Source: Apoderus coryli (taxonomy: Eukaryota; Arthropoda; Insecta; Coleoptera; Attelabidae). From it: a stretch of 64,000 bases of DNA. Positions 1-64,000 of the stretch are shown here, piece after piece. Below the pieces are notes generated by a model. That model made no database searches, was not told the origin of the DNA, and saw only the letters and a program-made list of their open reading frames with translations. The stretch's first letter is position 1; each line of letters starts with the position of its first letter. The DNA lies in contig OU452201.1 in NCBI GenBank assembly GCA_911728435.2, positions 29,884,001 through 29,948,000 of the forward strand, given 5' to 3'. A program made the position numbers and the translations under genes.

Positions 1-661
1 CTAGCTTGAACTTTAAAAAAATACTTTTGGTCGATATAGATAAAATAAAGAATTTTTCAATGTGGTTTTATTAAATATTTTTTTGTATTTATGTAAATTA
101 CACAAAGGCTACTTCCAGGAATATGTATTCCCTAGATCTAAGTTTAAATGAGTTCATTTTAAAGTTGCTTATGTTTCATTATTGATAAATAATTATTAAA
201 TTAAACAAAGAAATTTTAAAAAATATAACATAAAAAACGATTTTCTAGATCTGTAATACTAATCATCTGTGATACTAACCATCCTGCAAACATAATAACA
301 TTATTCTACTGAGATTTACTGAAATTAGCAAAGCATTTTAGTGGGGGTATTATTTGCATTATTTCTTATGTTATAGGTTAGGACATTCTTTATAAAGATT
401 ACTTGCAGTATTCCCAATTCGGGTGTAATTACACCGTTTTGGGATATTTTGAGGTCACTGTGTGTAATTTTTTAACAACAAATTATTTGGTATAATTTCG
501 TCGACTATGTTTTTAGTGATGACATGACTTATGCAGAGATATAGAGGGGGGAGAATGAGCTTGACTGATACGCGAACTGCTAATGTAGTAGGCCGCCATG
601 TTCCTTGTTGACAGTGGTGTATCGTTTTAAGGGGTACTATTTAAATTGGAAAAAAGTTTAT
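1..661. other. Unannotated AT-rich DNA
   Basis: I see no coding signal. The stretch around 523-620 (an 'agagatatagaggggggagaa' block followed by 'gccgccatgttccttgttg') resembles, in inverse orientation, the flanks of the foldback element at 8090-8109 and 9247-9330. It is therefore probably part of an older dispersed repeat into which that element jumped elsewhere. Confidence 0.4.
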
Positions 662-1270
662 GGCCCGGTTGTACAAACGATGGTTTACCATTAGTTCCCG
701 TGAACTGCAGGTCACTATGAGTTCACTCTTGAACTAAGTTCAGTGTCTCGAGCGTTGTACCAATACAAGTTTACTTGAACCAGCATTTAACTAGTCTATA
801 AAATGAGGAGAAGACAAAAATAACAATCTAACCTATAAAATAGATATTTTTTAGATGTATTTATGATGTTTCCAGTTTTTTTTATATTTGTATTTTCGTA
901 GGGTTAGAATATTAAATATAAACAAAACAAATTTATAATATATAATTATCGAAAATAATGTAAGAGTAGTGCTGGGACATCGAAACGAAAAATCGATGTT
1001 GACCATCGATGTTAACATCGAAAGCTAACATCGATGGCTTAAAAACATCGGTTATAAAACATCTATGTTTTCGAAACATCGATATTTAAAACAGTACATT
1101 TGCGATTAGGAATAAATTAGATATAAAAAATAAAAATAAACTTTTTATTAGAAGGAATTAAGAAATTATCAAACGTTAAAATACTCAATAACAAAAAAAC
1201 ATATAAATAACTCCAAAAATAAAACAAATTTTAAAACATAATATTTTATAACGCCGGCCCAGATAAACAG

Positions 1271-1566
1271 GACAGATGAGACACTGGGAAAAGTTGGCGG
1301 CCATTATTATAGTAGTTTTTATAGTGTTTGCCAAAAGTATAAATACATGCTTGCACAATTATTACTTATTATTAATGATTAAAAAAAGTTTCAAGTAAAT
1401 ATGACAATACTAAATGGTATTAAATTCGTGAAAATTTCAATATTAGTTAAAAGCAAGTAAATATATGTTTTAGTAATTTTTTTATAATTTCTTCTTTAGT
1501 AAACCCAAATATTTCACACTTCTGCCGGACCATTTAACTATTTGAAACTATTTGAAACAGCTGGTA
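1271..1566 (+). repeat. Dispersed repeat, copy 1 (pairs with 18667-18942)
   Basis: The stretch from 'gacagatgagacactggg' to 'aaacagctggta' occurs again in the same orientation at 18667-18942, nearly identical apart from small indels. No coding potential is seen. It lies inside the hAT-like element, so it may be an older insertion carried along or an internal fragment of another family. Confidence 0.8.
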
Positions 1567-1848
1567 TTGTTTAGAAATTTTTTGAGGTTATGTAAAAATA
1601 TGTTTATATTCTTAAATTAAAGTGATCATCTGATTATTTAATATTTTTATATTCAAATTAACGTTGCTATTTTGTTATTAGAATTTATTATTAATAGGTT
1701 ATTAATTTTGTACTTTAAATCATATATTGTTCGTAATATATAGTTACTTGTATAGGTTAGGTATATTCTAGATCTGTGGGTATATTCAGTAGTTTTTACT
1801 ACTCTAGTATTTCTTCTTTATACCTATAATTAAGCTATTATAAAAAAC

Positions 1849-1952
1849 ATGGGATCAAAAACCGGTGGATTTTATTGTTTAGTACCTGGATGTATTTCAA
1901 GAACAGTGTTAAAGAATTGTTCATTTTTCCAATTTCCGAAAGATATTGAAAG
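1849..1952 (+). CDS. First exon with N-terminal half of a THAP domain (partial)
   Basis: From the ATG at 1849 the frame gives MGSKTGGFYCLVPGC, then a Cys and 'FFQFPKDIERF'. This matches the start of a THAP zinc finger (C-x(2-4)-C, then an FP(K)D block). The frame stays open to a stop near 2013, but AAAG|GTTTGT at 1952/1953 is a plausible splice donor placed where THAP domains are often split. The C-terminal half (C-x2-H and an AVP-like motif) is not found downstream in this element. THAP domains bind DNA in P-element and related transposases and in host transcription factors. Its position inside TIRs suggests a transposon-derived exon. Confidence 0.5.
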
Positions 1953-3314
1953 GTTTGTTTACATGTACTCAGTACGTACCTATATGAAATTATACATTGG
2001 AAAGTCAAGTTTATAATAATAATTACAGCAGTTATTTTATATTATTAAAGAATTAAGATATTTTTGTTTGTTGTTGTTGTTTTTGACATATTAGAAAATA
2101 TCCCTAAATTGCGGCAACACAAGTGAGAACTACAAGTTCTCACTGATCATTATTCTATTTTTAAACATCGTAAAAAATTACTGTTTAATGAACTTAGTAA
2201 AAATGAAATACAATTTGGCCTCTTTATTAAAGTGAAAGTGTCTACTTTCTGCCATTTTTACTGCTCTTTAGTCATTGTTTAAAATGAAACAATGAATTTG
2301 AAAAGCTTTGAAATAATCCTGGTATATATAGGTAGGTATCACAACCATATTTCATGAAATATGATGGTTCAAAATGCTGAGATCGCGCTTTTTAAATAAA
2401 ACATGCAGATTTAAGAGTAACTAGTAGTAGAGTATTTAAAATTATAATACAATTTATGTTATTTTCAATTTTATGCCAATAGGATGAATGATTAAATATT
2501 AAATTCAATTTTGGAAATATTATTTAGCCCTTAATGCATACACTCCGTATGTTTAAAATGTAAATACAATTCAAATAATTTTTAGTTTAATTGTTGAACA
2601 AATAATATTGACGAACATCGAGAATTTGGTTTATAATCCAATAATTTTACTAAAATTTACTTTATTTTTACTTTTATTATTAACTTAGATATCAAAATGC
2701 ATTATAAAACAAACAATTGAGTACCTAGTTCCAATTGATGATAATGGTACTATACACACACTATGTTTAATTATTAATTTGTCGTCAACAAAATAGGTTT
2801 GAAATTAAAAGGAATATTCCTAATTGTTGGCATTACTTTATACTCAAACGAAAAGGCAAAAGGAATAAACCCGGAAAAACTATTATAATAATGGCGTCAA
2901 GGTCACGAGATTTAGGACACAAACATCAAAGAAATTCCGCCGGCCGTCGTATCTGATACTTACTTTATCTGGGACGCCGGCGTCGAGCCAGTTTGCAGGG
3001 TTGCAGTTTACAATACGTATGGAAAACAAGTTGCGACGTTGCCGAATGCCGACTGGAAGTACAGAAAAATTTCAACCACCTTTAACAAATGAAATCAAAA
3101 GCTTTCGTTCTTATTTTCTTGTGCTGGGAAAATTGATTTTAAGATAAGAACCTAGCTTTCTTGTTTTGTCATATCATTGAACATCGAAAGGAAACATCGA
3201 TGTCAACATCGATGTTATCTACCTCTGACATCGATGTCGAAAACATCGAACATCGGTAACAGAACATCGATGTTTCAAAAACATCGATGAACATCGCCCA
3301 GCACTATGTAAGAG

Positions 3315-3708
3315 CAACTAATTTCTCTGCTACAGAGGATATTATTTTAATAAATTTAGTGATCTGGAATTTGTGGAGGGTGACACAAAAAGTCACAGCA
3401 CCTAGGGTACTCCTGTGCATCCTGCATGGGGTGAACTGGAACTCTACGTTATCGAACAACCTAATTCTGAAAAAAAGGCGGCAACTTTCAGGACGGATGT
3501 TCATGTTCATAATTTAAACATAAGAAGAAAGCATATCATTGATATACCACCCCATAGAACAACTTTATTTCAAGGGTCGTTTTCATATACCATAGCTGCA
3601 GAGTATAACAAATTGCCTGAGAATTTTACGTCTCTCTCAATATCCAGGTTTAAATTAAAAGTATCTGAAATGTTATTTGATGAGCAGTGTCGTCTGTTGA
3701 ATTGTTAA
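3315..3708 (+). pseudogene. LINE ORF2 C-terminal fragment (CR1/Jockey-like)
   Basis: The frame ending at 3708 contains 'IPPHRTTLFQGSFSYTI' followed by a YNKLPE motif and a basic C-terminus. This is the closing segment of CR1/Jockey-type LINE proteins. The same block is recognisable at 26543-26600 (-) and 21.9-22.1 kb (-). No reverse-transcriptase motif is present, so this is a 5'-truncated dead copy. It begins at or before the hAT target duplication at 3307-3314, which means the hAT element inserted next to or into it. Confidence 0.65.
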
Positions 3709-4441
3709 GTCTATTAAATTTCCCATAGTCCTATCGTTATAACTTCTTTTTATTTTATTTCACTTAGTTTTTAGTTTATGCGTAAATTATGGTTGTGTAC
3801 TATATATCTAAAGGGTTCTCTTACTGATGATTTTTATTCTATTGTTATATAAACTTTATTTCCTTAGGTTCTCATGAAGAATATTAACAATGCTGAACAT
3901 GCGCCTTTTAACAATATCATCTCAACTTGTTACAGAATGGAATTTATGTTTCAGGTTATTGTTAATAAAGACATTTATATTATACTGTCCTCCCAACTTG
4001 CTTTAAAGTCTGATACGGTGATGTGTTTAATTTATCTGTAGAAGATGATATTCTTTCAGATATCAAATCCACAGTAAACATTACCACTAGTTAATTCCAA
4101 ACGTTGAAATAATTTGGTCTATTTCTATGTGTGGGGCTCGACGATAAGCAACATTATTTACTAATTATAATAAGAAATCTTCATCAACTGTAATGTCTTC
4201 CCACACATCCATTTTTGTAGGAAATTGAATTTTGGAAAAACAAATATTAGCATAAATAAAACATCACAACATTCAGGAGTGAGGTTAAAAAAACGTTGAA
4301 CTCAGCTTGAACGACCAAATTCGGGCGTTCAAGTTCACCGAGAGTTCACCATCAAAACCAATAATGTACAACGCATTTTCTCGGCTGAACCGAAGATCAA
4401 GGTGAACTTCGGGTGAACGCTCATTGTACAACCGGGCCTAT

Positions 4442-5920
4442 ATAAATTTTTTCTCGAATTGTCACTGCCAGTTTTCAGTGTGTTTTTTTTTTAAATTATA
4501 ATAAAACAAATATAGATTATTTTAAATTTTTTAGCGTTTTTTATAAAAGAAATGGCTCGCGGCATATGGAACAAACGATTTTTCGAGACACCAAATAGTT
4601 TTCACATAAAACGGAAATTTAGAGGGGTCTTTCCGAGGCTTGCAGACTACGACTAATCCTTTAATATAATCTAATTGCATTCTTATGCTAAAACTAAAAT
4701 CGGGTTGTAAAGTAAAGTAGGTTTGGAATATTAGGATATTTCCATGGGTTGCAAAATAATAAAAATACTCCGAAGTTTTGAAAATGCGATTTTATTATCT
4801 GTTATTTGGTACAATATCAAAACAAAATAATGTTCATGGTCAATGGAACTTCTAAACGGCCTATATGGTTAGGCGCCTAAGGCGGAATTTTGCTCCTATT
4901 TGATCGACTAAAAAAAAAGTAACCATCAACATCATGTGATTACAAAAACAGCCAGAGATCGATAACTTTATTGTCAAGTAATTGTAATCAGGAATAGATT
5001 AAATTTTTTAAGTAACCGCCGCGGCTATCTGCTGTCTTGTGTGTACCCTATATATATTTAGATACTGTTAGCAAAGATTAATACATTAATCTTTGCTGTT
5101 AGGTTTTATACTTTTATTTCAATCAAACACTGTTTGAATCTTAATTAATGGTTTAATATTCATTTGGTACAATTTATGGTTCCGCGTTTACTGTTAATTT
5201 TTATGATGTTAACACTACGACGCGTCGTATAGAAGGGTCTTTATGTTTTTGAATATAAAGAATTTGTTTTTAAAAAAATATCTTTTAATTAAATTTTATT
5301 AAAACTCAAAATATAACTTAGAAAAAGCAAAGGAATATAATATAATAATTATTAATGTTTACTTGTTCGTGTCTATGTCTATTCTAATTAAACATGTTGT
5401 TATACAGAACTAAGTAACTATTGATACATCGCACTTTTGCTATTTTACTGGAAATGATGGATCAGCAACTTGTCGTCGTGAGAATATCTTATTATATTTA
5501 TACAGAATGAACCATATATAACTCGGTCAGATAGAAAGTGACGCTTGTCCTTCCTTCCGGACGGGTATGCAACTCCCTTAGTTAGTGAATTCTCTAGGAA
5601 CGCCCACGCCAGTGATATACTTTGTATTGTACAATTTTATCAGATTCACTTGCTTAATATCTTTATGTTATTGGACTAACCTTTATACAACCCCATCTTG
5701 AAGAATTAGTAGAACACTAGCCCCTTCACTCTAATGAGTTATTTATAATGCCTATAATCCTAATACGTCGACCGTAATCTTTTTTTATACATTTTTAACT
5801 GTGGAAATTTTATATGAAAATGTTAAATATTAAAATCAATATCAGTTACGTCAATTACATGCTATTTATAATGTTTATTACTACAAAATACAATCAGACC
5901 AACAATTTAAACATTAATAT
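4442..5920. other. No recognisable feature
   Basis: AT-rich DNA with no supported ORF, RNA gene or clear repeat structure. A small inverted pair around 5075-5095 ('aaagattaatacattaatcttt') forms a short hairpin but has no identified role. Confidence 0.4.
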
Positions 5921-6200
5921 CTTCGTCATCAAGATTTATGACGTAATCTCGAAACCTTTCAGGTCTTTTCGTTGACCTACGTGCTCGTTGTGATGTCAAC
6001 TTTACAGATGGTGCTACCGGAAAAGCTGTTCATATTGTTGACGGCAATAATGATCCTTCTGATGTTAACGTTGTTGCTGACGTCAATGATGATGTTTCTG
6101 ATGATGCTTCGCTGCTGATGTTGATAATGCTGACTCTGATATTACCTAGTGATCCTGAAGCTGGTGACACCAAAGACGTGTCTTATTCTTCAGCAGCCAA
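5921..6200 (-). pseudogene. LTR retrotransposon Pol C-terminus (gypsy-like), fragment
   Basis: On the minus strand the frame ends with a basic block 'RRSTKRPERFRDYV' after an acidic Ser/Thr-rich stretch. This is the usual C-terminal tail of gypsy-type integrases. It lies downstream of, and in the same orientation as, the RNase H remnant at 6370-6788. The intervening integrase core is missing. It is a decayed and internally deleted copy. Confidence 0.5.
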
Positions 6201-6369
6201 CCTGTTATCAGATATATTTATTTTAGTATTCAAATAGCTATTAATAAATACATTTTTATTAACCGTCTCCAACAAACAATCAACCACCGGCCCGATTTCA
6301 GCAGACGGCTGAGAACCGCACTGTTCTGGATCGTAGGCGATTCTAGACATATGTCATGATGTACATGTT

Positions 6370-6788
6370 TTAACAAAATTCACTATCTCGCCTTTTTCCT
6401 TCCTTTATCGGCAACCTAGACAAAAAATTAGCTTTGGCTTTTATGCACTCAATTTTATACTGAGAATTTGCTAAATAAAGAGCCCAGAGTTGCAAACGAC
6501 TAGCGTATGTTTGGGGTATACCTTTATATTTTCCAAAAATATGAACCATTATGATCAGTTCTGAGAGTAAATTTAGTTCCCCATAAATATTGTTCAAACA
6601 TTCTTACCCCATATACAATTCCCAATGCTTCCTTGGATGCATGCGTACTTCTTTTCAGCTGGCATTAATGTTCGTGAGACACACGCAATCAGTCTCGCAT
6701 TTTCCACGTGCCATAGCGTTGCTGTGATAGCATTATTGGATGCCTTTGTTGTTATTACTAAAAGTAACGATGGATTGAAATGAATCAA
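6370..6788 (-). pseudogene. gypsy-type RT/RNase H fragment
   Basis: Two overlapping minus-strand frames give the gypsy RT-RNase H linker. The upstream one (6788 to 6594) contains 'SRTLMPAEKKYA'. The downstream one (6597 to 6370) contains 'IFGKYKGIPQTYASRLQLWAL' and a degraded 'ANFLSRLP' (usually 'ADALSRLP'). A frameshift joins them. The catalytic RT domain and most of the integrase are absent. It is a dead retroelement remnant. Confidence 0.75.
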
Positions 6789-7297
6789 TGCAATACCGCT
6801 GGCTATTTCTTTCTTGATACTTGATCACAACAAGTGATTTTATTAAACTCATTAGGTGGCCTTAGACTTTCATTTCAAACATTAACATTAAATTTTACGT
6901 TATTCTTATGTAAATATTTCCAGTTTTGTTGAATTTTTCACGGTCCTTGTGGTTTAAGCTTTATATTTTATAACAATCTAACCTGTAACTGTGTATAGTT
7001 TTAATTATTTGTACAATTCTACGTCTTGTACTGCTATCCGTGCTGGTACCAGAGCTCTGACGAGGCATTAGAGAGCTGTAACAGAAAAAAAAAGATAATA
7101 AAATTTGAAGAAAAAAACTATAAATAAATTACCTATAAATTGAGGCAATTCTTCTACGCTTTGTTTTCCTGTCCGTGATTGTTTTCGAGTTATCCAGTTG
7201 GTTTTCTGCACCAAAATGAAAAACACGGTGCGTTAATTAATTACATATAATTCTTTAAATAAAGCAATTACTACAATGTTACCTTAAACAAATTATA

Positions 7298-7586
7298 TTA
7301 ACAAAACCTTTGCTTTCCAATTCTTATTCCTTCTTCAGAACGTAAGCTGGTGTTCGATGAGGATGTATCAGATGGAATCGGAGTTTTTAGTTGCCCTGGT
7401 TGCGTTCCCTTTTTTATTCCAGAAATACCTGGCATTGTCGGACAAACTTTAAGTTGTACAGGAACAGAGTTTTTCTTCAACAGACGCTTTCAAGGAAAAT
7501 TTAAAAAATCCTCAGTTTTAAAATGGTTGGAGCACAATAACTTAAATGGTTTCCATACCCAATTTTCTTCTTCTTCTTTTGGAATT
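7298..7586 (-). pseudogene. C-terminal half of a THAP domain, exon remnant
   Basis: Reading the minus strand from a plausible acceptor (TTTTGTAG at 7587-7594), the frame gives 'NWVWKPFKLLCSNHFKTEDF', then a stop where Trp would be expected, then 'KRLLKKNSVPVQL'. This is the second half of a THAP zinc finger: a conserved Trp, C-x2-H, and the closing R-L-x(3)-(A/S)VP motif. The frame continues to 7298 through a Ser/Thr-rich linker. The matching N-terminal Cys pair may lie near 7705-7735 (-), across a short intron. The in-frame stop argues for a dead copy. Confidence 0.6.
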
Positions 7587-7739
7587 CTACAAAATGTATA
7601 ATAGTATTTGCATAGATGCCTCATATTCATATCAAAATACAAGCCTTAGCAATTGAAATAATTAGTATTTTGTCTTTAGGTATTAAAGTTTACTACCAAT
7701 CAACCTAGATTCGCATACACGACACTGCATTTTTGGTTA

Positions 7740-8109
7740 TGCTCACATTATTACTTACTGATGAAATGAAATTCTTGTTGGGCTACGTTTTCTATAGTTT
7801 TTGCACGATTTTACAACACAAGCCATTGTTTATAGAACTTACACAAACACTAAAACGATCAAAATCAACAAATCACAAAGAAATTAACACGAAAATCCTA
7901 ACGAATATAATAGTAAACAAACAATATAAACATAAACCGTTTTCAGTTTTCAAACTGAAGACAGACGGTCTACAATTTGCAGCTGCCAACATAAAACAGC
8001 GGACTCTTATTGGCCGGAATTAAAAATTCCCGCCTTAATAGACGAATCATAGTTTAACAGCTGATTTGTTTTCCGACAGTTGGTACGACAACAAGGAACA
8101 TGGCGGCAC
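7740..8109. other. Flank of foldback element; nothing coding
   Basis: The open frame 7733-8023 shows no recognisable family and has AT-driven composition. The block 8086-8109 (...aacaaggaacatggcggcac) also appears, inverted, near 595-615. Bases 8101-8109 are one copy of the target duplication of the foldback element that follows. Confidence 0.4.
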
Positions 8110-9246
8110 AGCATACATTAAAATGCCAACGTGCCGAGCCAATCAGAGCATTTGGGGCGGGGCTTTCCTTGGCGCGCATTTGAGTTTGAATTTAATCGCT
8201 ATTTCAACTTATTTTATTATACCTAGCTGAAAAACCTTCATTTCGTATATCGGAAAAACGATACTCAAATATATTTATGTATAATTTGAAGATACCTATC
8301 TAATTTGAAAATCATTTTATGCATTACAGATAGGAAGTCAGGAAATAAAAAAGGCACATTATTCTCAATAGTTTATTTTTAGCTATATGTATTAAATTAT
8401 ACACAATGATAATAAATAATAATTACAATGAACATACAAATTAATACAAATACACCACTACCATACATACATATACAGGGTGTCCTACGGTGGTAACCCA
8501 TTAGATTATTTCAGAAACTACTTCGAATTGAATTTTGAAAATTTCAGTACAAGGAAAAAACGGAATTCTTATGGAGACCTAAACTGTCAATTTTGACATA
8601 AATCTTGATATAAGTCAAAAATGACTGACGTTAGGTATAGGACATGATACATGAAATATGTCTGAAATCTTATTTAGAATCCAAAAATGTAATAATATAT
8701 AGGGTGTTTCATTTAAAATAACAAAGTTGCCATCAACTTCCGGTATAACCGGAAGTGCTATGCCGTTGCTATTATATTATTTGAGTAGAGCATATTTAAC
8801 AATATAGACACTGAAATTTTCAAAATTCAATTCGAAGTAGTTTCTGAAATACTCTAATGGGTTACCACCGTAGGACACCCTGTATATGTATGTATGGTAG
8901 TGGTGTATTTGTATTAATTTGTATGTTCATTGTAATTATTATTTATTATCATTGTGTATAATTTAATATATATAGCTAAAAATAAACTATTGAGAATAAT
9001 GTGCCTTTTTTATTTCCTGACTTCCTATCTGTAATGCATAAAATGATTTTCAAATTAGATAGGTATCTTCAATTATACATAAATATATTTGAGTATCGTT
9101 TTTCCGATATACGAAATGAAGGTTTTTCAGCTAGGTATAATAAAATAAGTTGAATAGCGATTAAATTCAAACTCAAATGCGCGCCAAGGAAAGCCCCGCC
9201 CCAAATGCTCTGATTGGCTCGGCACGTTGGCATTTTAATGTATGCT
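8110..9246. mobile_element. Foldback (long-TIR) element with 9-bp target duplication
   Basis: The left arm 8110-8548 and right arm 8810-9246 are near-perfect inverse copies of about 438 bp, with a 261-bp spacer. The outer ends are AGCATACATTAAAATGCC and its inverse. A 9-bp direct repeat, TGGCGGCAC, flanks the unit (8101-8109 and 9247-9255). Very long TIRs plus 9-bp duplications are typical of Mutator-like non-autonomous elements. No ORF is present. A third copy of the outer end sits at 21152-21250. The inner arm edge carries ACAGGGTGTCC, an end motif shared with mariner-like repeats in this window. Confidence 0.85.
8139..8163 (+). promoter_or_regulatory. CCAAT box and GC box inside the foldback TIR
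   Basis: CCAATCAG (8139-8146) and GGGGCGGGGC (8154-8163) lie 7 bases apart. They are repeated in inverse orientation in the right arm (about 9193-9217) and, with one change (GGGGTGGGGC on the reverse strand), in the end copy at 21.2 kb. These are textbook NF-Y and Sp1-class sites, but function is not shown. Being in both arms, they would point inward from each end. Confidence 0.3.
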
Positions 9247-9255
9247 TGGCGGCAC

Positions 9256-10567
9256 CCGTACCGTCCTCGGAAAATCGTATGCGCACTCGTCGAAGCGCGT
9301 TCTCCCCCCTCTATATCTCTGGACTTATGACATGAGCGCCAGTCTGTGTGCCGCCTGTGAGCACTCTTCTTCTAGTATGGCTTCCTACCTGCCACTGGCT
9401 AAAAGAGGCAAAAGCAAACAGCCACATTTTCGGCTGTATAGCATTACAGCGTTCTTTTTTTTTAGTTATTTTTAGCCTTTTCCCTAAATCTTTTTAATTA
9501 GCCATTGGCAACAATGTTGCGTGTAAAGTGGTGTAATTTGATGCTCATTCAGGGATATTTTCGGTCTCAAGTGTTGGGAACACTGATTACTTGTCTAAAC
9601 GTAAACCCAAAAATTTGCAGATTAGGTTCAATATTTTACTGTCAAAAGCGTTCCATTTGCTTTAGTAACTTCAGTAATCTTTAATCTTAGAATTTAGCGT
9701 GGTTGGGTATATTTGTGGTTGCATACCTTTAATATTTTTATATGTAGCTTCATGAATAAATCGTCAACGCTTAGAAATGTACCGGTGGCAGTTGCTATAT
9801 TTATTTGTCATTCTTCCGTGATAGGATAAGGCATAGTGTTTAAATTTTGAATATTATAATTTACACAATATTCTCATGAATTTTGTGTTGCATACTCTGA
9901 AAGTATGTAATTAATTTCTCGGGTTTCATTAATATTGTTTTATTGAAAGATAATGATTTGGTGTTGCCTAATGCCAATTTATGCTTGTAATAATATAATT
10001 CATGGTCATGAAATTGTCTGATATTTCTTACACTATTAACAAGTGAGGTAATGAGGAAGACATGGCTGATACAACTGATCCTAATTCGTAAAGTTTCTCA
10101 GTGGGTATACCTACCTGATTGTATTTTTATTGGTCGCCTGCTGTTACAATTATTTATTGGCTGTTGTCGACCAGGTGATGTGTGGTGTTGCCGGATGTCC
10201 AATTTATTTCAAACTTGGAAATATCTTATTTCTGATTCAGGGATTGTTTGCAATATTTGGAAACTAATTCAATGGACACTTCCTTTGTTATTGCCTAATC
10301 GATCGATTTCACTTCTCTATGTTTATGTTGATAATTCGATTAATTGCCGAGAGAGATATGGCAACCTTGATCATCTTGCTCCAGGATTTTGGAATGGTGA
10401 AAAAGAAAAAGATGGCATCGAAATTTTTCAACGTAATACCGTTTCTTAAATTTTTAAGTGATTGTCGTTATCATGGTGTGCGCTCTCTAAATCGTAGAAT
10501 TGTGTTGATAAAAAGCTTGTTTCCAAGCCGCTAGAGGCGCGTTGGTCAAGTTTTTTTGCCAGTAGTT
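9256..10567. other. No recognisable feature
   Basis: The frames at 9242-9475 and 10051-10534 match no family I know. The first overlaps the end of the foldback element. The region looks like ordinary non-coding DNA. Confidence 0.4.
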
Positions 10568-10575
10568 GTCGTGTC

Positions 10576-12279
10576 TAGGGATGGCAAAATAAATAAATAT
10601 ATCGATATATTGAATCAAAAGATATATCGAAACTATATATCGATATACTCGATATATCGAATGAAAAATATCGATTTTATATATATATCGATATTATATA
10701 TATTTTTATTTTAGAGTGGATTGTAGTTGTAAATAAACTTCAAATTTTAAAGATTCAAATAATTGAATAAAATAGTATTCATTAAAATTTATTTGCCTGA
10801 AAATACATAGGAATTCCAAAAAACGTGAGAATATTTGTTAGAAATAATTACATTAGGTTAGGTCAATTAATTCAAAATTTTCTGGAACAGAACTTAGAAA
10901 TAATAATTTTGATAATCTATTTCCAGTTAGACGATTTCGATTTTTTGTTGCGTGTGTCGACTGCTACCGCAACACAACAAGGACCTTTTAGTTTTAAAGC
11001 TGTGTATGTAAGCTGCTTTCTTTCGCTACTGATTTGAGCATCCAAACGCGTTGGGATTCACATGTTCTTTCGCTAAAACGCATTTTCTGATTCATCCCCA
11101 CTTTAGCGCCCATCGCGATCTGGATACGTAATCCCATTGCCTCTTTTTGGTAAACTTATCGAGCCTTCAGAAATCCAACAAATCCTGATTAATAAATCCG
11201 GATCAAGAAAACTAGCGGAAGAAAGCAGCTGTAGCAGATACATTTATTTTGGTAATGTACCGATATATCGTGTTGTATATATCGATATTTGTTTCGATAT
11301 ATCGAAAGAAATATATCGATTAAAGGTAATCTTGCAGTATACTTGTGTGTGTTGTGTGCTGCACAGCTGCACAGTTAGACGAATTTTGGGAGTTGAGATT
11401 GTAATCGAAGTGTGGTGTTGCCAGGTTTAAAACACACATATTATGTTGAAACGGTTAAATATTTGACGCTTAATTTTTGGCCGTTATATGTAAATGCTAC
11501 TCTAGTTTATACACCTAGTTGTTGTATTTATGTGATTTATATTTGTGTGAATTAGTTCGATAGCAGTCATCGTTAGGTAATCATTGCAGGAGGTTGGTGG
11601 TAAAATGCTGAATATGGAAGGTTAGGTAGCAGGCAGGGATGTGTTGTAAGGGTGTAATAGTAATTAATAGTAAGAGTTAGTAGAGGAGGGTGGGTGTAGA
11701 AAGCTGGATTGAGATGAGATGTAGTAGGCAGATAGTTGTTATATTAGTTCGATAGCAGTCATTGTTAGGACAACACATTCCTGTCTGCTACCTAACCTTC
11801 CATACTCATGCTCATGCAATGATTACCTAACAATGACTACTATCGAACTAATATAACAACTATCTGCCTACTACATCTCATCTCAATCCAGGTTTCTAGA
11901 CACACCCTCCTTTACTAACTCTTCCTGATAATTACTATTACACCCTTACAACACATCCCTGCCTGCTACCTAACCTTCCATACTCAGCATTTAACTCCCA
12001 ACCCCTGCAATGATATAATAATTGCATCCACTATAAATTTATAATATCATAAAATTGTATTATTTATCCTATCAGTCGATATAGTCAATAGATACCAACC
12101 TTGCAACATAGCTAGAGTAGTGACACTTTTTCACCTAAATTTCGTCTGACTGCGCAGCGGCGCGGTCAGACCATAATTTCACACATGTATACTGCAAGAT
12201 TACCCGATTAAAATATATCGATATATTAAAAAAATATATCGATATTTTTAATATATCGATATATCGTTCGATATCCCTA
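10576..12279. mobile_element. hAT-like element with ATATCGATAT subterminal arrays
   Basis: The ends TAGGGATGGCA and ATATCCCTA are flanked by a perfect 8-bp duplication, GTCGTGTC (10568-10575 and 12280-12287). About 100 bases inside each end consist of repeated ATATCGATAT palindromes. An internal block at about 11260-11345 is an inverted copy of the right terminal region (12175-12260), so the element contains part of a second copy. No transposase ORF is visible, so it is non-autonomous. A foldback repeat (11579-12014) sits inside it. Confidence 0.8.
11579..12014. repeat. Imperfect foldback repeat inside the hAT-like element
   Basis: The left arm 11579-11769 pairs with the right arm 11826-12014, with a 56-base loop and scattered mismatches. 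The arms share 'ggaaggttaggtagcaggcagg' in inverse form, and part of it recurs a third time in the loop side (about 11768-11805). There is no coding signal. Confidence 0.75.
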
Positions 12280-12470
12280 GTCGTGTCCAGAACAATCAAT
12301 AAATTACAACAAAGAAATATTGTCATCAGTTGTCATCTATTTTTTTAGTTTGTTTTCTAAGTTTTTGTGGGAAGTGTTTTAATTATTATAAACTATATTA
12401 TATACTTTATTTAGTGCTACTTTTTCATCAGTGGGTTAGTTTATGTGGAAACAAACGTTTGGTTACTGAA

Positions 12471-12588
12471 ATGACAGCAGAGAACATCTACAACAATTGT
12501 AGAATTTGTTCGGAGAAGTTTATACCAGAAGATGTTGCACCTTATCAAACTTTCAAAAAGGGAGTATTGCCTGCATTAAAACTGCCAG
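12471..12588 (+). CDS. Possible first coding exon, Cys-containing protein (unidentified)
   Basis: From the ATG at 12471 the frame reads MTAENIYNNCRICSEKF and ends at the donor CCAG|GTATGT. The intron phase is 1. An exon 2.8 kb downstream (15379, acceptor TTTTTTTTTCAG) begins in the matching phase, which gives a continuous frame across the junction. The C-x2-C motif is too little to define a domain. The two exons together are the only non-transposon gene candidate in the left half besides HIPK. Confidence is limited because the first exon ORF is short and lies close to repeats. Confidence 0.35.
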
Positions 12589-12887
12589 GTATGTTCAGTT
12601 CTATTTGGTTTTTAAACATTTTCAGTATACCTATTTATTATTTTACCGCTGGATGTTATGTCTTATGATGGACACCTTCGCAGAAAGCCTATTATGCTAT
12701 TGACTTCCATCATCATCGTCCTGTTGACCCTTATCACAAGGTATTTATGCAAGTATTTCTATCATTTGTAGTTATCAGAGTGAAATGTGTTATTTAATTT
12801 TCTTTATCTTTGACAACCTACACCGGCCGGTAAACATCTACTGGTGATGTTTCGCACTTCCAATGTGACAAACTTGGGCAATCAATA

Positions 12888-13812
12888 GGGTTATTCTTTC
12901 GTAGTGATTGATCTGAACCAAGTGAATGTGATTAAACTGAATGTGATTATACTGAACTGAATATTTGGCGAAACCGAAAGATCATCTTTTTTGTGATTGT
13001 CTTTCACTTAACCTCGAAAACTTGTGCAAACAACCAAATCTGCTCTGAAAACTGGAAAATTATTTCTTCCATTATATTATTATCCATGTTTTAAACTTTT
13101 ACAATTTATTGGTTTGATTCGAAATCATATTCCAATTATTAGCTCTCAATTTTCAATACTTTTAGAGGTTAACTGTCAACTGAACGAACTAACCGGTACC
13201 TGGAGGTTGATCAGTAAGGGGTAAGGGGGGTAGGAACTTTAATCAGTTTGGTAGAAGTGACCGATGTCGAAAGAATACGCACAATCGTGAATGAACTGAT
13301 AATTTTCAGATTGTTCACTTAGTTCAGTACGAAAGAATAACCCTATTGTTGTCATAAGGGTTATTGTTTCGTACTGAACGAAGTGAACAATCTGAAAATT
13401 GTCAGTTCATTCACGATTGAGCGTATTCTTTCGACATCGGTCACTTCTACCAAAGTGATTAAAATTCCTACCCCCCTTGCCGCTTACTGATCAACCTCTA
13501 GGTACCGGTTAGTTCGTTCAGTTAACAGTTAACCTCTAAAAGTATTGAATATTGAGAGATAATAATTGGCATATGATTTCGAATCAAACCAATAAATTAT
13601 AAAAGTTTAAAACATGGATAATAATATCATGGAAGAAATAATTTTCCAGTTTTCAGAGCAGATTTGGTTGTTTTCACAAGTTTTCGAGGTTAAGTGAAAG
13701 ACAATCACAAAAAAGATGATCTTTCGGTTTCGCCAAATATTCAGTTCAGTATAATCACATTCAGTTTATTCACATTCACTTGTTCAGATCAATCACTACG
13801 AAAGAATAACCC
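12888..13812. mobile_element. Two TA-flanked MITEs in inverted tandem
   Basis: Each half is a roughly 457-bp unit with its own inverted ends, GGGTTATTCTTTCGTA and the inverse. Unit 1 is 12888-13344 and unit 2 is about 13357-13812 in opposite orientation. They are separated by a dozen bases (tattgttgtcata). TA dinucleotides abut each outer and inner end, as expected for Tc1/mariner-class MITEs. The two units are nearly identical, so together they look like a 925-bp palindrome. No ORF with family similarity is present. Confidence 0.8.
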
Positions 13813-13815
13813 TAT

Positions 13816-14050
13816 AATCACACGAGTACAAGTTGACCAGAAATACTTATGGAAAGGTCGGTCAATATTGAACAAACCATCTGCTTCAAATTTCGGAAAC
13901 ATGAGAGTAATGTTAAACTGGTCACTCCAAATCCAATGTACTAAACCATCTAGCATCCATAACATAGCCCGGTTACGGTGCTTCACAAAAATGGGCACCA
14001 GTTTATTAACGGGTAACGTAGCAGCCCTACCTTCATACAATAATTTGCAT
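13816..14050 (-). other. Coding-like minus-strand stretch, family not recognised
   Basis: The minus frame from about 14040 down to the MITE border stays open for roughly 75 codons. It has protein-like composition, including 'PVNKLVPIF' and 'MLWMLDGLVHWIW', rather than the Lys/Asn/Ile bias of random AT-rich frames. No ATG starts it and no splice sites are clear. It may be a captured or broken exon cut by the MITE pair. I cannot name the family. Confidence 0.25.
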
Positions 14051-14227
14051 GAGAAACAGGTAGGTTGTCAAAGATAAAGAAAATTAAATATGGACATATT
14101 TCACTCTGATAATAACTACAAATTATAGAAATACTTGCATAAATACCTTGTAACAAGGGCCAACAGGACGATGATGATGGAAGCCAATAGCATAATAGGC
14201 TTTCTGCGAAGGAGTTCTTCATAAGAC

Positions 14228-14257
14228 CGTTGATTGAAATAAATATTTCAATCAACG
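14228..14257. mobile_element. 30-bp palindromic insertion with 7-bp target duplication, copy 1
   Basis: The insert has 13-base arms (CGTTGATTGAAAT and its inverse) around AAAT. ATAAGAC occurs immediately on both sides (14221-14227 and 14258-14264). The inverse arm of the surrounding duplication (12640-12822) has the same flank with a single ATAAGAC and no insert, which serves as a pre-insertion allele. A second copy is at 23397-23425. Confidence 0.8.
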
Positions 14258-14284
14258 ATAAGACATAACATCCAGCGGTAAAAT

Positions 14285-15378
14285 CATTCGTAACCGCATA
14301 GGTTACATTGACAATAACTCCGCAAACAGCTTTCGCTGCGGAAATTCAGCTACACCTAATTCACCGGCCGGTGAATTAGGATGCTGGCAGTGTGGTTTAA
14401 CCAGTAGTTTATTTCTAGATCTCGGAGTGTTGGACAATATAATGACTATGATCTTTGATGGACAATGTTGGTTTCGCTTGTGTTACATTTCAAGTAATAA
14501 TACTTCTTAGTAACAATATATTTCAAGTTTTGAATATTAAGGTGTTTAAACACGTAAATATTAATAATAATTGGGGGTTTTAAAATTTGTGAGCTCAAGT
14601 TAACTTCTGCGCTAACCCAACCATAAAATTGCTTAAATGACTCTCCTGTAAGAATTTTTACTTAGCAACTGATTTTCTTATCCATATTGTGTTTGTAGAT
14701 ATGATATGACGTAATTTATGTAAGATAATTTTGATATAGAAATTGCCGAAAGTGTTGACTATTTATGTAGATTGAAGTTAGGTCTGTTCCATAAAAAGAA
14801 GAGAGAAATTTTTAATTTGGGGAAGTTTGTACTTTCATTCCATTCGACAACAGCCAGTTCCAATACGATTTGGATACCTATTTGTCTTTAAAATTATTAA
14901 TACCTCCACATTTATCTTTCTTTTGGTTTTATTATCTTGACGTGATAAGCCTGTTTCACCTTTTGATATTCGTCAAGCGGCGCCCATAAAAATTACCGAT
15001 CTCGCTTTTGTGGTGTACTTAGAATTTTCGGATAAAATCTAATCGTAGGTTGTTTCGTAACGACTCACGTCCCTGCTCTCCACAACCAACTGAGTGCCGC
15101 GCCCTTTAAAATCAAGCAGTTGTACTTTGTTATAGACAACTGCATTAAAACCTAAGTTGCTATAAAGTACTACCATTATCTTTATAAAGACAATGGTACT
15201 ACTAAACTAAATACATAACAATATATAGGTTTCAATAATACGTTGAGCTTCCAAACCTTACAAACGACACTATATGGAAAAAATGTAAGGGACCTATTGT
15301 TGAATAGTCTAGCCTACAAATTGCTCAAATATAAATTTATATAATAGTACCTACCTATGTAATAATATTTTTTTTCAG
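14285..15378. other. Intron-like AT-rich DNA with a 26-bp perfect palindrome
   Basis: 14355-14380 is a perfect palindrome centred on CACCGGCCGGTG. The related ACCGGCCGGT occurs at 12822-12831 beside the inner edge of the left arm of the inverted duplication. The remainder has no coding or repeat signal. If the exons at 12471 and 15379 belong together, this is their intron. Confidence 0.4.
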
Positions 15379-15581
15379 ATCACCTTGAAAATGAAATTAT
15401 CCGTATGTTAAACAGAATCCATGAGAGGATCGACCGCACTGCAGAAAGATTGTCCGAAAAAGATCGTAGAGAAATCACAGAACTAGAATGGAAACATGCT
15501 TCAATCGTCTTAGACCGATTTATTATTATTCGGTATTTTTTTATTAGTAACAATTATAAGTACAACTACTATACTTTGTAG
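15379..15581 (+). CDS. Possible exon with nAChR-like pre-M4 helix
   Basis: A strong acceptor (polypyrimidine tract then CAG at 15376-15378) precedes a phase-1 exon reading 'HLENEIIRMLNRIHERIDR', then an acidic/basic helix and 'EWKHASIVLDRF'. The E-W-K-x-(A/V)-x-(I/M)-V-x-DR block resembles the amphipathic helix before M4 in Cys-loop (nicotinic acetylcholine) receptor subunits. No M4 membrane segment follows; the frame stops at 15579-15581, or splices at CG|GTATTT (15532). It joins the 12471-12588 exon in phase. The receptor similarity is from memory and short. A generic helical protein is the alternative. Confidence 0.35.
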
Positions 15582-15748
15582 AAGTCCACAAGATACATAA
15601 TTAAAAATTTAGACTTGTCCCGTAATATAAATGTTAAAATAGTTTACTCAGAAATGTAAATAAATTCAAATTGGATTTAAAGAAATGTGTACTTATTGAA
15701 TTTTCTCGGGACTTGTAGTCCCTCCTCAGTACTCATGATTGATTTATT

Positions 15749-18133
15749 AGCTCTCCATATCATATATGTAATATATGTATATATGGAGACTATTAGTTTC
15801 ATGAAAAAAAAATTTTTTTTAATTTCACCGGAAATACTTCTTTTTGGTCATTTTATACATAAATAAGTAGTTTTAAAAAAATGTCTGTCTGTCTGTCTGT
15901 ATGTCTGTCTGTCTGTCTGTCTGTCTGTATCCACGAAAACGCAAAAACCGCTTAACAGATTTTAACCAAATTTAGTACAAAAATACTATTGGACATGGCA
16001 AGGAGCTGATTAGATTTTGGGAAACATTGAGCGTAGGCAAAGGGTTTAAAAGAGGGTTCAAAAATTAAAAAAATTCATAGTTCTTAAACTTATCCGAAAT
16101 ACTGCATATTTTTTTACGCATTTAATTGAATATAACCTAAAATATTGAACATAAAATATTAGACCACATTGGCGTTCGAAAATAGTGTAAAATGGGGTAA
16201 AAAAGATTAAAAAAAAACGTATTTCTTAAAAATAGCAGAAATATTAACTAGTTATTGATAGTTTTGATAGAATATAACCTATAAAATGTGTCATGAATAA
16301 CTTACTTTCATAGGCGTTCGTAAATATTGGAAAAGGGGTCAAAACATAAAAAATATATATTTCCTAAACTTATTCGAAATATGGAATAATTTTTCATAGT
16401 TGTGATACAATATAAGCTAAAAAATATTCCATAAAAGAATTGGTTCACACAGGCGTTAGAAAATAGTTTAAAAAAGGGTCAAAAACGAAAAAAAAACGTT
16501 TCCCAAATATACCAGAAAAATTGGCTAATTATATATAGCTTGGATATAAGATAACCTAAAAAATGCAGCATAAAATTTTTATTCACATAGGCGTTCGTAA
16601 ATAGTAGAAAAAGGGGTAAAATAAAAAAAAATTAAAATGTAAAAAATTTTATATGTAACTAGATGAATTGGTGTTAAAAATACACGACAAAAATTAATGT
16701 ACCATAGGCGTCCGTAAAAATTCTATAAAAGGGTCAGAAAAAATTTGTATCCGTGATAACTCAAAAACCACTTAACGGATTGTAACCACATTTGGTACGA
16801 AAATACTACAGGATAATTATAGGTGGTGATTAACATTGAGCGTAGGCAACGGGTTTAAAAGAGGTTTCAAAAATTTAAAAAATCATAGTTCTTAAACTTA
16901 TCCGAAATATTGAATAATTTTTTATAGTTGTGATAGAATATAACCTAAAAAATGTTACATACAAGAATTAGTTCACACAGGCGTTCGAAAATAGTGTTAA
17001 AAAAGGGTCAAAAACGAAAAAAAAATGTTTTCCAAATATACCAGAAAAATTGGCTAATTATATATAGCTTTGATATAAGATAACCTAAAAAATGCAGCAT
17101 AAAATTTTTATTTACATAGGCGTTCGTAAATAGTAGAAAAAGGGGTAAAATAAAAAAAATTAAAATGTAAAAATTTTTATATTTAACTAGTTGAGTTGGT
17201 GTTAAAAATACACGACACAAATTAATGTTCCATAGGCGTCCGTGAAAATTCTATAAAAGGGTCAGAAAAAATTTGTATCCGTGATAACTCAAAAACCACT
17301 TAACGGATTTTAACCACATTTGGTACGAAAATACTACAGGCTATTTATAGGTGGTGATTCACATTGAGCGTAGGCAAGGGGTTTAAAAGAGGGTTCAAAA
17401 ATTAAAAAAATTATAGTTCTTAAACTTATCCGAAATATTGAATAATTTTGTATAGGTGTGATAGAATATAACCTAAAAAATGTTACATAAAAGAATTAGT
17501 TCACACAGGCGTTCGAAAATAGTCTTAAAAAAAGAGTCAAAAACGAAAAAAAAATGTTTCCCAAATATACCAGAAAAATTGGCTAATTATATATAGCTTT
17601 CATATAAGATAACCTAAAAAATGCAGCATAAAATTTTTATTTACATAGGCGTTCGTAAATAGTAAAAAAAGGGGTAAAATGAAAAAAAAATTAAAATGTA
17701 AAAAAATTTATATTTAACTAGTTGAATTGGTGTTAAAAATACACGACAAAAATTAATGTTCCATAGGCGTCCGTGAAAATTCTATAAAAGGGTCAGGAAA
17801 AAATTGTATCCGTGATAACTCAAAAACCACTTAACGGATAACCTACAACATGCAGCATAACAATTTTGTTTACATAGGCGTTCGTAAATAGTAGAAAAGG
17901 GAGCAAAATAAATTTTATAATAAAACTAAAAAAAAATCAATTATTTTGCGTACAAGAATTTGGCCTAGATCTGAAATATAAAATATCTGCGTATAAATAG
18001 TGCCTCCAAAGAGAAGAAAAAGGCTGATGTCTAAAACAAAACAAAAATTTAGATAAATGACAAAAAGGTCATAAAATTATTACTTTTACACTTAAATATG
18101 GAGAGCTATTCGTGCCTCGAGGGCAACAGCTAG
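15749..18133 (+). mobile_element. Helentron-associated (HINE-like) non-autonomous element
   Basis: The left end AGCTCTCCATAT is matched by an inverted ATATGGAGAGCT at 18096-18107. This is followed by a small hairpin (TGCC-TCGAG-GGCA, 18113-18125) and a CTAG end at 18130-18133. T residues flank both ends. A (CTGT)n microsatellite lies at 15883-15928, and tandem repeats fill the interior. Subterminal inverted repeats, an inner GTCY-type microsatellite and a 3' hairpin are the hallmarks of Helentron-derived HINE/DINE elements. No Rep/helicase ORF is present. An inverted, 3'-truncated copy is at 30075-31595. Confidence 0.7.
16450..17960 (+). repeat. Tandem repeat, period about 530 bp, inside the HINE
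   Basis: Marker phrases recur at constant spacing. The 'cataggcgttcgtaaatagta' block is at about 16587, 17115 and 17644, and the 'cataggcgtccgt' block at about 16703, 17231 and 17762. Each unit contains sub-blocks ending in 'aggcgttcg' and 'aaaggggt', so the unit is itself built from older divergent 110-140-bp repeats. About 2.5 copies are present. Confidence 0.8.
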
Positions 18134-19312
18134 TTGTTCTTGTGATTGATGTACATTAATCTTTGATAATACATATACATATTAATGTGTTCGTAAATTT
18201 TCTTCTTCTTAATGTGCGTAACTTACTATAAGTTTAAATTTAATTTTAAGTGTTTGATTCCTGTTATAAGATTTTTTGTATCTTCTTGGAGTTAATAAAC
18301 AATTATTGAGGAAATCCAATTTGCATTGAAAATATTGGTATTGTGTTAATTGTTAATATAAGGAAATTAATTACAACTAACCCAGTGCCTACGTTTAGTT
18401 AACTACACAATATAGGCCAGTATTTTTATTTATTTGGTGCTTGGGAAACAAAATTATACCTTGATAAATTGTATCAAACTTTCGGCTATCTAATAACCGT
18501 TCCTTTTAAAATCTGATGACACTCGTGTAACTCCAGAACAGCTCTAAACGGAACTGTTATAATACGGCTATATTTTGAGAACCCAATTGTTTTACACTGG
18601 CCGTCTTTCCGAAGAAGCACAATACTGTCCCAGGCTTAGATCTTGTGTAAGGTCCCAGGTAAAAAAGACAGATGAGACACTGGGAAAAATTGGCGGCCAT
18701 TATTATTTTAGTTTTTATAGTGTTTGCCAAAAGTATGAATACATGCTTGCACAATTATTAGTGATTAAAAAAAGTTTCAAGTAAATATGACAATACTAAA
18801 TGGTATTAAATTCGTGAAAATTTCAATATTAGTTAAAAGCAAGTTAATATAGGTTTTAGTAATTTTTTTATAATTTCTTCTTTAGTAAACCCAAATATTT
18901 CACACTTCTGCCGGACCATTTAACTATTTTAAACAGCTGGTAGGGTCTGGTAAAGTTGGCAACGCACTACAGCAGCTACATTCTTGTCGGCAACAAATTA
19001 ACATTTTGCAGCCGATGCACAAAGTCTTCATCACATAAATTAATTATCTCAATTAACTCAAATACGTTAGTAACTCCCTTTTTTTTAATGTTATAATATT
19101 AATTTTAAACTAACTACTTAACTAATCAAAGCGATTCGAAATTTATACTACTTTTACTATAATAGCTAGAAGTAAATAATATACAAACTTGTCCGAACTC
19201 GAAGAAAAAATGATATTTGCGCGGCAAAACATTTGATTCACTCGAATATATTTGGCAACATCGCATATATCCCTTATATTATTTTCCTTGTCTAAGTTCT
19301 TGTTAGTAGTAG
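18134..19312. other. Non-coding DNA with dispersed repeat copy 2 (18667-18942)
   Basis: 18667-18942 is the second copy of the repeat at 1271-1566. The short frames over it are not coding. Nothing else is recognised. Confidence 0.5.
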
Positions 19313-19489
19313 CATTGTGTTTATTATAATATAGTGTGTCAGCGCTTGGTTAGTATCATCATCTAACAACAGACGGCGTTATCAACTTCAGTCGTTCATT
19401 AATAAATTTCTGGTATATGATGGCGCCATCTGTTGTTAGTTGACAGGTACTAACCAAGCGCTGACACACTATATTATATAAACACAATG
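19313..19489. mobile_element. 177-bp hairpin MITE, probable 7-bp duplication
   Basis: The ends CATTGTGTTTAT... and the inverse form arms of about 42 bases (19313-19355 and 19448-19489) sharing GTGTGTCAGCGCTTGGTTAGTA in inverse form. GTAGTAG flanks both sides (19306-19312 and 19490-19496). The flank is internally repetitive, so a 7-bp duplication is likely but not certain. No ORF. Confidence 0.65.
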
Positions 19490-19499
19490 GTAGTAGCAT

Positions 19500-20200
19500 T
19501 AGGGAGTTAAAGTTGTTCATGAGACAAGAACGTATACGTATCTATTGACAGCTAGACATGCGCATAATGAATTTTTCATCTCGTTTGCGGATACATATCC
19601 CGTATCGATACGGTCTCTTGCGTGTCATTATTAGGGAGTTAAGGCAAAACCAAGGACGTATACGTATCTCCATACGTAAACGTGAGATTTTGGTTATGTT
19701 TACACTAGATAAGCAGTCATTCAAAATAGAGTTAAGGTGCCATCGAATACGTATCGTATATGCGGAAGGTAGAGATAACACTTTAGTTGAGAAAAAGACT
19801 CTTAGATTTTTCTACTTTAATTTACTATGTTGTTAATATTATTGTTTTTTTAATTATTAACCAAATACCCATATATTTTATTATGTATACCTATAAACAA
19901 TAACAGAAAAATGTTTATAATTGTTACAAAATAAACTACTAATAATAATAAAATATTTATAACAAAATAGCTTAGCTTAATTATTAATAAAGATTCACAG
20001 TTTTTGTTGTTCTATTCTAGATATTCGTACAAGTTCATGTAATTCCGACAACAATCAGTTCAATACGTATACGATACGCGTAGAGGTACATATGTTTACG
20101 GCCTTCGTATCGTTAAACGTATCATAAAGTTAAAGAGCGCATGCGTAGATGTCAAAAGATACGTTTACGTATACGTCACTGGCTTTGCCTTAACTGCCTA
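19500..20200. mobile_element. hAT-like TIR element with CGTATACGTA subterminal motifs
   Basis: The right end reads CTGCCTA after GGCTTTGCCTTAA. Its inverse (TAGGCAGTTAAGGCAAAGCC) matches TAGGGAGTTAAGGCAAAACC at 19632, and more weakly TAGGGAGTTAA at 19500, so there are two nested left ends. Multiple ACGTATACGTA palindromes follow each end. No perfect 8-bp duplication was found. No coding frame is recognised. Confidence 0.55.
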
Positions 20201-20326
20201 TCATTGAGATATCTGCCTATTCACATTCAGACGAGAACGCATTCTACCGGAAATCCTCGATTGTATGACCGGAGGTATCCGAACGAGTTAAGCAAATATA
20301 AACATAACCAGGTCCACTTAACGTTA

Positions 20327-21086
20327 AGTACGCCGAGTGAACAGTTCCTATATCGGCTGCCTGGGAGGTCACTGCAGCCGATATAGGAACTGTTGTTCAC
20401 TCGGCGTACTACCAACGAAAACTAGATGTCGCCAAACACATCCTTTTACATCTCTGTACCGTGTGGGGTATATACCTCATTATTTACGAGAGTTTGGCTG
20501 TCAACTACTGACCGATCATGAGTCTCGTGAAAGTATAGTGGTTGACAGACAAACTCTCGGATTTTAAGTCTTGTTTTGTTAAACAAGCCCATTCCAAATA
20601 TAGGCAGTCCCGCTTAAGGGAGTATCGGCGCGTCTATGTGTTGGTAGTTGCTTTATGGGGTCAGTGACCTCCCAGGCAGCCGATATAGGAACTGTTGTTC
20701 ACTCGGCGTACTACCAACGAAAACTAGATGTCGCCAAACACATCCTTTTACATCTCTGTACCGTGTGGGGTATATACCTCATTATTTACGAGAGTTTGGC
20801 TGTCAACTACTGACCGATCACCACTGATGAGTCGTGGATCGACGAAACGGCCGTCTGGTGAAAGTATAGTGGTTGACAGACAAACTCTCGGAATATAAGT
20901 CTTGTTTTGTTAAACAAGCCCATTGCAAATATAGGCAGTCCCGCTTAAGGGAGTATCGGCGCGTCTATGTGTTGGTAGTTGCTTTATGGGGTCAGTGGCC
21001 TCCCAGGCAGCCGATATAGGAACTGTTGTTCACTCCGCGTATTACCAACGAAAACTAGATGTCGCCAAACACATCCTTTTACATCT
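20327..21086 (+). mobile_element. Hammerhead-ribozyme tandem element (retrozyme / Penelope-type)
   Basis: A unit beginning at 'cagccgatatagg' recurs at 20375, 20677 and 21008, spaced 302 and 331 bases. The last copy is partial. The left edge is an inverted partial copy (20327-20360), giving a hairpin over 20327-20410. The 331-base unit carries a complete type I hammerhead motif (20819-20860). The 302-base unit lacks 29 bases exactly at that motif. Tandem 170-400-bp units with a minimal hammerhead and short stem III are known from animal retrozymes and Penelope-like element ends. No reverse transcriptase is encoded, so mobilisation would be in trans. Confidence 0.8.
20819..20860 (+). ncRNA. 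Hammerhead ribozyme, type I, short stem III
   Basis: Core CUGAUGA is at 20824-20830 and GAAA at 20844-20847. Stem II is GUCG/CGAC (20831-20834 with 20840-20843, loop UGGAU). Stem III is the loop-less palindrome ACGGCCGU (20847-20854). The cleavage triplet is GUC with predicted cut after 20855. Stem I is CACCA/UGGUG (20819-20823 with 20856-20860). All conserved core positions are present. A stem III without loop suggests activity mainly in dimeric or tandem RNA. Confidence 0.85.
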
Positions 21087-21151
21087 ATTAATATTTAAAT
21101 TATTTTACTGAAAAACTCATTCCAATTAAAGATCGCCTAAATTTCAGTTGC

Positions 21152-21250
21152 AAAATAAGTTGAATAGCTGTTAAATTCAAAAGCGCGCCAAGGAAAGCCC
21201 CACCCCAAATGCTCTGATTGGCTCGGCACGTTGGCATTTTAATGTATGCT
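21152..21250 (+). repeat. Third copy of the foldback-element end
   Basis: From 'aaaataagttgaatag' to AATGTATGCT it matches the right end of the element at 8110-9246, including the inverted CCAAT and GC-box block. Only about 100 bases are present and no second arm is nearby, so it is a solo or truncated end. Confidence 0.8.
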
Positions 21251-21681
21251 TCTAACTGTTAGCAATTGAACTATAATATTATTTACGTCATTGTGTTTTC
21301 TGTGTTTATGAAGACAATGGTTACGTAGTATATACAGTATATAAACATTATTTTATGGTATATACCCAGATACGTAAGTTTTTTATCTGGGGTATATAGT
21401 TCAATCACAGCATTAATAAGTACAGCATTCGGACTGCACGTTGGCACTTTGAAATAAACTGTGACGTATACCGCCGCCATTTTGGGTTACAAGTCAGGTC
21501 CTGACTAAGAATAATTATAGTTTTCGGTTTCTAACCAGAGTACTGTATTTTCATTTTTGTAAAAATATTTAAGTACATAATAATATCGCTGTCAATTTCA
21601 GAAATATTTGTGGTGTGTCATAGTGATTGAAAACAGCCTTGAGTGGTGGTATCAGTTAAATGTTGACATGATTGGGTGATT

Positions 21682-22270
21682 TTTAATAATAATAATAATA
21701 AGCACAACAATAATACAGACTTTATTAGTAAAAAAGACATTTTTATAAAAGTTGAAGCAGTGCTTCCTAACTTAACCTAAACGTAACTTATATTTTAGCT
21801 TAAACCTATCTGAAAATAGTTTTACATCGCTGGCCAAATTAAGTAGGTAGCTTATGTTTACAAATTAATTTGTTCTATTACGTGTCAGACAGCGCTCTTA
21901 AACGCAAACCCCTGTAAACTTTTTATATTCTCCGGTAGAGCGTTGTAATATTTTGAAACCGTATAGGAAAATGACCCCTCAAAGATTGATGTTGAGTCTA
22001 GCGGTGGCGTAATGACAGTTTGATGAGGAATATTCACATCATACACCGATCCCCGGAACTTCAATCTTTCATATAAGTATTCCGCCTATTTCCATCTGAT
22101 GATTTTTATTAGTCAAAATTAGTGAATGAAAATCCGACGTTGTTTCATTCTTAACCAGCCGATTTTCTTAATCTTATTGCTAGCCTCTTTCACCGCTACG
22201 AATTCCACATACAAGCCGTGTGCCTGAATTCTGCATCAACTGAATCTTGTTCTCAGCAATTTTAGCCAAA
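21682..22270 (-). pseudogene. LINE C-terminal fragment with microsatellite tail (CR1-like)
   Basis: On the minus strand, a 'WLRMKQRRIFI' segment and then 'STSIFEGSFSYTVSKYYNALPE' identify the C-terminus of the same LINE type seen at 26.5 kb. It is broken by several frameshifts. The 3' end runs through AATAAAG into a (TTA)n tail at 21682-21701, the usual tail of CR1/L2-like LINEs. Confidence 0.65.
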
Positions 22271-25139
22271 CAAGGGCCATATATATATATATATATTGTC
22301 AATAAAATATCCCCTAGCTGATTGCGTTATCATGCTATCTCGCCACGAGACAACTTGTGTTTATGTTTCACTTTCATTTAGTTTAAAAATATATTAGATA
22401 CTGCCATTTCGTAATATAAATTTTACGGTTATACAAATAGTTGTTATAAACGTAAAATTATCTAGTATTCATCTTTATTTTTACTTATTACTCACCTAAC
22501 AGGAACTGTGGGGAAGCGAAAAAAATGTTTAGAGCAAGTGTACCGCTTATTGGGACAACACTTTGCAGCACACAGATGTCCTCCCTGATTGTTCATTGTA
22601 TTAATCATAAGATATGTTAATAAAATAAAATACTTTTAATTCTCACGAACACTATACCAAAAACGCAAAACACAGAATTAGATTTAAACACAATATTTAT
22701 TTATCTCGTACACGTCGACAATGAACTATATATTGAACACAGGAGTGAACGGTATTTATCTACGTCTATGTGATTATTGTGACGTTGTAACCCATAATGG
22801 CGGCATGCGCGACGAAATGCGCAGGACTACTCGCGAGCGGAAAGTCAGAATACTGTATTATTTTATTATACTGTGGTTCAATGCTGTTACCTAATAAAGG
22901 GATGGTTTCGATGGTCAATACAAAATTTCACTGACTGGTTTTATCTGATAATTAATCATGGTACAACAAAACATTGTACCATGAAAATTAATAGTCTGAC
23001 AGACACAGTTTCGTGAATACGGCCGTTAGTATATTTTGCATGATACAATGTTTATTTGTATCATGTATATTTTACCTGTATCGACAGCATAGAATGAAAA
23101 GTCATTTACTACATTGAGATATTTGAAAAGCTATCTTAGAAACTCATGTGATATGAGACAACGTTAAATGGTTTATCACTATTATATTTATAAAAATGTT
23201 AAGTTGAAACCTGTTCGCAAAACAGACATTTCTTCAGAATATTCTTTATATGCTAAGGACATTTCAAATCAAACCCCACAAAAAAAAATCCTGAGTATGC
23301 CTCTGATGTAAGTATATATTACCTATATACCTACCTACTTAAACATTTTTTTTTGTTACACAAACATTTTTTAAAAACCAACTGACTGCATTTAGTCGTT
23401 GATTGAAATATTTATTCAATCAACGATTTAGTTTATTTCACAAAAGCGCACACTTGTTGCTCAAGTTGGTCCCTGCGTTGCGCGTTGTAATTTTTAGGGC
23501 GTAACGTAGGTATTAAATAATAATGTAAAATAAACGTAGCAGTTGCTTACTATCACTTCTTAAATAATGTATAAGAACTGTAAATACATAAAAAATACAT
23601 ATTTTTAACATTTTTCTTTCAACGCATTCTAAGTTAGAGCCAAAAATCCCATTGTGCCCATTTTAAAAGACAAAAATAACGGACCTCCTACATTTACTAT
23701 TCGATTTTCGTTCCAATTTCCTTACATGTACTCCAGCGCCGTCAAACGAGTTCCGTGCCAACTAGCCATCGTTGCCAACCCGACACAAAAGATACCAAAA
23801 CAAATTAATTATTAAATGCCAGGTTTGTAGTTTTAACTGAAGGTTTGTAAAATTTAAGAGTGACTACTGAATAACTTAATATTTATGTAGGTATCCTTAT
23901 TTAACAAATTTTGACATATTATTATTATACTTATTATAAAGAGTAGGTACCTACCTATGATAGTAAGCTGCTTTCTCATAAAGATCAAAAAATCTTTTAT
24001 TTTTACAAAAATAGTATAGCCTGTAATATAATGTTTTACGTGTGTTAATAAATTATTATTCTACAGTTTCTGGTGTCTTGAATGAGATTATTGGTAGTGC
24101 TTATAAAACTAAAACATAATACTAGGTTAATATATTATGTAGTGGCAACGTGGCAGATAGAATGAACGAATGAATACGTAGACTGAAAAGAAATTGTGTG
24201 CGGGTACATAGCATGATGAAAAACGAAAAAAATATAAATTTTGTGTATCTTCAGTGATAAAAATGTGCATAAAGTGTGTAAATAAGTTAAGTGAAATTGG
24301 TGTGGAATGTAAATTAAAATTGTGTTGGATTTTGATAACTTAATTTCTATTTGTAAACAAACTTTTCTTACGTCTACAGTAAATACATACAAAATCGTTC
24401 ATTCAACATGGCTGGATTTTAAAGAACCTTTGTCCGTATGCCACTATGAGAGTTGTGCTGATTAACTGCAGGAGTCGGATTGAAAGGTAAGTTCATAAAT
24501 AACTTTTTAAATAGGTATTTTAGCCTGTTAATAATCCAAAATGCCCAAAAGATCACGCAATATGGTGCAATGCCGACATTTTGTTGTACGGTGTACTACT
24601 CCCATCTAGAATCTAGACGGCCGTGGCCTCGTCTGTTTAGCGTAATTTAATTGGTAGGCCCCAATAATTGCAAAATTGGCACAAATTTCGCACGTCTATT
24701 GTACAAAATTTTCTAAGGCTTGCTTTACAAATACTTAGCTTCTATTCTATTCTAAAAACAGCTTCTACGTTTGATGACACTACAACCGAGGACACATTGT
24801 TATCAAAATAAAACTTATCTGTAGGTACATAATCTACGTATTTACCTTCTTACGTGATATAGTTTTTATACAAGTTTTTAAAGTTTTTTTTTACTGCTAA
24901 CTAAAACAGGAACTATAAATATTTTGTTACTTCCAGCTGATAGCAGCAGCAAATTTGTTTGGATTTAGGTACCTAGTTACCTAAAATATTGCATATAATC
25001 AGTGGTCTCAATAAGTATCTCTAGAAAACAATGATCTTCAGATTATGAGATCTTTTTGTTAATTTCCGTCCGTGTTTTTCTTTCGGATTATGTAGGTATA
25101 TTGAGCAATAATTATTCTAGAGGTACTTTTAGAAAACTT
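22271..25139. other. Non-coding stretch; one palindromic insertion
   Basis: Apart from the palindrome at 23397-23425 and a short (TA)n run near 22280, I see nothing I can support. A possible donor AAAG|GTAAGT near 24487 follows an unconvincing short frame at 24408. The 85-codon minus frame at 24135-24392 has no recognisable content. Confidence 0.4.
23397..23425. mobile_element. 29-bp palindromic insertion with 7-bp target duplication, copy 2
   Basis: The sequence equals the inverse of the 30-bp insert at 14228-14257 with a single T missing in the centre. ATTTAGT occurs directly on both sides (23390-23396 and 23426-23432). Two unrelated target sites, each duplicated over exactly 7 bp, indicate a mobile unit rather than a chance hairpin. 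Confidence 0.75.
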
Positions 25140-26075
25140 TTGACAATATTAGTCTTGAGATTAGTTCTTGTGTAAATACTTCTCTTGAGAAGGAAAATAC
25201 AATTTACTTCTCAAGCACAGTTCCATTACATTAAAGCTTTTTAATAAGTTATTGTAAGAAGTCCTATTTATAAGGATACATATATTATTTTGTTTGACAT
25301 ATAGATACCTGAGAAAACGTTTCTGTATCTTCTCAATAAGATCTATGTTTACTGCTGCCGTTGGCTGCCAAATACTTGAAAGATATTCCAAGTGCGGTCT
25401 CAATAATGCGTTATACAACCGTATCATTGTTGAGATATTAAAATGTTTACGTATAACAAACCCCAGAACTGTATATTTATGCTTTATTAACTATTACAAC
25501 ATTATAGTGCATATTAAAATTCATATTAGGCTGAAACAGAATACCTCGCGAATACCTGAATCTTTAATTTGCATTTCTCTTGTTATCTCATCATCATTAA
25601 TGTAATAAGTAGGTAGGTATGCTGTAAAAATTTTATATTTCGTGTGAACTCATAATTGAGCATTTTTTTTTGTATTTAGCTGCATCTTGTTTTGTTCAAA
25701 CCAATGTATTACATTATTTAAATCTAATTGTAGTCTCTCACAGTCATTTGCTGTAAAATGATGTTCGTAAAATTTGAAATCATCAACGTATAATAATTCT
25801 TGTGAATACTGTAAAGTCAAGGGTATGTCATTAATAAATATTACGAACAAAAGAAGTCCTAAATTGCTCCCTTGTGGAACACCAGAAGTGACATTGATTT
25901 GTTGATTGGGAAACTTTAACAATTTGCGTTCTATTGAGTAAATAGGTATGACGCTATAAATAACTGAGCCTGTTTGGAAAAATCAAATTTAACCAATTTA
26001 TTCAAAAGTATACAATGATCCATCCACCTTGTCGAATGCTTTTGCACAATCTGTGTAAATCACATCTAATGGTGC
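25140..26075 (-). pseudogene. LINE-B reverse transcriptase, 3' part (Jockey-superfamily)
   Basis: Reading the minus strand from 26075: RT motif A 'DVIYTDCAKAFDKVD', then 'SGVPQGSNLG' (motif B) and 'LLYVDDFKFY' (motif C, YVDD) in the frame 25922-25650. The C-terminal 'LRPHLEYLSSIWQP' follows at 25427-25161. Frameshifts separate the blocks. The upstream RT part lies at 28195-28430, on the far side of an inserted LINE-A. This element is dead. Confidence 0.75.
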
Positions 26076-26080
26076 TTTAA

Positions 26081-28194
26081 TAATAATAATAATTGGGCTT
26101 TATTGCATCATATCAAAAATACAATTGGCGAAGTTGAGACTAAGTCTCCTAGCTTAACTTGACTATTTTACAAAATTTATGTTAAGTAGCAAATGTGAAA
26201 AAGAAAAAAAAATACAATTCCAACCTATAACCCTGCTGTAAATATATAGAAACACAACATATATCATACAAATAAAGTATCAAGTTAATCACACAAATTC
26301 CAATAGCTTTACTTTTAGAAACTTACTGAACATATATGGGCGTAACACTCCTCAGGAATTCTATTATACGAGGAGGAGGGTATTCAAAAACTGGTGCCAC
26401 GTTATGACAAGTGCCTCAATATTCACGGAAATTATGTAGAAAAGTAGATTACGGTACAGGCTTTCATGTAAAAATAAAATTATTGCGATATCTTTGCACG
26501 TCTTTTTTTAATTCCAAAACGGTACTTACTTAAAAAACATGCCTAGTACATGTGGGAAACCGTGTATGAGAATGACCGTTCAAACATTGCACTTCTGTGT
26601 TGTGGCATAGTTATTAATAATTTATGCCTTAGATCTAGGTGGTGCTGATCATGACGAAATTTAATCTTTTGATATAGATATCTGGGCAATCCCAAGACTA
26701 TGACCTTGTTAAATAAGACATACATTTGATATATTCTACGTTCCTTCATCGTGAACCATCCAATTTCACACAACTTCGCAGATACTCCTCTTTCAAACTT
26801 ACGAATTCCGATAATTAACCGCACACAACAGTTTTGAATTTGTTGTACACGTTTTTCATCAGTACTCAGCAAACGAGGTGTATACACGGCACTACAATAA
26901 TTAAAATGTGACAAAACTAAAGAATCACACAGCATTTTCCTCATCTCCTCACTAAGCACGTCGCGTTGATTATAAATTAATTTCAAACTCATAAAGGCCT
27001 TTTGCACACAGCTACTGACATGTCTCGTAAATCGTAGTTCAGTGTCTAACACCAATCCAAGACTTTTTGCATATCTGACAAAAGAAATCTGGCTATATGC
27101 CATGTTTTGTTTTAACTGGTTTTCGATAATCGTGCGCAAATGTGGTTTACAAAATAGCATAGCCTTAGATTTTTCCGGATTTATTGTCAGACAGTGACCC
27201 ACGAATACTTCCTTCAAACTCTTTAGGTCATCATTAAGTTGTTCGTTTGCATTTTCCATATTATTTCCATCAAAAGTCATATATATAACTGTGTATCATC
27301 AGCATAATAATGAGGAGAACTGTACATCAACGACTTAGATAATTGCGACGTGTATAAAGTGAAGAATATAGGGCCAAGTAAAGAGCCCTGTGGAACACCT
27401 TTGTCAACTGATACGCGACTCGAGAAAACACCATTTAAGGAAACCCTTTGTGTTCTATTATATAAGTAAGAAGAAATAAGACTACACGCTTCTGCTTGAA
27501 AACCCAAATACTGAAGTATTGCCATTAAAACATTATGATTTAAGCGGTCAAATGCTTTAGAATAATCAAGTAATAATCACACTTTTATCATTATCGAGAG
27601 CACCAAAGATATCATCCGTAATTTTCAGCATTGCCGTCGCACAAATGTGTCCGGCCCTAAAACCTGACTGGACTGTTGGCAGCAGTTCACTATCTACATA
27701 CATATTCTTTAATCTGGTTGCACAATATTTTTTCAATTAATTTAGATAGAACTGGTAATATACTAATTGGTCGTAAATCCTTAAAATCTGTAACCTGCTT
27801 TACGTTAGGAATTGGCCTAATTTGAGATGCTTTCCAACAGTCTGGAAATATTGATGTTTCTATAATAAAATTGACTAAGTGTGCAAGTATAGGAGTTATT
27901 GCCGGACAACAATAACGCAACATAACAATGCCGGTTCCATCATCCCCAGACGCGAGTGACTTTATCTCACGAAGAGCCTTCTCTATTTCTAACACTGTTG
28001 CCAATCGAAATGTAAACACACCCGCCCTACTATGTACATTTGATTTATAAAAATCTATAACATTTGGGTCTGGATCCAAATGCTCCAAATTTAAAAAGTA
28101 ATCATTGATCCTATCAACATCAGACAATTGGGGGGGCACATTAATCTCATTTTTATTATAAACCCTTAAATCTCTCAATAATCTATCGTTGTTT
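26081..28194 (-). pseudogene. LINE-A (CR1-like), 5'-truncated, inserted in LINE-B
   Basis: Minus-strand frames give a nearly complete RT: 'LRPISILPVLSKLIEKIL' (frame ending at 27690), a 'QSGFRAGH' and 'LLDYSKAFDRLNH' block without ATG at 27540-27690, then 'KGVPQGSLLGP' and 'YYADDTQLYI' (27525-27277), then thumb and C-terminus (27280-26543). At least two frameshifts break it; one is in a TA run after YADD. The C-terminus is split by a 178-bp mariner piece (26369-26546). The 3' end at 26081 has AATAAAG and an (ATT)n tail. No endonuclease domain remains. Confidence 0.8.
26369..26546 (+). pseudogene. mariner transposase C-terminal fragment at a TA site
   Basis: The + frame reads 'EEGIQKLVPRYDKCLNIHGN' then YVEK and a stop (about 26371-26433). 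This is the very C-terminus of mariner transposases. TA dinucleotides abut both ends (26367-26368 and 26547-26548). Removing the insert plus one TA restores the LINE-A reading (HMYNRIP). The 5' part of the mariner and its other TIR are missing, so it is a truncated insertion or a rearranged remnant. Confidence 0.75.
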
Positions 28195-28430
28195 CGAAAA
28201 CAGTAGCAAATTTGTCAATGCAGAGTAATTACGGACAGCCATGTTGCTCAGCTGATAATAAGTCCGTGATATTAAATTTTATTGCGAGAGTTATAAATTC
28301 ATCAAAACTAGAAAAACTCGCATTTAGTGTTTCTTTTAAATCTGTGACTTCATTACTTTGGCCAGCAGGAATGAAATAAACAAACATATCCTTCGTATTT
28401 GATTTTTTTTTCACTGGCCCATTAATAAGC
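28195..28430 (-). pseudogene. LINE-B reverse transcriptase, 5' part
   Basis: On the minus strand an 'IPAGQSNEV' segment (equivalent to the PIxKxG motif), 'LLSAEQHG' and, in another frame, 'ALTNLLLFS' match the order of the fingers region of Jockey-type RTs just before motif A. It lines up with the continuation at 26075 once LINE-A is removed. Confidence 0.5.
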
Positions 28431-28489
28431 TTTGGCCCATTAATAAGCTTTGGTCCATAAAAGTTTAACGTAGGAACTGCATGCATTGT

Positions 28490-28690
28490 ATTTGCATTTG
28501 CAGTGTACTGAAGAGACCAGGTATTTATTTATTGCTTGAGAATAACTGCGAATCGAGATGAGTTGTAGATCAACGAAACGGCCCATCTGGTGAAAGCATG
28601 GTAGTGTGAAGCAAATTTCCAACATAACTTAAACTCTTGTTATTACATTATGTAACAAGCAATTCGTAAATAAAGCCTCGTTAATACCTA
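28490..28690 (+). pseudogene. Degenerate hammerhead-element fragment
   Basis: Stem II GUUG/CAAC and GAAA are intact (28562-28578), followed by CGGCCC-AUC-UGGUG. The catalytic CUGAUGA has become GAGAUGA (28555-28561), so it should not cleave. The sequence after it, through 'gtgaaagcatggtagtgtg' and 'cgtaaataaagcct', aligns with the 20.8 kb unit and with the palindrome at 38031-38460. All belong to one family. Confidence 0.7.
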
Positions 28691-30074
28691 CCTACATTTT
28701 GTATAAATTATATTTCTTTTGTAAGATAAAATAAAATTGTCAGTTTCAAAACCTTTATTTAATTAATTCCAAAGATAGTATATCTTTGATATTACCACAG
28801 TTAAAATAATAGACAGTTGGTTCACATCGTGTCGGTACGTTTGATGTTCATGTCTACAAAGCAATTCGCCGCACTTATAGTTATAGTATAGTATCTTATA
28901 GTATATATAGATATAGTTTAATATAGTAGCAGGCCAGAAATGTGGCTAGGAATGCGACGAGTCGATGCCGTTTTCAGCGTCTACTGAACTTTATCTTATC
29001 TATAAGTTAATATTCGATGATATTACTACAGTCAATAAAACTTTCAAAAAATGATGCTTGTAGGTATTTACCATTAATCCGAGTTTTTGCCGTAAATAGC
29101 TCTATCTCTCTCTTGCAACGTTGGCTGCACGTAAACGCTATGTGATAATACAGCCAGGGCCGGTCCATATGCTGTAATGTCATTGGGTAATCACACGTAA
29201 TGGTTTAATAGTATATTACATAACATGTGCTGTAATTGATATTTTACATGCGAGTGACTAGAGGCAGTAGTCTCGAGCATGGAAAATTATTTACAGCTCG
29301 AGTTATGTACGATACTTTTTCTACGACTTTGCAGAATCAAAATCCATTTCCGAATTCAAATTTAAGCAGAAATACTTAACATAGAAGAAAAGGTAATTAT
29401 GACATTTAAATATTTGACATTTGTGTTTGACATAATTCCATAATAAAAAATAAAAATCCCCAAAGTGTTATGTAATATTCATTACGTAACACTTTGATGA
29501 TTATTATGTAACACTTATGTAAGATTGAATTTACATGTCACGTTAACAGTTTTGCAATAGACGGCTTAACAAAACAGGAGTAGAAAATAGTATATTGTGC
29601 AACGAACATGAAATGACATATATTTCCTACGAATATGATCATACGAGTAGGAAATGGTCATTTCACGTGAGTTTCACACTATACTTTTTCTACGACTGTT
29701 TTAATGCTTTTGAATAAATTAAACATAATTTTTAGGGAAATATTTGATGTTCGAAACTTACCCCAGTTGCCGTAAGCCTCAATACGATAAGTTAGAAGTA
29801 TTAAATTGACTAGGTGGTGATTTTTCCTGTGCGATGCTATTTTTGGCATTACCAGCAAATTTACCCGTGCGTAATTGCCTAGCAACTAGTGGGAAATATT
29901 TATTGTGCATTACAATGTACGACATTTTCAAATCATGATTGAACATAGAATAAAGGCATTTAAAGACAGTGGTAGAAAAACAAGGTTTCAGCGGTTTTAG
30001 CTATACTTATTTAAAATTATTCAAGAAAAATATCAGTTCATAGTGGAAATTATTTTTCAATTTCAACCAAATTT
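28691..30074. other. Non-coding DNA with small hairpins
   Basis: 29461-29494 is an imperfect palindrome built on AAAGTGTTA...TAACACTTT, and 29609-29667 is another, around 'tcctacgaatatgatcatacgagtagga'. 'actttttctacgact' occurs twice (about 29316 and 29684). This suggests a decayed TIR element, but the ends are not clear. No coding frame is supported. Confidence 0.35.
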
Positions 30075-30810
30075 AAAAAGACCCTTTTTCGAACGCCTGT
30101 GTGAACCAGTTCATTTATGTAACATTTTTTAGATTATATTCTATCACAACTACGAAAAATTATTCCGAATTCCGAATAAGTTTAGGAAGTATATATGTTT
30201 TTATTTTGACCCCTTTTACACTATTTACGAACACCTATGAAAACAAGTTATTTATAACACATTTTCTAGGTTATATTCTATCAAAGCTCTAAATAACTAG
30301 TCAATATTTCTGCTATGTTTAAGAAATACGTTTTTTCTAACCTTTTTACCCCATTTTACACTTTTTTTGCATGTCAATGTGGTCTAATTGTTTAGGTTAA
30401 ATATTTTAGGTTATATTTAATTAAACGCACACAAAATTATTCAATATTTCGGATAAGTTTAAGAACTATGATTTTTTAAATTTTTGACCCCTCTTTTAAA
30501 CCCCTTGCCTACGCTCAATGTTAATCACCACCTATAAATATTCTGTAGTATTTTCGTACCAAATGTGGTTAAAATCCGTTAAAAAGTGGTTTTTGAATTA
30601 TCACGGATACAAATATTTTCTCTTTTATAGAATTTTCACGGACGCCTATGGTACATTAATTTTTGTCGTGTGTTTTGAACACCAATTCAACTATTTAAAT
30701 ATAAAATTTTTTACATTTTAATTTTTATTTTACCCCTTTTTCTACTATTTACGAACGCCTATGTAAATTAAATATTTATGCTGCATTTTTTAGGTTATCT
30801 TATATCAAAG

Positions 30811-30845
<35 letters not shown>

Positions 30846-31595
30846 GCCAATTTTTCTGGTATATTTGGAAAACATTTTTTTTTCGTTTTTGACCCTTTTT
30901 TTAGACTATTTTCGAACGCCTGTGTGAACCAATTCTTTTATGTAACATTTTTTAGGTTATATTCTATCACAACTATAAAAAATTATTCCATATTTCGAAT
31001 AAGTTTAGGAAATATATATTTTTTATGTTTTGTCCCCTTTTCCACTATTTACGAACGCCTATGAAAGTAAGTTATTTCTGACACATTTTATAGGTTATAT
31101 TCTATTAAAGCTATAAATAATTAGTTAATATTTCTGCTATGTTTAAGAAGTACGTTTTTTTTAAATACTTTTTACCCCATTTTACACTATTTTCGAACGC
31201 CAATGTGGTCTAATATTTTATGTTAAATATTTTAGGTTATATTCAATTAAATGCGTAAAAAATTATGCAGTATTTCGGATAAGTTTAAGAACTATGAATT
31301 TTTTTAATTTTTGAACCCTCTTTTAAACCCCTTGCCTACGCTCAATGTTTCCCAAAATCTAATTAGCTCCTTGGCATGTCCAATAGTATTTTTGTACCAA
31401 ATTCGGTTAAAATCTGTTAAGCGGTTTTTGCGTTTTCGTGCATACAGACAGACAGACAGACTGACAGACAGACATTTTTGAAAACTACTTATTTATGTAT
31501 AAAATGACCAAAAACAAGTATTTCCGGTGAAATTAAAAAAAAAATTTTTTCATGAAACTAATAGTCTCTATATTACATATATGATATGGAGTGCT
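30075..31595 (-). mobile_element. HINE-like element, second copy, inverted and truncated
   Basis: It is the inverse of 15749-17400. It has the AGCACTCCATATC end at 31595, the CTGT microsatellite shortened at about 31442-31474, and the same 'aggcgttcg' repeat blocks. It runs out at about 30075 without the 3' hairpin. A (TA)n expansion lies at about 30812-30842. The two copies are diverged by many substitutions, so the family is not recent here. Confidence 0.75.
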
Positions 31596-32208
31596 AATAA
31601 AAACTAAAATCGCAAAAAGCGTTTTTTCAAAAATTCTCGAAAATGGTTAAGTTAGTTTACTTTTGAAAACACCATTCAAAAGGTGTTTAAATTGTACAAC
31701 TTTTCTCTAATTTAACCGACATTGTAACTCATATCGTTTCCAAGAGTCCAATGCCGTCCCATTCTTACTACCAGTTAGACAACATATTTTCACTACCCTC
31801 TCAGAAATTCCAGATTTTTTTTTCGACCCACCCTAGAAGGTAATCTCTCTACCTGCCGTTAGCTAATTCCTCGGTTTATTACTTTCATATTTTACATTTA
31901 TTGTACTTTTAATGATTCAATGGAAATTTACTACCTACCTGTACTCCAATATATGGGTACTGTCATTTTTTATCCAATAGAAATACTCGAGAAATCAAAG
32001 CACATGGTCATGTGCGTCTACTTATTTGTCAAAATAACAAAATATTTATGTGGACACTACAAAATTATAAACCAAAGTGTCAGAAGTGAATGTATTTCGA
32101 AAATAAAGTGTTTGTTTTACTATTATTAGTCCGTATCCTATTGTTATTGAATTTACAACTAAGTAAATCTTTCTGAAATACTTAATGGAATCTGTAACTT
32201 ATTTACAG
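31596..32208. other. Upstream of HIPK-like exon, non-coding
   Basis: No feature except the acceptor tract ending ATTTACAG at 32201-32208. Confidence 0.5.
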
Positions 32209-32211
32209 GAC

Positions 32212-32505
32212 ATGTTCCAATCCCAACAGCTGGTCACGAATAGCAGCACACACATCAACCATATACCAAGTAACGGAACGGTGGTGCAATCGAAAAAGCG
32301 TAAAACAACCGAATATTATCCTGACAACAGCAGGGCATACCCTGTAACCAGTGTACAACATAGTAATATCAGTAATAATAGTGGTGTTTGTATTATTAAT
32401 AATACGTGCGAACTGAATAATCATGCCAGTCCAAACAGTCAACAGACATGTGTGCGTACTTCTGCGATTAAGTTTTTAGACGCCTATCAGCGCTGCGGCC
32501 AGAAG
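32212..32505 (+). CDS. Hipk: HIPK-like kinase, N-terminal exon
   Basis: The acceptor ATTTACAG (to 32208) precedes GAC-ATG. The ATG at 32212 is a probable start, although an upstream coding exon cannot be excluded. The exon encodes about 98 residues: a polar Asn/Ser-rich region, a basic 'SKKRKTTEYYPD' (compare KKLKIEP of vertebrate HIPKs) and, at its end, 'FLDAYQRCGQK', which matches the 'LLDTYQKCGLK' signature just before RKS in HIPK1/2. The donor AAG|GTAAGA at 32505/32506 is phase 0. HIPKs are nuclear Ser/Thr kinases acting in Wnt, Notch and Hippo signalling. The kinase domain itself is not in the window. It splices in phase to 57081. Confidence 0.75.
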
Positions 32506-32563
32506 GTAAGAGCTTATTAGAAAATATTTGGGATTGGGATATTAGGAATTAAAATACATCTAA

Positions 32564-33166
32564 AGCCCGTCGTCCACGGAGCGACTGGTTTCTGATGAAA
32601 CTGATTTAATACCGTAGTAACAAACTAGTTGGATAATCATTTCTCGTACACGTAGCGACGCAAACGAAAAATATCAGTTTCCGATAATTTATTAAAAGGC
32701 GAAGTGCTACTTTGTGGCTGTGTGTTGTGATAAATTATGGATGATTTGGATGAGCTGGCTATTTTGTACTATTACAATCGGAAATATAGACGCAGAAGAA
32801 GGCGATTCTGGGTCCATCCCTACATAGAGAGAAATTTAAACTGCAGATTATTTGTAGCCGCCTCAGAATTGCAACTAGATGATGCAAAGTTTCATATGTT
32901 CTACAGAATGACTAAAGAAACCTATAAACAACAACCGCAATATATCTCGATAACGCCAGAATGTGAAATATCCAAACAAAATATCACTCGGCGACCGACA
33001 GAGCCAGTCTCTTGGCGACTAATCTCTTGCAAGTACGCTACCGATCCGTGACTGGTACGTCCGTGTACGAGATACAATTTGAATCAACGCGCAGGGACGC
33101 AAAAGAAACAGAAGTGACGAAAGTATTAAAACAGTCAGAAACCAGTCGCTTCGTGGACGACGGGGC
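32564..33166 (+). mobile_element. Harbinger element with truncated transposase ORF
   Basis: The ends AGCCCGTCGTCCACGGAGCG and its inverse (CGCTTCGTGGACGACGGGGC) form TIRs of about 30 bases. TAA flanks both sides (32561-32563 and 33167-33169). The ORF 32737-33051 (104 aa) starts MDDLDELAILYYY and contains 'RRRFWVHPYIERNL' and 'DDAKFHMFYRMTKETY', the N-terminal signature of HARBI1-type transposases. It lacks the DDE nuclease, so it is a non-autonomous deletion derivative. It sits 58 bases after the HIPK-like donor. Confidence 0.85.
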
Positions 33167-33243
33167 TAACTACACAAAAGTGATAGATATTTTTAAGGAC
33201 TTAGACGTAAGTATTTTATTTCCTATCTTGAACAATCCATTCT

Positions 33244-33690
33244 ACAGGGTGTCAGGAAAAAGGAGATCAATCCGTTAATCACAGATTCTTTGAGCAAAAA
33301 TAAGTTTTAAGATGTCATTTTTCATTTTAGCCCTCCATGTTCGATATACAAGGCGTCAAAGTTGAAAATTTAAAACCAATATTTTTAAATAATTATAGTA
33401 TTTATTGAGATATTGGATTCAAATTTAGTATGTTGCTTCAGCCTAAAGAGCTACTTCTTTCCAAAAAACAACACAAAAAACCATTTCTTAATAGCCAAAA
33501 TACGGGATGTTCAGTACTCATTGACCCCCCCAAGTTTTTATTACGTACGCCAATGACTTTTAAACTAAGTTTTTATAGGTTGCTATGTATTTTTGAATAT
33601 TTTTTAACTCTTATAAAATTTTGATAAAATCATTTGTTTTTGAGATATTTGGAAAAGTATTGGCTGTTGTTTGATGCCTCGCTGGCTCTG
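33244..33690 (-). repeat. Dispersed repeat with ACAGGGTGTC end, copy 1
   Basis: This is the inverse of 46819-47260 over about 445 bases with moderate divergence. Its outer end is ACAGGGTGTC, the end motif of mariner-like elements common in insects. No coding content. The inner end ('ctcgctggctctggc') has no partner TIR that I can see. Confidence 0.75.
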
Positions 33691-34044
33691 GCTAAACATA
33701 TAATGTTGAAATATCAAGCCACTCTGGTGTTACCTTGGATACCAGTGTGAAAACAGCAGTTAAAATTCTAGCAGTTAATTCCGAACATTGCCGAATGGAG
33801 TATACCGGGGTGAATGATGATTTACATCAAATTGATGCAATGCAAATGCAAACTACATGTAGTATCATTAATATAAGTTAATTTACTTATATGGTAATAA
33901 TTATTTGTCAATAAATAAATATTTCGACAGACATATTTGAGGTTAGAATATCAATTAATTCAAATGTTGTGTTCAGAGTGGTTATATACTACTAATATCA
34001 AGAAATTCATATATAAATAACATATATATTTCAGTGATATAATT
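33691..34044. other. Spacer before the satellite; nothing recognised
   Basis: No feature that I can support. Confidence 0.4.
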
Positions 34045-37000
34045 ATCAGAGCCGTATTATTAATTTTTAAGCCCCCAACAACATTATAGCTGCTGACCTT
34101 ATAGCTCAAAACTCGCTAGGCGTGCCACTTTGAAATTTATAGCATAGATAGTCCTCTACATGTCCTTTGAACTCATATATGTTAGAATGACTTACACCCC
34201 GTCAGAGCCGTACTATATGATTTTTTTATTCCGGGATAATATTTTAACTGCTGACCCCATATCTCAAAACTGGCAACGCGTGCCACCTTGGAATTTATAG
34301 CATAGAGAGTCCTCAACATACCCTTTGAACTCATATATGTCAGAATGACTTACACCCCGTCAGAGCCGGACTATCTGATTTTTTTGTTCCGCGACAGGTT
34401 TTAACTGCTGAACTCATAGCTCAAAACTGGCAAGGTGTGCCACTTTGAAATTTATAGTATAGATAGTCCTCAAAATGTCCTTTGAACTCATATATGTCAG
34501 AATGACTTACACCCCGTCAGAGCCGTACTATATGATTTTTTTATTCCGGGATAATATTTTAACTGCTGACCCTATATCTCAAAACTGGCAAGGCGTGCCA
34601 CCTTGGAATTTATAGCATAGAGAGTCCTCAACATTCCCTTTGAACTCATAAATGTCAGAATGACTTACACCTCGTCAGAGCCGGACTATCTGATTTTTTT
34701 ATTCCGCGACAGGTTTTAACTGCTGAACTCATAGCTCAAAACTGGCAAGGTGTGCCACTTTGAAATTTATAGCATAGATAGTCCTCAAAATGTCCTTTGA
34801 ACTCATATATGTGAGAATGACTTACACCCCGTCAGAGCCGTACTATATGATTTTTTTATTCCGGGATAATATTTTAACTGCTGACCCCATATCTCAAAAC
34901 TAGCAAGGCATGCCACCTTGGAATTTAAAGCATAGAGAGTCCTCAACATACCCTTTGAACTCATAAATGTGAGAATGACTTACACCCCGTCAGAGCCGGA
35001 CTATCTGATTTTTTTATTCCGCGACAGGTTTTAATTGCTGAACTCATAGCTCAAAACTTGCAAGGTGTGCCACTTTGAAATTTATAGCATAGATAGTCCT
35101 CAAAATGTCCTTTGAACTCATATATGTGAGAATGACTTACACCCCGTCAGAGCCGTACTATATGATTTTTTTATTCCGGGATAATATTTTAACTGCTGAC
35201 CCCATATCTCAAAACTAGCAAAGCATGCCACCTTGGAATTTAAAGCATAGAGAGTCCTCAACATACCCTTTGAACTCATAAATGTCAGAATGACTTACAC
35301 CCCGTCAGAGCCGGACTATCTGATTTTTTTATTCCGCGACAGGTTTTAACTGCTGAACTCATAGCTCAAAACTGGCAAGGTGTGCCACTTTGAAATTTAT
35401 AGCATAGATAGTCCTCAAAATGTCCTTTGAACTCATATATGTGAGAATGACTTACACCCCGTCAGAGCCGGACTATCTGATTTTTTTATTCCGCGACAGG
35501 TTTTAACTGCTGAACTCATAGCTCAAAACTGGCAAGGTGTGCCACTTTGAAATTTATAGCATAGATAGTCCTCAAAATGTCCTTTGAACTCATATATGTG
35601 AGAATGACTTACACCCCGTCAGAGCCGTACTATATGATTTTTTTATTCCGGGATAATATTTTAACTGCTGACCCCATATCTCAAAACTAGCAAGGCATGC
35701 CACCTTGGAATTTAAAGCATAGAGAGTCCTCAACATACCCTTTGAACTCATAAATGTGAGAATGACTTACACCCCGTCAGAGCCGGACTATCTGATTTTT
35801 TTATTCCGCGACAGGTTTTAACTGCTGAACTCATAGCTCAAAACTGGCAAGGTGTGCCACTTTGAAATTTATAGCATAGATAGTCCTCAAAATGTCCTTT
35901 GAACTCATATATGTGAGAATGACTTACACCCCGTCAGAGCCGTACTATATGATTTTTTTATTCCGGGATAATATTTTAACTGCTGACCCCATATCTCAAA
36001 ACTAGCAAGGCATGCCACCTTGGAATTTAAAGCATAGAGAGTCCTCAACATACCCTTTGAACTCATAAATGTGAGAATGACTTACACCCCGTCAGAGCCG
36101 GACTATCTGATTTTTTTATTCCGCGACAGGTTTTAACTGCTGAACTCATAGCTCAAAACTGGCAAGGTGTGCCACTTTGAAATTTATAGCATAGATAGTC
36201 CTTAAAATGTCCTTTGAACTCATATATGTGAGAATGACTTACACCCCGTCAGAGCCGTACTATATGATTTTTTTATTCCGGGATAATATTTTAACTGCTG
36301 ACCCCATATCTCAAAACTAGCAAGGCATGCCACCTTGGAATTTAAAGCATAGAGAGTCCTCAACATACCCTTTGAACTCATAAATGTCAGAATGACTTAC
36401 ACCCCGTCAGAGCCGGACTATCTGATTTTTTTATTCCGCGACAGGTTTTAACTGCTGAACTCATAGCTCAAAACTGGCAAGGTGTGCCACTTTGAAATTT
36501 ATAGCATAGATAGTCCTCAAAATGTCCTTTGAACTTATATATGTGAGAATGACTTACACCCCGTCAGAGCCGTACTATATGATTTTTTTATTCCGGGATA
36601 ATATTTTAACTGCTGACCCCATATCTCAAAACTGGCAAGGCGTGCCACTTTGGAATTTATAGCATATATAGTCCTCAACATATCCTTTGAACTCATATAT
36701 GTCAGAATGACTTACACCCCGTCAGAGCCGGACTATCTGATTTTTTTATTCCGCGACAGGTTTTAACTGCTGAACTCATAGCTCAAAACTGGCAAGGTGT
36801 GCCACTTTGAAATTTATAGCATAGATAGTCCTTAAAATGTCCTTTGAACTCATATATGTGAGAATGACTTACACCCCGTCAGAGCCGTACTATATGATTT
36901 TTTATTCCGGGATAATATTTTAACTGCTGACCCCATATCTCAAAACTAGCAAGGCATGCCACCTTGGAATTTAAAGCATAGAGAGTCCTCAACATACCCT

Positions 37001-37673
37001 TTGAACTCATAAATGTCAGAATGACTTACACCCCGTCAGAGCCGGACTATCTGATTTTTTTATTCCGCGACAGGTTTTAACTGCTGAACTCATAGCTCAA
37101 AACTGGCAAGGTGTGCCACTTTGAAATTTATAGCATAGATAGTCCTCAAAATGTCCTTTGAACTTATATATGTGAGAATGACTTACACCCCGTCAGAGCC
37201 GTACTATATGATTTTTTTATTCCGGGATAATATTTTAACTGCTGACCCCATATCTCAAAACTGGCAAGGCGTGCCACTTTGGAATTTATAGCATATATAG
37301 TCCTCAACATATCCTTTGAACTCATATATGTCAGAATGACTTACACCCCGTCAGAGCCGGACTATCTGATTTTTTTATTCCGCGACAGGTTTTAACTGCT
37401 GAACTCATAGCTCAAAACTGGCAAGGTGTGCCACTTTGAAATTTATAGCATAGATAGTCCTCAAAATGTCCTTTGAACTCATATATGTCAGAATGACTTA
37501 CACCCCGTCAGAGCCGGACTATTTGATTTTTTTATTCCGCGACAGGTTTTAACTGCTGAACTCATAGCTCAAAACTGGCAAGGCGTGCCACTTTGAAATT
37601 TATAGCATATATAGTCCTCAAAATGTCCTTTGAACCCATATATGTCAGAATGACTTACACCCCGTCAGAGCCG
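34045..37673 (+). repeat. Satellite array: 23 monomers of 157/158 bp, dimeric higher order
   Basis: Monomer starts ('gtcagagccg') fall every 157 or 158 bases from 34045 to 37664. Two types alternate: 'gtactatatga...ccgggataat' and 'ggactatctga...ccgcgacagg'. This gives a 315-bp dimer repeated about eleven times. The alternation breaks at 35304/35461 and 37350/37507, where two of the second type are adjacent. Private variants recur 629 bases apart (36532/37161 'gaacttatat'; 36661/37290 'agcatatata'), showing a four-monomer duplication. The array lies inside the HIPK-like intron. No ORF runs through it. Confidence 0.95.
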
Positions 37674-37689
37674 TACTATTTATTTTCTT

Positions 37690-38030
37690 CATTAAGCGAC
37701 AATGGTTTAACTATAAATATCTACGTCATAAGCAAAATAATAAATAATGAATGTTTGAATTAAAAATAAAGTAGATATAATTTTAAATTAGATTATTAAG
37801 TTAACTTGTTTTTTATCATGCTTTTTTTTTAAGGAAAGCTCTACTTCGTCAATTGAGTAAACCCAAATATGGTCGTTTGCAGTATAAAAATGATGTTGAC
37901 TTTATTTGAGGATGAATGACATGTTCTCAGAAATTTTCAAAAGTTTGGTCCCACTCTATTAAACGTCTGTACTGTATGGTTCCAACTGTAGCTTTTAGCA
38001 CGAGATATCAAATGACAACAAGATGTAAGG
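37690..38030. other. Spacer; nothing recognised
   Basis: No feature that I can support. Confidence 0.4.
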
Positions 38031-38460
38031 GACGACATCTAGTGTGAGCAGGCAATATGCCCGGTAAAACAAAATTTACAAGCGATGGCCGGTCAAGAAG
38101 TAAGAACTCCATTAAATCCTATTGCCAACACTAAATACGCCTGAATTCCCTAGTGGGAGGCTTTATTTACGAAATGTTTGTTACACAATCTAACAAGACT
38201 TTAAGTAAGTTTGAAATGTGTTTCACACTATGGCGCTTTCACTTTGAGCATATTATTACATTATGTAACAAGCATTCGTAAATAAAGTCTTTCGTCAGGG
38301 ATTTCGGGCGCATCTAGTGTTGGAAATAGGATTTATTGGAGGTGTTTACTTTTTGTCCGTCCAACGTTTGTAAACTTTTTTCACCAAGCACATTGCCATC
38401 TCACACTAGTTGTCGCCACATACATTTTGTTGTCATTTACTATATTTATTTTTTCACCAT
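38031..38460. mobile_element. Hammerhead-element family, palindromic copy
   Basis: 38031-38191 and 38262-38416 are diverged inverse copies. Each aligns with the body of the 331-bp hammerhead unit at 20.3-21.1 kb: 'cgtaaataaag', 'ggcgc(a/g)tctagtgttgga', 'actagttgtcgcca' and so on. The hammerhead core itself is absent here. The head-to-head layout resembles the inverted start of the 20.3 kb array and the palindromic insert at 61.1 kb. Confidence 0.65.
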
Positions 38461-39315
38461 GCAAAATAGTTTGCTAGAAGGAACACCAAATGAAAGCAAA
38501 AGATTTTGAAGGCCAATAATTATGTGTTTAATAGTAATTATTATTTAATCGAATGTATTTTTATCTGGTTTACGCAACCGTCCAGCAAGAACCAACGAGG
38601 AGGTGTAGAGCGCTCTTGCCTGAAGGGGTAGATATTAAGACATTTTTCGGTAATAAGATAATAATTTTAATTAAAAATCTTTAAAAAAATAGTACAACTA
38701 GAACATACCTTGGCTAACTAAGCGTTACTTGAGTGTTACTACTTATACCGAAAAGTGACCTATTTAAAAGGAATAGGAAGGATTCTTTGGAATGGAATTT
38801 GGTTTAGAACCGGTTAGTAAGAAAACAAAAATATTATTTTAAATATAAAAATTAAAAATAATAAGAATAAAAATTATAAAACGTAACGTAATAAAAAAAT
38901 CGCATAACGTTTCTTCATGGACGTTCGACCTGTCAAATAAACTAAACTGATGTCACATCGATCAATCACATCATCGAAAACTAACAAAACGTATATTCTA
39001 AAAACAACATAATAAGTACAAATAATATAACAAACAAAATAAAATCCATGTCTCTATGAGTCAACAAAAATAAACTTAAAAACAATCGGTTAATCGATGA
39101 TCCAAACAGCTGTACTATCGAAGGTCAAAAACAAAACCAAATTAAAAATATATTCTAAAAATTTATAACAATAAATACGTGTTTCATGTTTTTGGCAAAA
39201 AATGTAATTTCACTGGTCATTTTTAGTTAATACTAGCGTTTCGAGAATTATTCACTCATTATTTATTTAATTGAAAATAGCTTTATTGGTGGACAGAAAG
39301 AACACAAAATTGTTG
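38461..39315. other. 3' flank of the large transposase gene
   Basis: AT-rich with no ORF. I looked here and in 43661-44241 for terminal inverted repeats that would bound the transposase gene and found no convincing pair. Confidence 0.35.
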
Positions 39316-42300
39316 TTAGTATTTTCGGCACAAAGAACACATGTTGCATTCAATAAAATTTGAATTATCATTCAGGGATTTATTGCATAAAGAATGAATA
39401 TTTCTATGGCAAAATTGACATTCTAAGGAAGTTGATTTATCAACAACATTACGTCCACATAATAAACATTTGTCGCCCATGTCCGACGATCTCCCTAAGA
39501 TAATCCGTTTTATGGTATCTCTATAAGAATCAATACCACACGATTCATCAAGAGGCTTACCTTCTAAAATGTTATTAAAAAAATAAATGATATATGGACC
39601 GCAATTATATTGATCTGTTTGAATAAGATGATTGAGGGAAAGAATTGAAAAATCGGTATGATCGATCGGTTTGTCCAAAATTGCCTGATATTGATTCCAA
39701 AAATGTTTGAATTTTTTGTAATATATGTCCGCCATTTTACGAGTTGAACCCATGGGATCTAAATATATAAAAGTTTTTAAACGAAAATCTATTAATATTA
39801 GACAGAAATGATTGCCACCGACGACTATAGGCATTGCAAGAGGCTTATCAAAAAATTTCACTTTTTTTAAAAAATCAGTTGAAAACGAACTAAAGTTTTT
39901 AAATATTTCGGTACCGATTATGTCCTCAACAATAGTGTATTTCTGATATTTATCCAAAGCTATCATTGCTAATGTAACAGTAGTACCAGTTAGCCACGAT
40001 TTGCCAGTTAAGGAATTAAAATCTGAAAATAAAAGTTCCTTTATTGTGATATCAGTGTCATCAAAAGTGGCAACAACATATTCGCGATCTACTTTTTGAT
40101 AAAAATTAATATTATTTACTAAACCATTGGGAAGTAAAATTATCTCATTTAGGGTTGTCCATTTTCTCGCAGCAAATAGGGGAATTTCATGGGATGGTAG
40201 TAATAAAGCTGGCATGTAATAAAAATAATAAAAAAATTTTAATCGGGGAAACATTATATTCCAAAATTTAGTGTCCCTACGAATTCTTTCGATTTTTAGA
40301 TCCACCGTAGTGTAGATAACAAAATCACACCAAGGGCGGTTGGTTATTTCTAAAAGTCCTTGAATTTGACAATAGTACTCATGCGTAGTTTTCAAGTTGC
40401 CAGAAGAATCCAAGTAAGCAAGGATATTTCTATCAATTTTGGAGTTTCGAATGCTATAAGGGCACTTTACCTCAATCAATCCATCATCATCAATAAAACC
40501 GTCGGGAGATCCTGCGATATAATTATGTTGTTTATGAATAACAAGTCCAGCTTTTTTGAAATGACATTTGGTTTGAGAAACATATAATTTGATGGCATTA
40601 TTTTCATTAGTAACTCCATAATTTACTGAAGGAATGTTACATAAATTGCGATTCTGCAATATTTGTTTGGCTAAATTGATCTTGCGCTTCTCACTAGAAC
40701 CTGTAAAAACTTTGCCAAAATTTGAAGCAGTTAGGCGAACTTGTCGTTCTCTAACCCAGATAGTAGAGCTTCTCTGTCGTACCGTCTCTTCTTGAATCAA
40801 ATTCATCGCTCGAGGGGACAGTGTCAAGGTTTGCAAGTGTTGCAAACACTTTTCGCGAATAGTTGTTTCAGCCTGACAGTGTATATTGATGATATCGACA
40901 GTTGGGTTGCTTAAGCAAAGACGACAAACAAATGCTCCAGAATAAGACTTTTCTAGCGTAGAAGAGTCACATTGCTGATGAATCCATCCATTACACGTAT
41001 CGCATTGGACCCAGTCGGCAGTTGCATCTAGTCTTCCGCGTAAACAATATAAGCATTTGTCAAAAACTGTGTCATTTTGACCAACGTCTTGAAATGATTT
41101 AAGATAATTGCCAGAAAAATGTGTGGTAATTGATGTTTTTGGTCTTTTGCACCAACTCTCTTGAGATGTGTATTCATCTGAACTCAAATCTTTACTGAAA
41201 AGCCTTTTTCTCGCAAGTCCTTTTTTCGGTATGTTTAATTGAATTTCTTTGTAAACAGAGAGTACATTTATTCTACTTTTTCTAATAAATCGTGAAGCCT
41301 TTAGGTTTTTTTGACCCTCTAACAAAATATTTTTTAACTGTCCAAAATAATTTTCCACAACAGAGTTACTTAATCTATCTATTTTGTATTCTTTTCTAAT
41401 TAAAATCCCTGTCCACAATGGACAAAATGGCATATATTTAATTAAAACTAAATTTAAGAATTCTGGATTATAAAATACATTTTTTTCTAATTTTCGTTCA
41501 CTAGACACTAGTACATGTTTATCAAACAACATTTTAAAATATTTATAAAAAGGACTGCGCTTATATAGGGCAGTCTCGCTTTCGTCGATAGGGGCAACAG
41601 AAATATCACAACTATCTGAATTATAAGTACTGTTGACATTTTCAATATTATTATGCATAGCAAATAAACGTGTTTTAGCAACAACAACTTGGTTGCTTAC
41701 ATCCACAGATAATAAAAGTGTTGTTAAATCAGTAAACCAGTTAGATATGACAGTAATATCCTTTTGAAGAATACAAATAGCCAACAAATTTTTTAAAATT
41801 CCTTCAAGCTCTTTTTCATCTTTAAAATGCAGCGCAACATCTTTGGACACCATTTTCATAAAGTGGGCGCAACACATATGTATTGTAATTATATTAGAAT
41901 CCAAATGTTTATTATTAAACGCAACTTCGAAAGTTAAATCTAAATATTCATAAAGCAATAAACGATTACATGCTTTGGTGATTGCGTGGATATTTGCAAA
42001 TGAGAAATCTGTAACAACAGCACCAAATGCTGGCCATTTATTATGCTCTTCGCAGAAGGTTCTAAATTCATTAAAAATTTTGAAAATTGTTTTTGAATTA
42101 TGGTTCGATGACAACATTTCAAAAATAGGGACTATCCTCTTGTTCTGTATATGATTAATAACTCCAGAATATAGATAAACTCGATTATCCATTGAATTTA
42201 CTTTTCTTGCAATACTGCCAGTTGCATCAAAATGAATAATTGGAGGAACGTCCATAAGAGTTTGTTGATTTTTTAAAATGTGTAATTGTTCCATACTATA

Positions 42301-43660
42301 TGTTTTGACGCAAAATGGAATACATACTTCTTGCAAGTACTCTGGATGATCGCGTTGCATTTTAATTAAGTCTAATATATCGTCCTTATCTCTATCTAAT
42401 TGTGCTAGCGCATCTGATCTAATTTTGCGAACAGTTGAATCAGATTTAATTTCTCCAAGATTTTGAGTTTTTAATATGAATTGGGAGTTACTATTTATAA
42501 TATCATTGGCTTTTATAACAGATGGTTTTTTACTTAAACAATCTTGCATTTTTAAAACTCGTTTAATACCCTTTAAGTATGATGTCACAAATTGATGATG
42601 CGAAAAGTTCAATCCTGAACTATATACCATAACAACTAAATCTGGATTAATAATAATTTTAAATTTTTTGCATTTATATGCATTATGTTTGCAGACAGCA
42701 AAAATAGTAATATTTTGTTTCGAGTAATTTGTATATTTAAATATTATGTTGCAAGTATTATTGGCCGATTGAGAAATTTTTTGTTTTAAATATGAAGGCG
42801 CATAATAAGCATTTAATTTAGAATTTTCTGATACCAATTGCCATGCCCTTTCCGAAATATTAAATGTTCCTTCGAAATGATTACAGTCTTTGTAAGTACA
42901 AGTCGGTAGATTATCGAGATTTTGAGATCCGCGGGGTAAAAGCTCATCATTATCACATTTAGCATTACTAAATAATTCGTAAGGCATCGGTTTTTTTTCA
43001 GGAGTCGGTATAATTGGTTCTTCATAGTTTTCACTTTCATGATTAACACACGTTGGAACAATAATGAAAGATGGTTCTGAGCTTAAACCATCATTTTCTA
43101 CAAGAGAACTGTCGCTGCATCTATGATTTGCAATAGGTGAAATAGGTTGCCAATCTTCGTGATTTATTGTTATATCCTCTACATTTGGAGTTGAGCAGAA
43201 TATAATTGGCAAAGAATCGTTTCTATTAAAATATTGTTTACATATTTTATGAATTAACTTTCTATTTATAACAGAGTTTTTTTTACTAAGTATTTTACAT
43301 AAGTTTCCAAAAAAAAAAATTAATGTCTTTCCTATATCCTCCGACTTTCAAAAAATCTTCTGCCGAAAATTTCAAATTGGCCAAATAGTTAAAAGTTTTA
43401 CTTTCTAAAGTTTGTTTTTCACAGTTTTCAATATTATTTGCAAGTACCTGCTTAAATTTATCATTGTTTCTCTTAATATACAAAGAAATTTGACTTGGAA
43501 ATACTTTTTTCTTAGTAGTACTTAAATGATTCGCTATTTCGTGCAATATAGGATCGTTATTTTTTAATAAAGACAACCTATCAATCGTGATTTCCGGACA
43601 TACTTTTAATATTACATTTATAATTTTGTCTAAATAGCTTTGTGTAGTAGTTTCAACCAT
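39316..43660 (-). pseudogene. Composite transposase: MULE-like DDE, PHD, YqaJ nuclease, Ulp1 protease, PHD; one frameshift
   Basis: The ATG at 43660 opens a 121-codon frame that ends at 43295 just after an 11-T run. One T fewer would join it to the 1298-codon frame ending at 39316, whose own first codon is TTG. In that second frame: a Cys/His cluster (about 170-206) before a DDE-like core with D329 (HFDATG), D402 (VTDFSFAN), C447-C448-H450 and E620 (VENYFGQLK). Next is PHD finger 1 (C720, C723, C737, C740, H745, C748, C763, C766). Then a YqaJ/PD-(D/E)xK nuclease (E870, D904 in GSPDG, E914-x-K916, Q949/Q951). Then a Ulp1/C48 protease with H1135, D1152, Q1198, C1204. Last is PHD finger 2 (C1249-C1295). 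All key residues are present, so the copy looks young. It is intronless and lies antisense in the HIPK-like intron. No TIRs were identified. Confidence 0.8.
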
Positions 43661-44241
43661 TGTTTACTATTTTATGATAACCAAATTAGCTATTATGTCT
43701 TGTTTTGAATAACACTAAAAATTAATTTTTTTCTTACGTACCGCTAATAGGCATAGGTACCTACCAATAATAATTTAAGTGATTTATCAGTGTAAATATA
43801 TATTTTCGCGGGCTTTGTAAACTATTATTCGCTATACCATAGTGAATAATACGCTAGGTATACTAAAAATGCCAGCTTTAATTAAATGCAAACGCAATAA
43901 ATATTCGAAAATAAATCAAAAATATCTTACCTTTACAAAAAACAAAAAAACAATAAAATACCTGCTCTGATCACTTTGATGCATATTATGCATTATTTGT
44001 TTACCTTATGCCGCGGGCCGCATTTTACAATGTACCTCCAGCATTAGAATAAAAAGTTGACGAAAAATAAAAAATACGCGCCAAAACAAACACGCTCAAA
44101 AAGATCGAGATAGATTAGGTATGGTATCTAATATGAGGGTGATATTATTTTACAGGGTTTTAAATAAAACCTATTTTTAAATATATTTATTCGTATTATT
44201 TTGGACATATTAGCTCATATTTATCGTAAGTATTATTTTTT
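43661..44241. other. 5' flank of the large transposase gene
   Basis: AT-rich. A small hairpin lies around 43825-43852 ('attattcgctataccatagtgaataat'). No promoter element or element end can be supported. Confidence 0.35.
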
Positions 44242-44341
44242 NNNNNNNNNNNNNNNNNNNNNNNNNNNNNNNNNNNNNNNNNNNNNNNNNNNNNNNNNNN
44301 NNNNNNNNNNNNNNNNNNNNNNNNNNNNNNNNNNNNNNNNN
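44242..44341. other. Assembly gap (100 N)
   Basis: A run of exactly 100 N, the conventional scaffold gap of unknown length. The left part of the following mariner-like gene may be missing within it. Confidence 1.
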
Positions 44342-44389
44342 GGATACCTACTTAAGCAATGTTTTATTGTTGTCAAATTAGTATTTTAA

Positions 44390-44935
44390 CAAGCATCAAG
44401 GAGACACCAAATATTAGTACCAGAGTTCTTGCCCGACAGGTTGAAAACATTGGCCAATCTGAAGTACACCAGTTTTTAAAAAGACAGCAGCTTTACCCCT
44501 ACCACATTCAATAAGTACAATATCTGCTGCCTCATGACCTTGAGCTGAGATCTAGACTATGTAGGTGGATATGTGAAATGCATAACAGATATATACACTT
44601 CATCAAAAATATTTTGTTTATGGACGAAGCTACCTTTACTAGAAACGGGGTACCAAATAGTCATAATACACATATCTGGGCAGAAGAAAATCCTCAGGCC
44701 GTAGTAGAGACACATCATCAAGTAAACTTCAAGGTCAACGTGTGGGTTGGTGTCGTGGATAATTTCTTTTTGGGTCCTGTAATTTTACCAGGGAATTTGA
44801 TTGGTGATTCATTTTTAGCATTTTTTCAAAACATACTGCCCGAATTACTTGACGATTTGCCTCTCTTAATTAGATAAAACATTTGGTTTCAACACAAGCA
44901 CAAGCACATTTTGCTAGGCATGAAAGGAGATACTT
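44390..44935 (+). pseudogene. Tc1/mariner-like transposase, 5' part
   Basis: The frame reads a helix-turn-helix ('TPNISTRVLARQVENIGQ' ... 'LYPYHIQ', then a TAA stop). It continues to 'FMDEATFTRNGVPN', 'HIWAEENPQAV' and 'VNVWVGVV', the DDE core around the first Asp of an insect mariner-like (IS630-superfamily) family. The second catalytic block, normally QHDGAPAH, is degraded to 'FQHKHKH'. The gene is split at AAAGGAGATACTT by a LINE (44936-46287) and resumes at 46288. It is dead because of the stop codons and the lost Asp. Confidence 0.85.
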
Positions 44936-46287
44936 GTAGATTGTTTTTCGGAGTCGTTTAGGCGGTTTGCCTCCCCTCACTTCGACCTGCAGAAGATCTT
45001 TTGTGAATGACTCTAATCTATGAATTGCCCAGCTGTCCCACACTTTTCATAAAGTTGATGATTTCTCTGGGGGCTAAATTCCTTGCCTCTTCGGGTGTTA
45101 GGGTCACCCCTCCAAGGTGTTTTAGCCTTTTGCAGAAAAGTGCCATGCATTCACAGAGCACGTGTTCTGTTGTCTCTGTTGCGTCCTCGCAAAACCAAAA
45201 AGTGTCGTCCTCGGTTAGGCCCATCTTTTTGAGATGGTACTTCACTGGGTGGTGTCCCGTAAAAAGGCCTGTAATTCGCCCTAGGTCGCTTCTCTCCAGT
45301 TGGATAAGCTTCCCTGTGTTGGCCCCTGAAGGTTTGATAAACCTGTTTGATTGTCTTAGGCCTGGAGTGTTTCTCCAGTAGGACTTCAAGTTTTTCCTTT
45401 TCCCATCTCCGAAGTTCTTCCTTCATATGGCTTTTTGGAAGGCCAAAGAACGGAGCGTTGGCGTCCTCTTTTGCAAGTTGTTCCGCCGCTTCGTTCCCCT
45501 CTATGCCTTCATGCACCCATGTCAGAGTAATCTTTTTGCCCTGAGCTGCCAGTTGCTTTAGGGTCTGTTTGCATTCCTATGGTAGCTTTGACGTGAGGGT
45601 GTAAGACCTGAGTGCTTTTAACGCAGCTTGACTGTCTGACATAATATTGATCTGCCGTTCCGGGATGCCTCTCTGCAGGCATTCTTGAGCACAACGATTA
45701 ATAGCGTTGATCTCTGCTTGGAATATAGTGGGACTTTACCCGAGAGATTCAGAGAGCCTGCAATTTGGCCCGTAGACTCCCATGCCTGTGTTCCCTTCTA
45801 TTCCTTTTGAACCGTCTGTATACCAGACGGATGTATTTTCTGGGAATCGTGGTTCCCATTTAGTCAATTTTGACGGTCTGCAATGACCACTTCAAATGGG
45901 AGCTCAAAATCATGTTTGCGTGGCAAAGCGTCCGACGGTTTTCTTCCTGAATCCAAAGGTATTAGATTCAGGATTCCCATGTGTCCCTCTAGATCGCCAG
46001 ATTTGTATTCCATTACCTGTGCCAGTTTCAGAGCGCTAATTGCTGCCTCTTTTTTGACTAGGACAGGCAAAGTTATTAGATGCAGCAACGTTTCCATCGC
46101 TGCTGTGGGGAAGTTCGCATTACCCCTGTTATTCCTAAACATGCAAGCCGTTGCAACTTTTGAAGACGGCATTGTGTATGCTTAATATTAACTTTTGGCC
46201 ACCATACTAATGAGGCGTATGTAACCAGGGGTTTAATGACTGTTTGGTACACCCAGTATGTGAGCCTACCGAGTAGCCTGTAAAAAA
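44936..46287 (-). pseudogene. LINE-C 3' segment (RNase H, zinc knuckle), 5'-truncated insertion
   Basis: It is flanked by a 13-bp duplication, AAAGGAGATACTT (44923-44935 and 46288-46300). Reading the minus strand: 'YWVYQTVIKPLVTYASLVWW' and 'LQRLACLG' (RT thumb/connection), RNase H blocks 'WYTDGSKG', 'FQAEINAI', 'MSDSQAALKAL' and 'EGIEGNEAAEQLA', then a C-terminal zinc motif 'TTEHVLCEC'. Several frameshifts and stops are present. The 3' end stops at 44936 without a poly(A) tail. The clade is a Jockey-superfamily member with RNase H, not assigned further. Confidence 0.85.
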
Positions 46288-46593
46288 AAAGGAGATACTT
46301 ACATGAAAACTTTCCCCAACGCTGGATTGGGCGAGGCCAAGATGCTCCTCTTAAATGGCCACCCCGATCCCCAGATCTTACTCTCTTGGACTATTCAGTC
46401 TGGGGTCGTATGAAAGATTTTGTTTATAAGGTTCCGATTTTGAGTGAAAATCATTTAATAGAGAGAATCTTACAAGCTGGGGAAGACTTTAGGTTGAAGC
46501 CTCATATTTTTCAAAGACTAAGATTTTCTTTACGAAAAAGAGCTTGCATATGCATTGAAAAAAATGGGGGTCATATCGAGCAATTTCTTTAGA
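46288..46593 (+). pseudogene. Tc1/mariner-like transposase, 3' part
   Basis: It resumes with 'RRYLHENFPQRWIGRG', then 'WPPRSPDLTLLDYSVWG' (third catalytic Asp region) and runs to the stop at 46593. Joined across the LINE by one copy of the 13-bp duplication, it is in frame with 44390-44935. Confidence 0.85.
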
Positions 46594-46818
46594 CTGGTAG
46601 TTTTTCTAATGTTTATGTAGTTACTTTTTCATGTTTTTAAAATAATATGTTTAAATAATTAATATTTGACTATGATGTTTCAAGTTAAGTTAAAAATAAT
46701 AAACAATTTCGTGTTCCTAGTGTTTAGTTTTATTACCTTTTCGAAAACTGTACTTAATTTGATGCACGGTAATGGTAATTTGAGTTAAATATGCTTTATT
46801 TAGTAGTGAAAATACCGT

Positions 46819-47260
46819 GAGCCGCGTAGACAACAAGAGCCAATACTTTTCAAAATATCTCAAAAACAAATGATTTTATCTAAATTTTATGAGTTAAAAA
46901 ATAATCAAAAATACATAGTAACCTATAAAACCTAGTTGAAAAGTCATTGGCGTACGTAATAAAAACTTGGGGGGTCAATGGGTACTGAACATCCCGTATT
47001 TTGGCTATTAAGAAATTGTTTTCTGGCTTGTTTTTTGGAAAGAAGTAGCTGGTTATGCTGAAGCAACACACTAACTTTGAATCCAATATGTCAATAAATA
47101 CTAGAATTATTTAAAAATATTGGTTTTAACTTTTCAACTTTGACGCCCTGTATATCGAACATGGAGGGCTAAAATGAAAAATGACATTTTAAAACTCATA
47201 TTATTTCTGCTCAAGGAATCTGTGGTTAACGGATTGACTTCCTTTTTCCGGACACCCTGT
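46819..47260 (+). repeat. Dispersed repeat with GACACCCTGT end, copy 2
   Basis: This is the inverse counterpart of 33244-33690, ending in the same terminal motif at 47251-47260. It may be the 3' untranslated end of the mariner-like element just upstream, or an independent MITE. Confidence 0.75.
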
Positions 47261-47430
47261 ATAATAGTATGGATTAGGAACTTCTACAAATATTCATGAA
47301 ATTGTTTTACTCCTCCGACTATATAGAATTGAATCGGGCATAAAGACCATTAGGTGGTTCCAATCACCTATACATATTCATCAACTACACAGCGTGGATA
47401 ATTTCCAAAATTATTATTATTATTATTATA

Positions 47431-47640
47431 TTGGGCTCAAAAATTGCATTTAGCATTTTTGAAGGAAATCTTAGGGCTCATACATATTTACAAATAATCA
47501 ATGATTTATTACCACATCTATTAGAACATGTGAATTTGGCTGAACGTCCCAATTTATGCATACAAGACGGAGCTCCTGCATATGCCCAAATTGTTTTTTT
47601 TTCGGATGCGGGTATGAACTTTCTTCAAACATGGTTACTT
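47431..47640 (+). pseudogene. mariner-like transposase fragment
   Basis: The frame contains 'FEGNLRAHTYLQIINDLLPHL' and 'IQDGAPAYAQ'. This is the second catalytic Asp block of an IS630/mariner transposase, related to but different from the copy at 44.4-46.6 kb. No other catalytic block is found around it. Confidence 0.65.
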
Positions 47641-47886
47641 CTCAAATTATTCCATCTCGAGAAAATTTTGCTTCATCAATCCAAATCATTCTGTTTAAAA
47701 ATTTAAAAATATGGGATCTTCATTGATTTCAGAATCAATCCTTCCAAATTTATTGTACGTTGCTTATCAAATTTGTACATATGTGCATTTTCGTAGATTT
47801 GAATATTCTTTGACAAGACGAATATGAGAGACACTCCAATTGCGTTTTCAGCTGCTCTAATTGACAATCTTTTTCTTTTATTAAAT

Positions 47887-48060
47887 ATGACGACGGAGCG
47901 TGAAATCATTGAAATTGTGAGGGGATGAAGTGATTCCGCTCCGGGTCATGATCGAATATCAGTAAAGGACATTCATAGTCTGGGTGATCCTCTAATAAAA
48001 ATCTTAGTACAATTAGCTAACGATATACTTCAAACGTGTGTTTTGCGAAACCTTGACTCC
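47887..48060 (+). pseudogene. LINE reverse-transcriptase fragment
   Basis: After a stop, the frame reads 'SDSAPGHDRISVKDIHSLG' and then a helix ending 'ANDILQTCVL'. This matches the (K)APGxDxI motif at the start of LINE RT domains. Only about 60 codons remain. Confidence 0.55.
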
Positions 48061-48680
48061 CATGAAATGTTCGAATAGTTCTTTCTAAAATTTTACCACA
48101 TTCTCAATTTCAATTTCAAAATTTGTATAATACTGTGCCATTTTCAGCAAACTACTCGTACTTTTAACATCTATCAAAAACTTATACTTAAAACTATTTG
48201 TAAATAGATACACACTGTCAAGGAATTATTGGAAACGTCAAATCTTTCTGTCATTGACATGACATGGCCTACTGCATGGTATGACATAAATTTATCTAGT
48301 ACACGACACGTGTTAATAAACAACAAGCGTTTTATTAGTATGAACTAAATGTCAAGTTTTTTTTAATGTTTCGTGAGGTTTCAAGACTACCTAATTAAAA
48401 TTGTATATACCGAAAAAATCCAATTTTTCTAGAAACTTGCTTTTATTTTTTATTTCGAAAACCTTCCATTTAGCTATAGAAATATGGATTTTGATTGTCT
48501 TTCAGAATATTGGATAATATACAGAGTGTTCCATTTGAGAAAATTGCCTTATGCCTATTTTTAATAGGAATCAATAACATTAGATAATTCCATTTCAACA
48601 ATCTGAACACTGAATGTGCTCATCCGTTAAGAACAACATTTTTGTCAGGGGGGTTTTATCGTTACCATAGGATGTTAATG

Positions 48681-51139
48681 GGAGGAAATTCAAAAAAGAA
48701 TCCAGGGGGTCAAAATGGTGAACCCCAAAACCAAAACAGTCGTGTTCCACGTTAAACACATAGATGCGGTTACCACACAGAAAGAGGTTGAAGAAAGTAT
48801 AATAAAAACCACGGGTGCGACAAGCAGCGAGGTTACAGTCACGCCTTTAAGGACAGCTTTTGGGGATACGCAAAACGCGACAGATACAGTGAATACAAAA
48901 GTCGCAGAAATGCTGGAAAAATTGACACGTATAAAAATAGGATGGGTTTCTTCCAGAAAAGAATAAATGTGAGAAAATGTTTCCGCTGCTGGAAATTGGA
49001 TCACAATATGAAAGACTGTAAAGGACCGGAGAGAAGAAACGTCTGTTCCTTTCGTAAACTGTTTGAACAACACCTTCTGCATAAACTGTAATATAGGTCA
49101 TGAGGCCGGAAATTTTAAATACTGAAGCGCAAAGCAATAGAACTGCTGTTTCCAAAAAGAAATGACAAATGGAATGTTAGCCAGCCGGTGGAAGTAGAGC
49201 TATTTACTGAAAGTGAATTGAAAGAGGCGGTTGATAGTATGAAAGTAGGAAAAGCCCCGGGCCCGGATTTCATAACAACAGAAATAGTTAAACTAGCGAT
49301 ACAAACAAAACCAGACACTTTTCTGCAAATCTTGAATGAACTATTGATGACACAGACTTTTCCCAAAAAATAGAAAACACCGTCGTCCTACAGACCAATC
49401 TGCCTCATGGATGCCATATCAAAGCTCTACGAAAAACTGATCAAGAGCCGCACACAAAAAGAACTCGATGAACGGGAGGACCTCTCCCTAAATCAATTTG
49501 GCTTTAGGAGGGGAAGATCTACTCTTGATGCAGTGTCAAAAGTCAAAAAAACTGCTTGGGAAGCAAAAAGAAATCGTTCAAGGCACAGAAAGTGGTGTGC
49601 ATTCATAGCTCTCGACGTCAAAAATGCCTTTGGTTCGGCACCGTGGGGAAAAATTATAGAGGACCTAGATAGGAAAAATATCTCCACTTATTTAATAATT
49701 CTGGTCAAGGACTATCTCAGACATAGGAAAATCAAGCCGAAGCAGGATGAAGAAGTATACGTTACGTGCGGAATAGCACAGGGATCAGTGTTGGGCCCCC
49801 TCCTATGGAACATTTTCTACGATCCTGTCTTCAGTCTCCCATTGATGGAAGGAGTACAAACCATAGCATTTGCCGATGATCTGGGCATCTTGGTTACGGC
49901 AGACTGCAAGAACGACCTGGTGTACAAAGGCGAGGTTTCCCTAGAAGTGGTGCAAGACTGGATGACACAAAATGGACTTGAATTAGCTACAGAAAAAACA
50001 GAGGCAATAATTCTAGCAGGACCAAGACAGAGACAAGAAGTGTTGTTCAGTTTTGAATCCTTCGAAATCCTACCTAAAAGAACAATAAAATATCTGGGAA
50101 TAACTCTCGATAAAGATTTAAGTTTCGGTCCACATATACTGGAAGCAGTAAAAAAGGCTGAGAAAAGAACCATGGCATTGGGCAGAATCCTACCCAATCT
50201 GGGAGGACCTGGATGGCTCAAGAGGAGAACACTTCATGGAGTAATGATGCTAATAGTTACTTACGGCGCCCCGATATGGTACAATACCCTCCAAATGAAA
50301 AAATACCGCAATGTAGCCGAAACATGTCCAAGGAAATCTCTTCTAAGAGTTTCCAGCGGTTATCGCACAATTTCTGCTGAGGCACTGCAAGCGATTACAG
50401 GAATACCACCGGTGGACCTAATAGTAGAGGACATTCAAGGAGATGCCAGAAACCATGCACTAGAAAGAGCGCAAACCCTAGAACGATGGCAAATAAGATG
50501 GGAAAACTTGACGCAAAAAACCCAGTGGACAAAGACTCTAATCACAAATGTTATTACATGGACAAACTGCAAACACAAAGTTATAGACTACTACGTAACT
50601 CAATTTTTATCAGGACACGGCTGTTTTGGTCAATATCTGAAAAGGTTTGCCAAACAGGAAGACGACCGATGTGTGTACTGCGAAGGATTTGATACGCCAA
50701 AAGACACAATTATAGAATGTCATAGTTGGAAAAGGATAAGACTTGAAACGGAGCTAAAAATAAACCACCGCATAAATGAAGGAAACATCATTGACATTAT
50801 GCTCGAATCTAGAGAAATGGACAGAAATACATAAACTTATAAAAGAAATTATGAAGAACAAAGAGCGGAGAGAAAGAGATAGAGAAAAAATCCGCAACCC
50901 GAACCCCTAATCATTTTAAAATGGAAGGGGGCGTAGGGATGATCGAAATATGTAAATATCCAAGAATAAATGCCACAAAGAACGGCATAAATACATTAAA
51001 ATAAAAATAAAGACAGCCTGTGGAATAGAAGTTATGCCTTCTAGGCGGTTCCTGATCCACAAGAAAAAGGCGGCTTTCGTGAGGGCTTCTTGTTCTGTGA
51101 GCTGAAGCGCAGACTATGTCCTCAAAGAGAAAAAAAAAG
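48681..51139 (+). pseudogene. R1-type LINE, internally deleted, with 12-bp target duplication
   Basis: AGGATGTTAATG occurs at 48669-48680 and 51140-51151. The copy holds a Gag C-terminal piece ending 'KIGWVSS' and a zinc knuckle CFRCWKLDHNMKDC (+1 frame, about 48982). It then jumps directly to the RT ('GKAPGPDFITTEIV' at 49250; ORF 49407-50834 with 'LNQFGFRRGRSTLDAV', motif A D70, 'GSVLGPLLWNIF' and FADD 155-158). A C-terminal C-x2-C zinc motif follows, with a basic tail in the next frame to 50909. The endonuclease domain is missing. An A-rich tail precedes the right duplication. R1 relatives often target rDNA; this copy does not lie in rDNA. Confidence 0.85.
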
Positions 51140-51684
51140 AGGATGTTAATGTTATGTACAATAATATGCATCTAATCCAAAAATAGGACTGTGTCTTTTT
51201 ATCTAATGATTCTGAGCTGTTATGTTGCGCTCTATCACAATGGAACTGTTCCTTATCTTTATAGCTTGTCTGTTGTGCTGTCGTAATGAGAATATTTTTA
51301 ATTGAACGTATCTTAGATAGAATCATAATTTTTATTGCTCAACAACATCTAAATAAGTATGCGGAAAACGTCGGTATAGGTCATCAAAGCAAAAACAAAT
51401 GTTTGACTTGTTTCAATATTAACTTTTTCATTGGATGGCCGATTGTCACCAAGAGTGAAAGACGCTAATTTCGATTGTGCGGGAAATAGTTAGTGAAAAG
51501 TATAATAATCTTAGTGATCATACTAATAAATATTATAAAAGTTACGAGAAAGTAATTACAAGTAGGAATCGCGGTAAGTCCGTGCCTTATTGGTGTAATA
51601 AATCAATTCATAACATCCACATTCTTCCTAACCTCAATTCTCAATACATTGAACGCATTAGAACACTCCTATAGTTGTTAATTA

Positions 51685-53004
51685 ATGAATATGTTTCCGG
51701 AGGGGGGCCCATCAGGGCTCCCCTCTGTTAGTACAAATGTTATACCAAATAGACTTGTGATTAATCATTATAGATATTGTGACACTCCACCATATCTAAT
51801 TATACTAGAAAGCCAAGATCAAAATGTAGGAAACTTACACCCAATAAAGTTGGGTCGAATTCTTAAAAATAACAATGTAAATGGAGCAGTAAGCATTTCA
51901 AAAAAAGGAAAAAACCGGTTAGGCATCGAATTCTCAACATCCAAAGCGGCAAACGAATTTATGAAACACGAGATAATTGAAAAATATAAATTTGAAACAT
52001 ACATTCCAACAAGCCTTGTTACATCAAAAGGTGTAATTAGAGGAATTCCAACTGATATGACGGACCAAGAAGTACTGAACGAAGCTAAAGCATCAGCCCC
52101 AATTTTGGCAGTCAGAAGACTGAATAGAAGAATAGTTAATAATGACCAAGTTGTATATTCACCAACTGAATCTATGGTTGTTACATTCCAAGGAAAGTTA
52201 ATTCCCAAAGAGGTTGATATTGCTTACTACAAGACCAAAGTGTATGTATACATAAGCCCAGTGCAGCAATGCAGCAACTGTTTAAGATATGGCCATAACA
52301 CTAAACAATGTAGAAGTAAAATACGCTGTCCAAATTGTGCTCAAGAACATAAGGAGGAGGATTGTCAATCACCGCCTAAATGTATATTTTGTAGTCGGGA
52401 TCATAAGGCTAACGACAAAAAATGCCCTGAATATGAAAGACAAAAAAGTATAAAACAAACAATGTCTTTTGAAAACATATCATATATGGAAGCCAAAGAA
52501 AGATTTCCGCCAATAAACAACAAACCTAATAATCAAACATATACTAAAACGCCATTAGAATATCCACAACTTAAAGTCAAACCCAATCAAATAAATACAG
52601 TTGTTCAAATTCACGAAAGAAGACATTACACGAACGCAAATAGAGTTACACCAACATACAGTATGATAGCCTCTCCCAGGAAACGCAAACCATCGTCGCC
52701 AACTCAGGGATATGATAGAATAGAGCACCGAGAACAATTATTTCCTCAACCCACTAGAACACCTAATAGATCGCCTCCACTGTCATTAAACACTCCACAG
52801 AACCATAACCTGGAATCAGACGAGCCACAAAATTTGGATATTGTTGACCTGAATCAATTAATTAACAACATAATCAGTCAAACTAGCTACGCAAATGACC
52901 CACAACTAAGAAAAGAGATGAACAACCTAGCACATACTTATAGCTCCGATTTCGATCAAACACAAGACAGTATCATTCCACCCACCGATGAGGAATTTTA
53001 CTAA
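51685..53004 (+). CDS. I-clade LINE ORF1 (Gag-like RNA-binding protein), 439 aa
   Basis: Binds element RNA to form the retrotransposition particle. The N-terminal half has the RNA-recognition-like fold common to insect LINE Gag proteins (inferred from blocks such as 'GVIRGIPTDMT'). Three zinc knuckles follow: C196-C199-H204-C209, C215-C218-H222-C227 and C233-C236-H240-C247. The C-terminal 190 residues are low-complexity Pro/Asn/Gln-rich. The stop TAA at 53002-53004 overlaps the ORF2 start by 17 bases in another frame, so ORF2 probably depends on reinitiation or a similar mechanism. The ATG at 51685 is preceded by a short upstream frame ending ten bases earlier. Confidence 0.9.
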   Translation: MNMFPEGGPSGLPSVSTNVIPNRLVINHYRYCDTPPYLIILESQDQNVGNLHPIKLGRILKNNNVNGAVSISKKGKNRLGIEFSTSKAANEFMKHEIIEKYKFETYIPTSLVTSKGVIRGIPTDMTDQEVLNEAKASAPILAVRRLNRRIVNNDQVVYSPTESMVVTFQGKLIPKEVDIAYYKTKVYVYISPVQQCSNCLRYGHNTKQCRSKIRCPNCAQEHKEEDCQSPPKCIFCSRDHKANDKKCPEYERQKSIKQTMSFENISYMEAKERFPPINNKPNNQTYTKTPLEYPQLKVKPNQINTVVQIHERRHYTNANRVTPTYSMIASPRKRKPSSPTQGYDRIEHREQLFPQPTRTPNRSPPLSLNTPQNHNLESDEPQNLDIVDLNQLINNIISQTSYANDPQLRKEMNNLAHTYSSDFDQTQDSIIPPTDEEFY

Positions 53005-56000
53005 TCTTAAAATCATGCAATGGAACATAAGAAGTATCAAAGCAAACCTTATCAAGCTTAAACTATTGCTAGAATCGGAAAAGCCGGATATATTACTACT
53101 AAACGAAACATTTCTGAAAAATGACACCCAATTTCACCTTCCGTTCCACACTATTATTAGACAAGACCGTATCGATGGATATGGGGGAATAGCATGTGTT
53201 ATCAATAATGCGCACGCACATGACATCCATCCTATAGACCAAACAATACTGCAAGGTAATATGCAAGTCCTAGCCATTAAGACATACAATATAACAATTG
53301 CCACTGTATATTCTCCACCTAATTATGTCCACTCGATTGCAGACTATACACAATTACTCCAACAAGTTCCTGGACCAACTATTATAATGGGCGACTTCAA
53401 CGCACAACATACAGCATGGGGTTCATACATCACAAATACGAGAGGTAGAAATTTGTTGGACGCTATGGACAATGAAAACTTTGTTTTCTTGAACACTGGG
53501 TTACCTACCAGGATTAAACCAGGTGGTACCAGTTGTTGTGATATTGCTTTGTGTACGGCGAACTTGGCTAAGAGTTGTAATTGGTCAACCCACGATGATC
53601 CAGGTATGAGCGACCACATCCCCACCATATGTCAATTCACACCCAATAATAAGGATATGCCAAAAACGACAACAAACTTCCCTATAAAGAGGTGGAAGAC
53701 TAGTAAAGCAGATTGGAAGAAATATGAAACATATACAGATAAATATGGCGAAAGTAATTATATACAACTCATAGATCGAATTGATAAAGCAGCAGAAATG
53801 AGTATACCAAGGACAACGATTAATATAGGTATGAAACGCACCATCAGTAAACCAGCGTGGTGGGACCCTTCTTGCCAAGAAGTGTGTGTTGATAGAGCTA
53901 ACAAATTGAAAATATATTTAAATAATATCAGTGAAGTGAACTATTTAAATTATAAGAAAAGTGCTGCTAAAGCCAGAAGACATATCAGGAAAACAATGAA
54001 AAGCAAATTCAAGGAATTTTGTCACACTCTCAATAGAGAAACACCTATAGCCAAGATATGGCAGATAGTCAAGAAATTTAGCATACCAAAACATCATCAA
54101 CAAAAAACGAACTCAGAACAGTGGATCAAAGACATGCTTGTGGATTTATGCAACATGCAAATTGATGGTGAACCTGAAAATTTGCCATATAATAACACTC
54201 ATAGCAGTAAACCTTTCATTATGCAGGAATTACAACTTGTGCTACAATTTAAAAAAGAAAAAGCACCAGGACACGACAATATTACAGTTAATATGCTTAA
54301 AAACCTTTCATACACAGCTAAACAAAACCTACTTGATATTTACAATGAAATACTGAATGGACAAAACATACCGATGGAATGGAGAAAGTACATAATTATT
54401 CCACAACTAAAACAAGGTAAAAATCCGGAACAATTCCAGAGTTACCGGGCGTTAGCTCTCACCTCATGCGTGGCGAAAACAATTGAAAGCCTGATCAAAA
54501 ACCGCTTGGAATACATAATGGAACAACAAAAGACATTCGATGACTTCCAAAATGGATGTAGGAAAGGTACAGGTATTGTGCAAAACATCACTTCATTATC
54601 CATTAACATCTATAATGCATTTAGCATAAATAAAGTAGCGATAGTGGTCTTTCTGGACCTTACGGCAGCATTTGATAGGGTCAACATAAATAAATTACTC
54701 AGAAGCATGAATGACTTGAACATTAACTCTGATATTATAAAACTTATCAACAATATATTAAATGAAAGACATTTATATATAAGATCTCCCAATACAGGTG
54801 AATTAGTGGGACCAAGAACAACCACTACGGGATTGGCACAGGGGTCGCCGTTGAGTCCATTGCTTTTTAACATCTACATGACATCACTTAAAAATGAAGT
54901 TCAAGGCCAAGTTCAATTGCTGCAGTATGTGGATGACCTGGTGCTAATTTGTGTTGCAGATCACGTTCATTGTGCGGTGGTAGATATTAATCGGACATTG
55001 ACCAATATTCATAGATGGATGTTTGACAGAAACATGCTCATCAACATTGGTAAATCTAAAGCAATGGTATTTTCGAAGGGTCATAGACGAACAAAGCCAC
55101 AACCAATCAGTATAAACAATGACCCTATAAATTATGTAACTGAATTTAAGTACCTGGGTGCGTGGTTTGATGAACATATGAGATGGACTAAGCACATTGA
55201 CTACTGCGTTAACAAAGCAATACGAGGTATTAATGTGATGAAATCAATCACTCGAACTTGGTGGGGAGCTGACCCGAAGACTTTGAACACAATATACAAT
55301 GGCATAATTAGATCACACTTAGAATATGGATGCCAAGCAATATTACATACAAGTAAAGCTAACTGGAATAAACTTAATAAAATACATTACCAAGCGCTTA
55401 GACTGATTAATGGTTGTATGAGATCCACCCCTATTAATGCACTGTTGTCAGAAGCAGCAGAAATGCCGCTGAAAATCAGACGAGATTGGCTGTGTGTTAA
55501 ATTCGTTGGCAATAGCTTGGCTTTATCTAATAGCAAAATAGCCACCTTAATTTTGCAGTTGTACGAGTTTTTCAACGGTGGGCTGAATTATTGGAGAAGA
55601 AAACCTGCTCCATCTTTGGTGGAAGCTATGGACCATATGTTACAATTTTATCATGACTTATATAGATCAGAAAATAGACCATGTTATGAATTTTCTTATG
55701 AGATGCAAACTAGTTTGATACAATATCATCATTCTGGTTTAAAGAAAAAGGACATCGATGCTCAGCAACATTTCAGATATTTAATAAATCATAAATTCCC
55801 CAACTATACGGTGGCCTTCACAGATGCCTCTAAGTCTGAAAACACTAGCAGTATAGGCATATACTGTGCACCACTCGACATTAAACAAGGTAGAAGAATA
55901 ACGGACAATACGCAAATATGTACAGCGGAGACGCTAGCGGTAAGGGAGGCAATCAGGTTGATTGCACCACACACAAATAGATTACTCATTTGTACAGATT

Positions 56001-56671
56001 CACACAGTGCTTTACAGAGGATTGTGGCTAATAAAATATCTACAAAATCAGACTACATTACACTGAGCACCCGATATGAAATAATTTTAGCAAAGGTTCA
56101 TAATTGTAATATCGAATTATTGTGGATACCTGGTCACTCAGGGATAGAGGGTAACGTGAAAGCAGACGAAATAGCAGCCCTTAGTAGGAACACTGAGCAT
56201 GTTCAGCAACCTAACAAATTGCATTGGACGGAGGTGGCTTGCATTGTTAAGCGAGAACTACATCATGTTTGGCAGCAAATGTACAAAGATTGGGATCACA
56301 ATAAGGCGAAATCTTACAGAATAATGGCACCTACACCCAAAACTAAACCGTGGTACTGGCATATTAAATATATTAAGAGGAAATATATTACCACACTCTG
56401 CAGAATTCGTACAGGGCATTGTCTAACACCGGTACATCTCAACAAAATAGGAATTAAGGACAGTCCATTATGTAATTGCGGTCAATATGGTGACCTCAAC
56501 CATATATTCTTCAGCTGTACAATTAATCAAAGAAATTGCACATGGTTTTACGACGAAATGTCAAAAAAGTATCAATTGCCTATGCAAATCAGTAACATTG
56601 TGGCAGATCCTACGTTATCAACTCTGAAATCAATCGTCAAGTTCTTGGAACTCAGTGACATCCAATTGTGA
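52988..56671 (+). CDS. I-clade LINE ORF2: endonuclease, RT, RNase H, 1227 aa
   Basis: Nicks the target and reverse transcribes element RNA. APE-type endonuclease: E40, D136-x-N138 (MGDFNAQH), and D209-H210 (SDH). Reverse transcriptase: 'KEKAPGHDNITVNML' at about 424-438, motif A D557 (FLDLTAAFD), motif B 'GLAQGSPLSPLLFN', and motif C YVDD at 647-650. RNase H: D946 (FTDAS), E981 (AETLAV), D1004 (CTDSHSAL), and 'PGHSGIEGN' with D1060. A C-terminal Cys/His motif (CNCGQYGDLNHIFFSC) closes the protein. All catalytic residues are present and the frame is unbroken. Confidence 0.92.
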   Translation: MRNFTNLKIMQWNIRSIKANLIKLKLLLESEKPDILLLNETFLKNDTQFHLPFHTIIRQDRIDGYGGIACVINNAHAHDIHPIDQTILQGNMQVLAIKTYNITIATVYSPPNYVHSIADYTQLLQQVPGPTIIMGDFNAQHTAWGSYITNTRGRNLLDAMDNENFVFLNTGLPTRIKPGGTSCCDIALCTANLAKSCNWSTHDDPGMSDHIPTICQFTPNNKDMPKTTTNFPIKRWKTSKADWKKYETYTDKYGESNYIQLIDRIDKAAEMSIPRTTINIGMKRTISKPAWWDPSCQEVCVDRANKLKIYLNNISEVNYLNYKKSAAKARRHIRKTMKSKFKEFCHTLNRETPIAKIWQIVKKFSIPKHHQQKTNSEQWIKDMLVDLCNMQIDGEPENLPYNNTHSSKPFIMQELQLVLQFKKEKAPGHDNITVNMLKNLSYTAKQNLLDIYNEILNGQNIPMEWRKYIIIPQLKQGKNPEQFQSYRALALTSCVAKTIESLIKNRLEYIMEQQKTFDDFQNGCRKGTGIVQNITSLSINIYNAFSINKVAIVVFLDLTAAFDRVNINKLLRSMNDLNINSDIIKLINNILNERHLYIRSPNTGELVGPRTTTTGLAQGSPLSPLLFNIYMTSLKNEVQGQVQLLQYVDDLVLICVADHVHCAVVDINRTLTNIHRWMFDRNMLINIGKSKAMVFSKGHRRTKPQPISINNDPINYVTEFKYLGAWFDEHMRWTKHIDYCVNKAIRGINVMKSITRTWWGADPKTLNTIYNGIIRSHLEYGCQAILHTSKANWNKLNKIHYQALRLINGCMRSTPINALLSEAAEMPLKIRRDWLCVKFVGNSLALSNSKIATLILQLYEFFNGGLNYWRRKPAPSLVEAMDHMLQFYHDLYRSENRPCYEFSYEMQTSLIQYHHSGLKKKDIDAQQHFRYLINHKFPNYTVAFTDASKSENTSSIGIYCAPLDIKQGRRITDNTQICTAETLAVREAIRLIAPHTNRLLICTDSHSALQRIVANKISTKSDYITLSTRYEIILAKVHNCNIELLWIPGHSGIEGNVKADEIAALSRNTEHVQQPNKLHWTEVACIVKRELHHVWQQMYKDWDHNKAKSYRIMAPTPKTKPWYWHIKYIKRKYITTLCRIRTGHCLTPVHLNKIGIKDSPLCNCGQYGDLNHIFFSCTINQRNCTWFYDEMSKKYQLPMQISNIVADPTLSTLKSIVKFLELSDIQL

Positions 56672-57080
56672 CGGAGGTATGTATTATGTAGTCGCTTTTT
56701 CTTCACATCATTTTTTTGTCGTCGCACATATCAATCATTGTCATTTAATATACATTTAACCTAATCCATTTCCATCACCATGGCGCACCCCATTGTGAAA
56801 TGCTCTGATACGCCTCTGAGCGAGAAGTGTGTTATAACCTATGTTTGCCTTAATCCTATACAAAATTAATCCACAAAAAGGCACGGACTTGATTCCGGAA
56901 GTGCTTTAGTGCACACCTTTAGTGGACTACAGTGCTGGCTGTATGTCGTTCAATTCTGACAAGAGGCCAATAAACATTAAAAAAAAAAAACTTTTTCATT
57001 ATTACAATTAAGTACACCTTGTTGAAATATAAGGTTGATATCATAAGAAAAATATTAACAAGATTTTTTTTTGGTTACAG

Positions 57081-57261
57081 CGTAAAATAAGGTCGCCAGA
57101 GGGTAATGGTGAAAACTGCGGCGACTCCATCGGAGGAGCCACAGCAAAAACCCAGCACCCAACAACAAATATTAACGATTGTATTGCTACGTCATCAGCC
57201 ACCACGACGGCCCACAGCAAGGTTACGGCGGCTCAGGGGGTTAACAACCCCCAGCCGCAAG
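57081..57261 (+). CDS. Hipk: HIPK-like kinase, second exon
   Basis: The acceptor TTGGTTACAG ends at 57080. The exon starts CGT AAA (Arg-Lys), continuing in phase 0 from '...YQRCGQK' at 32505 and recreating the K-RK step of HIPKs. It encodes about 60 residues of Ser/Thr/Gly-rich linker ('ATSSATTTAHSKVTAAQG') and ends at the phase-1 donor CAAG|GTAAGA (57261/57262), just before where HIPK kinase domains begin. It is GC-richer than its surroundings, as expected for a conserved exon. The next exon is beyond the window or not recognised. Confidence 0.7.
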
Positions 57262-57556
57262 GTAAGAAAAAATGTAATAGCTCTTTTATTTATTTTTGTA
57301 TATTTAAACATTAAGCACAATGGGTTGGTTAAAAATAATAAACACAACAAATAATTCTATGCGATTTAAGGCGAAAATCTAATCTATACTTTTAAAATAT
57401 TTTGACGTTTGCGACACTTTCGGTTATACCGGAAGTTGATACCAACTTTATAATGTCAAATGGAACATACTGTATTGTATTGCATTTTTACATTCCTTAT
57501 CCCTTTGATGAATTTTTGTTCTCTATACCTATTGTAAAGTTTTTCTGCGTTCGTTG
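57262..57556. other. HIPK-like intron; short repeat at about 57403-57475
   Basis: 57403-57475 (with 'cggttataccggaagttgat' inside) is the inverse of a block in the spacer of the foldback element (8701-8775), so it is a dispersed repeat. Otherwise nothing. Confidence 0.5.
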
Positions 57557-58008
57557 TGTGAAATAATAACGAGATTTGAATTAAACTAATTTATTTACAC
57601 TTAATATTAAACACTTAAATTAATAACTTAAAAGAACTATATTTATTCCTACTATTTATATTTCACAACACTGTTCTTAACTATTGACTATTCACTTCAT
57701 TTCTGACTGCCCTCTTACACGCTGGCTTTATATATGATTTGTTTCTTTTTCGTAAATACTCGTTTGTTCTACAACATTCTGACGTCTATTCCATATCTGT
57801 ACGGTGAGCGAGGCACATTCTACCAAATTAACACAGCGCTGTCCCGGACGAGGTACAGCATACTAAATCTGTACAGAGTCGCCTCCCGTTAGTTTGAGTC
57901 GCGGCTTTCCAGAACGATTACATCTGATTGGAATAATATAGCCAACGCGGTGTTGCCGGATGTATTTATTTATCTCTAAGCGTAGGGGACATTTTAATAT
58001 TCGTCACA
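57557..58008 (-). repeat. LTR-like sequence, possible solo LTR
   Basis: On the minus strand the block starts TGTGACGAATATT and ends TTATTTCACA (TG...CA with TGTGA/TCACA ends). It has a TATA box (ATATATAAAGCCAGC, about 57722-57736) and an AATAAATA signal downstream, the order expected in an LTR. No matching 4-6-bp duplication is visible (flanks 'cgttg' and 'ctatc'), and no gag/pol lies next to it. The LTR call is tentative. Confidence 0.45.
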
Positions 58009-58275
58009 CTATCTTTTACTTTTTAGACATTTATTTTCAATTTAAGTAGTGTATAGTAAATGAAAGCAAACTACTTGGTTGCCTTTTAAATTAATCTACT
58101 TATTTTTTTTAATTAATGAAGAATTTCTAGAATAGAACCTTCCAAAGTATGAAAATCTAAGATATTTCAGCGATGTCTCATAACCGAAAAATTTAATGAT
58201 GGTGATAAATTTCTTCGTTTGTATAATTTCTTATTACTACTAATTAGTATATATAATTATCATAATTGTTGATTT

Positions 58276-59504
58276 TTCGTCACCCGAATATTACAAAGTT
58301 CTATGTAAAAAATACTGTAATATCAGTTTGGAATGAATCTTGTGGGCAACATAGAACCTTAGTTATCATGAGAAAATCAAGGGTGTAGATATGCGTTTTG
58401 GGTATAACAAGGGTGTATGTTAAAACATAGAACTTTGTAATAAATAAATATTTATTATAAAAGTATTACATGGTTCTATGTTGCAACATACAATCTTGTT
58501 ATAATATTTTAAATTTGTGTTAATTTCTTTATTCTGATGAAATAAGTAGGTAGTTTATGCACAGAGTACTGGCAAACCATCCAGAATTTACAGAAATAAT
58601 TTTATGGAGCGATAGTTGTGTCCCACAAAATAGAAATAGTCTTTTGAGTTATGCTCTCATGTATCTAGTCCAAATGCACAGAAATAACGATTAAATTTTC
58701 GGGTCCAGGTCACTCTTGCATTCAAGATGTCGATGCTATACATAGCGCTATAGAGAGGTCATTGAGCAAAATAGAATAACATTCTCCGGTCTCACATCTC
58801 CGCATTTTATTAAAAGTAAATCGACAGAAACCTTACACAATAATTCAGAAGATGAAAGAGGATTTCATAGACTTCTAATATTAGCCAAGTCAGTTAAACT
58901 GTAACACTGTGCCATTTTCAAAAGTAGTATGTTGCAGTTCTCCAGAAGGTTTTTTGAGCTGAAATATACAATCTTTCAAACCGAATAATGAATCTACACG
59001 TTCAAAGTCGTTAACTTGCATCAACGAAAACTCAGAAGATCTCATGTTATTTCTGAGAGCGAATCACGCATTCCAACGGAACTAACAAAATGTGACAGGA
59101 TTGTTGCACTGCCTCAAACAAAAGTAGATGCCCTAAAATCGATGTACAAGTGTACAATGGATCAGCAATATCGAGTCCATTTTTAAACAAAAATAATTAC
59201 TAGTATAATATATGATTATGTTATTTTGTTAGAAAAGTTAAGTTCCAAAGTTCTATGCTGTGATGTTAAGAAAAAAGTTCAAAAATACCAAATTCCTATG
59301 TTTTTTAAATAAATTAATTTTTCAAAATTGGTTTGTTGTTTTGAAAATGTATTCATCAAAAACTCTCTTGATCGCCATTAACATCCACAATGAAAATAGA
59401 GTTGATATTTAAATTAAGGATTAAAAATCATGCAATTTTTTAAATCAATATATCTCAAAACTGGAATAATACCACATGCAACCTTGTAATATTAGGGTGA
59501 CGAA
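58276..59504 (+). mobile_element. Decayed DNA transposon with TTCGTCACCC ends
   Basis: TTCGTCACCCGAATATTACAA at the left is matched in inverse form at the right (TTGTAATATTAGGGTGACGAA, 59484-59504). The motif AGTTCTATG recurs near both ends. Inside, about 58565-58780 (+) reads 'EIILWSDSCVPQNRNSLLSY' and, one frame over, 'SGPGHSCIQDVDAIHSAIE'. This pair of motifs belongs to a DDE-type protein family widespread in insect genomes. Frameshifts and stops show it is dead. I cannot name the superfamily, and no target duplication is clear. Confidence 0.6.
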
Positions 59505-60702
59505 GTGTCATATTTATTTCCTTTCTAAAGCCATCATGGTCAACTAAAATCAATTAAATTTCAAAGTCCTACCATCACTCTTGAAATAGAAAAAAAAATG
59601 TAAAATTGTCGATATTTTAAAAACTATAAATTTTTGGAATATACATCCTTTCATAAACTTGCCCGTACATTTGGTGCAAAAAATATAAAAATTATGGAGT
59701 TGGCAATTAAAAAATTGAGAATTTTGACACTTTTCAATTTATCGATACCCTCTTTTTCGAATACCCTGCATTAATATGTATTTCTATGTGAAAATATTAA
59801 ATGGGACACCCTGTAAATCTGCTTAAATTCGAGAAGTCCCTTTCTTATATTTTTTATTGATATCATATTTCATGAGATTAGGCTAATCGTTCTTCAATAA
59901 AAAAATATTAAAAAAAAAAGAAAAAAATGCCAGGAGGGTTAAGTATTTGTATTATTAAGTATAACTTGGGAAATGTTGTTATTACGCTTACTTACTTTAT
60001 ATGTTTTGGTATGATTTTTCTGGTATTCATTTTCTCAGTGCCTTGTATTTTTAAATTGTAATGGATTTGTTGAACTGTTGAATGTTTTTTTAACCAACCT
60101 ATTAACTTCATATAAATATGTTACCTTTTATACAAATTTTTAAAGAATTTTTATTTTTTATTTCATCATATTAAGTAATACTTATATCATTCCATCAATT
60201 TTCAACTACAATATTATTGAAAACAACGTAAACACAAGACAATCTATCGTATTTTTTACAGTTTCCGACTAAATATTTGGAAAATAAACGGTTAATAAAA
60301 TATTTATACAAATTCTAGAGTAGGCGATTCGACGTCAAACTTCTAATTCGAAATTCCTTCCGTAAGAAGTTATACTCGGGAGTTATAGCTCTTGAAAAAT
60401 GGCAGCTTAGCATAGGTCTTTTAAAAGGTATTGCGAAAACGTCTTTAACCATTGAAGTGAAATGTGTCATAGTTATTTCTCTAAATAAAAGCATTTGCAA
60501 ATTTGCAAAACTGCGACCGGACGAAATTTTCAGTAGTAATACCCCTAGGGTCTTGATAATACCGAGATAATTTTGTCATAGACAATACCGAAAGCGTGTT
60601 GCTGCCGCAGGCCGAGGGCTATTATCCTTGAGCAACTCGCTTGAAGGATTCTCTATGACAAAATTTTAAGTATTTATCAAGGCCCGAGGAGGTATTCGAT
60701 AA
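59505..60702. other. Non-coding DNA with a hairpin at 60568-60669
   Basis: 'ttttgtcatagaca' (about 60573) and 'tctatgacaaaa' (60652-60663) form a roughly 100-base hairpin. ACACCCTGTA near 59808 is another mariner-like end motif. No coding frame is supported. Confidence 0.4.
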
Positions 60703-61212
60703 GATAATTTTTTACTTTGTAGATATCAAAAATTTGATTGTCAATCTGACGTTTAATAATTTTCAATACAAAATGTATTAGTTTTAATCAAAGAAATATT
60801 ATTCATTTTTATTTAAAACTGTAGTTGTGAAAAGTACAATTGGTAAATGTTATATTGGAAGAAGAGTTTGCTGAAGTTGACGGATTGTTAATTTCCACTG
60901 TTGAAGAAATTCCTCGCATGGTGTTGATTATTTCACCATGGCGTTCTTGGTTAATATTCAAGTACTGTTTAATTGAATTAGAGCTGCTATGTCCTGTTAT
61001 TTTTATTAATTGCTGTTTAGGAATTCCTTTATTTGCCAAATAGCTAACTGCAGTTGATCTGGTCGAATGATTGGATATCTTTTTACACTTAGTGTGCAAA
61101 CCAATAGCTTGAGCGGATGATTTGGTCCACATATTAATTGTGTTCTTGAATATTCTTGAAATAAAAGTCGACCTCCACACAATAAATTTAATAAAAATCC
61201 TCAACAAATGTC

Positions 61213-61253
61213 ACCATACATGTTTCACAGCTCCGGGCTGCATCATCAGTGGT
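61213..61253 (-). ncRNA. Hammerhead-like motif, minus-strand arm
   Basis: Exact inverse of the motif at 61361-61401: CUGAUGA at 61249-61243 and GAAA at 61226-61223 on the minus strand. The same strengths and weakness apply. Confidence 0.6.
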
Positions 61254-61360
61254 TATAAGAGAAAATTGACGAAAAGCTATGTTATTTAACTAAATTAGTA
61301 CATATTTATATATTAGTAATTTAGTTAAATAACATAGCTTTTCGTCAATTTTCTCTTATA

Positions 61361-61401
61361 ACCACTGATGATGCAGCCCGGAGCTGTGAAACATGTATGG
61401 T
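61361..61401 (+). ncRNA. Hammerhead-like motif, plus-strand arm
   Basis: CUGAUGA is at 61365-61371 and GAAA at 61388-61391. Stem II GCAGC/GCUGU pairs (61373-61377 with 61383-61387, one G-U) but leaves an unpaired U72, which weakens the fold. Stem III is the loop-less palindrome ACAUGU (61391-61396), the cleavage triplet is GUA, and stem I is ACCA/UGGU. It belongs to a different subfamily from the 20.8 kb ribozyme. Confidence 0.6.
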
Positions 61402-62345
61402 GACATTTGTTGAGGATTTTTATTAAATTTATTGTGTGGAGGTCGACTTTTATTTCAAGAATATTCAATTATTCTACTCCACTTCAGTATGGACTACTTC
61501 TTTCGAATGAATTGTGTTCTTGCCTACCGGTATATTGTCAAACAATGTGTCACTTTCGGATTTCCAGAAACGATTTGGTCTCAAGAATATGCGACTGGAA
61601 ATAATATTTTTCCCCCTTTTGGACAATAATTTATGGAGTAACCGAACAGGGCATGCACGTTCGTTTGCAATATTTGGAACAAGCCACTTACTATTTGTAC
61701 AACTTTTCGATCCTCCTTTGCATGTTTTACTGAATATTGGATTGTATTCAATTCTGTTGGTTGGCGTTCCATCATTATTTTTCTCAATCGTGAAATAATC
61801 TATAAGGCAATCAGCTGGTTCACCACCTCGCCAAGCTCAACAGCTACAATATGGTATTTTTTTTTTGTAAACCTTCTGGTGTACATTCATCCCATAATCC
61901 AATGATTCTAGCCAAATCACTTGAACTCAAATTTGATGGACTGCATTTTCGTTTGTTTGGATCCTGCTGTAATCTTTTACGTTTTGCATTTCTTGCATAT
62001 CGCGCATTTTTCACACTGGTAAACGAGTCGAATACAATTTTGAAGTCATTGAAGTATTTTTTTGGGAGTAGCCTACTCGTAGTATTCCAAATTGTTTTTA
62101 CAGTTGCTTCTTTATATTCGGTTCCGTCAGCTTTTCTCATATTTACCGCATAATCTTTCAATATATTAGCCAAATTATGCAAACTCGTTTCAGCATTCAG
62201 TTCGTATTCTCTGGTCGCACAAAACTCGAGAAATATTTTCCATACATACGAGTATTTTTTTGATTGGATTGTATTTTTTTGGTATATTATTAGATATAAT
62301 ATCATTAATTGCATCGTTAGATGCAATACCAAATCTTCGTGACAT

Positions 62346-63530
62346 TTTTCAACCAGTTGCTAGTTTGACGTTTAATTAATTTTTAATAAAAAAAACACCA
62401 AACTGAAAACACCATATGTAGGGTATTATCGCTGTAATCCCGAGGTGATTGGATGAAATTTGACACATGACTTAAAATAAAGTAATTTGATTGGTTACTA
62501 TATTTAGTAAAAAATTATCACGCTAATACAAGTTTGAATATCAAAGGCACAAACTTGCAAAAACAACCGAATGAAATTTTTATGTTAAAACTTTTCCATT
62601 TAAATTGAACACAAATTAATTGAATGTATAATAGTTTATTATAATTTAAAGTATATTTTCAACTACTACTTTGTTTCTGATAGAATGTTTTATTATATTT
62701 TTTGCTATCAGAATTAAGTATTGTTTTTAGTTTTTTATAGAAAATTATTATTTTTCTGTTCCATTGCGATGTGTTTTTTCTTTATTTATGCAATGTTATT
62801 TTACAGATTAAATAAACCACTACTTATTTGAAATTAAACGATTCAATTGTTTAAAACAGTTGTTTGTTGAGTGTTTGTTTTAAACATAACAACACTGTTT
62901 TGTGTTATCGAAAATATTCAAGTTAACTTTTCAAATGTGATTGGCTAAAAATAATCACTATAACCAATTGTATGACACAGTATGATAGTTTCTGACCTTT
63001 CCAATACAAAATTGTTGATAATTTATCAATAAAATTGATGTCGAATAAGTAATATTTAATTTAAATTTGCTTTAATCTTAAACGTTGTAACGACATATAA
63101 AATATGAATATTTTGTATTGGTATTAACAGCGATACACGCAAAAATTATTATAGTACTTATATGTATGACCTTGAAAAGCTAGTTAATTTTATTCTCAAC
63201 AAAACCATAATATTGTAAAAAATAAAGTAGTATATGAAAACATTAAACAAACAAACAAAAAAATACGTCACATTATTCTAAAATGGAATTGTTTTAGAGC
63301 AACCAAAACTTTTCAATATGTTTAGTGCTGATACTGATGATGCTAATTATTTTTATATATTCTTAAGTATATGTGCCTATATCTAATTAAATTAATATTT
63401 TAGCGTTACATTTTCTTTGGTAGTCAAATTTACAATAATTTTTATAAGTTTAGCCTGTTTTTATTTACTCTACATTAATGATTCAATCACCATAATTAAA
63501 TTAAAATAAACGCATGAGATAAATGATTGG
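62346..63530. other. No recognisable feature
   Basis: AT-rich. 62506-62519 (AGTAAAAAATTATC) is the inverse of 60703-60716 on the other side of the recombinase. Nothing else is supported. Confidence 0.4.
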
Positions 63531-64000
63531 TATACAGGATGGTCCAACGAAAAGTTTGCACCTAGCTTTTCTCTTTTTTTTGTAGTCGAATGCGAAAATG
63601 CTCGGACACGTCGATTTTGCTTTTGAGGGGGACACATTTTAAACATATTTTTCGATCTGCGCCTTTAACCCCCTAGCGGGGGTGAGTAACAACCCTAAAA
63701 TTTTAAATGGAAAGAGGGGTCTAATGACATATCATTTGAAAGGACACAAAATTGTCTTTCTAATGATACCCTATTTGTCGAATTTTACTAAAACAGTTAA
63801 TACGAAAACGACTTTAAAGACATTAAGCCGATAATTTTGGTATTAATGAGAAATACAAAGAAGTTTCAATTATTACGACTGAAAACAACTACAATCATTT
63901 CTAAATTATTTACTTTGAAGAAAAACGGGATTTCAAAAACACTATCTTATTTATCAGAACTAAATTCCTCACTAATCGTTTGCGTTTTTTGTTGAAATAA
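63531..64000. repeat. Probable dispersed repeat, cut by window end
   Basis: It begins at 'atacaggatggtccaacgaaaa' and contains the small hairpin CCCCCTAGCGGGGG (63669-63682) and 'atgacatatcatttgaaaggac'. These look like the ends of a repeat type that I associate with insect genomes. It has no ORF, and its right side is outside the window. Confidence 0.4.

Follow-up and report, generated by a model that had tools for sequence, protein, structure and literature searches.

Rehavkus has been listed in Repbase since 2006 and, in those parts of the published sources that were available, is described as an outgroup of the Mutator elements with hosts among the Arthropoda or Annelida. The accessible text of PMC6446971 and PMC10218199 attributes to it a 9-bp target site duplication (TSD), one ORF, a PHD finger and MULE relatedness, as well as termini that hold minisatellite or satellite DNA (unit of 164 bp in Rehavkus-1_TC), and Table 1 of PMC6446971 gives a TIR length of 26-400 bp; the group is otherwise little described in the literature searched. 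The 64,000-nucleotide stretch of Apoderus coryli DNA analysed here (the window) very probably contains one copy of a foldback-like, MULE-related DNA transposon of the Rehavkus type, the membership being assigned from anatomy because there was no Repbase Rehavkus sequence to compare. The 9-bp TSD, the one ORF with its PHD finger, the array-bearing termini and the MULE relatedness all agree with what is accessible on Rehavkus-1_TC and Rehavkus-1_HR, and this match speaks against the suggestion of an earlier note, made from the sequence of the locus, that no named group fits.

The element is far larger than the 39316-43660 segment that first drew attention, as it starts at 33741 and continues past the assembly gap (Table 1). 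The nine letters directly outside the terminus form a word that is unique in the window when both strands are searched. In sister copies, the outer terminal segment is inverted at both ends, the tandem array recurs upstream of the ORF in inverted orientation, and a large imperfect palindrome, located at ~38005-38443 in the window, is also present. Taken alone, the outer segment of ~340 bp lies within the TIR range given in Table 1 of PMC6446971; counted with the arrays, the inverted ends reach several kb. The architecture is of the foldback type, with long inverted ends built from tandem repeats.

Table 1. Features of the element in the window
Feature	Position	Strand	Basis or remark
Presumed 9-bp TSD, left copy	33732..33740		Directly outside terminus; partner lost beyond assembly gap
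Outer terminal segment, left (3') inverted end, starts ACCAGTGTGAAAACAG	33741..34082	+	Paired copies end at its first base
Tandem array, 157-bp unit, ~23 copies, inner part of inverted end	34083..37701	+	TRF
3' non-coding part of element	37702..39315
Transposase ORF, 1298 codons, DDE - PHD - YqaJ - Ulp1 - PHD	39316..43212	-
PHD finger 2, C-terminal, C4HC3	39328..39468	-	Alignment
Ulp1/SENP cysteine protease, H1135, D1152, Q1198, C1204	39541..39927	-	Pfam, profile, alignment
YqaJ / lambda-exonuclease-type nuclease, E870, D904, E914, K916, Q949	40336..40758	-	Pfam, profile, alignment
PHD finger 1, C4HC3	40915..41055	-	Pfam; closest in PDB are KDM5B/KDM5A fingers
MULE-like DDE core, D329, D402, C447xxH450, E620	41293..42234	-	Conservation and profile comparison with MULE proteins
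Transposase N-terminal part, 121 aa, out of frame with main ORF here	43295..43660	-
Assembly gap (N); right (5') array and end of element lost there	44242..44341

Inverted arrays were found in each of the subfamilies A (that of the window copy), B, C and D, with units of 157, 156, 164 and 158 bp, respectively, and both arrays were present in 14 of the 20 fetched copies, or in 15 after extension of L023. Comparison of the units gave a score of 191 for A-B against a shuffle maximum of 29, and 28 against 26 for B-C (reached by 0/200 mononucleotide shuffles). The remaining pairs scored 25 for C-D (reached by 3/200 shuffles), 21 for A-D (8/200), 21 for A-C (23/200) and 20 for B-D (38/200), and sequence homology of the units is taken as clear for A-B only. 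The true outer ends of subfamilies B and C were looked for and not found; a guessed end of subfamily B, taken from the flank of L016, occurred at 5 genomic places and was therefore rejected as a terminus. A genome search with (TTAGG)6 returned a single internal place only.

The five domains that the earlier note had placed in one gene are indeed present in a single 1298-aa frame, though 43213-43660, which it had included, lies outside the main frame of the window copy. In the sister copies L011 and L012, the N-terminal part is in frame and the ORFs run uninterrupted over 1447 and 1442 codons; in subfamilies A-C, intact copies have a single ORF of 1435-1450 codons. Nearly all aligned relatives retain the catalytic residues. 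Named protein relatives come from beetles (Phaedon, Ceutorhynchus), and a PDB sequence search with the window protein returned a phage exonuclease, ChlaDub2 and Ulp1, and KDM5B. For the single pair A-B, dN/dS was 0.117 for DDE, 0.085 for PHD1, 0.150 for YqaJ, 0.156 for Ulp1 and 0.261 for PHD2, with 0.533 for the N-terminus; judged by these ratios, the transposase domains are under purifying selection.

The catalytic core was recognized from conservation, with equivalents of D329, D402, C447 and H450 in 22/22 aligned sequences and of E620 in all 21 that reach that position. Pfam gave no match for the DDE core of the window protein, and the PF10551 MULE domain was absent by Pfam from this protein, from 17 family members and from L016, L023 and L026. 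When the family profile was compared with MULE, both aspartates and the CxxH motif fell in register with a score of 30.3; the best of 100 column shuffles reached 24.9, and the reversed profile 16.1. Over a long region the match had an E of 0.014 and an HH probability of 3%; once the region had been trimmed post hoc, these values became 0.0028 and 11%. Global alignment to MULE failed, and the catalytic E is outside the matched stretch. Taken together, this points modestly to a relationship between the DDE core and MULE, and through it to a putative RNase H fold.

The Ulp1 domain was detected by Pfam (Peptidase_C48, 1.4e-9, residues 1096-1224, above the curated cut-off) and by comparison of the family profile with SENP1 (8.4e-15), and Pfam C48 matched 9/17 family members at E up to 0.01. 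Its catalytic H, Q and C were found in 19/19 sequences and D in 16/19, the latter being N in subfamily D, P0009 and P0010, and SUMO removal by this domain is predicted. The first PHD finger was barely above the Pfam cut-off in the window protein (PF00628, 3.2e-5, residues 720-766, 24.3 bits against a cut-off of 24), and 15/17 family members matched at E up to 0.01. Against PDB sequences, it gave 1.2e-5 with KDM5B and 0.0025 with KDM5A. Two positions, which we take to be those of the H3K4me3 cage, were aromatic in each of the 19/19 rows counted, and an H3K4me3-type reader is predicted. The second finger is complete, with all 8 ligands invariant in 15/15 rows.

The YqaJ domain exceeded the curated Pfam cut-off (3.2e-13, residues 819-959) and resembled phage exonuclease in the profile comparison (6.6e-24). 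Among the 18 domain-bearing rows, the PD-(D/E)xK set was kept as E in 18/18, D in 17/18 (G in P0011), E in 18/18 and K in 18/18. A scan of viral contigs for relatives gave 61 pattern-matching stretches, 2 of which were confirmed, both across the YqaJ part only. The domain was found in 18/19 sequences complete over the region, the exception being subfamily D. Four of the five D copies found were read; they are 99.95% identical and have intact 1262-codon ORFs in which Ulp1 is kept and YqaJ is missing. Perfect 9-bp TSDs flank all five ORF-bearing D copies, and were seen in 6/8 D end pairs overall, showing that this subfamily transposed recently. Since a recently transposed sister lacks it, YqaJ seems not to be required in cis. 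The second nuclease that the earlier note had proposed for cutting or resecting DNA is present and intact, yet apparently dispensable within the chain. D is placed on a long branch joined to P0009/P0010 (SH-aLRT 95.5, UFBoot 48), on which the midpoint root also falls, and the tree is compatible with YqaJ either having been lost from D or having been absent ancestrally.

Subfamily D might nevertheless receive help in trans. A stronger version, in which YqaJ is essential to transposition, for example in second-strand processing, and D moves only with YqaJ supplied in trans by A-C, would fit the near-universal presence of the domain and its dN/dS of 0.15, and the AC-N3-TGTGAA shared by the A and D termini makes such cross-action conceivable. 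Against it stand the intact, recently moved D copies and the identity of only 38-39% between D and A across the matched stretch, and we consider it unlikely, though with an appreciable chance.

From family knowledge, the DDE core would cut at the terminus, which carries AC-N3-TGTGAA in two subfamilies, and insertion would follow by 9-bp staggered cuts in a cut-and-paste manner. Through the KDM5A/B-like PHD1, the complex is probably held at active chromatin. The probable substrates of Ulp1 are the SUMO-modified transposase or host factors of silencing or repair. As an accessory exonuclease, YqaJ most likely acts on the long inverted arrays, where it would trim or resect their ends or hairpins. 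The combined proposal that PHD1 would read H3K4me3, Ulp1 strip SUMO off SUMO-dependent factors of silencing or repair at the element and YqaJ process the inverted arrays, whose units are nucleosome-sized, at their hairpins or ends is tentative, and unlikely to hold in full. If true, the transposase itself would bring along, in Ulp1, a means of countering silencing, a DDE core and a lambda-exonuclease-type second nuclease would be joined in one transposase chain, and the need for the latter would be testable against the naturally YqaJ-less sister. With recent copies whose ends are resolved, a five-module protein and such a sister, the roles of accessory enzymes in a DNA transposon become approachable, namely those of a second nuclease, a SUMO protease and chromatin-type fingers.

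The Rehavkus likeness is one of anatomy, and YqaJ and Ulp1 are absent from the main texts of PMC6446971 and another Rehavkus paper. This would suit a separate, unnamed superfamily whose resemblance to Rehavkus reflects no more than a PHD finger and arrays that arose convergently. We regard that as improbable, as the traits in the accessible publications coincide, including the 9-bp TSD, the PHD-bearing single ORF, satellite in inverted termini and a 164-bp unit, identical in length between Rehavkus-1_TC and subfamily C. The silence on YqaJ and Ulp1 in the main text of PMC6446971 may mean that they are undescribed rather than different. Two further points differ in the accessible parts of these sources: in PMC6446971 the minisatellite precedes just the 3' TIR, whereas arrays occur at both ends here, and the second finger is unmentioned in PMC6446971 and PMC10218199.

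That the Rehavkus-type element has been mobile recently is shown by its copies. Alignment of genomic copies revealed a shared terminus, inverted ends and 9-bp TSDs (examined in subfamilies A and D), a perfect TSD being present in 14/14 chosen end pairs of subfamily A. Scoring of 36 of 265 candidates gave lower bounds of at least 7 copies at 99-100% across the full query, at least 7 further ones at 80%, at least 2 full-length at 46% and at least 5 at 38-39% across the DDE part, along with fragments and one decayed 87% copy. These repeated boundaries bear out the earlier view that the gene belongs to a mobile DDE element, whose single protein also has YqaJ, Ulp1 and a pair of PHD-type fingers. 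They rule out what would have spoken against it, a single-copy host gene without repeated boundaries. A long ORF under purifying selection could also belong to a domesticated host gene with acquired transposase and viral domains, but practically no chance is left for this reading: for the family as a whole it is refuted by the many copies, by the identity of their termini and by TSDs whose 9-bp word differs at all 14 sites. Nor is it credible that the satellite was there first and the element simply landed in it, as the arrays flanking the ORF might suggest: for A and D this is refuted by the opposite orientation of the two arrays of one copy and by the same terminus, then TSD, outside both.

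The kind of element is hence already known as Rehavkus, and the combination of YqaJ plus Ulp1 is the part absent from the literature searched. In the freely accessible papers searched, no report of YqaJ and Ulp1 in Rehavkus and no paper joining Rehavkus with YqaJ was found, nor any joining YqaJ with "Mutator-like transposase" or uniting four of YqaJ, Ulp1, PHD finger, transposon and transposase. The ISL2EU elements (PHIS superfamily) likewise combine a YqaJ exonuclease and a DDE transposase, but in the accessible parts of PMC4482050 and PMC9179366 YqaJ is a separate ORF, the transposase is of another family with THAP or HTH, the target is A|AT|T, and PHD and Ulp1 are unmentioned. Ginger1 and Ulp1-bearing Mutator elements share a DDE transposase with C-terminal Ulp1, and Ginger1-9_HM also carries a PHD, whereas the Ginger core is integrase-like, as far as PMC2836005 was accessible; the term YqaJ is absent from its main text. 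Closer in the nuclease are PF20700 "Mutator" proteins with a transposase domain followed by YqaJ (P0017, and L066 from the same genome), whose YqaJ is related to the Rehavkus-type one (2.5e-48 and 5.9e-24, respectively); they differ in their transposase Pfam family, and no PHD was detected. P0017 has an Ulp1-like H-D-Q-C tail by eye, weak at 6.6 bits with filters off and missed by Pfam, the PDB search and the first profile search. Finally, long inverted ends are shared with Foldback, Galileo and Tetris in the accessible descriptions, in which Galileo differs as a P-superfamily element and the ends of Tetris are linked to tandem repeats; in the present element, too, satellite arrays travel as parts of transposon ends.

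The gene in the window belongs to a mobile element, very probably a Rehavkus-type DNA transposon related to MULEs. Searching the 428-Mb genome (129 contigs; 36 of 265 candidates scored, making all counts lower bounds) recovered at least seven copies that match the whole query at 99–100% identity, two of which contain an internal stop. Subfamily B is represented by at least seven copies at 80% identity, C by at least two full-length copies at 46% and D by at least five at 38–39% over the DDE part, the further matches being fragments and one decayed 87% copy. The named protein relatives come from beetles, and the host is therefore probably an insect; a telomere-repeat search hit a single internal place and gave no further clue to it. 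The earlier note had proposed aligning genomic copies to find ends and target site duplications (TSDs), and this comparison located the outer end at 33741. Among the 42 genome places listed for a query carrying this end, 28 were paired by their orientation and spacing, giving 14 elements 2.4–29 kb long, and the other 14 stayed unpaired; all 14 chosen pairs are flanked by a perfect 9-bp duplication, with a different word at each. Ends, TSD length and recent spread of the element are established. Subfamily A ends start with ACCAGTGTGAAAACAG. Separately, 15 near-identical Rehavkus-like ends, spaced about 22–48 kb apart, lie on one contig (G000:C12:3.08-3.52 Mb), which suggests that a large block is repeated there; two of these ends, L057 and L058, are each adjoined head to head by a subfamily A end.

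Features of the window (positions in the window; the last six rows are side observations)
Feature	Position	Strand	Remark
Transposase ORF	39316-43212	minus	1298 aa
N-terminus of transposase	43295-43660	minus	121-aa ORF, frame differs from main ORF
Unique outer segment	33741-34082		array follows on its inner side
Assembly gap	44242-44341		window's right-hand array and end lost here
Imperfect palindrome	38005-38443		~430 bp; element's 3' non-coding part, common to sister copies
Inverted repeat	33239-33671 / 46832-47265		~430 bp, 91.6% identical; one copy adjoins element's left end externally
Inverted pair of repeat-rich segments	30198-31582 / 15771-17156		~88% identical over 1.4 kb
Non-LTR retrotransposon	51685-56671		apparently intact (by eye); gag-like ORF 51685-53004 (CCHC knuckles) overlapped in another frame by endonuclease-RT-RNase H-like ORF 52988-56671
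Mariner-like transposase fragment	44342-46500		parts ~44400-44900 and 46300-46500, split by apparent non-LTR RNase H part (by eye)
Tyrosine recombinase-like ORFs	60809-61207, 61844-62332	minus	possibly Crypton-type (by eye only)

The main ORF encodes a DDE-like region, followed by a PHD finger (PHD1), a YqaJ nuclease and a Ulp1 protease; it closes with another Cys-rich finger (PHD2). A gene in one frame from 39316 to 43660 had been claimed; this holds for the five modules, but not for the N-terminal part, near which the window copy is broken. Intact copies do exist, since the sister copies L011 and L012 read straight through (1447 and 1442 codons, respectively). Three domains of the window protein exceeded curated Pfam cut-offs, PHD by a narrow margin, and a PDB search with the family profile gave strong matches to a phage exonuclease (6.6e-24) and SENP1 (8.4e-15).

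A Pfam search of the DDE region returned no match, and it was compared profile to profile with a set of 100 MULE-type proteins, made up of L064, encoded in this genome, and its homologues. Residues 95–705 gave an E-value of 0.014 (HH probability 3%); residues 290–660, chosen by trimming after a first look at that result, scored 30.3, with an E-value of 0.0028 for a single comparison and a probability of 11%. The highest score among 100 column shuffles was 24.9, and the reversed profile reached 16.1. Global alignment of the 290–660 profile with the MULE profile failed; a local, low-threshold alignment placed both Asp residues and the CxxH on their MULE counterparts, with the Glu beyond reach. 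The match lends modest support to a MULE relationship of the DDE core, in agreement with the placement of Rehavkus as a MULE outgroup in the part of PMC6446971 consulted.

The catalytic sets are intact and under selection. Subfamilies A–D, each represented by one sequence, were aligned with 18 relatives from databases. All 22 sequences of this alignment have the two Asp of the DDE core and the Cys and His of its CxxH, and the Glu is present in 21/21 reaching it. Of the 18 rows bearing the YqaJ domain (P0015, P0016 and P0019 end short there and D has no domain), all keep the two Glu, the Lys and the Gln of its set and 17 keep the Asp, which is Gly in P0011. Of the Ulp1 set, His, Gln and Cys were each found in 19/19 and the Asp in 16/19, the three other sequences (D, P0009 and P0010) having Asn. 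For the single pair A–B, Nei-Gojobori dN/dS was 0.085 for PHD1, 0.117 for DDE, 0.150 for YqaJ, 0.156 for Ulp1 and 0.261 for PHD2, compared to 0.538 in the linker and 0.533 in the N-terminus; synonymous sites were saturated in pair A–C, where most domains yield no ratio.

The best PDB matches of PHD1 were the fingers of KDM5B (1.2e-5) and KDM5A (0.0025), aligned via DWVQCD and W-x-H. At two positions, which we take to correspond to the KDM5A H3K4me3 cage, the first residue is Trp in 17 sequences and Phe in 2, and the second is Trp in 18, with Tyr in the one other sequence, omitting two rows gapped there and the misaligned D row. Because of these matches and aromatic residues, PHD1 is specifically predicted to read H3K4me3.

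Subfamily D comprises at least five ORF-bearing copies. The four read (L025–L028; ORF 1262 codons) are identical to L026 at 3787 or 3788 of 3789 bases, and the open frame of the fifth, on C118, is equally long. The protein retains the DDE residues and the Ulp1 domain (1.6e-28), and a six-frame search of L025–L028 with the YqaJ profile found no match at E up to 10; the same profile detected the subfamily B copy L016 at 2.2e-76. D ends start with ACTTATGTGAAG, the consensus with A being AC-N3-TGTGAA. Perfect 9-bp TSDs flank six of eight D end pairs. Each of the five ORF-bearing copies (on C13, C17, C21, C118 and C5) lies between the ends of one of these six; the two exceptions are on C25 and, as a second pair for that contig, on C13. 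YqaJ-less elements have therefore transposed recently, with long arrays retained, though subfamilies A–C may have aided them in trans.

The window array (157-bp unit, 22.9 copies) recurs upstream of the ORF in sister copies in reversed orientation, and these opposed arrays form a foldback arrangement. Both sides carry arrays in 14 of 20 fetched copies within the fetched stretch, and in L023 once it was extended. One side of L011 has an unrelated 132-bp repeat, L017 and L021 show an array on a single side, and the L024 and L025 stretches stop short of the second side. Each of the other subfamilies carries inverted arrays of its own; the unit measures 156 bp in B, 164 bp in C and 158 bp in D. 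Clear homology of the units is confined to A and B, the remaining comparisons being weak or not exceeding shuffles; array position and unit length were thus kept while the sequence was mostly replaced. Units of 156–164 bp are common among satellites generally, and their length is accordingly given little weight. The palindrome in the 3' non-coding part may represent a MITE nested in the element or belong to its structure.

Taken as a mechanism, the DDE core would perform cut-and-paste transposition, with PHD1 tethering it to active chromatin. The targets of Ulp1 may be the transposase itself or factors of SUMO-dependent silencing or repair. YqaJ, missing in at least one recently active lineage, could be an accessory processor of ends or hairpins.

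In the part of PMC6446971 consulted, Rehavkus has a 9-bp TSD, one ORF with a PHD finger, a minisatellite before the 3' TIR, and a distribution in Arthropoda and Annelida. Neither YqaJ nor Ulp1 occurs as a term in the main text of two papers treating Rehavkus, one of them PMC6446971, and YqaJ in Rehavkus was not found in the literature searched; the domains may be recorded in Repbase entries. A second family joins a transposase to YqaJ, in one chain in the database protein P0017 and in neighbouring frames at L066 (G000:C12:3093872), and forms another group of transposons in which two such enzymes are paired. Both have a PF20700 'Mutator' transposase and a YqaJ related to that of Rehavkus, and P0017 has a weak Ulp1-like tail. 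According to the published excerpts compared, YqaJ is known from ISL2EU transposons too, but encoded by a separate ORF, while Ulp1 is known from Ginger1, once together with PHD, and from Mutator elements, for which it was proposed to take part in transposition.
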